From contig CALWHG010000012.1 in NCBI GenBank assembly GCA_944380315.1, forward strand, positions 1 to 51,528: a stretch of DNA of 51,528 bases, read 5' to 3'. Under the pieces are notes generated by a model that saw only the letters and a list, made by a program, of their open reading frames with translations, was not told the origin of the DNA and made no database searches. Source of the stretch: an uncultured Lachnospiraceae bacterium (GTDB lineage: Bacteria; Bacillota; Clostridia; Lachnospirales; Lachnospiraceae). Positions 1 to 51,528 of the stretch are shown one piece after another. Numbering within the stretch: the first letter of the stretch is position 1; every line of letters starts with the position of its first letter. The translations under genes were made by a program, and so were the position numbers.

Positions 1-19
1 TATAAATTCTGATACCACA

Positions 20-445
20 TCAACAAGCGGCCATTGCACGCTGTTTTGCTCTGTATCTTTTCATGGATTTACTGATTCGTGCGTTACGAGTGCCATAGCT
101 GCAATTTTCCTTGTTTGTCATAAGTTCCAGATTGCCGATACAGTTATTTGCTTTGTTCTCGTCCTTATGATTGATTTGCATACCCTCTGGAATAGCACCT
201 ATATGAGCCATATAAACGAGCCTGTGAACTCTCATGTGCTTTTTGATTCCCTCATCATTACACACATCAACCTGTTTATATCCTCTATGGGTAAAGCCTT
301 GCGGTAAGAGCCTGTCACTCTTAAGGCTATAAACCTGTCCGTCAGTAGAAATAAGGTACTTTGAAAATCCCTCGGCTTGCTCCCATTCAATAGAATCATT
401 ATGCTGTGTCTTTAGGTTTTCTACCTCTCGTTTCGATTTTGTCAT
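20..445 (-). CDS. HNH homing-type endonuclease with NUMOD4 motif
   Basis: A 141-residue protein with a NUMOD4-like segment early on (WEQAEGFSKYLISTDGQVYS), followed by a C-terminal HNH core with HRLVYMAHIG, INHKDENKANN and NLELMT, the usual order of phage HNH nucleases. The family cuts or nicks double-stranded DNA through a metal-binding His-Asn-His finger. The start at MTKSK has a GGAGG nine bases upstream and overlaps the end of the preceding HTH gene by 47 bases, which implies coupled translation. A longer reading frame upstream only repeats the HTH gene in another frame. Such genes are often selfish passengers in phages and plasmids. Family assignment is firm, the cellular role is not. 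Confidence 0.85.
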   Translation of the reverse strand: MTKSKREVENLKTQHNDSIEWEQAEGFSKYLISTDGQVYSLKSDRLLPQGFTHRGYKQVDVCNDEGIKKHMRVHRLVYMAHIGAIPEGMQINHKDENKANNCIGNLELMTNKENCSYGTRNARISKSMKRYRAKQRAMAAC

Positions 446-701
446 CGTCCTCAACCTCCGTTTCGCCGGTATTGAGATACTCAATGAATTTATCCACATT
501 CACAAGAAACTTATTACCGGACTTAATATGCACGATTTTGTTCTGTTTGCACATCAACCAAAGTGCTTTATATGAAATACCAGATTCATCTGCAAGAGTC
601 TGTAAAGGCACCATACGAGGAATGCGTACATCTGATACAATAAAGTTAAACTCCTGCTCTGGTAAAGTGTTCGTATTGTTTGCATTATTCTTCTTTGCCA
701 T
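399..701 (-). CDS. Excisionase-like HTH DNA-binding protein
   Basis: A 100-residue protein whose middle (PLQTLADESGISYKALWLMC, then NKFLVNVDKFIEYL) matches the short winged-helix layout of excisionase/MerR-like helix-turn-helix proteins: a helix-turn-helix, then a hairpin wing and a closing 'vdkfieyL' helix. The N-terminus is Asn- and Lys-rich and the C-terminus is charged and likely disordered. The ATG at 701 has GGGAG nine bases upstream. Proteins of this type direct integrase toward excision or act as small regulators. No integrase gene is in the window, so excisionase is an inference from fold and context. Confidence 0.6.
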   Translation of the reverse strand: MAKKNNANNTNTLPEQEFNFIVSDVRIPRMVPLQTLADESGISYKALWLMCKQNKIVHIKSGNKFLVNVDKFIEYLNTGETEVEDDDKIETRGRKPKDTA

Positions 702-961
702 TTTTGTATTCTCCCTTTCGATTAGGGACACGAATACAAATTCATCTGAACTATTGTATTGTTGTCCATGTTTTTGTGTTTGCTCCGTCTGGACAACTGG
801 ACTATTCTTTAGTGACCGATTTATTTTATTCTCAATTTTATGTTTATCCCCAGAGGTTCTCTGTTGACTTCTGGTGAACTTTTATCCTATACCATAGGAA
901 TACATTACCTTATGACTTCTGATTCAATCTGGATTATCCTGTGTTATTCTGGGCTTATCCT
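702..961. other. AT-rich gap with repeated short motifs
   Basis: No gene is seen here. The stretch carries GACTTCTGAT at 914-923 and CTGGATTATC at 929-938. Both ten-mers recur exactly in the element's other gap at 4323-4346. A variant GACTTCTGGT is near 866, and GGATAA-type motifs repeat on the minus strand. This suggests binding sites for an element-encoded protein, or origin parts. Confidence 0.45.
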
Positions 962-1645
962 TTATGCTGTCTGTTCGTCTGGATTCCATGCGGAAGGCTT
1001 CTTAAACGCATTGACCTGTTTTTCAATGTTTCTAAGGTGGAATCCCTGCATATACACAGAAGCAAGACCCTGTTCGGCTTCTTTCAGTTCAGATTCTTTC
1101 AATCTGTCAAAAGCCTGTTCAGCAGAAGATTTGCTACCCTCAAAAGCACGCTCCCTAATCTTTGCAGATACCATATCAGCATAAGCAGGATATTTAAGTA
1201 GTTCCAGAACGGCCTTGCTACCGATAACACCAGAATTGATAGAATCTGTCAAAACCTTAGTAATACGGTTCGCATGATTGCTGTTCATTACCTTAGGCAT
1301 CTGAGACATAAGCTGAAGTGCTTTGCTCTGTACTGCCTGTGTATCGTCCTTTTCATTTGCATAGTCATAAGCACGATTGCGGATTTCCTCAACCCTGTTA
1401 TTCATACGGTCATACACAAAAGCATTTTCAGCAACCATATCCTGCAATTTGCTCTGGAGTTTGCCATAGATTTCATTTACCATGTTCTTATCTACACGCT
1501 TATACACAGAAATAAAATCTCTGACACTTGCAACCAGAATACGCACATCATCAATGGTCTTTGTTTTTCTGAACTGTTCAAGCAGTTTATTGTAGTTCTC
1601 AACGATAGTCAGCCCGTTGTTTGCAATAGTATTGACTTTAGCCAT
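962..1645 (-). CDS. Unknown helical protein of the mobile element
   Basis: A 227-residue protein, strongly helical and charged, with no signal peptide or membrane segment. I recognise no family. It starts at MAKVNTIANNG behind GGGAGGAAGAAGAAA, and its ATG lies inside the last codons of the preceding 45-residue gene (an 8-base overlap), so the two are almost certainly co-translated. The pattern of long Lys/Glu/Arg helices with conserved hydrophobics would fit a phage scaffold, partition or DNA-binding accessory protein, but nothing in the sequence decides between these. Confidence 0.7.
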   Translation of the reverse strand: MAKVNTIANNGLTIVENYNKLLEQFRKTKTIDDVRILVASVRDFISVYKRVDKNMVNEIYGKLQSKLQDMVAENAFVYDRMNNRVEEIRNRAYDYANEKDDTQAVQSKALQLMSQMPKVMNSNHANRITKVLTDSINSGVIGSKAVLELLKYPAYADMVSAKIRERAFEGSKSSAEQAFDRLKESELKEAEQGLASVYMQGFHLRNIEKQVNAFKKPSAWNPDEQTA

Positions 1646-1775
1646 TTTCTTCTTCCTCCCATTCGATATTTTCGTTTTCGTCTGACACAATCACAAATCC
1701 TTGTTCCTTGTAGAATGTATCATACGCACCTTGCGTTACCTCTGTGGTAACTGTTCCGTTTGTAATCTTAACCAT
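1638..1775 (-). CDS. Tiny acidic protein, 45 residues
   Basis: This 45-residue gene starts at the ATG that overlaps the stop of the DUF5681 gene by one base (TAATG) and ends in an 8-base overlap with the next start. It begins MVKITNGTVTTEVTQGAYDT and ends in a run of Glu residues before the stop. The opening 'T-N-G-x-V-T' followed by a Tyr and 'F-Y-K-x-x-G-F' resembles short accessory proteins found beside phage structural genes; this is a resemblance only. Its reality rests on the perfectly nested overlaps on both sides. Confidence 0.6.
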   Translation of the reverse strand: MVKITNGTVTTEVTQGAYDTFYKEQGFVIVSDENENIEWEEEENG

Positions 1776-2131
1776 TATTCATCTACCTCGTTTTCATCTG
1801 GGGCATTGTTCCATTCTTCTTCCCAGTCATCGTCGTCCCAGTCCTCGTTTTCTTTACCGTATGGAACAATCCTAATCACAGTAGGAGCAGTATCTTCTGT
1901 ACCGTCTAAAAGAAAAGCAGTATTTGCACCATAAGCCTTGTCAATGATGTACTTACAAGCATTGAATCGGTCCTTGTTATATCTGTCATTGGCAATCTGG
2001 ATTATGCTTTGCAGAGCGTCAACGGTAGAAGATTTAAGCAACCTCTGAAATTGCTCCTTTTGTGATTTCTGCTCCGCTGTCTGTCTGGGCCTGCCTTTGG
2101 GATTGCCAGACTTGCCTTTCTCAAACGGCAT
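1775..2131 (-). CDS. DUF5681-type phage/mobile-element protein
   Basis: A 118-residue protein. Its N-terminus KGKSGNPKGRPRQTAEQ (residues 5-21) is the hallmark of DUF5681, a small domain common next to phage packaging genes and in integrated elements. A helical middle (about residues 25-70) is followed by a very acidic tail rich in Asp, Glu and Trp. The basic N-terminus and acidic C-terminus suggest nucleic-acid binding with self-shielding, which is inference. It sits in the middle of the overlapping minus-strand gene run. Confidence 0.65.
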   Translation of the reverse strand: MPFEKGKSGNPKGRPRQTAEQKSQKEQFQRLLKSSTVDALQSIIQIANDRYNKDRFNACKYIIDKAYGANTAFLLDGTEDTAPTVIRIVPYGKENEDWDDDDWEEEWNNAPDENEVDE

Positions 2132-2147
2132 ATAAAATCACTCCTTC

Positions 2148-2357
2148 CTACATATCATAGATGTTCACGCTCCTTGTCATAGGATTCCAGTTCTCTATGA
2201 ATTTCTGTTTTACTTTGTCCTGTGAGAGATGAGATAAAATCTCTTGTTTTTCCTGTATCTCTGCTTTGAGAGATTCAATCAGCATATTGTAAGCCTGTGT
2301 TCCCGTTTTGGGTTTGTGCTTCAATGTAATATCTGCTGATATGCGTTCTACCTGCAT
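2148..2357 (-). CDS. Small unknown protein, 69 residues
   Basis: The protein begins MQVERISADITLKHKPKTG and then forms one long polar helix (residues about 20-60). A GGGGGTG stretch about eight bases before the ATG gives a plausible ribosome site. No family is recognised. It lies 16 bases upstream of the DUF5681 gene and probably belongs to the same transcript. The 217-base gap on its other side holds no further gene that I can support. Confidence 0.55.
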   Translation of the reverse strand: MQVERISADITLKHKPKTGTQAYNMLIESLKAEIQEKQEILSHLSQDKVKQKFIENWNPMTRSVNIYDM

Positions 2358-2574
2358 TAGTGAACACCCCCTTATTGTAAATGCTCTGTTATCTGTTTGT
2401 ATCTCTGTCTCATATAATTATGGACAAGATTTGATTTTTGCGTTTTGCTCAAATGCCTTGTGAAACACCTTTTACACCCCAATGAATGGTGGTTTATGCT
2501 CAATTTATGAGATTTTCAGTTTTTCAAGTTTGGGGTCGCAGGGTAACAATTTTTATAGCCTTTTTGACCCTGTT

Positions 2575-3570
2575 TTAACCTAATGAATTGTGCATTAGTT
2601 TTAGCGTTTTAAGCACATCAGAGGGAAGCCCGAACTTTTCATTGTTGCGATAGTATGATACCATTCGCTTTGAACTGTCTGGCATTTTCCTAAACGCATA
2701 CCACTTTTTCAAGGCCTTGCGTAATACCTCAATATCTACAATCAATTCTTTGCACTTAATCAATGTGTTGCTGATTTCGTTTCCAGAATCAGATTGAGTC
2801 AAGGTCTCAAATACATCTTGCACACAAGCATTCAGCATAGGCGTAATATTCTTTTTGCATATCTCGTCAAAGGTTTCTTGGTACTGGTCAATCAGCGTTT
2901 TGATTGCTTTCCTTGTGAGAATGTCCTCTAATGATTTCTTGCTTGAATACATACGGTCAAGCATTCTGTCTAAGAACACCAATTCCACACGAATCAGATT
3001 TGACTCAACTTTAAGATTGCCTGCTTGTCTTTGCTGAAAGGTTTTGTCATACACCTTTAACACCCATTCATGGGGCTTGGTTGTTGTGATTCCTCGTTCT
3101 GGTTTCCTGTGTGTTTTTCCGTTTGGGTCGGTTTCCTTATAAACAGTAACCTTTGCAAATGACCTCTCAAACAATCTAATCACATCCTTTGGCTTACAAT
3201 CCCTAACGCATTTTATCGTTAGATTGCATTCCATTTTTGTGACACTCATCATTGAGAGAAATTCATCAGAATACTTATCCTTTAAGTGCTTTTGCAAATA
3301 TGACCTCATGTGCTCAATGACTTGGTTTCTTACCAATTCGATTTTGATACAATCAGATAGTTGAAATGGCTGAACATTGTTTGGCCTGATTGCGTTAGGC
3401 AAATTCACATAAGCAGACAGTTTGCCACCCCAACAAGATATTTTCATTATGTCATTTCCAGATTCATTCGTGAGATTTTCCTCTGGAAGATTTATGCTCT
3501 CTAAGCCTTTTATTGTAAGTTGCAGTTGAAAATTCATTCCGTCCGCACCTTGTAGTTTTTTCTTTCCCAT
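2575..3570 (-). CDS. Possible rolling-circle replication initiator
   Basis: A 331-residue protein, the largest in the element. The middle holds EWVLKVYDKTFQQ (about residues 168-180) followed by NLIRVELVFLDRML (about 194-207). In phage and plasmid replication proteins of the gene II/X and related families, a 'K-x-Y-D-K' strand followed by a 'R-x-E' strand is characteristic. I see no clear HUH metal-binding pair or catalytic Tyr by eye, so the call is tentative. The C-terminal third is helical and basic. The start chosen is the ATG two codons inside a GTG, with GAGG seven bases ahead, overlapping the stop region of a 41-residue gene. Iteron-like repeats upstream at 4245-4288 fit a replication role. 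Confidence 0.4.
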   Translation of the reverse strand: MGKKKLQGADGMNFQLQLTIKGLESINLPEENLTNESGNDIMKISCWGGKLSAYVNLPNAIRPNNVQPFQLSDCIKIELVRNQVIEHMRSYLQKHLKDKYSDEFLSMMSVTKMECNLTIKCVRDCKPKDVIRLFERSFAKVTVYKETDPNGKTHRKPERGITTTKPHEWVLKVYDKTFQQRQAGNLKVESNLIRVELVFLDRMLDRMYSSKKSLEDILTRKAIKTLIDQYQETFDEICKKNITPMLNACVQDVFETLTQSDSGNEISNTLIKCKELIVDIEVLRKALKKWYAFRKMPDSSKRMVSYYRNNEKFGLPSDVLKTLKLMHNSLG

Positions 3571-3572
3571 TT

Positions 3573-3698
3573 TCACACCTCGCCCATTGCTTTCTTTATG
3601 TCTTTGATTATTGAAGCTGTTTCCTTGATAATTGCTTCGATTAAAGCAATGTAGCTTTCAGCATAATAGTTTCTTTCGTCAGTCTTTGCTCCGTTCAT
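3573..3698 (-). CDS. Tiny protein, 41 residues, upstream of the Rep-like gene
   Basis: This short frame reads MNGAKTDERNYYAESYIALI and continues as one amphipathic helix ending in MGEV. A GAGG sits eight bases before the ATG. Its stop overlaps the ribosome site and an alternative GTG start of the Rep-like gene, so it could act as a translational coupler. Function unknown. Confidence 0.55.
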   Translation of the reverse strand: MNGAKTDERNYYAESYIALIEAIIKETASIIKDIKKAMGEV

Positions 3699-3721
3699 AT
3701 TCAATACCTCACATTCTTTGC

Positions 3722-4018
3722 TCACATATATTCATCAATGCAATTCACATCAATGCTGTTCAAGATTTCCCTTAACTTGATAAACTCTTCCTTAGAGAAA
3801 GTGATACCACGCAAAGGATATTGCAATCCGTCTCTGTCAGATACTCGCCATGCTCTAATATCAAACACAGGCTTTTTGTCGTTCCACTTTACAATCGACA
3901 CTTCCTTTGAGAATCCACGAAAACCCACCATGATAGTGTCAATATGTTCCTTTACTTCGTATTCGGTAACCTTACCAGCATTACACGCAAATTCATGCTT
4001 ATTTGTTTTGTTATTCAT
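3722..4018 (-). CDS. YdbC/PC4-family ssDNA-binding protein
   Basis: A 98-residue protein with the YdbC/PC4 core: VTEYEVKEHIDTI, then a strand 'GFSKEVSIVKWNDKKPVFDI' and a helix 'FSKEEFIKLREIL' near the C-terminus. Bacterial YdbC proteins share the fold of the eukaryotic coactivator PC4 and bind single-stranded DNA. In a mobile element this would suit replication or transfer. The start at MNNKTNKHEF has AAGGA nine bases ahead; an upstream in-frame ATG lies within the leader terminator and is unlikely. It is the first gene behind the promoter at 4148-4176 and follows a leader with a terminator, so it is probably regulated by attenuation. Confidence 0.75.
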   Translation of the reverse strand: MNNKTNKHEFACNAGKVTEYEVKEHIDTIMVGFRGFSKEVSIVKWNDKKPVFDIRAWRVSDRDGLQYPLRGITFSKEEFIKLREILNSIDVNCIDEYM

Positions 4019-4051
4019 TTTCCTTGTTCCTTTCCTTTTGATTTTAGGCAA

Positions 4052-4101
4052 CAAAAAAGAGAAGCCAGTTAAACCTCGTCTAAAGGTAACTTTGCTTCTC
4101 T
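4052..4101 (-). terminator. Leader terminator ahead of the element operon
   Basis: On the minus strand AGAGAAGC pairs with GCTTCTCT, the inner arms AAGTT/AACTT and ACCT/AGGT extend the stem, and six T residues follow. This terminator lies after the promoter and before the first gene start at 4018, so it is an attenuator rather than an end-of-operon signal. Competing pairings inside the long loop could form an antiterminator. Confidence 0.7.
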
Positions 4102-4124
4102 AAGCATTCAAAATATTAAATTAA

Positions 4125-4142
4125 CAGGTCTTTTCCGACCTG
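4125..4142 (-). promoter_or_regulatory. 5' leader hairpin at the transcript start
   Basis: A perfect six-base stem (CAGGTC with GACCTG, six-base loop) begins almost exactly at the expected transcription start of the element promoter. It may stabilise the RNA or act in the attenuator. Confidence 0.5.
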
Positions 4143-4147
4143 TATAT

Positions 4148-4176
4148 ATTATACCACAAGTCTCGAAATTTGTACA
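4148..4176 (-). promoter_or_regulatory. Promoter of the mobile-element operon
   Basis: On the minus strand a TGTACA -35 element, a 17-base spacer and a perfect TATAAT -10 are followed by the leader and the run of small genes from 4018 down to 20. Confidence 0.7.
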
Positions 4177-4244
4177 CTACTTTTTGAAACTTTTTTCCTT
4201 ATTTTTTCGGCAATTTTCTTGAGGTCCATTTTATATATAATCCT

Positions 4245-4288
4245 CAGATTAACCAGATTGACCCCAGATTGATTTTAATAGATTAACC
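4245..4288. repeat. Iteron-like direct repeats
   Basis: Three near-identical nine-mers, CAGATTAAC (4245), CAGATTGAC (4254) and CAGATTGAT (4265), are followed by AGATTAACC (about 4280). They lie in the AT-rich gap upstream of the element promoter. Short tandem repeats beside a Rep-like gene are typical of replication origins, but an operator array is equally possible. The wider gap 4177-4519 contains no gene that I can support. Confidence 0.55.
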
Positions 4289-4322
4289 TATATTTTATAT
4301 ATCCTATTTCTAAAAGTCAATT

Positions 4323-4346
4323 CTGGATTATCTGGGGACTTCTGAT
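4323..4346. repeat. Second copy of the shared motif pair
   Basis: CTGGATTATC (4323-4332) and GACTTCTGAT (4337-4346) repeat exactly the two ten-mers found at 929-938 and 914-923, in the opposite order. The two copies bracket most of the visible element genes. Confidence 0.5.
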
Positions 4347-4519
4347 GATACCCCTTAAATTAACAGTAATAGAATAGTATAAAGTTGTTGTGACTATCCA
4401 CAAAATACAAAGAAAATTGAGGGCAAATAAACCGAAACTCATTTGTTCAATCTTGCTTTGCACAGTATGACAGGAAAATGCTCATAAGTCCTTTATTTAT
4501 AATACTTTCTTGGTATTTC

Positions 4520-4555
4520 AACACCTAAAAAAGTATGACTCAAAGAGGTGTTTTT
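4520..4555 (+). terminator. Rho-independent terminator near the element edge
   Basis: AACACCT (4520-4526) pairs with AGGTGTT (4546-4552), followed by a short T run, on the plus strand. No plus-strand gene precedes it inside the window. It may insulate the element end. Confidence 0.5.
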
Positions 4556-4665
4556 GCATGGCTGTTTATGCTGTCAGTATTACGCTTGCTGAACAAACAA
4601 GCACAATCCTGAAAAAATTCTTCTACCTCATAAACGGGTACAACGACCGATATATATGGGTTCAT
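4540..4665 (-). pseudogene. Truncated family-2 glycosyltransferase, N-terminal remnant
   Basis: A 41-codon frame starts with ATG overlapping the stop of the adenylate-forming ligase (ATGA), the usual coupling inside this operon. Its first 21 residues, MNPYISVVVPVYEVEEFFQD and one Cys, are the nucleotide-binding start of a GT-A family-2 glycosyltransferase. After that the sequence loses all family resemblance and soon stops, in DNA that looks like the mobile element. I infer that insertion of the element removed the rest of this gene. The polysaccharide operon therefore once continued beyond 4600 and may now lack a sugar transferase, unless the remainder sits beyond the element's far end. Confidence 0.7.
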
Positions 4666-6107
4666 CGCTTTACCTTTCCTGATTCAGTCCGTTTAAACGG
4701 TATATCCATAAATATGATCTTTCTAATGCGATGATATAGAGGTACTCTTCGATTATACTGTTCAATAAAATCCCTTGCTTTATCCTCTTGTGCTACATCC
4801 CCTGCTTTTTTGCAAAGAAGATATGCAACAAGCATATCATTTTCACCTTTCACAACCGATTCCTCTATAACATCGCATGCTGAAAGGGAATTTTCTATGA
4901 CCTCTGGACTTACATTTTCACCATTTGAAAGTATGATGGTATTTTTCAGTCTCCCGGTAATAAACAAAAATCCATCCTCATCTATGTACCCAATATCACC
5001 TGTATGATACCAGCCATCCTTAAGTGCCTTTTTCGTCCCTTCAGGATCATTGAGATAACCTGACATGATACAGCTTCCTTTTATAAGTATCTCTTCGTTT
5101 TTAGAGATCTTCACTTCATTCCAGCTTCCTATCAATCCCACTGATCCGGCCTTATAGGTATCCTTATCAGAATATGATACGCTTCCCATGGTCTCAGTAG
5201 CCCCATAAAGAGATGGTGAGAATATACCCATTTCCATCAGAAAAGCAGTGACCTCCCTATCCTCTTTTGCTCCTCCGCTTCCTATCATCTCAAAGCAGCT
5301 AAGGTCAAGATCACCTTTAAGTGCCTTCTTTACCACCATCTTTAAAAAGATAGGTACAGATAAAAGAAGCCTTGGTTTAAACCAAGTAATGTCGTCAATG
5401 CCTTTAACCATATCTGAAAGACACAACGGTACTCCCTGACATATATTGTCCCAGATCGCACTTATAACGGCCACATGATAAAGTGGTAGCACCAACGTCT
5501 GCTTTCCAGTCGGAGTGGTATCATGTGGCCAAAAAGCCCTCTGTGGTATCATGACCCACTTACCCGAACCGGTACTTCCTGAAGTTTTAAGCAAAAGTGA
5601 TATTGTCTCCAGGTCCATCTTATCCTTCGGTGTATATTTGAATTCTATAGTCTTTAATATATGATCTATGCTATACTCATATTCATCAGAGTCTGAAAGG
5701 GTCAAGCGATATGTATGTCCGTTTATCGTTCTCGGAAGGATTTCAGCATCCTCTCCAGTACATATGACCAGATCAGGTGAAAGTCTCTTCATATCCAGAT
5801 AAAGCTCTTCAGTGTCCAGGTCAAAATTAAGCATGGCTACCGTTGCTCCCATAGTAATTCCTGCGAGCATCGATACAACATGCTCGTAAGCATTTGACCC
5901 ACTTATGACGATCCTTTTTCCAAAAAGGTTATCTCTTTCAAATAAATATGCTGTTTTCAGTATATGATCTACAAAAGTATCATAGGCTATCACTTTTTCC
6001 CTGCCCGCTATCATGCTGCAGAATGATGGTCTATCTCCATACCGTTCTTTTATGATCATCAATATATCGTATACAGTAAGTCCAACACATTCTTTGTAAG
6101 TTATCAT
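4662..6107 (-). CDS. Adenylate-forming ligase (AMP-binding enzyme) 1
   Basis: A 481-residue ANL-superfamily enzyme, a family that activates a carboxylic acid as an acyl-AMP and passes it to a carrier thiol. Motifs in order: TSGSTGSGK (175-183, ATP phosphate loop), YGATE (301-305), HTGD (368-371), the hinge region RLKNTIILSNGE (about 386-397), and the catalytic Lys of the C-terminal subdomain in SGKVKR (478). All core residues are present, so it should be active. Its length and carrier-protein neighbour suit a stand-alone acyl or aminoacyl ligase, as in DltA. It is about half identical by eye to the next gene, pointing to tandem duplication. The substrate cannot be read from sequence. Confidence 0.85.
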   Translation of the reverse strand: MITYKECVGLTVYDILMIIKERYGDRPSFCSMIAGREKVIAYDTFVDHILKTAYLFERDNLFGKRIVISGSNAYEHVVSMLAGITMGATVAMLNFDLDTEELYLDMKRLSPDLVICTGEDAEILPRTINGHTYRLTLSDSDEYEYSIDHILKTIEFKYTPKDKMDLETISLLLKTSGSTGSGKWVMIPQRAFWPHDTTPTGKQTLVLPLYHVAVISAIWDNICQGVPLCLSDMVKGIDDITWFKPRLLLSVPIFLKMVVKKALKGDLDLSCFEMIGSGGAKEDREVTAFLMEMGIFSPSLYGATETMGSVSYSDKDTYKAGSVGLIGSWNEVKISKNEEILIKGSCIMSGYLNDPEGTKKALKDGWYHTGDIGYIDEDGFLFITGRLKNTIILSNGENVSPEVIENSLSACDVIEESVVKGENDMLVAYLLCKKAGDVAQEDKARDFIEQYNRRVPLYHRIRKIIFMDIPFKRTESGKVKR

Positions 6108-6120
6108 TAGACCATCCCCT

Positions 6121-7569
6121 TTAGAACTGATTTCGTTTTATCTTTCCCAGTTCATTTCTTTCAAACGGAATTTCTTGAAAATAGATCTTTTGAATCCTCC
6201 ATGGAAGTGCTGCTTCCTTGTTATATCTAGCTATATATTTTTTGACCTCAGCCTTTATCTCAGAATCGCCAGGCTGTCTACAAATAATATGAGCTACTAA
6301 AAAATCATTTTCGCCACTTATCACTATCTCTTCAACAGCTTTGCATTTTGATATCTCATGTTCTATTATTTCCGGATTTATATTTTCCCCATTGGAAAGG
6401 ATGATCACATTTCCTATCCTGCCTGTCAAAAACAGGTATCCATCTTCATCTATATATCCAAGATCCCCTGTTTTCAGCCATCCGTCTTCCGTTAAAGCAT
6501 TTTCTACCTCATCTCCATAATACCCAGACATTATATGATCCCCTCTGATCAATATCTCTCCATAGTCTGAGATCCTTACCTCATTCCAATCACCGATCTT
6601 TCCAACAGAGCCAGGTTTAGCGAACTCTGTATCTTCATAAGTTACAAAGCCCATGGTCTCAGTCATCCCATAAAATGATGGTGAAGAAATACCACGATGT
6701 TCAAAAAATCTGGCAGCCTCAGGATCCTGAGGTGCTCCTACACTCCCCACCATCTCAAAACAACTCAAGTCCAGGATTCCCGCAGAGGCTTTTTTCATCA
6801 TAAGTCTTAGATAAGACGGGACCCCTATAACTATCTGCGGATGGAAATATCCCATATCGCGTATACCGCTTTGTATATCAGACAGATATGTACATCCTCC
6901 ATGGCACAGATTATCATTAATAAAGCATATTGCCGCTACATGGTATAAAGGCAAAATGATCTGTTCGCATCCTGAAGGAGTTTTGTCACGCGGTCTGAAT
7001 ACCCGCTGCGGAAGAACTACCCACTTACTATGGCCTGAACTTCCTGAACTCATAAGCATAAGAGCCGGGGCCTCAAGATCAATGGTCTTGTCCAAAAATC
7101 CTCTATCATTTATCACAGACAAATCATCTGGTATAGCCGTCCAAACCTGATTCATCAAAGATATATGCTGAATATCTGGCATCTGTTCAAAATCAAGCAG
7201 AAGTTCTCTATCCTCATCATCGCATATGATCGCCACAGGCTCTAAACGATGTAACTCCTCCTGAAAAGCTTTGAGCTGCATATCAAAATTGGTCATAACA
7301 GCTACTGCGCCTATAACAGCTGCAGCGTACATGTAAAGGATCTCTTCGTATCTGTTTCTTCCTGATATAATGACTCTTTTTCCTGAAAAGTCTTTTTTAT
7401 CCAAATGATATGCCGCTTCAAAGACATCCCCTACAAACTCTTCATATGATACCCGGATGATCTGATCACCTGATCTCCATATAAAAGCAGGTCTATCCCC
7501 ATAAGCCTTGCGTATCTTAATAAAAAGTTCATGAACATTAAGTCCCGCACATTCACTGTAGGTCAACAT
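6121..7569 (-). CDS. Adenylate-forming ligase (AMP-binding enzyme) 2
   Basis: A 482-residue paralogue of the preceding enzyme with the same start pattern (L/I-T-Y-x-E-C). Motifs: SSGSSGHSK (174-182), YGMTE, KTGDLGYIDEDG, GRIGNVIILSNGE and a C-terminal Lys in ELGKIKR. The phosphate loop differs from its neighbour (Ser for Thr at two positions). It lies four bases downstream of the acyl carrier protein gene, so carrier and ligase are co-translated. Two ligases for one carrier suggest two substrates or subfunctionalisation. A family-wide scan of the substrate pocket would be needed to separate acyl from aminoacyl activation. Confidence 0.85.
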   Translation of the reverse strand: MLTYSECAGLNVHELFIKIRKAYGDRPAFIWRSGDQIIRVSYEEFVGDVFEAAYHLDKKDFSGKRVIISGRNRYEEILYMYAAAVIGAVAVMTNFDMQLKAFQEELHRLEPVAIICDDEDRELLLDFEQMPDIQHISLMNQVWTAIPDDLSVINDRGFLDKTIDLEAPALMLMSSGSSGHSKWVVLPQRVFRPRDKTPSGCEQIILPLYHVAAICFINDNLCHGGCTYLSDIQSGIRDMGYFHPQIVIGVPSYLRLMMKKASAGILDLSCFEMVGSVGAPQDPEAARFFEHRGISSPSFYGMTETMGFVTYEDTEFAKPGSVGKIGDWNEVRISDYGEILIRGDHIMSGYYGDEVENALTEDGWLKTGDLGYIDEDGYLFLTGRIGNVIILSNGENINPEIIEHEISKCKAVEEIVISGENDFLVAHIICRQPGDSEIKAEVKKYIARYNKEAALPWRIQKIYFQEIPFERNELGKIKRNQF

Positions 7570-7573
7570 ACTA

Positions 7574-7807
7574 TCAGCTCATTTCTAATATAAGATCGCA
7601 AAGATCTTCAACGGTCACGACCCTTCTAAGATTTCTTGGAGATATCCTGATATTAAATTCTTTCTCCAGTCCGCTCAAAAGATCCATGGCCTCAATAGAG
7701 GATATTCCATCCTCACCTAAGAGTTCCATCTCAAGATCGATATCATCTCTGTCTATTACATTTTTTAAATGCTCGAGGACTAATTTCTCTATCATTTCTC
7801 TGTCCAT
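7574..7807 (-). CDS. Acyl carrier protein
   Basis: A 77-residue four-helix carrier protein. The phosphopantetheine site is in GEDGISSIEAMDLL; the serine aligned with the family's Asp-Ser-Leu motif is kept, but the Asp before it is Ser and the Leu after it is Ile. Short, acidic and stand-alone, it fits a dedicated carrier such as DltC rather than the housekeeping fatty-acid ACP. It is flanked by the ligase gene and the membrane acyltransferase gene, which supports a relay: ligase to carrier to membrane acceptor. Confidence 0.85.
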   Translation of the reverse strand: MDREMIEKLVLEHLKNVIDRDDIDLEMELLGEDGISSIEAMDLLSGLEKEFNIRISPRNLRRVVTVEDLCDLILEMS

Positions 7808-7823
7808 ATCTTCCCCTTCATTA

Positions 7824-8888
7824 TTATCTCCTCAGGCAATTACGCCTGGCCTGTATCAGCCTGTTTAGTGCTTCACATATCACTACTATCAGTAATATCC
7901 TGAGTACGTACAAAACTATTCCAATCAATATTGCTGTCCCCAGAGTATAACTTCTGAGATCTCCTGTCTCATACCATGGAAGAGCCAGCATTTCTACTCC
8001 ATGCACACACAGGATATACAAAGAGTATCTTCCAATATACTCAAGAAAACTTATCCCCGGAAACTCTATTTCAGCAAATCCGCTTATGACATATGCTCTC
8101 AGGAGCATTACTGATACCACGATTCCTGTTATATAGTCAAGCATCCAGTATCTATATATATTATCTCCTACATTGGCTTCAGAAAACACAGATCCCCATA
8201 TAAATAAGACAACTGATGTTATACAAAACACAGTACCAAGAGGCTTATACAGTTGTTTCCTTTTCTTTAAAAGCCTCCCTGTTTCCAGAAATCCTAAAGA
8301 AGCGCAAGACTGAACGATAAACCAGGGGGCCTGCATCCTCTCCACATCCGGAAATGATACTGCTGTTATGGTAACAAGCCAGATCAAGACCGTACGTAGC
8401 TTTTCATTTTTGATCAGAAAGATCAGCTGAAAAATAATACCACCTAAAAACATGGTAGGAAGAAACCACAGAGCTATTACTGAGACTGCAGATATACCGA
8501 AGATCTCCATATTCCTTACACATCCAAAAAGTCCTCCAGCTATGATCACTGTGGCTCGTTGAGGATACAAATCTCTGATCAAAGCACCAGTAAGCAAATT
8601 CAACATAGCAGCTGCAATGACAGAAATTCCATACGGTACCAACAGAAGTCTTGCCTGACGTCTGATATACATTTTTAAGGATCTTGCAGGGTGAAAATCA
8701 TATCCTGTAATAATAAAGAACAAAGCAATCGGTACTACTTGGTATCTCAAAAGATTCTGCGCTATAAGATCAAGTCGCTCAGATCCAGTCAATACATCTA
8801 TCATATGCAGATGATGTGCAAAAATAACCATGATCATGAGTATACCCTTCAGCACATCAAACATTCCAATATAGTCTCTTTTTTCCAT
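7824..8888 (-). CDS. Membrane acyltransferase, family 3
   Basis: A 354-residue polytopic membrane protein with about ten hydrophobic segments. It opens with MEKRDYIGMFDVLKGILMIM and FAHHLHMID, the signature N-terminus and histidine region of acyltransferase-3 proteins (as in OatA N-domains and O-acetylases of surface sugars). These move acyl groups across or at the membrane onto polysaccharides. The ATG at 8888 was chosen; a TTG 11 codons earlier is in frame. The gene overlaps the end of the glycosyltransferase upstream and leads into the carrier protein gene, so it is a likely acceptor for the carrier-bound group. Confidence 0.8.
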   Translation of the reverse strand: MEKRDYIGMFDVLKGILMIMVIFAHHLHMIDVLTGSERLDLIAQNLLRYQVVPIALFFIITGYDFHPARSLKMYIRRQARLLLVPYGISVIAAAMLNLLTGALIRDLYPQRATVIIAGGLFGCVRNMEIFGISAVSVIALWFLPTMFLGGIIFQLIFLIKNEKLRTVLIWLVTITAVSFPDVERMQAPWFIVQSCASLGFLETGRLLKKRKQLYKPLGTVFCITSVVLFIWGSVFSEANVGDNIYRYWMLDYITGIVVSVMLLRAYVISGFAEIEFPGISFLEYIGRYSLYILCVHGVEMLALPWYETGDLRSYTLGTAILIGIVLYVLRILLIVVICEALNRLIQARRNCLRR

Positions 8889-9933
8889 AGGCCTTTCTTT
8901 GCTCAGAATTGAATATCTCAAGAGCTTCAGCGCATTTCCTTCCTTCAGTTATTTTTTGAACCATCCTGCGGATAAGCTCAATCATGACTGATAATGGTCC
9001 CAGACACAACAGTTCATAAAATAGCCTTTGCTTATTATCAGCATGCGAGCGCCTGATCAGCAAAAATTCACAGGCTGCATATTTTATGGCTTTTGGGCTG
9101 AAAAAGCATCTGGGTCTGTTTGATTCCCTGATATCCCTGTATAGCCTTCCAAATACTTCAGGAGAAAAGATATTTCTGAAATATATGTGTTCAGTCAAAA
9201 ATCTCTTCTGCTCATGGCTCATGGTAAACAATGTATCATCATAAAATCTTGTCGCAATCTCTTGATATTCTTCTCTCTGCCTTTGCGAAGCCATAGCTGT
9301 TACCTGAGCTTCATGCATTCGATATAAAAGCAGAAACTCATCCTGAATGGCAATCTTTTCTCCCTTCAATAGCATCCTGGTCCACAGTTCCAGATCTTCA
9401 GTGCATGTATATTTTTGATCATACAAAAAAGACTCTATTACTTCCCTTTTAGCTATCACTCCACTATGATTAAGTGGATTAAAAAATAGAAATAAACCTT
9501 TTACCATCTCAGGATCACATCGTCTCAAAGCAGATACAGGATATACTTGCTCATCCTCCAATGCAAACCACTTACAACACGACAATGATATGTCATGGTG
9601 TTCTTCCATAAATCTTATCTGCTGCTCCAGACGGTCTGATCGGCTTATATCATCAGCATCCATGCGTACAATATACTTCCCTTCAGCCATCCTGATGCCT
9701 CGATTCAGGCAAAAAGCCAGTTTTTGATTTTTCTCATTTCTATATATTTTAAAACGAGCATCCTTCTGTCTGAATCTGTTCAGGATCTGCTGTGTTCTAT
9801 CCGTAGAACAGTCATCGATGATCAAGCATTCCCAGTTAGAATATGTTTGTTTAAGGATACTTTCCAATGCCTCAGACAGATATCTTTCCCCGTTATATAC
9901 ACCCATTACTACTGAGACAAACGGCCCTTTCAT
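8857..9933 (-). CDS. Family-2 glycosyltransferase
   Basis: A 358-residue GT-A enzyme. It starts with VSVVMGVYNGERYLSEALES, followed by ECLIIDDCSTDRTQ and the metal-binding DADD in YIVRMDADDISRSDR (about residues 90-104). The C-terminal part is a soluble helical region without clear membrane helices. The family transfers a sugar from a nucleotide donor to a lipid-linked acceptor in the cytoplasm. It is the only complete non-priming glycosyltransferase in the locus, so the sugar repeat may be short, or further transferases were lost or lie elsewhere. Confidence 0.9.
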   Translation of the reverse strand: MKGPFVSVVMGVYNGERYLSEALESILKQTYSNWECLIIDDCSTDRTQQILNRFRQKDARFKIYRNEKNQKLAFCLNRGIRMAEGKYIVRMDADDISRSDRLEQQIRFMEEHHDISLSCCKWFALEDEQVYPVSALRRCDPEMVKGLFLFFNPLNHSGVIAKREVIESFLYDQKYTCTEDLELWTRMLLKGEKIAIQDEFLLLYRMHEAQVTAMASQRQREEYQEIATRFYDDTLFTMSHEQKRFLTEHIYFRNIFSPEVFGRLYRDIRESNRPRCFFSPKAIKYAACEFLLIRRSHADNKQRLFYELLCLGPLSVMIELIRRMVQKITEGRKCAEALEIFNSEQRKAYGKKRLYWNV

Positions 9934-9955
9934 TCATCTTCCTCTTTTCCATACG

Positions 9956-11473
9956 TTATCTTTTTAAAACCCTTAAACATGCAGACTTAATATATGCTAA
10001 CTCCTGTGTTTTTCTATATATGACCAGGAAGGCCCCGTTAGGTACTAAAAGACATGCTGCTACTTTCAATAAAAAACCAAAAAAACCTTGCGGACATGCT
10101 CCGCATATCAAGCCTGTGATCATACCTGTTATCACAGTTACTCCGCCATAAAGGATATACTTGATAAAGTAATCGATCGGAGATCGGTTCAGCCCATAGC
10201 GATAAACTACAAAAGGCTCTATCCAGAACGGCACGAGCAGTGTGCTTATAAATGTGCCCCACAGGATCCCGTCCAGTCCCATGGCCCGTCCAAGCCATAT
10301 AGAAACTGCAAGATTTATAAGGATCTCAGGTATGGGCTTATATCTGTCCATCCAAAACAATCCCATAGCCTCCTTAGTCCTTCCGATCGGGACCCTCATG
10401 CAGAAAAAGTAAAAATTGACCACTATGATCAGTACCGTGTGCGAAGGAAGCAGGTAATCTTTTCCCAGCCAAAGACTTATAAACGGATTGTAAAGACAGG
10501 CAAGGCAAATACATCCAAAGCCAAATACCCAGGCTGAAAAGAAATTGATCTGTATAAAAGCCTGATATTTTTTCTCAGCAGATTCGCTTGCATTGAGATT
10601 TCCAATGCTTGCAGCAAGAGGCGTATATACCAGATTGATCACCGTCTCCAGCACTCGCCTGATCATGATATAATTGCTGTAAATGCCTACAGCAGATATA
10701 CTGACCAGTTTTGCCATCAATATATTGTCAGTACTGAATACCACTACAGATCCAAGCTTATGAAAGACCATGGCTCCCACATTTCGCTTTATGACATTTT
10801 TGTCAGATGTCTTTAAAGGCATGACATCCCTATCCCTAATATAAGGATACATCCTGTCAACCTGCCAGGATACCACCATGTTCTGTACCAATGTCTCAAG
10901 TATCGATATTCCAAGATACAGATAATAATTGCCCGTCTTTATCAAGACCACTATCTCCAGCACATAAGAAACAAGCTTGGCTGAAGTATGGATAACTGTT
11001 TCGACATACTTTTTCTGATCCACAAAAAGGATTGAGGCCTTGTATATAAAAAAGTATGATATACCAGTATTGAACACGTTCAATATATATATAAGTTCTA
11101 TATTAGGTATGTTCTCAGGCATCTCCTTAACAAACAGGTTAAGATATGGAGCAAGGAGACTGCCAGCCAGTATGATAGATGTTCCAACAATATAATATGC
11201 TCTTTTATAGAGAGCCATGAGTGATTTGATCTTTTCTATATCATTTCTAGCCATGGGCTCATAAAGGCTGAAAACTATGGATGTACCAAATCCAAGCTCT
11301 GCAAGAGAAAGCATGGATAGGATATCCGAAAACAGACCGTTAAGTCCCAGGTATTCCTGTCCCAATACAGAAACGAATACCCTTCTTAGCACAAAGCTGG
11401 CAGAAACAAGAAGCACCTGACTGATAAGAGCAAATTTTACATTTTTAGCAATTTGATCTACTCTTGATCTCAT
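9956..11473 (-). CDS. Wzx-type polysaccharide flippase
   Basis: A 505-residue MOP-superfamily transporter with about 14 hydrophobic helices. The N-terminus (NVKFALISQVLLVSASFVLR and YLGLNGLFSDILSMLSLAEL) is typical of Wzx/PST proteins that flip undecaprenyl-linked repeat units across the membrane. The ATG at 11473 has GGAG seven bases ahead; an upstream TTG has no such site. It overlaps the end of the polymerase gene by 29 bases. It forms the export pair with the adjacent Wzy. Confidence 0.88.
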   Translation of the reverse strand: MRSRVDQIAKNVKFALISQVLLVSASFVLRRVFVSVLGQEYLGLNGLFSDILSMLSLAELGFGTSIVFSLYEPMARNDIEKIKSLMALYKRAYYIVGTSIILAGSLLAPYLNLFVKEMPENIPNIELIYILNVFNTGISYFFIYKASILFVDQKKYVETVIHTSAKLVSYVLEIVVLIKTGNYYLYLGISILETLVQNMVVSWQVDRMYPYIRDRDVMPLKTSDKNVIKRNVGAMVFHKLGSVVVFSTDNILMAKLVSISAVGIYSNYIMIRRVLETVINLVYTPLAASIGNLNASESAEKKYQAFIQINFFSAWVFGFGCICLACLYNPFISLWLGKDYLLPSHTVLIIVVNFYFFCMRVPIGRTKEAMGLFWMDRYKPIPEILINLAVSIWLGRAMGLDGILWGTFISTLLVPFWIEPFVVYRYGLNRSPIDYFIKYILYGGVTVITGMITGLICGACPQGFFGFLLKVAACLLVPNGAFLVIYRKTQELAYIKSACLRVLKR

Positions 11474-12767
11474 GTGTTTCTCCAAATATCCTTGATCTTT
11501 CTTCAACTACTCTGTCGTCAAATCCACAGCCCATAATGAGGATAGACATGACCGTTATAAATAAAGGATACCTGAGGGTGTTGTCCGTGGCTGATACTAT
11601 AAGCGTCCAGAGCATGATACCAGCAGTGTTTATGGCCAGATCAGTCCTGTCCCCACGTCCAAAGTAGGCTGTCCTGAAAACTGTCATGGATAGGAGCCAG
11701 ATTATATATCCCCAGAAGCCTATATCAACAAAATACTGAAGAAAATCATTGTGTATCGTGTTGAGCCCCAAAAGATTTCCGTCATTTTGAAGCTGATAAG
11801 TCAAAAAGCCTATCCCATTGCCCAGAAAGGCAGGGGAAAACGTATAGTATCTTTTAGCCCATTCATATGCATCCGATCTGGACATGGTGTCGACTCCTGC
11901 CTTCTCCAGCCACTCAAATAAACCTTCGTGTACGAGTCCTACGTAAATAAGAAGAACAGCACAGGAAAATAGCATGATAAGCCCTACTATCTTCATGACA
12001 GCCCTTTTATTTCCTTTTTTTGCCCAAAGCTTAAGCAGTAAGCATACGGGCACTACAGCAAGCATAGCGATGATCGCTATTCTTTTAAATGCAGAGATAT
12101 ACAAAAATGCGGCTATCAGAAATATCGTCCAGAACAAAAAGCTTTTCCTGGGATTTATCATCATGTACATCAAGTATGCACCTACGCAGAAAGCCAGTTC
12201 ATGAACTTCTGCATTTTGGATTATGTCTCCTGTCTCACCCGCAAAGGTCCGTATAAGTATCCAAAGTTCCTGGATATAAGCGTTTACACCATATTCCAGC
12301 ATAACGCTTCCTATATAAGAGCAATAAGGTATCAATAAGGCTGCAAGATTGTACCATATGCCCTTTTCTCCAAAAATATACAGGAAAGCCCCTGCTGCAA
12401 ACACAGAAGAAAAATGATTTATAAATAGAAAATTTGAGGAAAGCCCTCTTGCTATGATCGCCGGTTCCTCCCTGTTATAAGCCCATATAAATAGAGAGAA
12501 AATGAGGAAAACAAAGGTAGGAGCACTGAAGGCCAGACAGGACTTAAATGCTGCTGCCATCCTTGGGATATCAGGTTTAACTATAAAGCAGCAAAAGGCG
12601 GAAAAGATAAGCAGGAGTGCCAGCACATGTCTGTATGTGACATACACTCCGAGATCCACATACCCATCAATCAAATAATACATAATGGATCCCAGCGCCA
12701 CAAAATATATGACTTTTATCCTGCTTTTGACCCTTTCCTCAAACATCTGAACTAATATGAACAGCAT
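11445..12767 (-). CDS. Wzy-like polysaccharide polymerase / O-antigen ligase-type protein
   Basis: A 440-residue membrane protein with about a dozen hydrophobic segments and one large outside loop. The C-terminal half has the Wzy_C pattern: SRSDAYEWAKRYYTFSPAFL, GNGIGF, and NTIHNDFLQYFVDIGFWGY, i.e. the Arg, Gly-x-Gly and His-Asn motifs. These enzymes join repeat units on the outer face of the membrane. Start at MLFILVQ is uncertain; MFEERVK seven codons later is an alternative and no strong ribosome site favours either. Confidence 0.8.
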   Translation of the reverse strand: MLFILVQMFEERVKSRIKVIYFVALGSIMYYLIDGYVDLGVYVTYRHVLALLLIFSAFCCFIVKPDIPRMAAAFKSCLAFSAPTFVFLIFSLFIWAYNREEPAIIARGLSSNFLFINHFSSVFAAGAFLYIFGEKGIWYNLAALLIPYCSYIGSVMLEYGVNAYIQELWILIRTFAGETGDIIQNAEVHELAFCVGAYLMYMMINPRKSFLFWTIFLIAAFLYISAFKRIAIIAMLAVVPVCLLLKLWAKKGNKRAVMKIVGLIMLFSCAVLLIYVGLVHEGLFEWLEKAGVDTMSRSDAYEWAKRYYTFSPAFLGNGIGFLTYQLQNDGNLLGLNTIHNDFLQYFVDIGFWGYIIWLLSMTVFRTAYFGRGDRTDLAINTAGIMLWTLIVSATDNTLRYPLFITVMSILIMGCGFDDRVVEERSRIFGETHEIKSRSNC

Positions 12768-12788
12768 CGATCATCATCTGGACTCAGA

Positions 12789-14726
12789 TTATACCCCGAT
12801 GCTCTTAAACCTCCTTGTGTTATTCATGGCTGCAGAAAGCAGGCTTCTCATGGTCCTGGAGCTGTCAGAAGAGCTTTCCGCCGCTCCTACCTCATATTCT
12901 ATCTCAGCGTTTTTCAGGAGATCCCTTTTGTCTACGATAAAGCTAAACCTATGTATCATATGATCTACAGATGCCCTGTCAGTATCTTCGATCACTGCTA
13001 TAAATTGTGCCTTTCCGTTATAAACAAAATATGATTCATCCTTAGACACTGCTTCTTTTAATGCCTCTGCAAAGAACTTTATCAGCTTATCGCCTTCCTC
13101 GCGCCCAAACAGTTTGTTGACCTCCGGCTGATTTAAGATATTTATCGCCATACATGCGACCTTATCATCAAGCAACCTGTGGTCATAGTCTTTAAGATAT
13201 GAGTCAAAGGCATTTCTGTTATTAAGTCCTGTCAGAGCATCTGTATAGAAGACATACTGGATAATATCGTTAAGTCTTCCAAGAAGTATCGCACAGCATC
13301 CGCAGATGACCAGAAGAAATACAGCTGCTATGGCTGTATAAAGCATCACGTTCAATCCCTTTTCAACGGAAACCGAAGAGAGAGTCGAGATATATGCTGC
13401 GCCAAGATACTTATTGTATTCATCATTTGTTTTTTCCGTGATGACATAAAGCTCACTGAGCTCCGTGATCAGGCCATCTATGCCCTCTTCTATCTCTGAT
13501 ACCGCATCTGCATAACTCTGATCATCGAAAGCTGAACAGGTCTTATCAGAGGCGAAGCAGGAAGATACATCTACGGTATTCATATCTGCCCCGGTTCCTG
13601 TCGACACAGACTCGGAAGAAGGTATCCCTCCGCAAATCCCAAGGCACTGTCCAAAAACCTGCAGGATATACTGACAATATGCTGAATCTATCAGTGCATA
13701 AGCTTCTGTTTGCTTATGGTCTCTCCAGCTGAAGATCAGCTTGTCATAAGTGACGGTCTGGTCTCCATCCCCGACTACATTTCCGTAGCTGTCTAACAGT
13801 TCCTTTTCATATACATCATCCAGGATATACTCATAGGTTATATTGGTATTTCCAGACTGCCTCATCTTCTCCACATAGGCATCTATAAGCACCAATACAT
13901 CCTGTATCTTTTCTTCTTCTGCATCGCCAGTTATCTGGTTATTGCTTATGCGTTCCCTGTATTTGGCCGTCAAAAGATTTTTATCCTTCGTTACCTGATG
14001 CTCTAGTATCTTGGAAAATAACTTAGATATGTCCACCGACTGAATATAATAAAATCTGTCAGTCAAATCGGAAAATGACATACCTGTTGAGGCGGCTCTG
14101 AAGTTATTACCATTTGCTGTCCTTCTTGCAAATGCTTCCAGCGTGGATTCTACACTGGAGTCTATGATCTCCATCATCTCGATATAGTCATAATTTGCAC
14201 TATTGATTTCCGTCAGAGGATTTATGGTATAACTGTTATTGACATATTGTTCAGAATAAGCCTCAAAATATACATCCAGGATTTCATCCAGTACTTCTCT
14301 GGCAAAATATTCATTTTCCTTTCCACCAGCCTCGAAGGAGATTATATAAGTCACTGGCTCATACTGATATTCCTGTCCCTCATCCAGCAGAGCCTCCTTC
14401 CTCATCTGCTCATCCTCATCGATCACCTCTTCAATAGTGATACCAGAGATAATACTGTCAACAGAATAATCTGCTTTATCCAAACCAAGATTACGTATGA
14501 CCTGTGATACTACTGAAGAAGATTTTATCTGCTCAACGTCGAGTGTCTCTCCTGTAGGAGTAAGCCCAATAGCTGCATTTTCCCCTTCATAACGTATGAC
14601 CGCGGACGCTACATAGGTCTGCATCGAAGAAAGGAAGACATACACTGCCGTAGTAAGAGCCATGCATACAATTATTATCCAAGGCAGCCATTTTTTGATA
14701 TATCTGGAAATCTGAAACTCTTTCAT
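12789..14726 (-). CDS. Wzz-like chain-length protein fused to degenerate GGDEF
   Basis: Two membrane helices (about residues 17-36 and 463-485) bracket a large extracytoplasmic domain, the arrangement of Wzz/polysaccharide co-polymerase proteins. After the second helix a cytoplasmic GGDEF-type domain begins (YTDALTGLNNRNAF, about 496-509) and runs to the end. Its catalytic loop reads NGKAQF (572-577) instead of GG(D/E)EF, and the first metal-binding Asp is replaced in MAINILNQ, so cyclase activity is unlikely. Degenerate GGDEF domains commonly act as nucleotide or protein receptors. A TTG two codons upstream (14732) could also be the start. It follows another Wzz-like gene and precedes Wzy. 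Confidence 0.8.
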   Translation of the reverse strand: MKEFQISRYIKKWLPWIIIVCMALTTAVYVFLSSMQTYVASAVIRYEGENAAIGLTPTGETLDVEQIKSSSVVSQVIRNLGLDKADYSVDSIISGITIEEVIDEDEQMRKEALLDEGQEYQYEPVTYIISFEAGGKENEYFAREVLDEILDVYFEAYSEQYVNNSYTINPLTEINSANYDYIEMMEIIDSSVESTLEAFARRTANGNNFRAASTGMSFSDLTDRFYYIQSVDISKLFSKILEHQVTKDKNLLTAKYRERISNNQITGDAEEEKIQDVLVLIDAYVEKMRQSGNTNITYEYILDDVYEKELLDSYGNVVGDGDQTVTYDKLIFSWRDHKQTEAYALIDSAYCQYILQVFGQCLGICGGIPSSESVSTGTGADMNTVDVSSCFASDKTCSAFDDQSYADAVSEIEEGIDGLITELSELYVITEKTNDEYNKYLGAAYISTLSSVSVEKGLNVMLYTAIAAVFLLVICGCCAILLGRLNDIIQYVFYTDALTGLNNRNAFDSYLKDYDHRLLDDKVACMAINILNQPEVNKLFGREEGDKLIKFFAEALKEAVSKDESYFVYNGKAQFIAVIEDTDRASVDHMIHRFSFIVDKRDLLKNAEIEYEVGAAESSSDSSRTMRSLLSAAMNNTRRFKSIGV

Positions 14727-14752
14727 CCTCAAATCGATCCTTTCAGAGCAAT

Positions 14753-16129
14753 TTACTTTTTCATCCGCTTATCCCTTGACAGCTCCACGGAAGATATATA
14801 CATGTTTACCGAAAGGAAAAACATAAAGGAAAGTCCGCCTATCAACAGTATCCTCTTTGGTAAGGAATGGTGGAGCATGGTACTGGATATAATCTGATTC
14901 ATCCTTGTAGCTGAGTATTCGATCCCTGCTGTCCTTGCCTTTTCAGCCAAGTCCATCAACTCATCGCTTATCTCTGATACCATAGTATCTATAAGTTCGA
15001 CACTTCCAGTACCTGAAGGTCCTGAAAGGGCATTTATCACATTATTGTTTGTTTCTATGCCCTTAAGATAATCGGAAGCAGTCTTACTATAGGATTCTGC
15101 TTCGACTGAAAGGGTGTCTATGCCCACCTTGGTCCTGCCCATATAATACTCACCGCTTTCATCCCAGGTAGGTACAAGCACCACCCTTGTCATTTCCTCT
15201 GCATACATGGATACGGCTTCATTTCTTATCTGGAAGGACGCTTTTGCCCTTTGCTGAGCAAAATCACTCAGACTATTATCATACCTAAGTCTCCCTATAT
15301 ACTCTTCCCTGTCCTTTGACATGCCATTCTGCAAAAGATAGGCTCTGAGATTGTCTTCTATCTGTACATCACTTATATTGATGACCTTTTCTCTTATGGA
15401 GTTGAAGGTCTCATTGTCACTCGATACGAAGCTTCCATTTTCATAAGAAAGTTCATACATATATGTGGAGATGGCATTAGCATATATCTTCAGCCTATCC
15501 ACTATATCCAGATAATCTGTATCCTTAAATTCCTTTTCAGGATCGATCTTTATATTCAGAATGTCAAAATTATCGGCATAATGGTCCATGTGGAATTCCT
15601 TATATGAATCAGCCACCAGCTGAACAACATTTTCAGCATCAAGGTGTGATGTCTTTTTATCAGCCGAAAATGTCAGGATAAACTCAGTAGAAACATGGTA
15701 GCGTGATTCATCAAAGGCATCACCCGAAACTGCCGGAATGACGGACAGGCATTCAGAAAGATCCTTTACCGTGACATTTTTCAAGGCACCTTTATCAATA
15801 GCTCTCTGAATAACCTCATCGCAGATGATGTCTGACATATTATATCTTGTGCCATTTGCATTCTGCCCCTTTGAAGCATTGTCATAATTAAGATTGATAA
15901 GGATCGAAGCCGTAGAATCCAGAGCCCCCTGATACAGTCCGGCAAAAAGCGCCATAAAGATCAGAGTCATTATCAATACTCTGAATCTGAAAAGTGGTAT
16001 CCTGAGGAAGACCGACTTCACCGTCTTTACGGAAAAGATCCTGGACTTAAAATAAAGGTTAAGGATCGCTGCCCCTAAAATGATGATGACGATAAATGTA
16101 AATAATACTATAATGGATAAACCTACCAT
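14753..16129 (-). CDS. Second Wzz-like membrane protein
   Basis: A 458-residue protein with an extra N-terminal helix (about 5-27), a helix near 50-68, a long polar and coiled outside domain, and a C-terminal helix (about 427-446) with a short basic tail. The layout and the position beside Wzy match polysaccharide co-polymerases that set chain length. It lacks the GGDEF extension of its neighbour. GGAG lies eight bases before the ATG. Both proteins share 'AENVVQLV/REVLDEIL'-like helices and may form a mixed ring; this is inference. Confidence 0.65.
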   Translation of the reverse strand: MVGLSIIVLFTFIVIIILGAAILNLYFKSRIFSVKTVKSVFLRIPLFRFRVLIMTLIFMALFAGLYQGALDSTASILINLNYDNASKGQNANGTRYNMSDIICDEVIQRAIDKGALKNVTVKDLSECLSVIPAVSGDAFDESRYHVSTEFILTFSADKKTSHLDAENVVQLVADSYKEFHMDHYADNFDILNIKIDPEKEFKDTDYLDIVDRLKIYANAISTYMYELSYENGSFVSSDNETFNSIREKVINISDVQIEDNLRAYLLQNGMSKDREEYIGRLRYDNSLSDFAQQRAKASFQIRNEAVSMYAEEMTRVVLVPTWDESGEYYMGRTKVGIDTLSVEAESYSKTASDYLKGIETNNNVINALSGPSGTGSVELIDTMVSEISDELMDLAEKARTAGIEYSATRMNQIISSTMLHHSLPKRILLIGGLSFMFFLSVNMYISSVELSRDKRMKK

Positions 16130-16144
16130 ATAAAGCTCTCCAGT

Positions 16145-17410
16145 TTAGTAGCAATTGATATCGATAACCACAAGCTCAGGCTGATTGCCTATCCTGACAG
16201 GTCCTTTGTTTGTCAATCCTGTATTGACTATCAGCGGGGCTCCATTTAGTTCATACATGCCTGCAATATAATGATCATAAAGATCATTGCTTATTTCGGG
16301 AAAAAGGATATGTTCCCCACTCGAATTTGCATAAAGACCGCCTATATATGGTATCCTCATTACTCCTCCATGGGTGTGGCCGCACAGGATCAGGTCTCCC
16401 CATATTTCTGAGTCATACATCTCAAGTATCGTGGGCTCATGACATAAAAACAGCTTGAAATGATTAGTGTCCTCTGTGAGGAAACTGCTGAATGCCTCCC
16501 CCGCATATTCCCAAAATGCTCCGGGACTCGATGTGACGACGCCAAAGATATCTATGGTAGTCTCGCCTATCATCAGTTCTTCTTCAGAGTTGAAAAGCAC
16601 ATTGACTCCCATACTTTCAAGCATGACTCTCAGATCATCATCGAGTTTATAGAACCTGCCTGAATCCCTGCTGTCCTCAGTACAGCCAAGGAGCTCATCT
16701 ACACTTTGAAGGTTCATGTCTTTTGTGCCAAAGGCTTTTTCAGTTTCATTGTTCCCGTATATGAAATATGTAGGGGCTACGGAAACAGCTTCCCGGCAAA
16801 GATCAATTACTATATCGGAAGAATCCTCGCGCCTGTCCAGCATATCTCCTGTCATAACGATCAGGTCTGGATCCAGTTCCTTTATACGTTCGATCAGCAC
16901 ATTATTGTTATCTCCATATATTGTGTTGTGAAGATCTGAAAGCTGAAGGATCCTGATACTGTCCAAAGCCTTGACAGATCCAATCTGATAAAAAGTCTCT
17001 TTAAAGCTTTTCTCCTTCGCGGCACTTTTCCAGACTATCATCGCAAGCATAAATGTCCCTGCTATCAGTAACCAGAGAACTGCCTTAAGGATAAGCTTGA
17101 ACCAGGATCCTTTTTCTTTATGCGTATCAATCTGAGACTTTGTTTTTCTCGTGCCAACCTTGCGATATTCCACATTAAGCTCACGACCTGCTGCCCACTT
17201 AAAGCTTTCTCTGACAGTATCATAGTATTCTGTCTCGAAAAGCTCCTGTGATGCTTCTGGCCTATATCCAATGATCGCTTTATCATCGGAAATCTCCAGA
17301 AGCACATATTTATCTGTCCAATTTCTGAAGGCAGCTTCAGGAAGCTTTTCCTTAAGTCTCCTGCAAACCATCCTCCAGGTCATATCGATAGCAGCCCTTT
17401 TAGTTACCAT
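16145..17410 (-). CDS. DnaA-N-like domain, membrane helix, metallophosphoesterase
   Basis: A 421-residue three-part protein. Residues about 10-85 (TWRMVCRRLKEKLPEAAFRN, W, then FETEYYDTVRESF) match the N-terminal domain of DnaA in pattern: Trp, a helix, 'aF.nW', then 'y.d.i...'. One membrane helix follows (about 106-126). The rest is a calcineurin-like phosphoesterase: LSDLH (157-161), GDMLDRR (188-194), GNNE (219-222), a CHE motif and GHTHGG, all metal ligands present. The enzyme domain should face outside. The ATG at 17410 has GGTGA five bases ahead, two bases after the upstream stop. This domain mix is odd in a polysaccharide locus; the substrate may be a lipid-linked phosphate. Confidence 0.75.
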   Translation of the reverse strand: MVTKRAAIDMTWRMVCRRLKEKLPEAAFRNWTDKYVLLEISDDKAIIGYRPEASQELFETEYYDTVRESFKWAAGRELNVEYRKVGTRKTKSQIDTHKEKGSWFKLILKAVLWLLIAGTFMLAMIVWKSAAKEKSFKETFYQIGSVKALDSIRILQLSDLHNTIYGDNNNVLIERIKELDPDLIVMTGDMLDRREDSSDIVIDLCREAVSVAPTYFIYGNNETEKAFGTKDMNLQSVDELLGCTEDSRDSGRFYKLDDDLRVMLESMGVNVLFNSEEELMIGETTIDIFGVVTSSPGAFWEYAGEAFSSFLTEDTNHFKLFLCHEPTILEMYDSEIWGDLILCGHTHGGVMRIPYIGGLYANSSGEHILFPEISNDLYDHYIAGMYELNGAPLIVNTGLTNKGPVRIGNQPELVVIDINCY

Positions 17411-17411
17411 A

Positions 17412-18455
17412 TCATTCACCATTCTTGAGAAGCTGTTCAGCCACCCAGGCACCTATAAGATGGGATCCATCTCTGTTTGGGTGAAGCCCGTCTGGCAGGA
17501 TATATCTATCCTTATTTTCACTTGTTATGCCGCACTTTTCTATATCCATCAGTTCAACATCCAGCTCAGTGCATATATCCCTTATGATCGTATTCAGCCA
17601 TATATCCTCTTCACCGGTATTATAATAAGTACAAAGATATATATGACTTTCAGGATAATTTCTCTTTATATCCTCCACCATGGCTCTGTAGGCTGAGATC
17701 AGCAGATCCATGGGCGCACCTCCGAAAACATCATTGGCTCCAATCCACACGAATATGATATCAGGCACAGCTCCTATGCCATCCAGCTCAGCAGTCCTTC
17801 TGTCAGATGCAAGCCTATCTACACTTCTGAATGCCCAAGAATACTCCGTCACTCCCGAACCAGCACAAGCATTTATCCTGCTTATATCCATGCCAAGCCT
17901 TTTTGCGACCCTGTACCACCACATATCGCTAAGCTCAACATCTGCTGTAGGATACTGGGGTTCATACCCGGTCGGTATGTAACCGTAATATGCACTGATA
18001 CTATCTCCCAGCACAGCCATGCTTTTCCCATCAAAGGCTTTTATGAGTATACTTTCCCGCTTGCGAGCTTCCTGAGCTTCAGCTGACAAACATCCTTTTA
18101 CCAAGAGCCTGTCCTTCTCATCTTCTGAAGCAGAAAAGCTTATATATGCCGTGTCCGTATCTACCCCTATATCTGCTCCGAGGCCCTTTATATCTATGCT
18201 ATTTATTACTTCTGCATTTCCATCTAAAATCAGGACCTCATGAGAACTATCATCACCATAGCTTATTGAAATGGAGTTAAGCTCATAGGGCTGAGCAGCA
18301 AGATCGACAAGATACTGAGTCTCATCACTCTCAAGATAAGCCATAAGCGGGATGACTTCTGCTTCCCTATCCCCACTATAGCTACATCCTGATGCCAGGA
18401 TTGCTGTGATGAATATGCTTGCAAAGATGAACGGATTCATGTATCTCCTGAACAT
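17412..18455 (-). CDS. SGNH/GDSL-family lipoprotein
   Basis: A 347-residue secreted protein with a lipobox ending ILASGC (Cys24), so probably anchored to the outer face of the membrane. The C-terminal two-thirds is an SGNH hydrolase: MAVLGDSISAYYG (Ser in GDS, about 150-152), INACAGSG (Gly block), IGAND (Asn block), and DGLHPNRDGSHL (Asp and His). All four blocks are present, so it may be an active esterase or acyltransferase. AGGAG lies five bases before the ATG, within the end of the coiled-coil gene. SGNH proteins modify surface sugars in many systems; DltD is a distant analogue. Confidence 0.85.
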   Translation of the reverse strand: MFRRYMNPFIFASIFITAILASGCSYSGDREAEVIPLMAYLESDETQYLVDLAAQPYELNSISISYGDDSSHEVLILDGNAEVINSIDIKGLGADIGVDTDTAYISFSASEDEKDRLLVKGCLSAEAQEARKRESILIKAFDGKSMAVLGDSISAYYGYIPTGYEPQYPTADVELSDMWWYRVAKRLGMDISRINACAGSGVTEYSWAFRSVDRLASDRRTAELDGIGAVPDIIFVWIGANDVFGGAPMDLLISAYRAMVEDIKRNYPESHIYLCTYYNTGEEDIWLNTIIRDICTELDVELMDIEKCGITSENKDRYILPDGLHPNRDGSHLIGAWVAEQLLKNGE

Positions 18456-19222
18456 CTGGTCTCCTGGATATCCTCAACATGGTCATCTTCTATCTTTATA
18501 ATATCTTTTTGCCTGTCATCAAGAAGATCAAAAGGTTCATCCGAATACAGGTCTTCTATCTTAATAGGCATCTTTTCTATAAGCTGTCCGAGTTCATTGT
18601 AATTTTTAACAAGCGTATTCTGGATCCTATTGAAGGCATCGAGGTATTCCTTAAACTGAAATATGGCACTGGTAAATTTCTCTTCACGTTCAGATATCTT
18701 CTTTTTTAGATTGGTTTCTATCCTCACCTGATAAAGATCCGCATTGATACGAGCCTCGGCTTCAAGCTTTCTGGAATTTTCTCTTGCAGACTCTATCATC
18801 TCCTCCGATCTTGTCTTCGCTGACGAAAGTATGTTATCAGATTCCACCTTCGCTGAGATCCTTATTTTCTCAGCATCTTCCTTTGCCTGAGCGATATATT
18901 TGGATATCTCCTCATATGATGATTCATATTCCCTAAGCCTATTTTGAAGCTCCGTTATCTCTTCCTTACCCTTACCAGCTTCGATAATTTTTTTAAGCTC
19001 TTCAACCTGCTTCTCAAGATCAGCCTTTGCCGAATCTATAGCCTCATCCTTTGCCGCCCGCTCAGTCTCTAGCTCCTTTTTCAACTCCTCCTGAGCCTCA
19101 ATGGTCCTGTCCTTTTCTGATCTGGCTTTTTCAAGCTCTTCTAAAAGATACTCCACATACTCATCGTTATATTCATTTTCTGACTTCTGAGAACGTCTGA
19201 ATAAACCGGAAAAAAAACCCAT
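18437..19222 (-). CDS. Coiled-coil protein, DivIVA-like
   Basis: A 261-residue protein, almost all heptad-patterned coiled coil from about residue 25 to 215, rich in Glu and Lys, with a short hydrophobic and basic tip (MGFFSGLFRRSQ) that could insert into a membrane. No enzyme motifs. DivIVA and similar scaffolds recruit proteins to poles or septa through such tips, so this may localise the polysaccharide machinery. The tip does not match the classic DivIVA start, so the family call is weak. GGGAGG lies eight bases before the ATG. It is the first gene after the riboswitch terminator. Confidence 0.55.
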   Translation of the reverse strand: MGFFSGLFRRSQKSENEYNDEYVEYLLEELEKARSEKDRTIEAQEELKKELETERAAKDEAIDSAKADLEKQVEELKKIIEAGKGKEEITELQNRLREYESSYEEISKYIAQAKEDAEKIRISAKVESDNILSSAKTRSEEMIESARENSRKLEAEARINADLYQVRIETNLKKKISEREEKFTSAIFQFKEYLDAFNRIQNTLVKNYNELGQLIEKMPIKIEDLYSDEPFDLLDDRQKDIIKIEDDHVEDIQETRCSGDT

Positions 19223-19280
19223 AAATATTTCCTCCCTTATTTCAACTGCATCAAACTACATCCATGATTTTTCTAAAAAA

Positions 19281-19314
19281 CAAAAAAGGCTGCAAACAGA
19301 CACTGTTTGCAACC
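19281..19314 (-). terminator. Riboswitch expression-platform terminator
   Basis: On the minus strand GGTTGCAAACAG pairs with CTGTTTGCAGCC across a three-base loop, followed by TTTTTT. Its 5' arm overlaps the 3' end of the c-di-GMP aptamer, so ligand binding can decide whether transcription continues into the polysaccharide operon. Confidence 0.85.
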
Positions 19315-19412
19315 GAACTACCTTGTATACCCCCAGTGCTGATAAACTCACGCACAAGCAACCTAAGGCTCCCAGCTTTGCGTCCCTGCATTTCTGTAGG
19401 TTTGCCTTTTTT
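19306..19412 (-). promoter_or_regulatory. Cyclic-di-GMP-I (GEMM-I) riboswitch
   Basis: The minus-strand RNA carries the family core: GGCAAACC, a small stem capped by a GAAA tetraloop, GGGACGCAAAGC, then CCUUAGG with a receptor-like arm and GGUAG. These match the conserved GEMM-I blocks in order and spacing. The base at the ligand-selecting position, two before the CAAACC block, is G, as in c-di-GMP rather than cGAMP sensors. It sits between a strong promoter and a terminator overlapping the aptamer end, upstream of the gene at 18437-19222 and the operon behind it. Whether ligand turns expression on or off needs folding of both states. Confidence 0.88.
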
Positions 19413-19445
19413 ACTAATATGAATAATATACAGTATTATTTTTGT

Positions 19446-19474
19446 ATTTTAATGTATTTTCAGGGTGTTGTCAA
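19446..19474 (-). promoter_or_regulatory. Promoter of the riboswitch and polysaccharide operon
   Basis: Minus strand: perfect TTGACA -35, 17-base spacer, TAAAAT -10, about 30-35 bases before the aptamer core. It lies downstream of the priming transferase gene, so that gene is outside riboswitch control unless read from elsewhere. Confidence 0.85.
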
Positions 19475-19524
19475 CGCACAATACTGGCAAACCCCGTCGT
19501 TGTCTTAGGCAAAATCAAGCTCGC

Positions 19525-20214
19525 TCATCTGCCTTCTCTATTTAGCATAGCAAGGGGAGTCTTCAGTATAAGTTTAAAATCAAGCCACATGTTCCTGTGT
19601 TCTATATAATAAAGATCCATTTCAACCCAATCATTAAAAGCTATAGTATTTCGATCAGGCTGTACCTGCCATATACAGGTTATGCCTGGAGTAACAAGGA
19701 GCCTTAATTTCTGATAGTCATTATACCTGTCTACCTCCTCGGGAAGCGGAGGCCTTGGCCCTACTATGCTCATATCTCCTTTCAGGACATTTATGAACTG
19801 TGGAAGTTCGTCAAGACAGGTCTTTCTGAGGAAACCGCCTACCCTTGTTATTCTTGGGTCATTATCCAACTTAAAGACAGGCCCATCCATCATATTTAGC
19901 TTGATCAGTTCAGATTTTAATCTATCAGCATCCTTGATCATAGTCCGGAATTTATAAAGCCTGAAAGGTTTTCCATGCCTGCCAATACGTATCTGCTCAT
20001 AGATCACAGGACTATTAATGTCATCCAGCTTTATGATCAAGGCTGTAAGCAGCATAGCCGGGGATGTTAAAATGATAAGTAGAAATGACACAACTATATC
20101 AAAAGCTCTCTTTTTTCTCCAGTAGCCCAGAAATGATCTGGATAATATATCCTTCAATCTGGCATTTGTCTTTGGGTCCTTGCCATACAGGTCAATATAG
20201 TATCCACTCTTCAT
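19525..20214 (-). CDS. Priming sugar-phosphate transferase (WbaP/PglC type)
   Basis: A 229-residue enzyme of the bacterial sugar transferase family, which moves a sugar-1-phosphate from a nucleotide sugar to undecaprenyl phosphate, the first step of repeat-unit assembly. Landmarks: [15 protein letters not shown] (membrane segment with the Lys-Arg lead), [35 protein letters not shown] and [12 protein letters not shown], all in the expected order. It has a single hydrophobic segment and a short N-terminus, so it lacks the extra membrane domain of long WbaP forms. It is separated from the rest of the locus by the riboswitch promoter. The upstream gap has no promoter that I can call with confidence. 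Confidence 0.92.
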
Positions 20215-20476
20215 ATCACTTTTGATCCTGCTTTCAACTTTATTCTAATATATAGTTTTACACAAATTTGCTTTATTATCAAATATTTTCTTAGCATTTT
20301 GCTTTTTAATCATTTATGAGGCTATATATTAACGATCATTTGCGAAACAGCAGCTTATACTCAAGATATCAGAAGATAATGATAATAATTTGCTGATAAT
20401 TGGATCCTGAAAAATATGATATGTGGTTAGGAGAAATAATCCTCCAGCTTTCCTCTAACCCTGATATTGATAAACC

Positions 20477-20505
20477 TTGTACCAAGGGACAAAATATGCT
20501 ATGAT
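20477..20505 (+). promoter_or_regulatory. Promoter of the 6S-like RNA
   Basis: Plus strand: TTGTAC -35, 17-base spacer, TATGAT -10, ending about seven bases before the structured RNA. The preceding gap 20215-20476 is AT-rich and shows no gene. Confidence 0.65.
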
Positions 20506-20510
20506 TTAAT

Positions 20511-20690
20511 CAGCCTGAGATGTGCGTTTGGTTTATTCAATTACTTCCACAATCTGACATACGGGACTTCGGTATTGATAGTGTGGATGTCGGGCCGCCA
20601 TCGAGCGGATGGCTGAAGCAGCTTCCGAGAAGACCCACCCTGGCTTTAAGCTGGGAGTCACTTATAAACCGACGGCACCTTGGGTTTTTT
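20511..20690 (+). ncRNA. ssrS: Probable 6S RNA
   Basis: About 180 bases with the 6S layout. A long closing stem pairs the start (GTGCG and TTTGGTTTAT) with the end (ATAAACCGACGGCAC). ACTTCC pairs with GGGAGT just inside it, around a large central bubble. The bubble holds a small hairpin on each side (CATACGGGACTTCGGTATTG, and CCCTGGCTTTAAGCTGGG), and a terminal hairpin arm contains GCCATCGAGCGGATGGC. It starts just after a good promoter and ends in a T run. 6S RNA mimics an open promoter and binds the housekeeping RNA polymerase. Size, fold and promoter agree; a covariance-model search would settle it. Confidence 0.7.
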
Positions 20691-20742
20691 ATCATTTAGA
20701 TATCGATATGGGTGTGCAATATATGACAAGGAGGTTATATAC

Positions 20743-21201
20743 ATGATCGATTATGGTAGGCTGCTTGAGATGGCCATAGAAAAGCTGCCGGATTCATATG
20801 CTCCCTATTCTCATTTTCACTGCTCTGCCATGCTGCTCTGCAGTGACGGGACCGTGTTTCACGGCATGAACATTGAAAATGCTGCCTATACCCCTACCAT
20901 CTGTGCTGAGCGCTGCGCCATATTCAAGGCAGTCTCAGAGGGCCACAGAGATTTCGTGGCCATAGCGGTCGTAGGCTGTTCAGAAGAGTTCCTTGAGACC
21001 GAGGACTTCAAAAGGGAGCATCGTCTTCCAAAGGGCGGCGGTGAAAGCGGTCCCTGCGGCGTCTGCCGTCAGGTCATGCAGGAGTTCTGCGACCCGGAGA
21101 GATTCGATATCATCCTGGGACATTCGGCCGATGATTATACCGTATACAAGCTCAAGGATCTGTACCCCCATGCATTTGGGCCTGCAGATCTTGGATTATA
21201 A
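20743..21201 (+). CDS. cdd: Cytidine deaminase
   Basis: A 152-residue enzyme of pyrimidine salvage that converts cytidine or deoxycytidine to uridine forms. The substrate-binding part reads GMNIENAAYTPTICAERCAI, with the zinc ligand Cys and proton-shuttle Glu in CAER, and the two other zinc Cys in PCGVCRQ. The spacing between the blocks carries an extra charged loop (EDFKREHRLPKGGGESG) not usual in the short family. The ATG at 20743 follows AAGGAGG. It starts 50 bases after the 6S-like RNA and may be partly read through from it. Confidence 0.93.
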   Translation: MIDYGRLLEMAIEKLPDSYAPYSHFHCSAMLLCSDGTVFHGMNIENAAYTPTICAERCAIFKAVSEGHRDFVAIAVVGCSEEFLETEDFKREHRLPKGGGESGPCGVCRQVMQEFCDPERFDIILGHSADDYTVYKLKDLYPHAFGPADLGL

Positions 21202-21224
21202 ATAAACTCAGAGAGGTGAAACAT

Positions 21225-21854
21225 ATGTCAAAGCGTGGTTTTGGTAAATATTTCGGACTTGCGGCATTTACAGCTGCCGCAGCACTGCTGGTAAAGTACC
21301 TCAAGGACTTTACTGATTTTGATGAGGCTGCGGAGCCCAGCATATCAAGCCTGAAGTCAAGCTCCACAAAGACCAAGGAGGCCGTAAAGCGCACCTATAT
21401 ATCCATCAAGGATAAGGAAGGCGTAAAGGAGGCTGCGGGCGACCTTGCAAAGGCTGCCGGACAGATGGCAAAGGATGCAGGCAACATAGCTGTCACAGCC
21501 GGAAAGACCACCGTGGATACGGTAAAGGATATCAAGTCAAAGTACGACGTAGACCCCGAGGCTGCAAAGCAGGAGGTCATGGGCAATCTTAAGGAGATGA
21601 AGGATGATCTCACAGATACCTTCTCTGAGGCTGCCGAAAAGATCAGCGGTATCTGGAAGTCTGACGATGACGAGGAGTGCGAACCCGAGGATCTCTTCAG
21701 TGAGGCCTGCGCCGAGGATGTGGAGGAAGCCGTTGAGGAAGCTGCAGAGGAAGCCGGCGAGGCTTCTGAAGCCTGCTGCGAGGCTCCCTGTGACGAGGAC
21801 AAGGACGATGAGCCGAAGCCTGAGGCTCCCACAGTGACTGATGATACGATCTGA
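21225..21854 (+). CDS. Small helical protein with acidic Cys-containing tail
   Basis: A 209-residue protein. The N-terminus (YFGLAAFTAAAALLVKYLKD) is a likely membrane or membrane-associated helix. The middle is Ala/Lys/Asp repeats (GDLAKAAGQMAKDAGNIAVT) similar to YtxH-like or stress-type amphipathic proteins. The tail is very acidic and has four Cys (AEDVEEAVEEAAEEAGEASE, then CC and PCDED). No enzyme motifs. The ATG at 21225 has GAGAGGTG ahead. It follows cdd by 23 bases and ends in a terminator, so the two form a short operon. Function unknown. Confidence 0.65.
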   Translation: MSKRGFGKYFGLAAFTAAAALLVKYLKDFTDFDEAAEPSISSLKSSSTKTKEAVKRTYISIKDKEGVKEAAGDLAKAAGQMAKDAGNIAVTAGKTTVDTVKDIKSKYDVDPEAAKQEVMGNLKEMKDDLTDTFSEAAEKISGIWKSDDDEECEPEDLFSEACAEDVEEAVEEAAEEAGEASEACCEAPCDEDKDDEPKPEAPTVTDDTI

Positions 21855-21903
21855 GCTGGTCTGACACGCACAAAATATATCCAGTCTAAATCTATAAGTT
21901 ATA

Positions 21904-21940
21904 CAAGGTGCTGCCGATGCAGCACCTTGATATTTCTTTT
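21904..21940 (+). terminator. Terminator after the cdd operon
   Basis: CAAGGTGCTG pairs perfectly with CAGCACCTTG over a six-base loop, followed by a T-rich stretch. Confidence 0.85.
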
Positions 21941-21976
21941 CTTCTATTCTCTTTTATCTATACATCAAATCTTGCA

Positions 21977-21994
21977 ATACATAAAATTATGTAT
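21977..21994. promoter_or_regulatory. Operator-like palindrome upstream of HicB
   Basis: ATACATAAAATTATGTAT is an 18-base inverted repeat (8 of 9 positions) about 30 bases before the HicB start. HicB proteins often bind their own promoter, so self-regulation is likely. Confidence 0.5.
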
Positions 21995-22024
21995 TATCAT
22001 AAGGAGCATATTGGAGGTATTTCA

Positions 22025-22420
22025 ATGGCTAAATATACATTTCCCGCCATATTATCCAGGGAAGATGATGGTTCATACTCAGTGTCTTTTCCTGATATAG
22101 TTAGATGCTATACCTGCGGTGATGATATGGCAGATGCCCTTATGATGGCAGAAGATGCTCTTGCTCTCATGCTTTATGATATGGAGTCAAAGCACGAGAT
22201 CATACCTTCTCCCTCTGATCCATCCTCCTTCAAAGCAAAAGCCGGGCAATACGTCACCTTTATAGCCTGTGACACCTTTAAATATCAAAGGATGCATAAC
22301 ACAAAAGCAGTAAAGCGTACCATATCCCTCCCGGCTTGGCTCAATGACGCAGCAATGGAGCGAGGTATAAATTTTTCTCAGGTGCTTCAAGATGGCCTTA
22401 AAAAGATCATCCTGAACTGA
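22025..22420 (+). CDS. hicB: HicB-family antitoxin-like protein, orphan
   Basis: A 131-residue protein. The N-terminus TFPAILSREDDGSYSVSFPD, then CYTCGDDMADALMMAEDALA, is the partly degraded RNase-H-like HicB fold. The C-terminus (RTISLPAWLNDAAMERGINF, SQVLQDGLKK) is a ribbon-helix-helix DNA-binding segment. HicB normally neutralises the RNA-cutting toxin HicA, but no HicA-like frame (about 60-80 residues) is found on either side. GGAGG lies eight bases before the ATG. It may be a free regulator or a relic of a lost pair. Confidence 0.85.
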   Translation: MAKYTFPAILSREDDGSYSVSFPDIVRCYTCGDDMADALMMAEDALALMLYDMESKHEIIPSPSDPSSFKAKAGQYVTFIACDTFKYQRMHNTKAVKRTISLPAWLNDAAMERGINFSQVLQDGLKKIILN

Positions 22421-22429
22421 TCCCGCTGT

Positions 22430-22857
22430 TTATCCGCATATCTTTCCCGTAAGCACCTCTGCCGCGAAGGCCGCACTGCACTCCACAGCTTTTACGAGGG
22501 TGCTTTCATCCATGTCAAAACGGGGATTGTGATGGGCTGCACCGGCTCCCAGCGCCTCATTTCGTATGCCCACGAAGGCAAACACTCCGGGATACCTCTG
22601 GATGTAGCGTCCAAAGGTCTCCGTGGCCATCCTGGGGCCGGGCTGGACCGATATCTTGCCGCAGTCCAGATCCGCATACAGATGTATGGCCCAGGAATTA
22701 TCTATATGATAATGGCTGAGACCCTCGAGCATGGCGTCTATGCCCCAGCCTCCTTCCTCTGTCTGCTCACCTCAGGATGCTCATGAAAATACCGGCGCAT
22801 CTTTATGACATATTCCTCCTGCGCCTTTGCAAGCTCCCTGATCCTTTCCTCCAGCAT
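22430..22857 (-). pseudogene. Decayed M20 amidohydrolase
   Basis: The 5' part (22857 downward, behind GGAGG) reads MLEERIRELAKAQEEYVIKM, RRYFHEHPE, the start of an M20D amidohydrolase (IAA-amino-acid or N-acyl-aminoacid hydrolase type). It stops after 39 codons. A second piece in another frame (GIDAMLEGLSHYHI, then YADLDCGKISVQPGPRMAT) is from the middle of such proteins, and it runs straight into C-terminal family sequence (YPGVFAFVGIRNE, HHNPRFDMDES). The zinc-binding and dimerisation regions are missing. At least two internal deletions, one with a frame change, leave about a third of the usual 390 residues. Confidence 0.85.
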
Positions 22858-22918
22858 ATCATTTCCCCTCCTTATATCGATATAGCATTGCTATGATAAA
22901 AATACCCTCTCCCCGGCC

Positions 22919-24307
22919 TTATGTCAACAGCGATACGTCCCCTTTCTTCTCCGCATATGCCCTGAGCTCGTCGGTAAAGCCGTTTATGGAAAACAGCATA
23001 AAATGCTCCCTTCTCTCACCCAGGTTCCAATGTACATGGCTGGCCTTTTCCTTAAGGTCCATGAGGATATTGAGTCCTACAGGCCCCTTCCAGTATTTGC
23101 ATTCTCCGAAGATGATGTCCCTGCCTTCCGGATCCAGAGCAACTATGTCTATCTCGGTATCCCTGTCCCAGTATCTGCCCACCTTGGATATATGCAAGTC
23201 CGGGTACTCACTGGCCGACAGCTCCCATATCCTTTCCCTGCATATGTCCTCATATACATATGAGACATGGTTGTCTATAAAATTGTCCCGGATCCTGTCC
23301 ATGACCAGATCTGTATGCCCGCTCTCTATATAGCTCCTGTAGGGATATACGAATCTGAACCAGAAGCCAAGATAATTGTCTTTTATCTTATACAGTCCCT
23401 TCTTGCTTTTTTCGGGATCATTTTCAGTGACCGGCACTTCTCTCTCAAGTATGTCCAGCCCGATCAGAGTTTTGAGATATCTTGTCAGGCTGGTGCTTTT
23501 GGTCTCAAGAGCTGAAGCCATAGATGACAGTCTGTGATTCCCGGCGGCTATGCTCCTGATAAGAGAAAAATAGCTGCCTATCTCATCCACCTCCTGCTGA
23601 AGCAGGAAATAGGGCTCCTCATATAAAAATGATGTCCTGTCCAGTATGTTTGCTGCTATGCCATCAAGCACATCCTCATATCCTGAAAATGCTTCTATAT
23701 ACCTGGGGACACCTCCGGTAACTGCATAAAACTCCACAAGCTCCTTCTGAGACTTGTCCGTAAAAAAGTCTCTGTAATATCTGAACGGGATCTGCTTCAG
23801 CTTGATCTGAGCAGTCCGCCTTCCATACAGAGGGCTGCTGTAGGAAAGTGTCTGGGACTCCATCATGGATATGAGCGATCCGCACAGTATGACCATCACA
23901 TCTCTGTCCTTCAGCTGTTCATCCCATATCCGCTGAAATACTGACGGAAATGCCGGATCTGACTTACCGAGATACTGAAATTCATCGATCACAAGCACTA
24001 GCTTCCTGTCACCTGTATTATCCATCAGAAACCTGAATGCGCTCTCCCAGCTGTTGAGAGAGACATCCCTGAGAAAGTCACTTTGAAGATATTGGCTGAC
24101 ACATGACTGAAATGCTCTCAGGTTCTGTGTCTCACTTTCCTGAGTAGCCAGGAAATATATGGAAGGCCTGTCTTTTATAAATTCAGCGATGAGGGCAGTC
24201 TTTCCCACTCTCCGCCTTCCGTATATGACCACGAGGGAGCTGCCCTTGCTGTCATATTCTCTCTTAAGGGCAGCCAGCTCCTTTTCTCTGTCTATGAATC
24301 TGTCCAT
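22919..24307 (-). CDS. AAA-type ATPase with DUF234 domain
   Basis: A 462-residue protein of the archaeal-type ATPase family. It starts FIDREKELAALKREY, then has Walker A YGRRRVGKTAL (about 29-39), Walker B LVLVIDEFQYL, a GSLISMM sensor region and GGVPRYIEAF. A winged-helix stretch follows, and the C-terminal DUF234 domain holds a nuclease-like core with DREIDIVALD-type residues (TEIDIVALDPEG, FGECKYW). Such proteins are widespread, often mobile, and of unclear function; a PD-(D/E)XK-like fold has been proposed for DUF234. The gene stands alone between a pseudogene and ansA. Confidence 0.85.
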   Translation of the reverse strand: MDRFIDREKELAALKREYDSKGSSLVVIYGRRRVGKTALIAEFIKDRPSIYFLATQESETQNLRAFQSCVSQYLQSDFLRDVSLNSWESAFRFLMDNTGDRKLVLVIDEFQYLGKSDPAFPSVFQRIWDEQLKDRDVMVILCGSLISMMESQTLSYSSPLYGRRTAQIKLKQIPFRYYRDFFTDKSQKELVEFYAVTGGVPRYIEAFSGYEDVLDGIAANILDRTSFLYEEPYFLLQQEVDEIGSYFSLIRSIAAGNHRLSSMASALETKSTSLTRYLKTLIGLDILEREVPVTENDPEKSKKGLYKIKDNYLGFWFRFVYPYRSYIESGHTDLVMDRIRDNFIDNHVSYVYEDICRERIWELSASEYPDLHISKVGRYWDRDTEIDIVALDPEGRDIIFGECKYWKGPVGLNILMDLKEKASHVHWNLGERREHFMLFSINGFTDELRAYAEKKGDVSLLT

Positions 24308-24380
24308 GTCTGTCTCCCTCCCAAAAAATTATGCTTAAGATTATTATACTTCCATTCATAATAATTTCAAGTATAAAACA

Positions 24381-24405
24381 CCCAGCCGACCTGAGATCAG
24401 CTGGG
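24381..24405. terminator. Hairpin between the ATPase gene and ansA
   Basis: CCCAGC pairs with GCTGGG across 13 bases. It lies upstream of both divergent genes, so it is more likely a leader or boundary element than an end-of-gene terminator. No strong T run follows. Confidence 0.4.
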
Positions 24406-24413
24406 TAAAAGCC

Positions 24414-24442
24414 TGTAAAATATCCCTTATGTGTTTTATAAT
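24414..24442 (+). promoter_or_regulatory. Candidate ansA promoter
   Basis: A perfect TATAAT (24437-24442) with a weak TGTAAA -35 at 17 bases spacing, 50 bases before the asparaginase start. Confidence 0.45.
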
Positions 24443-24491
24443 GACAGCAGATAATATTTTATGATCGCTGAAAGATCAGACTGGAGGCCCC

Positions 24492-25490
24492 ATGAAAAGC
24501 ATACTTCTTATAGGTACCGGCGGCACCATATCCTGCCGGCCCGCTGCAGACGGAGCTCTGGCTCCTGCCCTTTCAGTCAGGGAGATACTGGAGTTCGTGC
24601 CTGAGCTTGATGAGCTCTGCCATATAGATACGCTTCAGCTATATGACCTGGATTCAACCAACATAGGTCCTGAGCACTGGCTCGGCATGGCCTCCGCCGT
24701 AAGGAAGCACTATGATGGATATGACGGCTTCGTCATACTCCACGGCACTGATACCATGGCCTATTCGGCAGCCGCACTCTGCTATCTGATACAGCACAGT
24801 CGCAAGCCCATAGTACTTACAGGCAGCCAGAAATCCATATATAACCGGGACACCGATGCCCGCAACAACATGCTGCAGGCCTTTGCATATGCCTCCTCGG
24901 ACATGGCCTTTGGCATACACATAGTATTTGACAGCAAGGTCATACTGGGCACGAGAGCCAGGAAGGTCAGGAGCAAGAGCTTCAACGCCTTCTCAAGCAT
25001 AGATTATCCGGAGACAGCCATATTCCGTGACGGAAGGCTCATCAGCTTCCTTCCGGCACCGTCAGATGACCAGGCCGTCAGCTTCTATGACCGCATCGAC
25101 CCTTCAGTATTCGTGCTCAGGCTCGTTCCCGGTATGGATGCCGGGATATTTGCTGCCCTTAAGGAGCATTATCGCGCCATAGTCATAGAGGGCTTTGGTG
25201 TAGGCGGGCTTCCCGGAGGCCAGGATGGAGCGCTGCTCTGCGCAGTCCACGACTGGCTCAGCTCCGGGCGCCTGGCGGTATTTTCAACTCAGGTGCAGCA
25301 CGAGGGCAGCGACCTGTCCATATACGAGGTGGGCCGTATAGCCCGGGAGCTTCCCGGCGTACTTGAGGCCAGGGACATGACTCCCGAGGCCGTAGTCACA
25401 AAGCTCATGTGGGTGCTGGGCCAGACCTCTGACCCTGTCAGGGCTCAGGAGCTTTTCAGCACTCCCGTCATGCATGACATCATAGTCTGA
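24492..25490 (+). CDS. ansA: Type I L-asparaginase
   Basis: A 332-residue cytoplasmic enzyme that hydrolyses asparagine to aspartate and ammonia. The two catalytic Thr blocks are present: LLIGTGGTISCR (about residues 5-16, nucleophile Thr) and VILHGTDTMAYSA (about 81-93, Thr-Asp). KPIVLTGSQ and the C-terminal GFGVGGLPG and STQVQHEGSDLSIYEVG match the cytoplasmic family. No signal peptide. GGAGG precedes the ATG. It converges with the sensor kinase gene with two bases between stops. Confidence 0.92.
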   Translation: MKSILLIGTGGTISCRPAADGALAPALSVREILEFVPELDELCHIDTLQLYDLDSTNIGPEHWLGMASAVRKHYDGYDGFVILHGTDTMAYSAAALCYLIQHSRKPIVLTGSQKSIYNRDTDARNNMLQAFAYASSDMAFGIHIVFDSKVILGTRARKVRSKSFNAFSSIDYPETAIFRDGRLISFLPAPSDDQAVSFYDRIDPSVFVLRLVPGMDAGIFAALKEHYRAIVIEGFGVGGLPGGQDGALLCAVHDWLSSGRLAVFSTQVQHEGSDLSIYEVGRIARELPGVLEARDMTPEAVVTKLMWVLGQTSDPVRAQELFSTPVMHDIIV

Positions 25491-25492
25491 GC

Positions 25493-27166
25493 TCACTGCC
25501 CCTCGCAGAGCTCCAGCTCAAACCAGAACTCCACTCCATGCTCATGGTTCAGTGCTCCACAGGCCTGGCCATGGGCATCCATGACCGCCTTTACTATGGA
25601 CAGTCCTATACCGCTTCCCCCGTAGGCACGGGTACGGGCCTTATCCACCTTATAGAACTTCTCCCAGATCCTGTCCAGATCCTCCTCGGGTATGGGCTTT
25701 CCATCGTTATATACCGATATCCTTACCCTGCCGTCCTTCTGTTCACTGCTTATGATCATGCGCTTATCTCCCTCCGCATGATGGATGGCATTTGTAAAGT
25801 AGTTGGTGAGCACCTCTTCTATCTTGAATTCATCTCCCCAAACCATGATATGCCCGGGCACGCGATCCTCCACACTGACTCCGGCCTCCTCAGAGGTCAT
25901 GCGCTGAGCATCGACTATGCTCTGTATCAGTGAGGAAAGATCGAAGCTGTCTATCTCCACACTGTCCGATCCAAACTCCAGATTCGTAAGTGAAGTGAGC
26001 TGCTTTACCAGCTTATTCATCTTCATGGCCTCATCCATGATGACGCTGCAATAATAGGCCCTGCTCTCTTCATCATCGGCTATGCCCTCGGTCAGGCCCT
26101 CTGCATACCCCTCTATAAGGGCTATAGGGGTCTTGAGCTCATGAGAGACATTTGATATAAAGTCCTTCCTCATATCATCTATGCGGGTCTTTTCCTCTAT
26201 ATCCTTCTGGAGCTGCAGGTTGGCAGTCTTAAGCTCGGCTATGGTCCTTTCCAGCTGCTCAGACATATCGTTCATGGAATTGCCAAGCACCCCAAGCTCA
26301 TCCTGGCTTGCCCCCTCATAGCGGGCATCAAAGTCCAGGGCAGCCATACGTCTGGATATCTCTGCCAGACGGTTTATGGGCTTTGTGATAGCTCCGGTCG
26401 TAAAGAATATGACTATGCTTCCAAGCAGCAGCACGAGCAGGCCCACTATGAGCAGGAACCTGTTGGTTATGCTCACACTGTCCTCTATATGTGCAAGGGG
26501 CATGGACATGATGAACATGGTGTCCCCATCAGAAAACTCTCCCCAGCTCTCCAGATAAAAGCTGCCGGAGCGCCTGTCATAGTTCTGCTGCACCACATAG
26601 TTTGGATATCTGGCCAGGGTCACTATGCCCGGCCTCTGCTCACCATCCTCATCCCATATGGTGATCTTGTAGCCTACGCTCCTGAGGAAACCGGCTATCA
26701 GGCTCTTCAGGCCTGCAGAATAATCATCATCATTCTGATCCGGTATGAGAGCACTTGGTATATTGCCCTCCAGTATGTCCTCTTTGTTTGCCATGAAGAA
26801 ACGAAGCTTCCTCTCCATCCAGTCTCCCTCACGGCTGGCAGCCACGAAGGATCTGTCGTTTTTGTCTATCATGACCACATTTATGTTTGACTGGTCGTTG
26901 AAGCTTCTGAACATGGAGACTATGGGCGAATCCGTCACATTCTGGCCGAACTCGTCCCCCACAAGGTCCACTATGGTCCTGTCATTTTTATCCGCCGCCT
27001 TGACCACCTCATCTATGGTATTGTAGGCCAGCTCCAGGCTGTCCACCTTTTCCTCAAAATAATACCTGGAAAGGTAGAGGCTGTTTACCGCATACATGAC
27101 AAGCAAAAGGAATGCCATGATGCCCACGAATATAAGTGTAAATCTGATCCTTATGGAACGCTTCAT
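25493..27166 (-). CDS. Sensor histidine kinase
   Basis: A 557-residue membrane kinase. A first helix (about 8-28) is followed by an extracytoplasmic sensor of about 210 residues, a second helix (about 236-258), HAMP (TGAITKPINRLAEISRRM), a HisKA domain with the phospho-His in FISNVSHELKTP, and a HATPase domain (N box NYFTNAIHHAEG, G1 NDGKPIPEED, G2 GGSGIGLSIVKAVMDAHG). The sensor contains an MIDKNDRSFVAAS stretch suggestive of a Cache/PAS-like fold. It pairs with the response regulator one base upstream. Signal unknown. Confidence 0.92.
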   Translation of the reverse strand: MKRSIRIRFTLIFVGIMAFLLLVMYAVNSLYLSRYYFEEKVDSLELAYNTIDEVVKAADKNDRTIVDLVGDEFGQNVTDSPIVSMFRSFNDQSNINVVMIDKNDRSFVAASREGDWMERKLRFFMANKEDILEGNIPSALIPDQNDDDYSAGLKSLIAGFLRSVGYKITIWDEDGEQRPGIVTLARYPNYVVQQNYDRRSGSFYLESWGEFSDGDTMFIMSMPLAHIEDSVSITNRFLLIVGLLVLLLGSIVIFFTTGAITKPINRLAEISRRMAALDFDARYEGASQDELGVLGNSMNDMSEQLERTIAELKTANLQLQKDIEEKTRIDDMRKDFISNVSHELKTPIALIEGYAEGLTEGIADDEESRAYYCSVIMDEAMKMNKLVKQLTSLTNLEFGSDSVEIDSFDLSSLIQSIVDAQRMTSEEAGVSVEDRVPGHIMVWGDEFKIEEVLTNYFTNAIHHAEGDKRMIISSEQKDGRVRISVYNDGKPIPEEDLDRIWEKFYKVDKARTRAYGGSGIGLSIVKAVMDAHGQACGALNHEHGVEFWFELELCEGQ

Positions 27167-27167
27167 A

Positions 27168-27839
27168 TCATCCTTCCAGCTTATAGCCCATGCCCCAGAC
27201 CGTCTTTATCTGAGCACCTGCATCGCCCAGCTTTGCCCTGAGTTTCTTCACATGCGTATCTATGGTCCTGGCATCTCCAAAATAATCATAATCCCATACA
27301 TTATTGAGTATGTTTTCCCTGCTGAGAGCCAGGTTACGGTTCTGCATGAAATAATCCAGGAGCTCAAATTCCTTGAAGCTCAGGCTCACATCCTCGCCCT
27401 TGACCCTGACTGTATGAGCGCCCCGGTTTATCTCTATGTCGCCGCAGCGCTGTATGTCATCCTGTGACTTGTGGGTGCGTCTGAGTATGGCATCCACCCT
27501 GGCAGTCAGTATCTTGGGGGAGAAGGGCTTGGTTATATATTCATCCACCCCCAGCTTAAAGCCCTGGAGCTCATCCTGCTCCTCGCCCCTGGCAGTAAGC
27601 ATGATGATGGGCACCTTCGATATCTTCCTGATGGTCTTCAGGACCTCCCATCCGTTCATCTTCGGCATCATGACATCCAGCAGTATGAGGGCTATATCCT
27701 TCTGACTGCAAAATATGTCCACTGCCTGCTCTCCGTCCTCTGCCTCTATGACATTGAAGCCCTTCGCCTGAAGGAAATCCTTCACCAGCTTGCGCATCCT
27801 TATCTCGTCATCCACGACCAGTATCTTGATCTCATCCAT
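27168..27839 (-). CDS. OmpR-family response regulator
   Basis: A 223-residue regulator. The receiver domain has the acidic pair in LVVDDE (about 8-11), the phospho-acceptor Asp in LLDVMMPKMNGWE, and the switch Lys in YITKPFSPK. The C-terminal winged helix has LSFKEFELLDYF and TIDTHVKKLRAKLG. It overlaps the upstream helicase gene by 40 bases and leads directly into its kinase. The overlap with a DNA helicase is unusual and may indicate shared control. Confidence 0.94.
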   Translation of the reverse strand: MDEIKILVVDDEIRMRKLVKDFLQAKGFNVIEAEDGEQAVDIFCSQKDIALILLDVMMPKMNGWEVLKTIRKISKVPIIMLTARGEEQDELQGFKLGVDEYITKPFSPKILTARVDAILRRTHKSQDDIQRCGDIEINRGAHTVRVKGEDVSLSFKEFELLDYFMQNRNLALSRENILNNVWDYDYFGDARTIDTHVKKLRAKLGDAGAQIKTVWGMGYKLEG

Positions 27840-29266
27840 GATCCCAGTTTGCCTCCTCTGCTATGAAGCTCAGAAATGTATCTCGTCCTTTTTTGCTTCC
27901 TACTATATAGCTGCTTTGTGTAAAATATGTGAAGCTCATGTCTCGCTCTGGTCATGGCCACATAAAACGTCCTGCGCTCCTCCTCAAGCTCCCGCTCATC
28001 CGAGGCGAGCTTCCAGGGCGTGATGCCTTCATTTGCACATATGATATATACCTTGTCGAACTCAAGTCCCTTGGCTCCGTGAAATGTCATGAGCCTGACT
28101 GAGCCATACAGGCCTTCCTTCTTAAGCTCGGCTATCAGCGGTGCCGCTGCCCTGTGCACCCGGTAAAGCACGGCCAGGTCCATGCTGCCGCCTGAGCCTG
28201 CCAGCTCCGCCCTTATCTCCCGTACCAGCGCCCTTGCCTCCTCCTTTTCATCTGAAAATGCCTCCGTGCGTATGTATCCCTTATCCCTTCCCGTATGCTC
28301 GGGGCAGGCCCGAAGCGCCTTACGGTATCTGCTCCGGTTGTTGCCTATGAGCCTCAGGGAGGCCTCGACTATATTGCTTCCGGATCTGTAGTTGGTAGCA
28401 AGAGTCACGGTCCGAAGCTCAGGAAAATCCACGGGAAAATGCAGCATGATCCCCGGGTCGGAGCCCCTGAAGCCATATATGCTCTGATCGTCATCACCTA
28501 CTATAAATATATTGCGCAGGGGCTCACAAAGCAACCTGATTATCTGATACTGCACCGGATTTATGTCCTGAAATTCATCGATCATGATATATCGGAATCT
28601 TTTCCTCAGCATGGAAAGCAGCGCCCTGTCCCTGCAAAGCAGCTCATAAAAGCGTATGAGCATGTCATCAAAATCAAGAAGCCTCCTTTTATGCATGGCC
28701 GACTCATAGGCCTCCGATATGCGGGCCATTATATCCTCAGGCAGCGGATAGTCCCTGTGGGCCATACCATTTTTCCTGCTCCCAAGCTCGGAAAGTATGA
28801 CTGCTGCCATGTCCGAGGTCAGCCTCAGCTCCCGAAGCTCAGGCCCGCAGAGCACCTGCCACATGAGCTCCATACACTGGCCTGCCTCAGCCACGTCCTC
28901 ATTTCTGTAGCCCATCCTCTCCCTCAGAAATGAAAAGAATATGGAATGGAAGGTGCCGAAGGAGACCTTGCGATCTCTTCTGCATGTGCCCCTGTGTACC
29001 GGCTTCGCACCAGGCCCTGCATGCCTTTCCTTGCCATCCTGAGCCGCAGCCTTCTCCTTCAGGCATCTCTGCTCCATCTCCTGAGCAGCTGCTCTTGTAA
29101 AGGTGATGACCAGTATGTCCTCCTCCGGCACCCCGAGCTCTCTCGTAAGATAAAGGACCCGATTCACCAGCACCGTGGTCTTGCCACTGCCCGGTCCCGC
29201 AAGTACCATCATGGGGCCGTCTCCATGGTGTATGGCAGTGAGCTGTTCTGGGTTGAATTTTTTCAT
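27800..29266 (-). CDS. Compact UvrD/Rep-like superfamily 1 DNA helicase
   Basis: A 488-residue ATP-dependent helicase. Motifs: Q-motif NPEQLTAIHH, Walker A AGPGSGKTT, Ia ITFTRAAAQEM, II MIDEFQDI, III VGDDDQSIYGFRG, IV LATNYRS, V TFHGAKGLEFD and VI YVAMTRARHEL. Usual UvrD/PcrA proteins are around 700 residues; here the 2B region and C-terminal tail are largely missing, and a Lys/Arg/Gly-rich insert lies near residue 70-100. Such short forms are known in Lachnospiraceae as generic 'ATP-dependent helicase'. It is first of a three-gene unit with the two-component system. Confidence 0.9.
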   Translation of the reverse strand: MKKFNPEQLTAIHHGDGPMMVLAGPGSGKTTVLVNRVLYLTRELGVPEEDILVITFTRAAAQEMEQRCLKEKAAAQDGKERHAGPGAKPVHRGTCRRDRKVSFGTFHSIFFSFLRERMGYRNEDVAEAGQCMELMWQVLCGPELRELRLTSDMAAVILSELGSRKNGMAHRDYPLPEDIMARISEAYESAMHKRRLLDFDDMLIRFYELLCRDRALLSMLRKRFRYIMIDEFQDINPVQYQIIRLLCEPLRNIFIVGDDDQSIYGFRGSDPGIMLHFPVDFPELRTVTLATNYRSGSNIVEASLRLIGNNRSRYRKALRACPEHTGRDKGYIRTEAFSDEKEEARALVREIRAELAGSGGSMDLAVLYRVHRAAAPLIAELKKEGLYGSVRLMTFHGAKGLEFDKVYIICANEGITPWKLASDERELEEERRTFYVAMTRARHELHIFYTKQLYSRKQKRTRYISELHSRGGKLGSWMRSRYWSWMTR

Positions 29267-29381
29267 ATGGGACTCCTTAAGATAAGATCAAAATAATAGA
29301 ACTAAATATCAGTCCGAAAGAAGGATCCCTGCTGGGTCCAAATAAGATCTGATTAAGATCTGAATGATTTATGGGAATATA

Positions 29382-29416
29382 ATAAACTGCCTGAAAGCAG
29401 ATTTCAAGCAGTTTAT
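29382..29416. terminator. Hairpin upstream of the helicase gene
   Basis: ATAAACTGC pairs with GCAGTTTAT, with an inner TGAAA/TTTCA pair. It lies between the GNAT gene end (29517) and the helicase start, so it is a plausible terminator of the pnp-gltX operon on the minus strand, ending in TTATTATATT. Confidence 0.55.
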
Positions 29417-29516
29417 CTGATCGTTAGACATCAAGTATATTTACCTGTATTTTCGCTCATCGGTTTTTTATCTCGGATATATAGCACTCATCCTGACATG
29501 ACCTTCCCTGATAAAA

Positions 29517-30149
29517 TCAGGTCAATACTGCCTGGCTCAGGATATAAAACTCCTCCTGACTGGGCTGCCAGCTCCTTTCCATGGTAGGGAGAGTATCATC
29601 ATAGGCTCTGGCCTCATCCTCATTTATAGCCATGACCGGGCTGTCCCTGTAGGTCCAGCTATGCCCAGAAAGCGCTCCTGGCTTAAGCTCCTTTACGAGC
29701 ATGGCGGCAGGATAGCTTCCTTCTTCTGCATGGACCTCATATTTCCTGCAGCTGCAGAAGCCGCTGGACACATAGTTTGAAGGACTTCCAAATATGACCA
29801 CAGTATCGTAGCCAAGCTCCTCCGCCAGAGAAAACGAACGTGCCATAAGCTGCTTGCCTATGCCCCGTCTCTGATAGTCCGGATCCACGCAAAGGGGGCC
29901 GAAGGTAAGTATCTCCTTGTCCTCTCCATTTTCGTCCCGGAGCCAGGCCTTAGTATACATGATGGAGCCTACTATCCTTCCGGAGATCTCCGCCACCAGA
30001 TCAAGCTCAGGTATGAAGTCCTCATGCTCCCTCATGATATGAACGAGATAATGCTCCACTGCCCCGGGGATATACATGTTGTAAAAGGCCCGGCGGGTCA
30101 GCTCCTCCACGGCCTGATGATCCTCTGGCATTTCTTTCCTTATGTTCAT
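29517..30149 (-). CDS. GNAT-family N-acetyltransferase
   Basis: A 210-residue protein. The acetyl-CoA-binding motif reads [20 protein letters not shown] (about residues 93-112), preceded by the strand ILTFGPLCV, the usual GNAT arrangement. The family transfers acetyl groups to amines of small molecules or proteins; the substrate is not visible. Its start overlaps the gltX stop (ATGA), so translation is coupled. It closes the pnp-M14-gltX operon. Confidence 0.88.
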
Positions 30150-31597
30150 CTGTTTTCCAGCTTCTCTATGGCTGCGTCTATACGCTTCAGTGACTCTTCC
30201 TTTCCGAGCACCTCAAGTATCTCGGTGGCACCGGCGGGAGTCATCTCACGGCCTGAGAGTGCCGTACGTATGGGCCACATGATATAGCCTGTCTTGTAGC
30301 CCTTTTCCTCTCCATAGGCCTTGAGCAGAGCAAAGAGTCCGTCGTTTGAGAAGTCCTCCGTCTCCGCAAGGAGGGGCCTTACGTCCTTCAGGAGTGCAAG
30401 AGAGCTCTCCTCGTTGGTCTTCATCTTCTTGTGGACATACATGGAGCAATCATACTCAGGTACCTGCTCAAAGAAGTCTATATGTCCGTCGATGTCGGGG
30501 AGCACCTCTATACGGGTCTTGACCATGGCTGCGATCTTTTTGAGATCCATCGGTTTCTTTATGACCTTCTTAAGGTAGGGCTCTGCCAGCTCATAGAAGC
30601 GGTCAAAGTCCATGGCCTTTATGTATTCTCCGTTCATCCAGCGAAGCTTTACCATGTCAAATACTGCCGGGGACTTGGAGATCCTGTGATAGTCAAATTC
30701 CTTCACCAGCTCCTCCAAGCTAAATATCTCCCTCTCTGATTCGGGAGACCATCCAAGGAGGGCCACATAGTTGACCACGGCCTCAGGTATGAAGCCCTGC
30801 TCTATAAGATCCTCAAAGGAGGAATGTCCGCTGCGCTTTGAGAGCTTCTTGTGATTTTCATCAGTGATCAGAGGGCAATGCACATATACGGGCACCTCCC
30901 AGCCAAAGGCCTCATAAAGGCGATTGTACTTGGGTGCTGAGGACAGGTACTCGTTGCCTCTTACCACATGGGTTATGCCCATGAGGTGGTCGTCCACCAC
31001 GTTTGCAAAGTTATAGGTAGGGAAGCCGTCTGACTTTATGAGTATCATGTCATCCAGCTCAGCATTGTCCACGGTTATGTCTCCGTAAAGCTCATCGTGG
31101 AAGGTGGTGGTGCCTTCCCTGGGATTGTTCTGCCTTATGACATAGGGCATGCCGGCCTTGAGGTTAGCCTCCACCTCCTCCTTTGAAAGGGAAAGGCAGT
31201 GCTTGTCATACTGGGTTATCTCCTCACCGTTTACGGTCCTTGTAAGGGTCTTAAGCCTCTCGGGAGTACAGAAGCAGTAATATGCCTCACCCTTCTCCAC
31301 CAGCTGCTTTGCATACTCAAGGTATATGCCCTTAGCCTGTCTTTCAGACTGTACATAAGGTCCTACGGGGCCTCCGATATCCGGGCCCTCATCATGTATG
31401 AGGCCCGTATCCCTGAGCGTACGATAGATGATGTCCACTGCACCCTCTACCTCTCTCTCCTGGTCGGTGTCCTCTATACGAAGGATAAATGTCCCATCCT
31501 CGTGCTTGGCTATAAGATATGCATAAAGAGCTGTCCTGAGATTGCCCACATGCATACGCCCCGTAGGGCTGGGTGCATAACGTGTACGTATCTTCAT
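30146..31597 (-). CDS. gltX: Glutamyl-tRNA synthetase
   Basis: A 483-residue class I synthetase that charges tRNA-Glu. The first signature is [20 protein letters not shown] (residues about 8-27, HIGH-type), the second is KLSKRSG (KMSKS-type), with [20 protein letters not shown] and the Glu-binding residues between. The C-terminal anticodon domain is complete. In most Firmicutes the enzyme also charges tRNA-Gln for later amidation; the sequence alone cannot show that here. It starts one base after the stop of the carboxypeptidase gene and overlaps the GNAT gene. Confidence 0.97.
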
Positions 31598-31598
31598 A

Positions 31599-32882
31599 TC
31601 ATCTATCCCCCCTGACTACGAATTTATCATATGCCCATTTCATGGTATATAAGGGCACGAATTTGTTCTGGGCCCATATGGTCGGAAGCTGTGATCCGGG
31701 AAGCGGACAGGTTCCTGAGCCCACCTCTATGGTCACACAGGCTGCCGGTCTGCTGCAGAGCTGCACATACTCCTTGAAGCCGCCTCCTCCGCCTGCCACC
31801 GCCTTCTGATAGCCCGTGATAAGCATGATGTTGTTTGAGAGGTCGCGGCTGTGCTCCCTCATCTTGTTATTTTCTATATCCCAGTAGAGCACCTGGCCCT
31901 GGGCATGATAATTTATGACCGCTCTCCAGGTCCTGCTGTCGTAAAGATCTGCAAGAGCCTTTGATTCAGGCTCGGACTCCGCATAAGGGCCTCTGTAGTC
32001 CTCTGCCGACGGGAGCTGCGATTTTCCGCTTGCAAACTCAAACATGGCATCAAAGTTTTGATTGAGATTGACTCCCCTGGCGTTGGCCTTCCAGCTCCTT
32101 AAGTAGGTATCGAAGTCAAGGCTGGTATATCCGCCTGCCACATCATACTCGTAGGCCTTCTGCACAGTACCTCTGAGAGACTGGCTCCTGAGACCCTCAA
32201 GTCCGAACTGGCTTATGCTGACTCCATCCGGATTGACCATGGGTACAAAATGCACGCACACATCGTTGAACCACTGCTTAAGAGGCTTTCCGTCAAAGCA
32301 GCCCTCGTCATAAAAATACAGCAGATACTCAAGCTGCAGCATGACCAGATTTGAGGTGATGTACTCTCTGGCATGGGTGGAGGCGTTGATCATGACATGC
32401 GTCGCAGCCTGTTCATTGCCTACTATGAGCTCAAAAATGTCCCTGCCATCAGGCGTCTTTGCCAGGCTCCGCCGCTTCAGCTTTCCAGGGTATCTGCCAG
32501 ACAGGGCATTTATGTCATTTACCATATAGTCATAGGTATAGGTATCCACATACTTGACTATAGGGTCCTCCACCTCCATATTGGCCGACTGCACGCAGCC
32601 CTCAGGCACCGTGTCATCGATGACCAGGGCAAGCTCTCCTATGGCTACTCCGCCGGAGCTTGCATAGGACGCCGCATCCAGGGATATGCCGGAATCTATG
32701 GGATATCCGTCCTCTCTGGTGGCTCCCTGTCCTGTTCCAGAGCTTCCAAGCCCTACTCCGGGGCCCGAATTCACATACCCGGCGGACATGGCCTGTGCCG
32801 TGATATAAGTTTTAGCCATGGGTGTGGTACCCATGGCTAAAATAAGTGCAGCGATCAAGGTTTTTCTTAAATTGATCCTCAT
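31599..32882 (-). CDS. Secreted M14 zinc carboxypeptidase
   Basis: A 427-residue exported protein. A signal peptide ([20 protein letters not shown]) is followed by a linker and an M14 catalytic domain. Metal ligands: HAREY (His and Glu of HxxE) and the later His in [13 protein letters not shown]. The substrate Arg-like and Asn residues lie in VNPDGVS and [11 protein letters not shown], and the catalytic Glu in [10 protein letters not shown]. Such enzymes trim peptides, including cell-wall peptides of the gamma-D-Glu-mDap type; the target is not shown by sequence. It sits between pnp and gltX, an uncommon position. Confidence 0.9.
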
Positions 32883-32891
32883 GATCTCCTC

Positions 32892-35189
32892 TTAAAACTG
32901 ATCCTCGTCTCTGTCTTCTCTGTCATCTCTTGCTTCCCTGCGATCGCGGTCTCCGCGTCCATATCCGCCGTAGCCGCCTCTGCCGCGCCTGTCGCCTCTG
33001 TCTCCGCGATCCCTGCGCTCCCTGCGGTCGTCTATGTCGGTGGGAAGCTTGTTGCTGTTGATATCTGAAGGTCTCATGGAAAGATCTATCTTTCCGTCTC
33101 TCTGGTCCACCTTTATGACCTTGACGGTGACCTCATCTCCCAGCTTCACCACATCCTCTACCTTGCCTACCCTGCGGTCTGCAAGCTTGGAGATATGTAT
33201 AAGTCCCTTCTTGTTGGGAGAAAGCTCTACCTGAGCGCCGAAGCTGAGTATATTGACTACCTTTCCTGACATGACCATGCCAAGCTCGATGTCGGTAACT
33301 ATGCTCTCTATGATCTCTATGGCACGGTCGATCATCTCCTGATCGGTTCCGCATACGGATACTCTTCCGTCATCATCTATATCTATGCTTACTCCGGTCT
33401 CCTCTATGATCTTATTGATGGTCTTGCCCTGCTTGCCTACCACATCGCCGATCTTGGAGGGATCGATGCTGATGGAGCTGATCTTGGGAGCATACTTGGA
33501 AAGCTCCTTACGAGGCTCGCTGATCACGGGATCCATGATGTTGTCCATGATATAGAGCCTTGCCTCGTGGGTCCTCTTTATGGCCTCCTCGACTATGGGC
33601 CTTGTAAGTCCGTGGATCTTGATATCCATCTGGATGGCAGTGATGCCCTTGCGGGTACCTGCTACCTTAAAGTCCATGTCTCCAAAGAAGTCCTCAAGTC
33701 CCTGTATGTCAGTAAGCACGATGTAATCATCGTCAGTATCGCCTGTCACAAGTCCGCAGCTTATGCCTGCAACAGCAGCCTTTATAGGCACGCCTGCAGC
33801 CATGAGTGAAAGTGAGGATGCGCATACTGATGCCTGGGACGTGGATCCGTTTGACTCAAGGGTCTCGGACACTGTCCTGATGGCATAGGGGAACTCCTCC
33901 TCTGTGGGAAGCACGGGCACCAGGGCCTTCTCTGCCAGAGCGCCGTGGCCTATCTCTCTCCTTCCGGGTCCTCTGGAGGGCTTGGTCTCACCTACAGAGT
34001 ATGAAGGGAAGTTGTAGTGATGCATGTATCTCTTGGACTTGATGGTCTCATCCAGTCCGTCTATCTTCTGAGCATCTGAAAGAGGAGCAAGGGTGCAGAT
34101 GTTGAGTATCTGGGTCTGTCCTCTGGTGAACATGCCTGAGCCATGTACCCTGGGTACCACATCTATCTCTGCAGCCAGAGGCCTGATCTCGGAAATGTCT
34201 CTGCCGTCAGGTCTCTTCCTGTCCTTAAGTATCATCTTGCGGACAGTCTTCTTCTCATACTGATATATGGCATCGGGAAGCTTTGCAAGCCACTCCTCGT
34301 TGTCCGCAAACTTCTCCTTGAGCCTGTCCGTGATGGCATCAACATTTTTATCTCTCTGCTGCTTGTCATCACAGAATACTGCCTCTTCCATCTCCTCCTG
34401 GGGCACCTCTGCCTTTATGGCATCAAAGAGCTCCTCAGGCACGGCAAAGGACTTGTAGGCATGCTTCTCCTTGCCTACCTCCTTAACTATCTCATCCATC
34501 CAGGCTATGATCTTCTGGTTGATCTCATGAGCCCTGTAGATGGCGTCGATCATGACCTCGTCGCTGATCTCGTCAGCTCCTGCCTCTATCATGATGACCT
34601 TTTCCCTGGTGGAGGCTACGGTCAGGTTGAGAGTGGATACCAGCCTCTCCATGGAGGTGGGGTTGAATACGAACTCACCATTTACCAGTCCTACCTGAGT
34701 AGCTGCACAGGGGCCGTCAAAGGGAATGTCGGATATGGCTGTGGCCAGAGATGAGCCAAGCATGGCTGTGACCTCCGGAGGACAGTCAGGATCCACTGAC
34801 AGCACCAGATCGTTGAGAGTCACATCATTCCTGTAATCCTTGGGGAACAGGGGCCTCATGGGCCTGTCTATGACTCTGGAGGTAAGGATGGCATGCTCAG
34901 AGGCCTTGCCCTCCCTCTTATTGAAGCCGCCAGGTATCTTGCCTGCGGCATACATCTTTTCCTCATAGTCCACGCTGAGAGGGAAGAAATCTATACCCTC
35001 CCTGGGCTCCTTTGAAGCTGTAGCAGTAGCAAGGACAGTAGTGTCACCATAATGCACCAGCACCGCACCGTTTGCCTGGGCGCTCACTCTTCCGATATCC
35101 ACGGAGAGCTTTCTTCCGCACAGATCCATGCTGTAGGTCTTGAAGGATCTGTCGAGCGGCTTGGAAAACGTACCGAATTGTGTTTCCAT
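32892..35189 (-). CDS. pnp: Polynucleotide phosphorylase
   Basis: A 765-residue 3'-to-5' exoribonuclease that uses phosphate to degrade RNA. Two RNase PH cores (first with KMYAAGKIPGGFNKREGKAS, second with RRYGTGMFTRGQTQ-type GSGMFTRGQTQIL, and TGDTDDDYI) are followed by a KH domain (DVVGKQGKTINKIIEE) and an S1 domain (KVVNILSFGAQVELSPNKKG). The last 45 residues are unusual: an Arg/Asp/Gly-rich tail (RRERRDRGDRGDRRGRGGYG) that may bind RNA or partner proteins. METQFGTF was chosen as start, behind AAAGGA. A strong promoter lies at 35243-35271. rpsO is not upstream, unlike in many bacteria. Confidence 0.97.
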   Translation of the reverse strand: METQFGTFSKPLDRSFKTYSMDLCGRKLSVDIGRVSAQANGAVLVHYGDTTVLATATASKEPREGIDFFPLSVDYEEKMYAAGKIPGGFNKREGKASEHAILTSRVIDRPMRPLFPKDYRNDVTLNDLVLSVDPDCPPEVTAMLGSSLATAISDIPFDGPCAATQVGLVNGEFVFNPTSMERLVSTLNLTVASTREKVIMIEAGADEISDEVMIDAIYRAHEINQKIIAWMDEIVKEVGKEKHAYKSFAVPEELFDAIKAEVPQEEMEEAVFCDDKQQRDKNVDAITDRLKEKFADNEEWLAKLPDAIYQYEKKTVRKMILKDRKRPDGRDISEIRPLAAEIDVVPRVHGSGMFTRGQTQILNICTLAPLSDAQKIDGLDETIKSKRYMHHYNFPSYSVGETKPSRGPGRREIGHGALAEKALVPVLPTEEEFPYAIRTVSETLESNGSTSQASVCASSLSLMAAGVPIKAAVAGISCGLVTGDTDDDYIVLTDIQGLEDFFGDMDFKVAGTRKGITAIQMDIKIHGLTRPIVEEAIKRTHEARLYIMDNIMDPVISEPRKELSKYAPKISSISIDPSKIGDVVGKQGKTINKIIEETGVSIDIDDDGRVSVCGTDQEMIDRAIEIIESIVTDIELGMVMSGKVVNILSFGAQVELSPNKKGLIHISKLADRRVGKVEDVVKLGDEVTVKVIKVDQRDGKIDLSMRPSDINSNKLPTDIDDRRERRDRGDRGDRRGRGGYGGYGRGDRDRREARDDREDRDEDQF

Positions 35190-35242
35190 CGTCTTTCCTT
35201 TCATTTATCAAATCATATACCATCGTTAGTCATTCAGAGTGT

Positions 35243-35271
35243 ATTTTACACTTGTAGGAAATGAGCGTCAA
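35243..35271 (-). promoter_or_regulatory. pnp promoter
   Basis: Minus strand: TTGACG -35, 17-base spacer, TAAAAT -10, about 54 bases before the pnp start. Confidence 0.85.
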
Positions 35272-35312
35272 GGGAAAATATCTTTCGTTTATATTATGGA
35301 TCATATACATAC

Positions 35313-35369
35313 AGATCAGCTGCATCAGCTCAGCAGCCTTACGGCTGAGGTCGCTGATACAGCTGATCT
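35313..35369. repeat. Long near-perfect hairpin upstream of pnp
   Basis: AGATCAGCTG (35313) pairs with CAGCTGATCT (35360), then ATCAGC with GCTGAT and GCAGCC with GGCTG-type inner arms: almost 57 bases fold on themselves with a four-base loop. No T run follows on either strand, so it is not a standard terminator. Confidence 0.6.
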
Positions 35370-35510
35370 GCACAGCACATGAAGTACATAATATAAACCA
35401 AAGGATCATGCATAAAGGTCGCTCCCCATACTTTGCTCTCACCATATAGAATAACATAAGCGTACCGAAAATAACCATAAAGGTCGCCGTGGATACACTG
35501 TATGACATGC

Positions 35511-35583
35511 GGGGCCGGAGGCTCTGGCTGACGACATGAGCGCTTTATGAAATAGCTCGGAGGAAGTCAGAGCCTCCGGCCCC
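35511..35583. repeat. GC-rich inverted repeat after the ABC permease gene
   Basis: GGGGCCGGAGGCTCTG (35511-35526) is perfectly complementary to CAGAGCCTCCGGCCCC (35568-35583), 16 bases of stem with an inner GAGC/GCTC pair. It lies 27 bases beyond the permease stop. It could be an unconventional terminator, or part of a repeated element. The 35190-35609 gap otherwise contains only the pnp promoter and the second hairpin. Confidence 0.6.
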
Positions 35584-35609
35584 GTGTGCCATACGGGATA
35601 TACGGATCG

Positions 35610-36800
35610 TCAGTCTGTCCTCAACGCATCTATGGGATTGAGCTGCGCCGCCCGGCTTGCAGGCATGTAGCCGAAAAGGAGGCCTATGCCCACGGATACG
35701 GAGAAGGATACGACGACCGCCATGAAGGTGGCGGTGGCATTTATGCCTATGGCCCCTCCCACCAGGGATGTGCCTAGGGCTCCCACGATTATGCCCAGGA
35801 CTCCGCCCAGGGAGGAGGTGACCGCAGCCTCTATGACGAACTGCTGCATGATGACTCCCTTCTTGGCCCCCAGGGCCTTCCTTATGCCTATCTCCTTTGT
35901 ACGCTCGGTCACCGATACCAGCATGATGTTCATGACTCCAACGCCTGCCACCAGCAGGGATATGCCTGCTATGCCTCCAAGCATCATGGACAGCATGGCT
36001 ATCTGCTCATTCATCTCGTCGAGCAGAGAGGAATTTGCCATGACATTGAAATAATCATCGCTTTTGAATATCTCCAGAAGGAAGCTCTCTATGGCAGCCG
36101 TGGCCTCATCGGCCTGGTCCGTGTCCCTGAGTGTCAGGATATAGGAGGATATGTTCCTTGAGAAATTCATCTTGGCCGCGCTGCTGTAGGGGAGCCAAAC
36201 GAAGTCGTCGGTCCCTCCCTCCTCCAGCTCATCCTCGTCCTGCCTCTCCATGACACCTATGACCGTGAAGGAATTGTTGCCTATCTTTATGCACTGCCCC
36301 ACAGCTTCATCCGCATTGTCGAAGAGCTCCAGGGCCGTATAATATCCCAGGACTGCCACATTCTGCTCTGCCTCGCAGTCAGCATAGCTTATGCTGCGTC
36401 CGTACTGGATGTCATAGTCCACTATGTCTATATAGTCCTCGCTGTAGCCTCCTATGGAGGTCTCACTCATGGTCTCATTGCCGTTTTTAAGGGGCATGTT
36501 GACGCTGACCGAGGGAGTCATGTTCTCAAAGAGGTCGTATCTTTCGTCAAAGAACTCGTACATGTCATCCGGGTCAAGGCTTCGGGAGCTCATGTTGCTT
36601 ACGGAGACATTTACCCTGTCCACGCCCATGCTGGTAAAGCTCTCAAGGATAGTGGACATGTATCCGTTGACCACAGACACCAGGATTATGACCGCCGCCA
36701 CGCCTATGATGATGCCCAGCATGGTAAGGAAGGAGCGCATCTTGTTGCTGCGTATGGATCTAATTGCTATCTTGAAGCTTTCTGTGATCGGCATAAGCAT
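35610..36800 (-). CDS. MacB-type ABC transporter permease
   Basis: A 396-residue permease of the FtsX/MacB family. One helix near the start (LTMLGIIIGVAAVIILVSVV) is followed by a large outside domain (about 50-270), then three helices (GGIAGISLLVAGVGVMNIML, VTSSLGGVLGIIVGALGTSL, MAVVVSFSVSVGIGLLFGYM). MLVSVTERTKEIGIRKALGA is the conserved coupling segment. GGAG lies six bases before the ATG, inside the end of the ATPase gene (41-base overlap). The family exports peptides, lipoproteins or antibiotics. Confidence 0.92.
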   Translation of the reverse strand: MLMPITESFKIAIRSIRSNKMRSFLTMLGIIIGVAAVIILVSVVNGYMSTILESFTSMGVDRVNVSVSNMSSRSLDPDDMYEFFDERYDLFENMTPSVSVNMPLKNGNETMSETSIGGYSEDYIDIVDYDIQYGRSISYADCEAEQNVAVLGYYTALELFDNADEAVGQCIKIGNNSFTVIGVMERQDEDELEEGGTDDFVWLPYSSAAKMNFSRNISSYILTLRDTDQADEATAAIESFLLEIFKSDDYFNVMANSSLLDEMNEQIAMLSMMLGGIAGISLLVAGVGVMNIMLVSVTERTKEIGIRKALGAKKGVIMQQFVIEAAVTSSLGGVLGIIVGALGTSLVGGAIGINATATFMAVVVSFSVSVGIGLLFGYMPASRAAQLNPIDALRTD

Positions 36801-37536
36801 TTACATCTCCGTCAAATACTATCTTTCCATCCACTATCTCCACCACCCGCTTTGAATACATGGCTATGGATGCATCATGGGTGATCATGACTATGGTGTT
36901 TCCCTCCTCGTTGAGCTCCTTTATGAGCCCCAGCACCTCCCGGGAGGTCCTGGAGTCCAGAGCTCCCGTTGGCTCGTCAGCCAGTATGATCGAGGGCTTT
37001 GCACAAAGAGCCCTGGCTATGGACACCCTCTGCTGCTGGCCTCCGGAAAGCTGATGGGGAGTATTGCGCCATTTTCCGTCAAGGCCCACCCTTTTCAGGG
37101 CCTCCATGGCCTTCTGCTCCCTCTCCTGCTTTCCGTATCCCTTATAGAGCAGGGGCAGCTCCACATTTTCCAGCAGGTTCAGCTTCATGAGCAGGTTGTA
37201 CTGCTGGAAGATGAAGCCTATCCTGTTGTTGCGCACCTCCGAAAGCTCATCGTCCGTCATCTCCGAGGTATCCTCACCGGCCAGGATATATTCTCCGTGG
37301 GTCGGAGTATCCAGGGCACCTATGATATTCATGAGTGTGGATTTTCCGGAGCCCGATTTACCGACTATGGCCACGAACTCACCTTTGCGTATGGTCAGGG
37401 TGATACCGTCATTTGCACGGACCTCCTCATCACCCATGACATATATCTTGTAGATGTCCCTCAGCTCTATGAGGGGCTCTCCGGGAGCCACTCCGTCATC
37501 CAGGACGAGAGGCTCCCTCTTGAATAAGGATCTCAT
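36760..37536 (-). CDS. MacB-type ABC transporter ATPase
   Basis: A 258-residue ATPase. Walker A GKSGSGKST (about 58-66), Q-loop FIFQQYNLL, signature LSGGQQQR, Walker B IILADEPTGALD and the H-loop His in MITHDAS are all present. It is of the LolD/MacB group, which pairs with FtsX-type permeases. An N-terminal extension of about 20 residues (MRSLFKREPLVLDDGVAPGE) precedes the domain and is longer than usual. It lies three bases after the adaptor stop and overlaps the permease gene. Confidence 0.95.
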   Translation of the reverse strand: MRSLFKREPLVLDDGVAPGEPLIELRDIYKIYVMGDEEVRANDGITLTIRKGEFVAIVGKSGSGKSTLMNIIGALDTPTHGEYILAGEDTSEMTDDELSEVRNNRIGFIFQQYNLLMKLNLLENVELPLLYKGYGKQEREQKAMEALKRVGLDGKWRNTPHQLSGGQQQRVSIARALCAKPSIILADEPTGALDSRTSREVLGLIKELNEEGNTIVMITHDASIAMYSKRVVEIVDGKIVFDGDVNAYADHRKLQDSN

Positions 37537-37539
37537 GGC

Positions 37540-39393
37540 TTACCTCCGTCCGGGACCGCCGCCCGGGCCGCCGCCTCCGGGGCCGCCGGTCATGGTCATG
37601 GTCATGCCGCCCATCATGCCGAACATGCCCATGGATCCGGACTCGGTCTCACTCACATATATCTCCTGTCCCTCGGAAAGTCCTGAGACTATCTCCACAT
37701 AGTCATCGGTGACCAGTCCTGTCTCCACCTTGACTGCGGTGAAGCCGTCAGGTACCTCTGCCAGGGCCCTCTCGCTGATCTCTCCGAGAGCCGGAGCAGA
37801 AGGCGCACTCTCCGGCATGTCAGCAGGTGCAGTCTCAGATCCCCTGCTGCCCTCTGAGGACTTTCCTGATGAGGCACTGCTCTGAGTCGCCGTCAGGGAC
37901 TCGTTCCTTACATATACCACATCTCCCCGCTGAAGGCCTCCTGAAGGTATATAGAGCACATCCTCCTTTTCCTCCAGTATGATGGTGCCATCCACATTCA
38001 TGCCCGGGAGCAGATCCCCCGTCTCTTCCAGGGTCACCACCACCGGGTATGTGGTCACTCCGCTCTGGTAGGAGCCGTTGAGAGACACGTTCGTCACCTG
38101 TCCTCTGTAGGTCACTCCGGGAAATGCATCTGCGGTGACCTCCACCTCCTGGCCTACCTTGACATTGCTTATGTCAAGCTCATCTATGCTCATCTCAAAG
38201 GTCAGCTCGGAAAGATCATATATGACCGCAAGCTCAGTGGACGCTGAGCCGCTGGTCCTGTCTATGTTGTCTCCGACCTTGGCATTTTTCGATATGACCT
38301 GTCCGGATATGGGAGCAGTGATGGTATAGTTGAATACCGTGTCCTGGCGCTGCTCATAGGTATCCTCTGCTGCGGTCAGCTCATCCTCAAGCTGGGCCAC
38401 CGCATCCTCGTAGGACTCCTTCGTCATGCTGAAGAGGGCCGTGCCCGAGCTTACGTACTGGCCCTCGCTCACCAGTATCTCGTCTATCTCCACGCTTATG
38501 GGCAGATCGCATTTAAGGTTGTCCGTCTGGTATGCTGAAAATGCTCCGTCCCCCGCGGAATATATGTCCCCGTACTGAGCCGTAGCTCTGTCGGACTCCG
38601 TAAGGCCGCCCGGATTGCTGACTATGAGAGTCACGTATTTTACCAGTGTGCCGCCTGTCAGAGCCTCCTCCCGATCGCTCTTCTCCGTCACCTGACCGGG
38701 GATCTGCTCTCCCGTATCGTTTATGACCACCGTCAGGGCCGCGCCTATGGGTATGGCATCCGCCTCGAAGCTGAGGAAGGGAAGCCTAAGCTCCATGACT
38801 GAATCGTTGTACAGGGTGGCTATGACCGTGCCGTTCTGACCGCCCACATAGTCTCCCTTTTTCATGGTTATGTCAGTCACATAGCCGCTCTGGGTGCTTC
38901 TATAGACTCCGCTCTCATACTGGGACAGATATCTGTCATAGTCTGACTTTGTCTTTTCATAGTCCCTCTCAGCGCTCTGGAGCTGTCTCTGAGCATCAGA
39001 GGCCTCTATGCGGTAAAGGACCTGTCCCTCAGTGACCTGATCACCCTCCTCAAAGTTGGCCTCTACGATCTCTCCCTCCACAAGTGAGGTGATGGTATAG
39101 GTATCGCCTGCCTCCAGGGAGCCTGAGGCCGTAAGCTGATCCTTGATGTCTCCTCTCATGACCGTGCCCAGGTTCGAGGGGCTTATCTCGGTCTGTGCCT
39201 CGGCTGCAGCCCTCCTGCTCCGCACGAACCAGGCAGCAGCGATCACTATGATGAGAAGGAGCAGGGCTCCCATGATGACGCGCTTCCTTGTGATCTGCTT
39301 TTCACGCTTCGTCTTCTTCTTTTTGTCAGGAAGCTTCCTGTCCTGTGTGCTGCTGCTCATCTCTTCCTGCTTTTCCGTGCTGTTATCACTCAT
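37540..39393 (-). CDS. MacA/HlyD-type efflux adaptor
   Basis: A 617-residue membrane-fusion-like protein. A cytosolic Lys/Arg-rich start leads to one helix (VIMGALLLLIIVIAAAWFVR, about 39-58), then a lipoyl half-motif (GDTYTITSLVEGEIVEANFE), a coiled hairpin (SAERDYEKTKSDYDRYLSQY and later AQLEDELTAAEDTYEQRQDT), and beta-barrel parts (LSNVKVGQEVEVTAD-type stretches). Longer than usual MacA proteins (about 370-400), it has a duplicated lipoyl/hairpin arrangement and a Gly/Pro/Met-rich tail (MFGMMGGMTMTMTGGPGGGG). It partners the ATPase and permease that follow. Methionine-rich tails can bind metals, which is speculation here. Confidence 0.88.
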   Translation of the reverse strand: MSDNSTEKQEEMSSSTQDRKLPDKKKKTKREKQITRKRVIMGALLLLIIVIAAAWFVRSRRAAAEAQTEISPSNLGTVMRGDIKDQLTASGSLEAGDTYTITSLVEGEIVEANFEEGDQVTEGQVLYRIEASDAQRQLQSAERDYEKTKSDYDRYLSQYESGVYRSTQSGYVTDITMKKGDYVGGQNGTVIATLYNDSVMELRLPFLSFEADAIPIGAALTVVINDTGEQIPGQVTEKSDREEALTGGTLVKYVTLIVSNPGGLTESDRATAQYGDIYSAGDGAFSAYQTDNLKCDLPISVEIDEILVSEGQYVSSGTALFSMTKESYEDAVAQLEDELTAAEDTYEQRQDTVFNYTITAPISGQVISKNAKVGDNIDRTSGSASTELAVIYDLSELTFEMSIDELDISNVKVGQEVEVTADAFPGVTYRGQVTNVSLNGSYQSGVTTYPVVVTLEETGDLLPGMNVDGTIILEEKEDVLYIPSGGLQRGDVVYVRNESLTATQSSASSGKSSEGSRGSETAPADMPESAPSAPALGEISERALAEVPDGFTAVKVETGLVTDDYVEIVSGLSEGQEIYVSETESGSMGMFGMMGGMTMTMTGGPGGGGPGGGPGRR

Positions 39394-40772
39394 TGCATCG
39401 CTCCCCCGGCTCCTGCAGCATTTCCTGCATTATTTCCTTCGTTGGTCACATTTCCAAAGCTGTCCACAGCCTCACCGGTGTTGGCATTATAATAGCCCAC
39501 ATCCTGCACCACCAGGCTCGTGCCCGTGGTAGTGCCCGTCAGATCACTGTAGCTGACCACTCCTGTACAGTAGTATACATATTCCTCAGTGCCGTCCGAG
39601 GCCACTGAGGTATTCTGCTGTACTATGAGTATGACCTCATCTCCCACCTCTATGTCTCCGTTTATGGAAAACATGAACTTTACATCCGAGCCGCTTAGCT
39701 CGTACTCCTGGTTGCCCACCAGTACCGATGAGGGGGAAACTATGTTTGAGGAGGTATAGTATACCGCATTGAGCCTTCCGGCTATGCAGTGATAGGGAAG
39801 GTCTGAGCTTCCATCGTCCGTGCCGTAGGCCCAGACCGTCTTCTGCGCCTCGCTGTAGTAGACTATGAGCCAGCCCTCTCTCTGTATCTGGCTGGAATAA
39901 TAACGCTCTGCGGAGAAATAATTGCCCGTATCCGTACCGTTGTAGTACAGCCTGGCCTCCTTTATTGAGAAGGGTATGGCCTCCTCAAACTGGGACCAGG
40001 TCTTTACCAGCACAGGCCCCTCCATCTCGGTCTCCATGAGATCAGTAGCATCTATCTCTCCGTCTGAGGACAGGCTTACATCCAGTATGGAGCCATATAT
40101 GCTTCCGCTGTCCTTCATATTTGTCTTCAGGAGATTGTAAAAGATATTGATACAGTCCTGCTCCGTAAGGGCATCGGTACTGTTCTTTGCACTGACCCCG
40201 TCATCCAGATCGAGGGCTCTGAAGGTGCTCAGCCTTCCGCCGGCCACATCCGAGCCAAAGTCCTCATCAGTATATCCAAGGAGGGTAAGACAGGTCTTGA
40301 TGGCATCATTGAGGGTCACGTAGGAATCCGGGTCGAACTTTCCTCCCAGCTTGGTCCTCATGAGACCATTTCTGAGTGCTGTCCTTATATAGCCTGAGTT
40401 CTCCATGGAGGCGGGCACGTCATTGGCCGCTGCCACCGTGTTGACCGCAGATACCGTATCCTTCCACTGGCTCGCCGATACTGCCATGCGGGCAAACTCT
40501 GACTTGGTCACATATCTCTGGGGATCCGTGCTCTCAGCTATGCCGCAGACCGATATGACCTGATCCCTGTAGCTCTGGGTGGCATTTGAAAATGTCACCG
40601 CATAGGCCTCCAGCACAGGCATGGAAAATACTGAAAACAGGGCTCCTGCCGTAAGGGCATAGATACCGCTCCTGAGCGCTATGCTCCCTCGTTCCCTGCT
40701 GCTGAGCCTGTGTCCGCGTCTGGAACTCTCCTTACCAGGGACGATCCTTCTTCCTTTCCCTTCTGATCTCAT
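39390..40772 (-). CDS. SLH-like secreted protein of the efflux operon
   Basis: A 460-residue exported protein with a basic start and a hydrophobic segment (ALTAGALFSVFSMPVLEAYA, about 37-56), then two regions resembling S-layer-homology repeats: VTKSEFARMAVSASQWKD and FDPDSYVTLNDAIKTCLTLL, followed by LTEQDCINIFYNLL. The C-terminal half is beta-rich without recognised motifs. SLH domains bind cell-wall polymers. Its stop overlaps the adaptor start (ATGA), so it is co-made with the transporter. It may anchor the transporter to the wall or be a cargo-handling protein. Confidence 0.65.
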   Translation of the reverse strand: MRSEGKGRRIVPGKESSRRGHRLSSRERGSIALRSGIYALTAGALFSVFSMPVLEAYAVTFSNATQSYRDQVISVCGIAESTDPQRYVTKSEFARMAVSASQWKDTVSAVNTVAAANDVPASMENSGYIRTALRNGLMRTKLGGKFDPDSYVTLNDAIKTCLTLLGYTDEDFGSDVAGGRLSTFRALDLDDGVSAKNSTDALTEQDCINIFYNLLKTNMKDSGSIYGSILDVSLSSDGEIDATDLMETEMEGPVLVKTWSQFEEAIPFSIKEARLYYNGTDTGNYFSAERYYSSQIQREGWLIVYYSEAQKTVWAYGTDDGSSDLPYHCIAGRLNAVYYTSSNIVSPSSVLVGNQEYELSGSDVKFMFSINGDIEVGDEVILIVQQNTSVASDGTEEYVYYCTGVVSYSDLTGTTTGTSLVVQDVGYYNANTGEAVDSFGNVTNEGNNAGNAAGAGGAMQ

Positions 40773-40807
40773 CCTTCATCTCTCCTGACTTCCAAATGAT
40801 CATATAC

Positions 40808-40840
40808 ATAAAAACATCCCGTACCGGAATGTACGGGATG
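40808..40840 (-). terminator. Terminator after the cardiolipin synthase gene
   Basis: CATCCCGTAC pairs with GTACGGGATG over a six-base loop, followed on the minus strand by TTTTTATG. Confidence 0.85.
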
Positions 40841-40914
40841 ATCATAAAAATAAAATGTGTCCAGCATGTGATCTTTTTATGTAGATACGCTGAAAATGTC
40901 GGAAACACCTCCTG

Positions 40915-42522
40915 TCAAAACAGGGGCGCAAATATCTTGAGGGCGCTTCCTATGAACATCTGAAGCCCCGGCATCTCAGCTATGGCCTCCATGTCTATCT
41001 CCACACAGTCTTTTAGGGAGGAAAGGAAGTCCTCCTCCATATCCTTTATGGCAGGGACCTCGTAGAGGTAGGCAGCATTTTCAAAATGCAGGTAAAGGCT
41101 GCGAAAATCCAGGTTTATGCTTCCTATGACGGCCTTGCGCCCGTCACATATGAACTCCTTGGCATGTACGAAGCCGGGAGTGTACTCAAATATCCTTACT
41201 CCGTTGCTTATGAGCTCCTTATAGTAGGTGCGTCCCAGCCAGAAGGCATAGGGCTTGTCAGGTATGTGGGGGAACATGATCCTCACATCCACTCCCCTCT
41301 TTGCGGCATAGCAGAGGGATGACATGGTCTGGTCATCGAGTATCAGGTAGGGGGTCATGATGTGCACATAGTCCCTGGCCTCATTTATGATGTCCAGATA
41401 TACGTTGAGCCCTATGTTTTCCTTGTCTATGGGGCTGTCTCCGTAGGGTATGACGAAGCCCTTTCGCTGGTCGCTGCCTCTGTCCCGGTCATAGGCCTCG
41501 CAGGCAGCATAGCTGTACTTCATATAGTCCAGCTGGCCTGTGGCCTTTGGCTTGCCCCACAGGCTCCTGGTACTGTTCCACATCTGAAGGAACAGCATGG
41601 AAAATGAATTTGCCGCCCTGCCCTTGAACATGGCAGCCGTATCCTTCCATACGCCGTAGGGTGAGTCTATGTTTGCATATTCATCCGCCAGATTGAGCCC
41701 GCCTGTAAATGCGGTCACTCCGTCTATGACGCAGATCTTTCTGTGATCCCTGTGATTCTGATAGCTGGCAAGGGCAGGCAGCATGGGAGAAAAGACCTTG
41801 GCGTCTATGCCGAAGCTGCGGAGCTTCTCGTCATAGCGGAAGGGCACGTTTTTGATGGCGTTGGTCCCGTCATACATGAACCTGATCTCCACGCCCTTTG
41901 CCGCCTTTTCCTTAAGTATGTCCAGGACCTCGTCCCAGATCCTTCCGCCTGAGACGATGAAATACTCCATGAATATGAAGTGCTCCGCCTTCCGAAGCTC
42001 CTCCATAAATACCGGAAAGAAATCCTGTCCCATGGGGAAGTATCTGACCTCCGTATCGTCGTAGGCCGGAAAGCCGCAGTATCCATAGAGATACCCGCTG
42101 ATGGCGCGAAGCTCAGGCTCCTCTTCCTTCCTTATGGCCTCGGTCACCGACCGGCTCTGTATCATCTCTCCCTGGGAGGCTATGGTCTCGCGATCCAGCC
42201 TGTGCCTCATCTTCTTGACCTCTCCCTGGAGCCTGAAGTACAGATAAAACAGACCTCCAAACACGGGGAACAGCATGATGGGCACTATCCATGCCAGCTT
42301 GAACAGGGAGCTGCCCTCCTGATTGAGGATGTAAAGCAGCTCCAGCACTGACAGTGCCACGAAAAAACCGTATGCAAGGGACTTGTTCAGGAACTCAAAG
42401 GCTGCCCACAGTATCACTATCTGCACGAGCAGGAATACTATGAGCAGCGTTATCCTTGAAAACAGGAACCTGAACAGTGGCCAGGATCTCTTATGTGCTT
42501 TTGCTTCAGTCTGATTGCTCAT
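40915..42522 (-). CDS. cls: Cardiolipin synthase
   Basis: A 535-residue membrane enzyme that joins two phosphatidylglycerol molecules. Two N-terminal helices (about 18-60) are followed by the two HKD motifs of the phospholipase D family: NHRDHRKICVIDG with GGLNLADEY, and FVHAKEFICDG with GSINLDFRSLYLHFEN. Both His, Lys and Asp sets are intact. It follows the metal ATPase gene with a 70-base gap. A possible TATACA/17/TATTAT promoter lies in that gap, so it may be independent. Confidence 0.95.
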   Translation of the reverse strand: MSNQTEAKAHKRSWPLFRFLFSRITLLIVFLLVQIVILWAAFEFLNKSLAYGFFVALSVLELLYILNQEGSSLFKLAWIVPIMLFPVFGGLFYLYFRLQGEVKKMRHRLDRETIASQGEMIQSRSVTEAIRKEEEPELRAISGYLYGYCGFPAYDDTEVRYFPMGQDFFPVFMEELRKAEHFIFMEYFIVSGGRIWDEVLDILKEKAAKGVEIRFMYDGTNAIKNVPFRYDEKLRSFGIDAKVFSPMLPALASYQNHRDHRKICVIDGVTAFTGGLNLADEYANIDSPYGVWKDTAAMFKGRAANSFSMLFLQMWNSTRSLWGKPKATGQLDYMKYSYAACEAYDRDRGSDQRKGFVIPYGDSPIDKENIGLNVYLDIINEARDYVHIMTPYLILDDQTMSSLCYAAKRGVDVRIMFPHIPDKPYAFWLGRTYYKELISNGVRIFEYTPGFVHAKEFICDGRKAVIGSINLDFRSLYLHFENAAYLYEVPAIKDMEEDFLSSLKDCVEIDMEAIAEMPGLQMFIGSALKIFAPLF

Positions 42523-42592
42523 GCCTTAAATAATACAACATTTTCAGGGAAGTGTATACCTTGCCTTTGTAAAACCTCCCTGCCTCCTTGGC

Positions 42593-44479
42593 TTACAGGT
42601 CCTTTACGAAAAGGGCCCTGATGGCGTTGAGCACCGCCAGCACCATGACTCCCACGTCCGCAAATATGGCAAGCCACATGTTGGCGAAGCCTATGGCTCC
42701 GAGGAACAGGCATATGAGCTTTATGCCTATGGCAAAGACTATATTCTGCCGTACTATGCCCAGGCACTTCCTCGCTATCCTGATGGCCTTGACTATCTTC
42801 ATGGGATCGTCGTCCATGAGGACCACGTCTGCTGCCTCTATAGCCGCATCCGAGCCCATGGCTCCCATGGCTATGCCCACATCTGCGCGGGAGAGCACAG
42901 GAGCATCATTTATGCCGTCACCCACAAAGGCCAGCTTGTCCTTCTCCGACTTTGCTGCTATGAGCTCTTCGACCTTGTCCACCTTGTCTCCGGGAAGGAG
43001 CTCAGCATGGTACTCGTCTATGGAGAGCTTCTTTGCCACGGCCGCTGCCACGGCCTCACTGTCTCCGGTCAGCATGATGGTCCTTCTGATTCCGCTCGAC
43101 TTAAGCTTTCTTATGGCATCAGCCGCATCGTCCTTGAGCACGTCAGAGATGACTATATGTCCCTCATAGGCGCCGTCCACGGCCACATGTATGATGGTGC
43201 CTGCATCCTCATGACAGTCCTCGTGAGGCACTGAAAGCTCCTCCATGAGCTTGTCGTTTCCACAGGCTACGGTCCTTCCCTCTACTGTCGCTATGACGCC
43301 CTTTCCGCTTATCTCCCTGACATCGGTCACGAGACTGCGGTCAGGCTCCTCTCCGTATGCCTTTATGAGGCTGCGGCTTATGGGATGGGTGGACGAGCTC
43401 TCCGCATATGCGGCAAGTCTCAGCAGCTCTTTCTCGTCCATGCCTGCCTGATGTATGCCCGTCACCTCAAAGACGCCCTTTGTCAGAGTACCTGTCTTGT
43501 CAAACACTACATACCTGGTATCCGCCAGGGTCTCCAGATAGTTCGAGCCCTTTACGAGCACGCCCTCCTTGCTGGCTCCGCCTATGCCGGCGAAGAAGCT
43601 GAGGGGTATACTGATGACCAGTGCGCAGGGGCAGCTGATGACCAGGAAGGTAAGGGCACGATAAAGCCAGTCTCCCCACATGGCAGGCTGTCCCATGACA
43701 AGCATACGGAATATGGGAGGTATTATCGCCAGGGCCAGGGCGCTGTAGCATACTGCAGGGGTATATACCCTTGCAAACCTCGATATAAATGCCTCTGAAC
43801 GTGACTTACGGGAGCTGGCATTTTCCACCAGATCCAGTATCTTTGAGACTGTGGACTCTCCAAACTCCCTGGTGGTCCTGATCTTTATGAGGCCACTCAT
43901 GTTGATGCAGCCGCTTATGACCTCGTCTCCGGCCTTTGCTGTCCTGGGCACGCTCTCACCCGTGAGGGCCGCGGTATCCAGCATGGTGCTGCCCTCGGTG
44001 ATGACTCCGTCTATGGGCACCTTCTCTCCGGGCTGTACCACTATGATGCTTCCGGTCTCTACCTCATCAGGATCCACCCTCTCAAGATGACCGTCCTGCT
44101 CTATGTTTGCATAGTCCGGACGTATGTCCATGAGCTCGCTTATGTTGCGGCGGCTGCGGCCAACTGCATAGCTCTGGAACCATTCTCCTATCTGGTAGAA
44201 CAGCATGACCGCTATGGCCTCGGTATAGTCTCCGTCTCCTATGATCCCAAGCACTATGGCTCCCACCGTCGCTACTGCCATGAGGAAGCACTCATCAAAC
44301 ACCTGCTTATTGAGTATGCCCTTTACTGCCTTTATGAGGATGTCATAGCCCACTATGAGATAGGGGACCATGTAAAGCAGGAAGCGAAGGACACCCTGTA
44401 TCTTCACAAAGCTAAGGAGCACCATAAGCAGGGCTGATATGATGATCCTTATCAGCATCTTTTTCTGTTTCTTATTCAT
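42593..44479 (-). CDS. cadA: Heavy-metal P1B-type ATPase (Zn/Cd/Pb efflux)
   Basis: A 628-residue pump. Motifs: TGES (actuator), CPC in LVISCPCALVISIPLSF, DKTGTLTKG (phosphorylated Asp), STHPIS (HP loci), TGDS and VGDGINDAPVLS. The CPC motif with the surrounding sequence fits Zn2+, Cd2+ or Pb2+ transport. It has no N-terminal metal-binding domain; that is supplied by the separate HMA gene 69 bases upstream. The gene is divergent from an ArsR repressor with a clear operator, so it is metal-induced. Confidence 0.95.
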   Translation of the reverse strand: MNKKQKKMLIRIIISALLMVLLSFVKIQGVLRFLLYMVPYLIVGYDILIKAVKGILNKQVFDECFLMAVATVGAIVLGIIGDGDYTEAIAVMLFYQIGEWFQSYAVGRSRRNISELMDIRPDYANIEQDGHLERVDPDEVETGSIIVVQPGEKVPIDGVITEGSTMLDTAALTGESVPRTAKAGDEVISGCINMSGLIKIRTTREFGESTVSKILDLVENASSRKSRSEAFISRFARVYTPAVCYSALALAIIPPIFRMLVMGQPAMWGDWLYRALTFLVISCPCALVISIPLSFFAGIGGASKEGVLVKGSNYLETLADTRYVVFDKTGTLTKGVFEVTGIHQAGMDEKELLRLAAYAESSSTHPISRSLIKAYGEEPDRSLVTDVREISGKGVIATVEGRTVACGNDKLMEELSVPHEDCHEDAGTIIHVAVDGAYEGHIVISDVLKDDAADAIRKLKSSGIRRTIMLTGDSEAVAAAVAKKLSIDEYHAELLPGDKVDKVEELIAAKSEKDKLAFVGDGINDAPVLSRADVGIAMGAMGSDAAIEAADVVLMDDDPMKIVKAIRIARKCLGIVRQNIVFAIGIKLICLFLGAIGFANMWLAIFADVGVMVLAVLNAIRALFVKDL

Positions 44480-44548
44480 ATATACACGCTTTCCTGAAAT
44501 GTCCTGTCACCAGGCTCTTCATATCTCCCACAGCCTGGCACTATCCTG

Positions 44549-44767
44549 TTACAGGAATATCTCGCAGTCGGACTCTACCTTCTTGCAGTTCTTGAGCACC
44601 TCAGCCATGACAGCCTTGGGATCCTCTCCCTCCTCAAACTCTACGTTCATCTTGAGGGTCATGAAGTTGACTACGGCGTCCTTGACTCCCTTTGTCTCCT
44701 TCGCTGCCTGCTCCATCTTGTTTGCACAGTTTGCACAGTCAACATCGATCTTGTAGCTCTTTTTCAT
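44549..44767 (-). CDS. HMA-domain metallochaperone
   Basis: A 72-residue heavy-metal-associated domain. The metal-binding loop is DVDCANCANKM (Cys-Ala-Asn-Cys), followed by the ferredoxin-like fold strands (VVNFMTLKMNVEFEEG and the C-terminal CEIFL). Acting as a detached N-terminal domain of the ATPase, it would hand metal ions to the pump. It is the first gene behind the ArsR-controlled promoter. Confidence 0.92.
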   Translation of the reverse strand: MKKSYKIDVDCANCANKMEQAAKETKGVKDAVVNFMTLKMNVEFEEGEDPKAVMAEVLKNCKKVESDCEIFL

Positions 44768-44796
44768 GGTAGTATCTCCTTTTACTTTGGAATTCG

Positions 44797-44814
44797 ATTA
44801 AACATTTGTTTAAT
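44797..44814. promoter_or_regulatory. ArsR/CadC-type operator
   Basis: A perfect 8-2-8 inverted repeat, ATTAAACA TT TGTTTAAT, just downstream of the minus-strand -10 (44826-44831) and upstream of the HMA gene. Repressors of the ArsR/SmtB family bind such repeats. Confidence 0.8.
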
Positions 44815-44825
44815 TGTTTATCTGT

Positions 44826-44870
44826 ATTATAGCACTGCCGTTGGCAATGTCAAGACTTATATGCTATAAT
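44826..44870. promoter_or_regulatory. Overlapping divergent promoters of the metal-efflux locus
   Basis: Minus strand: TTGACA (44848-44853), 16-base spacer, TATAAT (44826-44831). Plus strand: TTGGCA (44841-44846), 18-base spacer, TATAAT (44865-44870). The two promoters share their -35 zone, so polymerase binding on one side may exclude the other. Confidence 0.75.
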
Positions 44871-44892
44871 CTTTCCGGAAAAGGAGACATGT

Positions 44893-45276
44893 ATGATGAG
44901 TGATAAGAAGCTTCCCCACGATCATGGCCAGCAGTTTGAGCACTGCTTCGATCATATGCCGAAGGCAGAGGATTTTCTGACCGTATCGGCCATCTTCAAG
45001 CAGCTCGGAGACGGCAGCCGGGTCAGGCTGTTCTGGATACTGTGTCACTGCGAGGAATGCGTGACCAACCTTTCCACCATGATGGACATGAGCTCACCTG
45101 CCCTCTCCCATCATCTGAGGCTGCTAAAGAGCGCAGGGCTCATCACGAGCCGCAGGGACGGCAAGGAGGTCTACTATAAGAGCTCAGGAACCCGTGAAGC
45201 CGAGCTCCTGCATCATATGATAGAGGGACTGGTGGAGATAAGCTGTCCAAATGAAGACGCACGAAGCCAGCCGTAA
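44893..45276 (+). CDS. cadC: ArsR/SmtB-family metal-responsive repressor
   Basis: A 127-residue repressor. The His-rich N-terminus (HDHGQQFEHCFDHM) includes a Cys and could bind metal. The winged helix reads LGDGSRVRLFWILCHCEECV, then MDMSSPALSHHLRLLKSAGL and RRDGKEVYYKSS. The ECV/CHCEEC cluster on helix alpha-3 is the usual metal site of CadC/ArsR proteins. It is released from its operator by Zn, Cd or Pb in related systems. Start at 44893, six bases after AAGGAGA. Confidence 0.9.
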   Translation: MMSDKKLPHDHGQQFEHCFDHMPKAEDFLTVSAIFKQLGDGSRVRLFWILCHCEECVTNLSTMMDMSSPALSHHLRLLKSAGLITSRRDGKEVYYKSSGTREAELLHHMIEGLVEISCPNEDARSQP

Positions 45277-45283
45277 ATATCAA

Positions 45284-45328
45284 GAGAGCTCCCGGCCCTT
45301 CCTTAATCGGAAAGGTCCGAAAGCTCTC
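45284..45328. terminator. Convergent hairpin between ArsR and CotH genes
   Basis: GAGAGCT, CGG and CTTCC pair with GGAAAGG, CCG and AGCTCTC. The stem overlaps the last codons of the CotH gene, so it may end transcripts from both sides. Confidence 0.55.
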
Positions 45329-46697
45329 CCATATCCGGAAGCCAAACTGCTGAAGCATCCACAAAGCTGGATCTGTCCTTTGACTGCTCCGCTATAGTGG
45401 AGCCTATTTCCCCATTCAGCTGGCCTCTGACGCTTTCTGCCCTGAGCAGACAGAAATCTCTTATGGTATCCACTGCCTTAAGATGATCCTCATAGGAGCA
45501 GAAGGCGGTAGTATCTCTTTTCACATATCCTCTGATCATGGATGAGACCTCATCCAGCATATCCTCAAAATACCCGCTTTCAAAATATCCGCTTATAAGC
45601 CTGTCCATATATCGATGGTAGGTCTCAAAGTACGTATCATTTTTCATCAGCTCATGATACATGGGCCTTTTCAGCATCACCTCGCCAGACGCCGGAGTAT
45701 CGATGGGATAATTGACATACAGCTCTGCATCGTTTACGGGATCCGGCATGCCCAGGCTGTAGGTTGAGAAGGCAAGATTATAGTCCCAGGGAAGCATGCT
45801 CATGCGCCCATCCTCCTCATACAGGAAATAATTGTGTCCTGTGCGTCCCAGGTAGCTGTCAAGGTTGACCACAAATACCTGTACCGTAAAATATCTCAGC
45901 ACCTCGTCCACATCAACAGCGGTCTCCAGCTCCTTCCCCGTGTTCAATATCCTTATGGCCTCTATGAGCCGTTCCTTGTCTGCTTTTTTGGGGTCTGTCC
46001 TGGCATTTCGGAATATGTTGTCATAGCTTGAAGGATCCTCGTCCACATATCTCAGGTGTACGTCAGCATTTTCCTCATTTAGATAGCGATAATCAGGCTT
46101 ATAGAGCTGCCCGTGATCTCTCCCGAAATTACGTCTGAGGAAGGCCTCCTCAGGCTCCTCAAGTGCAAGGAAGAGTCCCCAGTCCTCTCCGTTCACCCTG
46201 ACGAAGGCATAGCTCTTAAGCGGGGTCGGTACTCCCATGTACCTCATCATGTCCATGGCTATCCAGGTCTTGAGATATGAATTGTCCTGGAAGGAGGAGT
46301 CCAGGGAAAGCTTGTCAAGTCCATGATAGCTTTGTGCCATATAGTGGTCAAATTCAAGCTTGAGGCTGTAGCGTGAAAGGCCATATTCCTCCACTAGCCT
46401 TCTTGAATTGTTGCCTTTGGCCCTTATGCCCACATTACTGAGGCGCTCGCCATCTATGACCACATCGCACGGACTGTATACCTCATCGGGTGCACTATCA
46501 AGGAAGGCATCCCAGTCATCTATGACTATGTCTATCTCATGCACCCTCTCCTCATCAAACAGTCTGTCCTCATATCCCGGAGAGGTCGAAGCCTGCTTAA
46601 GGCCAATTCTTTCTCCATTTATGAACAGCACTGTCAGAAAAACGGCCAGTCCCATGATCAGGATGCATATCCTGTCTATATGTCTGTTCAGAAGCAT
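45303..46697 (-). CDS. CotH-family (spore-coat kinase-like) protein
   Basis: A 464-residue protein with an N-terminal signal-anchor (ICILIMGLAVFLTVLFINGE) and a CotH domain. Landmarks: NVGIRAKGNNSRR, SYLKTWIAMDMMRYMG, NGEDWGLFLALEE, GRDHGQLYKPD, and the metal-binding DYNLAF in MSMLPWDYNLAFSTY. CotH proteins are atypical Ser/Thr kinases in spore coats, but CotH-like proteins with VTC and DUF4956 partners occur in non-sporulation settings. Its position behind the other three genes suggests it is the last gene of the sigI operon. Confidence 0.88.
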   Translation of the reverse strand: MLLNRHIDRICILIMGLAVFLTVLFINGERIGLKQASTSPGYEDRLFDEERVHEIDIVIDDWDAFLDSAPDEVYSPCDVVIDGERLSNVGIRAKGNNSRRLVEEYGLSRYSLKLEFDHYMAQSYHGLDKLSLDSSFQDNSYLKTWIAMDMMRYMGVPTPLKSYAFVRVNGEDWGLFLALEEPEEAFLRRNFGRDHGQLYKPDYRYLNEENADVHLRYVDEDPSSYDNIFRNARTDPKKADKERLIEAIRILNTGKELETAVDVDEVLRYFTVQVFVVNLDSYLGRTGHNYFLYEEDGRMSMLPWDYNLAFSTYSLGMPDPVNDAELYVNYPIDTPASGEVMLKRPMYHELMKNDTYFETYHRYMDRLISGYFESGYFEDMLDEVSSMIRGYVKRDTTAFCSYEDHLKAVDTIRDFCLLRAESVRGQLNGEIGSTIAEQSKDRSSFVDASAVWLPDMGELSDLSD

Positions 46698-46700
46698 GAC

Positions 46701-47378
46701 TCATCCCATGTAGTCGCCATTGTATGCGACCATGACCGTATGCGTGATACCCGGAAGCTCCGAGAGCTCATTTATGAAGCATGTGTCCTCATCTTTAAGA
46801 CGGAGCTCTATATCAAGCTCTATGAGTCCAGGCTCCACACTCTTTGATTTCAGCCTGTACCTTCTGACCCTGTCTCCCAAAAGCTCCAGGGCCATTTTCT
46901 CCGAAGTCTGATCCTGACAGTGTATGACAAGTATGTATGCTCTGTCGGAGATAGCCCTGCCTGATACGAAAAGCAGGATAGTTCCTATGAAAAGGCTTCC
47001 AAACACCGCCAGGGGTATAAAGCCCGCTGCCAGCACTATGCCTGCAGCTATGGACCAGAACAGAAAGGCTATATCCAGAGGATCCTTAATGGCCGTACGG
47101 AACCTGACTATGGACAGTGCTCCTACCATACCAAGGGAAAGCACTATATTTGAGGTGACCGCCAGTATCAGAAGAGCTGTGATCATGCACAGCGCTATAA
47201 GGGTCGCTCCAAAGCCTGCCGAATACATGACTCCGGTACAGCAGTGCTTATATATGTAAAATATAAACAGCCCGAGGGCAAATGACAGTGCTATGGCAAG
47301 CACCATGTCAAAAAAGGATATGGCAGATATATTTTCCAGAAAGCTGGATCTGAATATATCCTGAAAAGTAAACTGCAT
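46701..47378 (-). CDS. DUF4956 membrane protein
   Basis: A 225-residue protein with four or five N-terminal helices (about 20-150) and a soluble C-terminus with a ferredoxin-like pattern (SVEPGLIELDIELRLKDED). The helix stretch GMVGALSIVRFRTAIKDPLD is the DUF4956 hallmark. This family is found beside VTC polyphosphate polymerases and CotH genes and is of unknown function, possibly a channel or membrane partner. It lies between these two genes here. Confidence 0.85.
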   Translation of the reverse strand: MQFTFQDIFRSSFLENISAISFFDMVLAIALSFALGLFIFYIYKHCCTGVMYSAGFGATLIALCMITALLILAVTSNIVLSLGMVGALSIVRFRTAIKDPLDIAFLFWSIAAGIVLAAGFIPLAVFGSLFIGTILLFVSGRAISDRAYILVIHCQDQTSEKMALELLGDRVRRYRLKSKSVEPGLIELDIELRLKDEDTCFINELSELPGITHTVMVAYNGDYMG

Positions 47379-47390
47379 GTTTTTACCTCC

Positions 47391-48095
47391 TCAGTCATAC
47401 CTGAAGGCGAGCGCATACTTTGAGCAGGCTGTGCTGAGCCTGTCAGTGCCTGAAAGGGCCATGGATACGAGCTCCGGAAGGAAACGGTCATATTTGACCT
47501 CCAGTATACAGTCCTCTCCCGCCACCGGAAGCTCCTTAAGCTCAGGACAAAGGAAATGCTGATATGAATCAGCTGCTCTTATGTTTCTGTCTATGGTCAC
47601 ACGTACATTTCCCGGATCAAATATAAATGCCTCCCGTTCATAGGATATGGTCTTCCTTGGCCGAAGCAGGCCTTCCCGTCTCTTGAGGCAGAACTCCCTT
47701 ATAAGCGGTGAAGCCTTCTCCATATCATGAAAATGCTCCCGTGGCTGAAATATCAGCTTTTCGGCCATATCCCCGGTGATCCCGAAGGAATATTTCCTGC
47801 AAAGCCCCCGCTGCTTCTGTTTCTTTTCTAGCCTTATATAAGAAGTATCCAAGCCATAATATCTCAGCCTGAATTTCTGTCTGTTATCCCTGCCATCAAG
47901 CTTTTCTCTCAGTGCGCTGTCATACAGATCGTCAAAATACAGGCTGCTTACCCTGTACCTGCCCTCTGTATCTCCGTGGCTGTCGCGTCTGAAAAGCCTT
48001 TTAAGCCTTTCGGACAGGAGGTATGCCTCCTGCCCGCTTATCACAAATTTGATCTCATGCCTTGGCTGCTGTACAGGCTGATGCTCAATCATCAT
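47391..48095 (-). CDS. VTC-domain polyphosphate polymerase
   Basis: A 234-residue cytoplasmic protein with the VTC tunnel fold: RHEIKFVISG (start strand), YRVSSLYFDD, KFRLRYYG, SYIRLEKKQK, EREAFI, VRVTIDRNI, ILEVKYDRFLPE. The basic residues and acidic metal site of the polymerase family are present. In eukaryotes the family makes polyphosphate from ATP; in bacteria activity is inferred. The start at 48095 (MMIEHQPVQQ) overlaps the lipoprotein stop by 11 bases. An upstream extension in this frame is only a shadow of the lipoprotein repeats. Confidence 0.88.
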   Translation of the reverse strand: MMIEHQPVQQPRHEIKFVISGQEAYLLSERLKRLFRRDSHGDTEGRYRVSSLYFDDLYDSALREKLDGRDNRQKFRLRYYGLDTSYIRLEKKQKQRGLCRKYSFGITGDMAEKLIFQPREHFHDMEKASPLIREFCLKRREGLLRPRKTISYEREAFIFDPGNVRVTIDRNIRAADSYQHFLCPELKELPVAGEDCILEVKYDRFLPELVSMALSGTDRLSTACSKYALAFRYD

Positions 48096-48981
48096 ATCCA
48101 CTGTCGCCGTAGCCTGAGTTGCCATAGTTTGAATTTCCGTAGTCTGAAGCGCCGTAGCCCGAGTTGCCATAGTTGCTATTTCCATAGCCACTGTCTCCAC
48201 GCTGAGGAGCAGGCGCAGGGGCCTGTGTAGGTGCGGGTGCAGGCGGCTGTGTGGGAGCAGGTGCAGGCGGCTGTGTGGGAGCAGGCTCATAGTCCGTCTG
48301 GCCATAATCGGTATAGCCATAGTCTGTCACGCCGTCATTATTGGGACCGTAGTCCGTGTCAGCGTAGTCCGTCACCCCATCGTTGTCGGGACCGTAGTCC
48401 GTGTCTACATAATCAGTTATGCCGTAATCACTTTCATTTACCACGTCAAAGGGGGCTTCCCAGTGCTTTTCACCAACACAGGTGCGAACATCATCGACCA
48501 CCTCATCCATGAATCCCTCATAGGGCATGGAGGATCCGGCTTCTATCTCCAGGACTATCTGCCTTCCACTGCTGTTCATATCCTCAACAAAGTATCCCGC
48601 GTCTCCTATGGCTGTAACTATCCTGGAAACCGCATCCCTGGTCTTGCTGCCTATAAGGCCTTCGCACTGGTTGATGATGGCTATGGCCTCATTGTTCCTG
48701 GCAGTAACGGCTGTGACTATGCCATCCTTATCATATTCCACCGCTATCTCCGGATTGACCTTGATTATAAGGACTCCACCCTCCATGGCAGCTGTGGTCT
48801 CAGGCACAGGAGCAGTGGTCTCAGGAAGCGCATCCACGCTTGCTATCTCTATAGTTGCTGCCTCTGTAGCTGCTGCGGTTGCCGCAGCCGTCTGTGCTGT
48901 TTCTGCAGTGCATGCTGTAAGTGTAAGGCTTGAAAGGCCCATCACCATAGCCGCTGTCATCATAATGATCTTTTTTTTCAT
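48085..48981 (-). CDS. RsgI-like lipoprotein with Gly-Tyr repeat tail
   Basis: A 298-residue exported protein with a lipobox (LSSLTLTAC, Cys24). Residues about 60-180 resemble the outside domain of RsgI (KVNPEIAVEYDKDGIVTAVT), including an Asn-Pro-Glu, the bond cut by autoproteolysis in related SEAL/RsgI domains. Then come Tyr-Asp-rich repeats (DYG/TDYG), a Pro-Ala-Thr-Gln linker (PAPTQPPAPAPTQ) and a tail of about seven NSNYG/SGYG units ending GDSGYDD. The ATG at 48981 follows AAGGAG; a longer frame has no ribosome site. A SigI-type promoter lies upstream at 49035-49062. The role may be wall anchoring or sensing. Confidence 0.75.
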   Translation of the reverse strand: MKKKIIMMTAAMVMGLSSLTLTACTAETAQTAAATAAATEAATIEIASVDALPETTAPVPETTAAMEGGVLIIKVNPEIAVEYDKDGIVTAVTARNNEAIAIINQCEGLIGSKTRDAVSRIVTAIGDAGYFVEDMNSSGRQIVLEIEAGSSMPYEGFMDEVVDDVRTCVGEKHWEAPFDVVNESDYGITDYVDTDYGPDNDGVTDYADTDYGPNNDGVTDYGYTDYGQTDYEPAPTQPPAPAPTQPPAPAPTQAPAPAPQRGDSGYGNSNYGNSGYGASDYGNSNYGNSGYGDSGYDD

Positions 48982-49034
48982 GTCTTTTCTCCTTTTCAGT
49001 TGTGATGTGGGTATTTTTGTCTTACATTTATAGT

Positions 49035-49062
49035 ATACGTACAGACCTTTCTGTTTTCGGGG
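49035..49062 (-). promoter_or_regulatory. SigI-type promoter of the RsgI-like lipoprotein gene
   Basis: Minus strand: CCCCGA, 15 bases, TACGTAT. The same two elements with the same spacing occur before sigI (50836-50863). The -35 C-run and CGTA -10 core fit known SigI promoters. Confidence 0.65.
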
Positions 49063-49094
49063 CCGATACATATTTTTTATTTTATCCGGCATAT

Positions 49095-50087
49095 TCAGTC
49101 ATCATAGCCGCTTTCGCCGTAGCCCGAGCCGTCATAGCCTGAATCGCCATAGGCTAAGCTGCCATGACCTGATGTGCCGTAGGCTGAATCGCCATAGTTA
49201 CTGTTTCCATAGCCACTGTCGCCCTGATGAGGTACGGGCTGAGGTACAGGCGACTGGGTCTGCGTGGGTGCCGGCGCCGGCGGCTTCGTGGGAGCAGGTG
49301 CCTGTGTAGATGCTGGTGTCTGTACAGGTGCAGGTGTAGTCTCTGCCGCAGTCTCTACAGGCTCTGGTGTTACCTCAGGTATCTCTATGACCCAGGTCTC
49401 AGGCTCCGGTGCACTGGTCTCCGGGGCTGTGGTCACAGGCTCTGTCTCAGGAGGGGCCACTACAGTATCCTCAGTTCCATTTATCTCTATGGTCACCTTA
49501 AGGCTGTCTGAAAGCCTCTCAGCCGCTCCATATATGAGTTCATCCTGCTGCTCTGCTGTCCACCTATCGCTTTCTGATTCTATCCTGAGTCCTATCTCTC
49601 CTCCTCTTTCAAGGTAGCCCATGGAAGCTGCCTTCACACCCAGCTCCTCTATGACCTGAGAAAGACTCTTTCCGGCATAGTTATAACCTGATACGAGGGT
49701 TTCTCCATCCTCGTTTATACCGTCTATGTCCACTATCCTGTCAGATCTGCTCATGTCTATACGGACCTCGGGATTGATGGTCATATATACGGAGCCATAG
49801 GTGGCAAAGCCAAAGTCGTATATGCCCCAGGCTCCAAACATCAGTACTGCGGCGGCAGATACAGCCATGAGCTTCAGGGCTCTGCCCCGTCCCGACATCT
49901 TTATTTCCCGTACGTCGGTCCTGTTGACAGCTTCTGAGGCATCAGCAGATCCGGTCACTTTCATGGGTATGATATCATTTACCTTCTCTCCGACCTGATA
50001 TCTCCTGTTTGCCACCTTCAGCACGCTGCCATCCTGACCCAGGACCACCGCATAAGCCAGATGTGTCTCCATGACCATATATCTCAT
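49095..50087 (-). CDS. rsgI: RsgI-family anti-sigma factor
   Basis: A 330-residue membrane protein. The cytoplasmic RsgI_N domain (AYAVVLGQDGSVLKVANRRY, about 11-30) binds SigI. One helix (about 72-95, KLMAVSAAAVLMFGAWGIYD) is followed by an outside domain with MTINPEVRID (Asn-Pro-Glu) and SLSQVIEELGVKAASMGYLE, a disordered Pro/Ala/Thr/Glu-rich stretch, and a tail of about nine Gly-Tyr-Ser units ending SGYDD. In related systems this outside part senses wall state or polysaccharides and RsgI is cut to release SigI. Its start overlaps the SigI stop (ATGA). The tail matches that of the next gene. Confidence 0.92.
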   Translation of the reverse strand: MRYMVMETHLAYAVVLGQDGSVLKVANRRYQVGEKVNDIIPMKVTGSADASEAVNRTDVREIKMSGRGRALKLMAVSAAAVLMFGAWGIYDFGFATYGSVYMTINPEVRIDMSRSDRIVDIDGINEDGETLVSGYNYAGKSLSQVIEELGVKAASMGYLERGGEIGLRIESESDRWTAEQQDELIYGAAERLSDSLKVTIEINGTEDTVVAPPETEPVTTAPETSAPEPETWVIEIPEVTPEPVETAAETTPAPVQTPASTQAPAPTKPPAPAPTQTQSPVPQPVPHQGDSGYGNSNYGDSAYGTSGHGSLAYGDSGYDGSGYGESGYDD

Positions 50088-50812
50088 ACAGCAGTCCCTC
50101 CTTTCTCCACCGCCATGTGTCTCAGATGCCCCCTGATGATCTCATACCCATTTGTATGGATCAGCAGCATGGCAAGTATATATCTCCGATGACGCTCGAG
50201 TGTCTTCCGTTCCACACCCGAAGCCAGGGAAAGTCTTTTAAGGGGCAGCCTGCCGGTCCTTTCCACCTCATCAAGCAGAGCTTTGTCCTTTACTCCGCAG
50301 GCCATGGCCTTTTTGCAGGCGGCCATGGTCCGCTCCTGTCTGGGGCAGTTGTCGGCAACATCTGAAAAAGTGACCCCTGCCCTGGACAGGACCTTTGAAA
50401 GCTCCTCTATCTCCTGCTGTGTCGCCTCCAATCCAAGCCTCTCTCCTATATGGTCCCTGTCGTCACAGAGCTCATCTGCCAGAGTACGGTCTCCATCGCC
50501 TCTCTCCTCATACAGGGAAGCATGGCCCTCATGTCTCGTCTCCTTCCTGTGATAGTCGATGATACGGCTCCTGATGAGCATGGATGCATATCCCTTAAAG
50601 GCTCCGCGTTCTTTTTCATACCCGAGTATGGCCTCATAAAATGCCATCATGGCTATGCTGTACTCGTCGTCCTGCTCAGTGCAGACCCTTCCTGTCTGCC
50701 TAGATGCCTCGGCCTTTATAAAGGGCAGATATCTCCTTATAAGCTCATCCGCCCTGTCAGTATCCGTTTTTGCCGCATATACATCCTTTATGATGGTATG
50801 CTCATCCTTCAT
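50084..50812 (-). CDS. sigI: SigI-family RNA polymerase sigma factor
   Basis: A 242-residue sigma factor. Region 2 (DELIRRYLPFIKAEASRQTG, SIAMMAFYEAILGYEKERGA, FKGYASMLIRSRIIDYHRKE) matches SigI proteins. The C-terminal part has a helix-turn-helix (LPLKRLSLASGVERKTLERH) typical of SigI domain organisation. SigI responds to heat, wall or carbohydrate signals in Bacillus and Clostridium. It is first in the operon and its upstream region has the promoter it likely recognises, implying autoregulation. Confidence 0.93.
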   Translation of the reverse strand: MKDEHTIIKDVYAAKTDTDRADELIRRYLPFIKAEASRQTGRVCTEQDDEYSIAMMAFYEAILGYEKERGAFKGYASMLIRSRIIDYHRKETRHEGHASLYEERGDGDRTLADELCDDRDHIGERLGLEATQQEIEELSKVLSRAGVTFSDVADNCPRQERTMAACKKAMACGVKDKALLDEVERTGRLPLKRLSLASGVERKTLERHRRYILAMLLIHTNGYEIIRGHLRHMAVEKGGTAV

Positions 50813-50835
50813 ATCTCTGCTCCTTTATCATAGAG

Positions 50836-50863
50836 ATACGTATCAAATGTCCTGATATCGGGG
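50836..50863 (-). promoter_or_regulatory. SigI-type promoter of sigI
   Basis: Minus strand: CCCCGA, 15 bases, TACGTAT, 25 bases before the sigI start. GGGG/CCCC arms (50860-50872) form a small palindrome over the -35. The remaining gap up to 51157 holds an inverted repeat TTGACA-N6-TGTCAA at 51012-51029 and a TTGACA at 51059, with no clear -10. Confidence 0.65.
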
Positions 50864-51112
50864 TAATGCCCCTGTCCTGTTGTAAAATATATTAAGGTAA
50901 GACCAGATCTGCGACCAGTAAAATGGAAGTAAAGTTCCTGTAAGCTCCATGTAAAGCAAGGTCTCTCTCTTTACTATGGCCAGTTTGATATTGATTGAGA
51001 CTGCACTGATATTGACAATTTTCTGTCAAAATTTCGTTGATTGTGCACGATGAAAAACTTGACAGACTGTGATATTCTTTGATCGTACAAAGAAGATAAG
51101 GTTTTTAAGATA

Positions 51113-51127
51113 GTCCGCGGGGCGGAC
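51113..51127 (+). promoter_or_regulatory. Hairpin ahead of the HPr-like gene
   Basis: GTCCGC and GCGGAC form a six-base stem with a three-base loop, ending 14 bases before the AAGGAGG ribosome site. It may adjust translation. Confidence 0.4.
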
Positions 51128-51157
51128 AGCAAAAGTATCGATAAGGAGGATACTACT

Positions 51158-51400
51158 ATGACAATGAAAATGTATAACATCAAGGATATCGAAGGCTTCA
51201 TGAAGATAGTAAATGAATGCCAGGGTTCCGTATATATCATCTCCCCCGAAGGAGATAAGCTGAACCTTAAGTCCAAGCTCACTCAGTACTATGCACTGGC
51301 TGGACTTTTCAGCTCACCCATCATCTCTGAGCTCGAGCTCGAGACTGAGGATCCTGAGTCAGCAAGAAGGCTCATGGAGTTCATGATGTCCGGTAACTGA
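51158..51400 (+). CDS. Small HPr-fold-like protein
   Basis: An 80-residue protein. The order of elements (VYIISPEGDKLNLKSKLTQY, then LAGLFSSPIISELELETEDP and ESARRLMEFM) is the pattern of HPr-type carriers: strand, 'LNLKS' helix start, strand 'ELELE', then final helix. It lacks the catalytic His15 region, so it is not an active phosphocarrier; a Crh-like or unrelated regulator is possible. AAGGAGG lies eight bases before the ATG. The upstream GTCCGC/GCGGAC hairpin at 51113-51127 sits just before the ribosome site. Confidence 0.55.
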   Translation: MTMKMYNIKDIEGFMKIVNECQGSVYIISPEGDKLNLKSKLTQYYALAGLFSSPIISELELETEDPESARRLMEFMMSGN

Positions 51401-51430
51401 TTACCGGCTCTGATATCTGAAAAAAGAAGC

Positions 51431-51500
51431 ACCGTCTGCGTGGCAGGCGGTGTCAGACTGAAGACAAACCGGGTTTAGGAAAGAGCTCCTAAGCCCGGTA
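51431..51500 (+). terminator. Two terminator-like hairpins after the HPr-like gene
   Basis: CACCGTCTGC pairs with GCAGGCGGTG (51431-51453), and ACCGGG with TAGGA pairs with TCCTA and CCCGGT (51469-51500), then a short T stretch. The second is the stronger terminator. Confidence 0.7.
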
Positions 51501-51528
51501 TCTTTATGTATGTGAATGTTTCAGATAT

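Follow-up and report, generated by a model that had tools for sequence, protein, structure and literature searches.

The window (the whole analysed stretch of 51,528 nucleotides from an uncultured Lachnospiraceae bacterium) carries a polysaccharide locus in which one gene codes for a membrane protein with a head resembling domain I of DnaA (Table 1). This domain is the interaction hub of the replication initiator DnaA. The headed gene starts just after the end of the gene for a GDSL-type hydrolase. The first-pass annotation had described a DnaA-N-like domain joined by one membrane helix to a metallophosphoesterase, and this layout holds: hydropathy yields residues 106-127 as the sole transmembrane helix, with no other such window in the headed protein, and the domain behind it lies well above the curated cut-off of PF00149 (45.1 versus 21.5 bits). 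A PHROGs search of the headed protein gave phosphoesterase and SbcD-like families only. The phosphoesterase was poorly predicted (mean pLDDT 55.5) in a full-length model obtained from a two-row alignment.

Table 1. Features of the headed gene and of its surroundings in the window
Feature	Position	Strand	Basis
Headed open reading frame	16145-17410	-	open, continuous; 421 residues
DnaA domain I-like head, residues 1-85	17156..17410	-	
Basic linker, residues 86-105	17096..17155	-	6 K/R in 20 residues preceding the helix; pLDDT <50 at 87-101
Single transmembrane helix, residues 106-127	17030..17095	-	hydropathy maximum 2.25
YaeI/LpxG-like metallophosphoesterase domain, residues 140-421 and stop	16145..16993	-	PF00149 E 2e-11
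GDSL-type hydrolase, lipoprotein-like start	17412..18455	-	PF13472 E 1.2e-18
DivIVA-like coiled-coil protein, proposed docking partner	18437..19222	-	PF05103 E 4.7e-7, 30.3 bits vs cut-off 28
C-terminal part of DivIVA-like protein, motif PI...D.(F/Y)S..P	18515..18676	-	alignment
Co-polymerase-like membrane protein	14753..16129	-	conserved neighbour; no Pfam family at cut-off
Wzz-like protein, C-terminal degenerate GGDEF	12789..14732	-	PF00990 E 7.1e-16; Wzz 0.047
Wzy/O-antigen ligase-type polymerase	11445..12767	-	PF04932 E 1.1e-9
Undecaprenyl-phosphate sugar transferase	19525..20214	-	PF02397 E 4e-68; TIGR03025 E 2.6e-82, below its cut-off

The first-pass annotation had spoken of a surface-polymer locus; all five headed loci are Wzy-type polysaccharide loci. 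Their common order is a DivIVA-like gene, a GDSL gene (in two of five), the headed phosphoesterase, an intact second phosphoesterase (in three of five) and the genes for the co-polymerase-like protein, the Wzz-GGDEF protein and the Wzy-type polymerase; the stretch from genome G003 ends before the polymerase gene. The name co-polymerase-like rests on gene position and on the similarity that phmmer finds between several relatives and the product of the next gene. The gene itself is uncommon, with profile matches in 10 of 397 family genomes at E <= 1e-5. In G740 and G003 the headed and the intact phosphoesterase are separated by a glycosyltransferase-like gene (L106:7713-8852 and L034:4361-5503), which is absent from this place in G264. 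The window's Wzz-like protein reads YNGKAQF in place of GG(D/E)EF in its C-terminal part, and relatives in L003, L034, L035 and L045 also lack GG(D/E)EF; judged by these residues it probably contributes a second non-catalytic enzyme domain to the window locus. Two adjacent AMP-binding (acyl-activating) enzymes are encoded downstream of the polysaccharide genes (4662-6107 and 6121-7569, minus strand).

As to the distribution of the architecture, to which the first-pass annotation had pointed, head, helix and phosphoesterase occur together in five genomes from two genera of one family, namely that of the window and four further ones (G003, G018, G264 and G740). Of the 25 genomes of the genus 3 gave a clear head; among 397 family genomes it was found in the window genome and G264, among 392 order genomes in the window genome alone (plus a weak match in an 898-aa frame of G039), and the set of 98 G264 relatives yielded G264 and G740. 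These four genome sets overlap. Weak matches to the head profile also appeared in the genus scan (G020, G006 and G024). Those in frames of about 900 residues in G129 and G010 were rejected as heads, and we take these frames, from their sequence, to be DNA polymerase I-like.

The identity of the head was approached from both directions. Its predicted fold (two helices, a beta hairpin, a helix and a strand) superposes on solved DnaA domain I, and domain I of Bacillus subtilis DnaA leads the KH-like/DciA-type alternative by 4 Z units. The profile PF11638, which had been named as a check, does match the window head (E 0.0013), although its score of 18.8 bits, and of 22 in a genome scan, stays below the curated cut-off of 24.6. 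When 120 genomes were scanned the window head reached 22.0 bits and was the best among the matches listed in frames that are not DnaA-sized, the next one scoring 19.2. The other four headed proteins gave no match to this profile at E <= 10. PF11638 alone was not relied on because it is too weak and matches only one of the five headed proteins. The DnaA model TIGR00362 aligns its positions 1-82 with residues 12-93 of the window protein and matches three of the five heads, each from model position 1 (E 4.2e-4 for the window, 0.0025 and 0.075); no match was reported for the heads of G018 (E <= 1) and G003 (E <= 0.1). Profile-profile alignment of the head with DnaA domain I by hhalign covered 74 columns with a score of 22.0 (E 0.0014, probability 17.5%), which none of 400 column shuffles equalled; an earlier four-row version of the test was equalled by 1 of 300 shuffles.

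The strongest sequence evidence for homology of head and DnaA is the reverse search, for which a head profile was built without any DnaA. Among 81 genomes of the phylum it gave six non-self matches at E <= 0.01, whose identity rests on comparison with NCBIfam: four score above the NCBIfam cut-off for DnaA, a fifth is a DnaA start of 104 residues, truncated where the contig ends (TIGR00362 E 3.5e-10), and the sixth is FlhF. The DHSTV pattern, considered as a second mark of DnaA, is absent from all six. In a search of the window genome with a five-row head profile the resident DnaA (encoded at G000:C20) was not recovered at E <= 10, which is consistent with the different helix spacing described below yet counts against close kinship to that DnaA. 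With earlier, smaller head profiles no frame of DnaA size was retrieved in the family or the order. A single-sequence search of the PDB placed DnaA domain I third (E 0.23), with B. subtilis DnaA aligned ungapped over 72 residues but not significantly; two short stretches of Schlafen ranked ahead (E 0.046 and 0.055), the former being set aside as short. Forward and reverse evidence together make it very probable that the head is homologous to DnaA domain I, and the refuting condition of the first-pass annotation (no significant hit or fold match to DnaA domain I) did not arise: the DnaA-N identity of this N-terminus is supported by predicted fold and profile searches, with the Pfam cut-off missed. 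The AAA+ ATPase and DNA-binding domains of a DnaA protein are lacking; a membrane helix and a phosphoesterase are found instead.

The distance between the aromatic residues of helix 1 and helix 2 is 19 in four heads (in the fifth, G018, the second position is taken by Ile), and the same spacing occurs in the alignment of B. subtilis DnaA and in five DnaA proteins from other families. Within the host's own family it is 21 in 25 of 26 DnaA proteins and 23 in the remaining one. Local alignment of the window head gave scores of 68-94 against the five DnaA proteins of other families, which had been selected by search, and of 47 against the resident DnaA. The different helix spacing indicates that the head did not arise by recent copying of the resident dnaA, and judged by these sequences its likely origin is an ancient duplication or an import.

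Residues corresponding to known partner sites were located at constant distances from the helix 1 tryptophan in the five heads and in 26 DnaA proteins of the family. T26, W27 and F49 of B. subtilis domain I are required for DnaD recruitment according to the relevant passages of PMC10201431, and those of PMC4285326 give W27 and F49 as necessary for SirA binding. Threonine at the T26 position is found in none of the five heads versus 25 of 26 DnaA proteins, and tryptophan at the W27 position in two of five versus all 26, a count for which the pattern that finds the DnaA site itself requires Trp. F49 is uninformative because only one of the 26 DnaA proteins has Phe there. All five heads keep the helix 1 tryptophan of DnaA, which is also the anchor of the comparison. 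They further share a tryptophan in helix 3 where all 26 DnaA proteins have Glu or Asp, G740 needing a four-residue gap to align. With T26 and W27 mostly replaced and a helix 3 tryptophan of its own, the head looks specialised for another partner.

The first-pass annotation had let the phosphoesterase face outward. A cytoplasmic head followed by one helix would place it outside, and in all five headed proteins the sum of Lys and Arg flanking the helix on its N side equals or exceeds that on the other side, with a clear bias in two of them. UpsH (YpbG) of B. subtilis, a phosphoesterase of the same superfamily, faces the cytoplasm as judged by protease protection in the part of PMC11898649 considered here, which means that the orientation of the headed protein is not to be assumed.

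A phylogenetic tree was reconstructed from 43 phosphoesterase domains, L006 being omitted because it and L034_3441 are one gene. The five headed phosphoesterases and the headless L003 form one clade (support 100/99) in which the histidine of the GNH motif is absent from all six members, whereas it is present in all 37 others. This loss is a new result beyond the first-pass annotation. The roles of the seven metal ligands and of the catalytic GNH histidine are presumed here from the PF00149 family. The window copy matches NF008460 (YaeI) with E 2.8e-21, below the cut-off of that model; its motif reads GNN and it keeps all seven presumed ligands, as does L003. One ligand is lost in G018, three each in G003 and G740 and six in G264, whose headed copy falls under the curated PF00149 cut-off (13.9 versus 21.5 bits); outside the clade a single row of 37 has one ligand changed. 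The three genomes with most losses (G003, G264 and G740) are those with an intact second phosphoesterase in the locus, and ligand loss beside an intact paralogue, with the head kept, fits a division of labour. For the window genome one other phosphoesterase relative was found, intact, on a different contig and on a different branch of the tree; near the headed gene there is none among the 14 open reading frames scanned (4662-21854). L003 is placed beside the window copy (98/91), a position which suggests that it has lost the head.

A DivIVA-like gene adjoins the headed gene or sits one gene away in all five loci. It was found in two of six phosphoesterase-PCP loci that have no head and enough flank, by a single phmmer query, with which DivIVA-like genes that have diverged are overlooked. 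These six remain from ten headless loci after L087 and L003 were dropped since a contig end is near, and L102 and L103 since no phosphoesterase gene was found there. Near the C-terminus of the DivIVA-like protein the pattern PI...D.(F/Y)S..P occurs in five of five head loci and in none of nine other DivIVA-like proteins compared, although the pattern was defined with these five already in view, and looser versions of it exist in relatives. Strict pairing of this C-terminus with the head was rejected, as a profile also finds it in headless genomes (e.g., G275 and G019). The association of motif and head in these sequences is a lead, not a proof. The suggestion of the first-pass annotation that the head acts in protein interaction, perhaps with the coiled-coil DivIVA-like protein, fits the gene order. 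Unlike its relatives the DivIVA-like protein of the window lacks (F/I)(N/G)GY near its start and begins with MGFFSGLF followed by basic residues, perhaps an alternative way to touch the membrane. Tandem DivIVA-like genes occur in another locus common to G275 and G019 (L128:4711-6330 and L132:10230-11930), where the queries used found neither a phosphoesterase nor a DnaA-like head; its neighbouring genes look CotH- and VTC-like to us.

We therefore propose, giving it about an even chance, that the head is a repurposed docking domain, most likely for the DivIVA-like scaffold, on a phosphoesterase half that is turning non-catalytic. The headed gene product would serve Wzy-type polysaccharide assembly as an accessory subunit with its head in the cytoplasm, and by docking on the neighbouring coiled-coil protein it would direct the polymer machinery to specific sites of the membrane. 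The outer phosphoesterase half might bind or slowly cleave an undecaprenyl-diphosphate-linked intermediate, and where the locus has a second intact phosphoesterase the headed copy may be a pseudoenzyme that serves as scaffold or regulator. By analogy, a phosphoesterase encoded in a locus of this kind is likely to act on such intermediates. This role is proposed because UpsH frees undecaprenyl phosphate from undecaprenyl-diphosphate-linked polymers in B. subtilis, as reported in the cited part of PMC11898649.

Other explanations of the head have to be weighed against docking on a scaffold. It might be a self-association domain which pairs via the helix 1 tryptophan like domain I of E. coli DnaA, reported as dimeric in the relevant text of PMC4285326, and so dimerise the membrane protein. 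The two tryptophans shared by all heads would suit this; the same text describes B. subtilis domain I as monomeric, however, and the head tryptophans may be core residues, so that we regard self-association as rather unlikely. The head could also be a nucleic-acid-binding KH-like domain whose resemblance to DnaA reflects shared fold alone, as in DciA, but both the lead of B. subtilis domain I in the structure comparison and the return of DnaA in five of six reciprocal matches render this very unlikely. A similarly slim chance is given to a plain working phosphoesterase, with the window copy alone performing the undecaprenyl-diphosphate step and the head an incidental extra: the complete ligand sets of the window copy and L003 and the missing second phosphoesterase among the scanned reading frames are in its favour, whereas the GNH histidine is replaced throughout the clade and the head is retained in five genomes despite enzyme decay in three.

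Homology to DnaA domain I also allows for a membrane-tethered decoy or sensor of domain I partners (helicase loaders, DnaD, SirA-like or DiaA-like proteins) that couples polymer synthesis to replication. There is a precedent in CpsD, a ParA-like capsule protein which binds ParB in S. pneumoniae according to the relevant text of PMC4574921. The residues on which DnaD and SirA depend argue against such a decoy, which we consider highly improbable, and a link of the head to replication itself is unlikely because T26 and W27 are mostly lost. That the tethered head couples polymer assembly to replication or the cell cycle in a CpsD-like manner, via either a DnaA-type partner or the DivIVA-like scaffold, is quite unlikely. 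Binding is open to a direct test through the DivIVA-like neighbour and its conserved C-terminal motif, and the decaying headed phosphoesterase beside an intact paralogue offers a natural test of head function after catalysis is lost. The presence of DnaA domain I in a polysaccharide-assembly membrane protein suggests a module that is portable and open to new uses.

While the component families are known, no description of their combination was found in the literature searched: no paper joined the DnaA N-terminal domain with a metallophosphoesterase, or with transmembrane and polysaccharide, and none linked DivIVA with exopolysaccharide and metallophosphoesterase. With DnaA domain I (PF11638; 4tps from B. 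subtilis and 2wp0 from H. pylori) the head shares the fold, the order of strands and helices, the length and the helix 1 tryptophan. It differs in lacking domains II-IV, in its place on a membrane protein, in the mostly replaced T26 and W27 and in the new helix 3 tryptophan. Another non-DnaA protein with a DnaA domain I-like start seems to be represented by NF005206 (PRK06672), a hypothetical NCBIfam family of 341 residues, whose first approximately 80 positions match domain I of three of the DnaA proteins examined (E 1.4e-9 to 2.3e-11; L136, L137 and L138). The window protein itself gives no match to NF005206 at E <= 0.1. From the N-terminus of this family it follows that other non-DnaA proteins with the module may await description. 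DnaA-like proteins of Rickettsia plasmids likewise carry DnaA_N outside chromosomal DnaA; there it is plasmid-encoded and C-terminal, and the relevant part of PMC4316617 describes no membrane phosphoesterase with it.

YaeI/LpxG-type and UpsH calcineurin-like phosphoesterases have the domain family, the motif pattern and an N-terminal membrane helix in common with the headed protein, which nevertheless scores far below the NCBIfam equivalog cut-offs for the YaeI/LpxG type and belongs to the clade without the GNH histidine. UpsH is, like the headed protein, a one-helix phosphoesterase in the cited part of PMC11898649, the likeness being at superfamily level. No BY-kinase was reported among the 14 open reading frames scanned near the headed gene. 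The link between capsule and chromosome segregation through the BY-kinase CpsD, as presented in the pertinent part of PMC4574921, is comparable in that a fold of chromosome maintenance is reused in a polysaccharide machine, CpsD being a ParA-like kinase whereas the head described here is DnaA-like.
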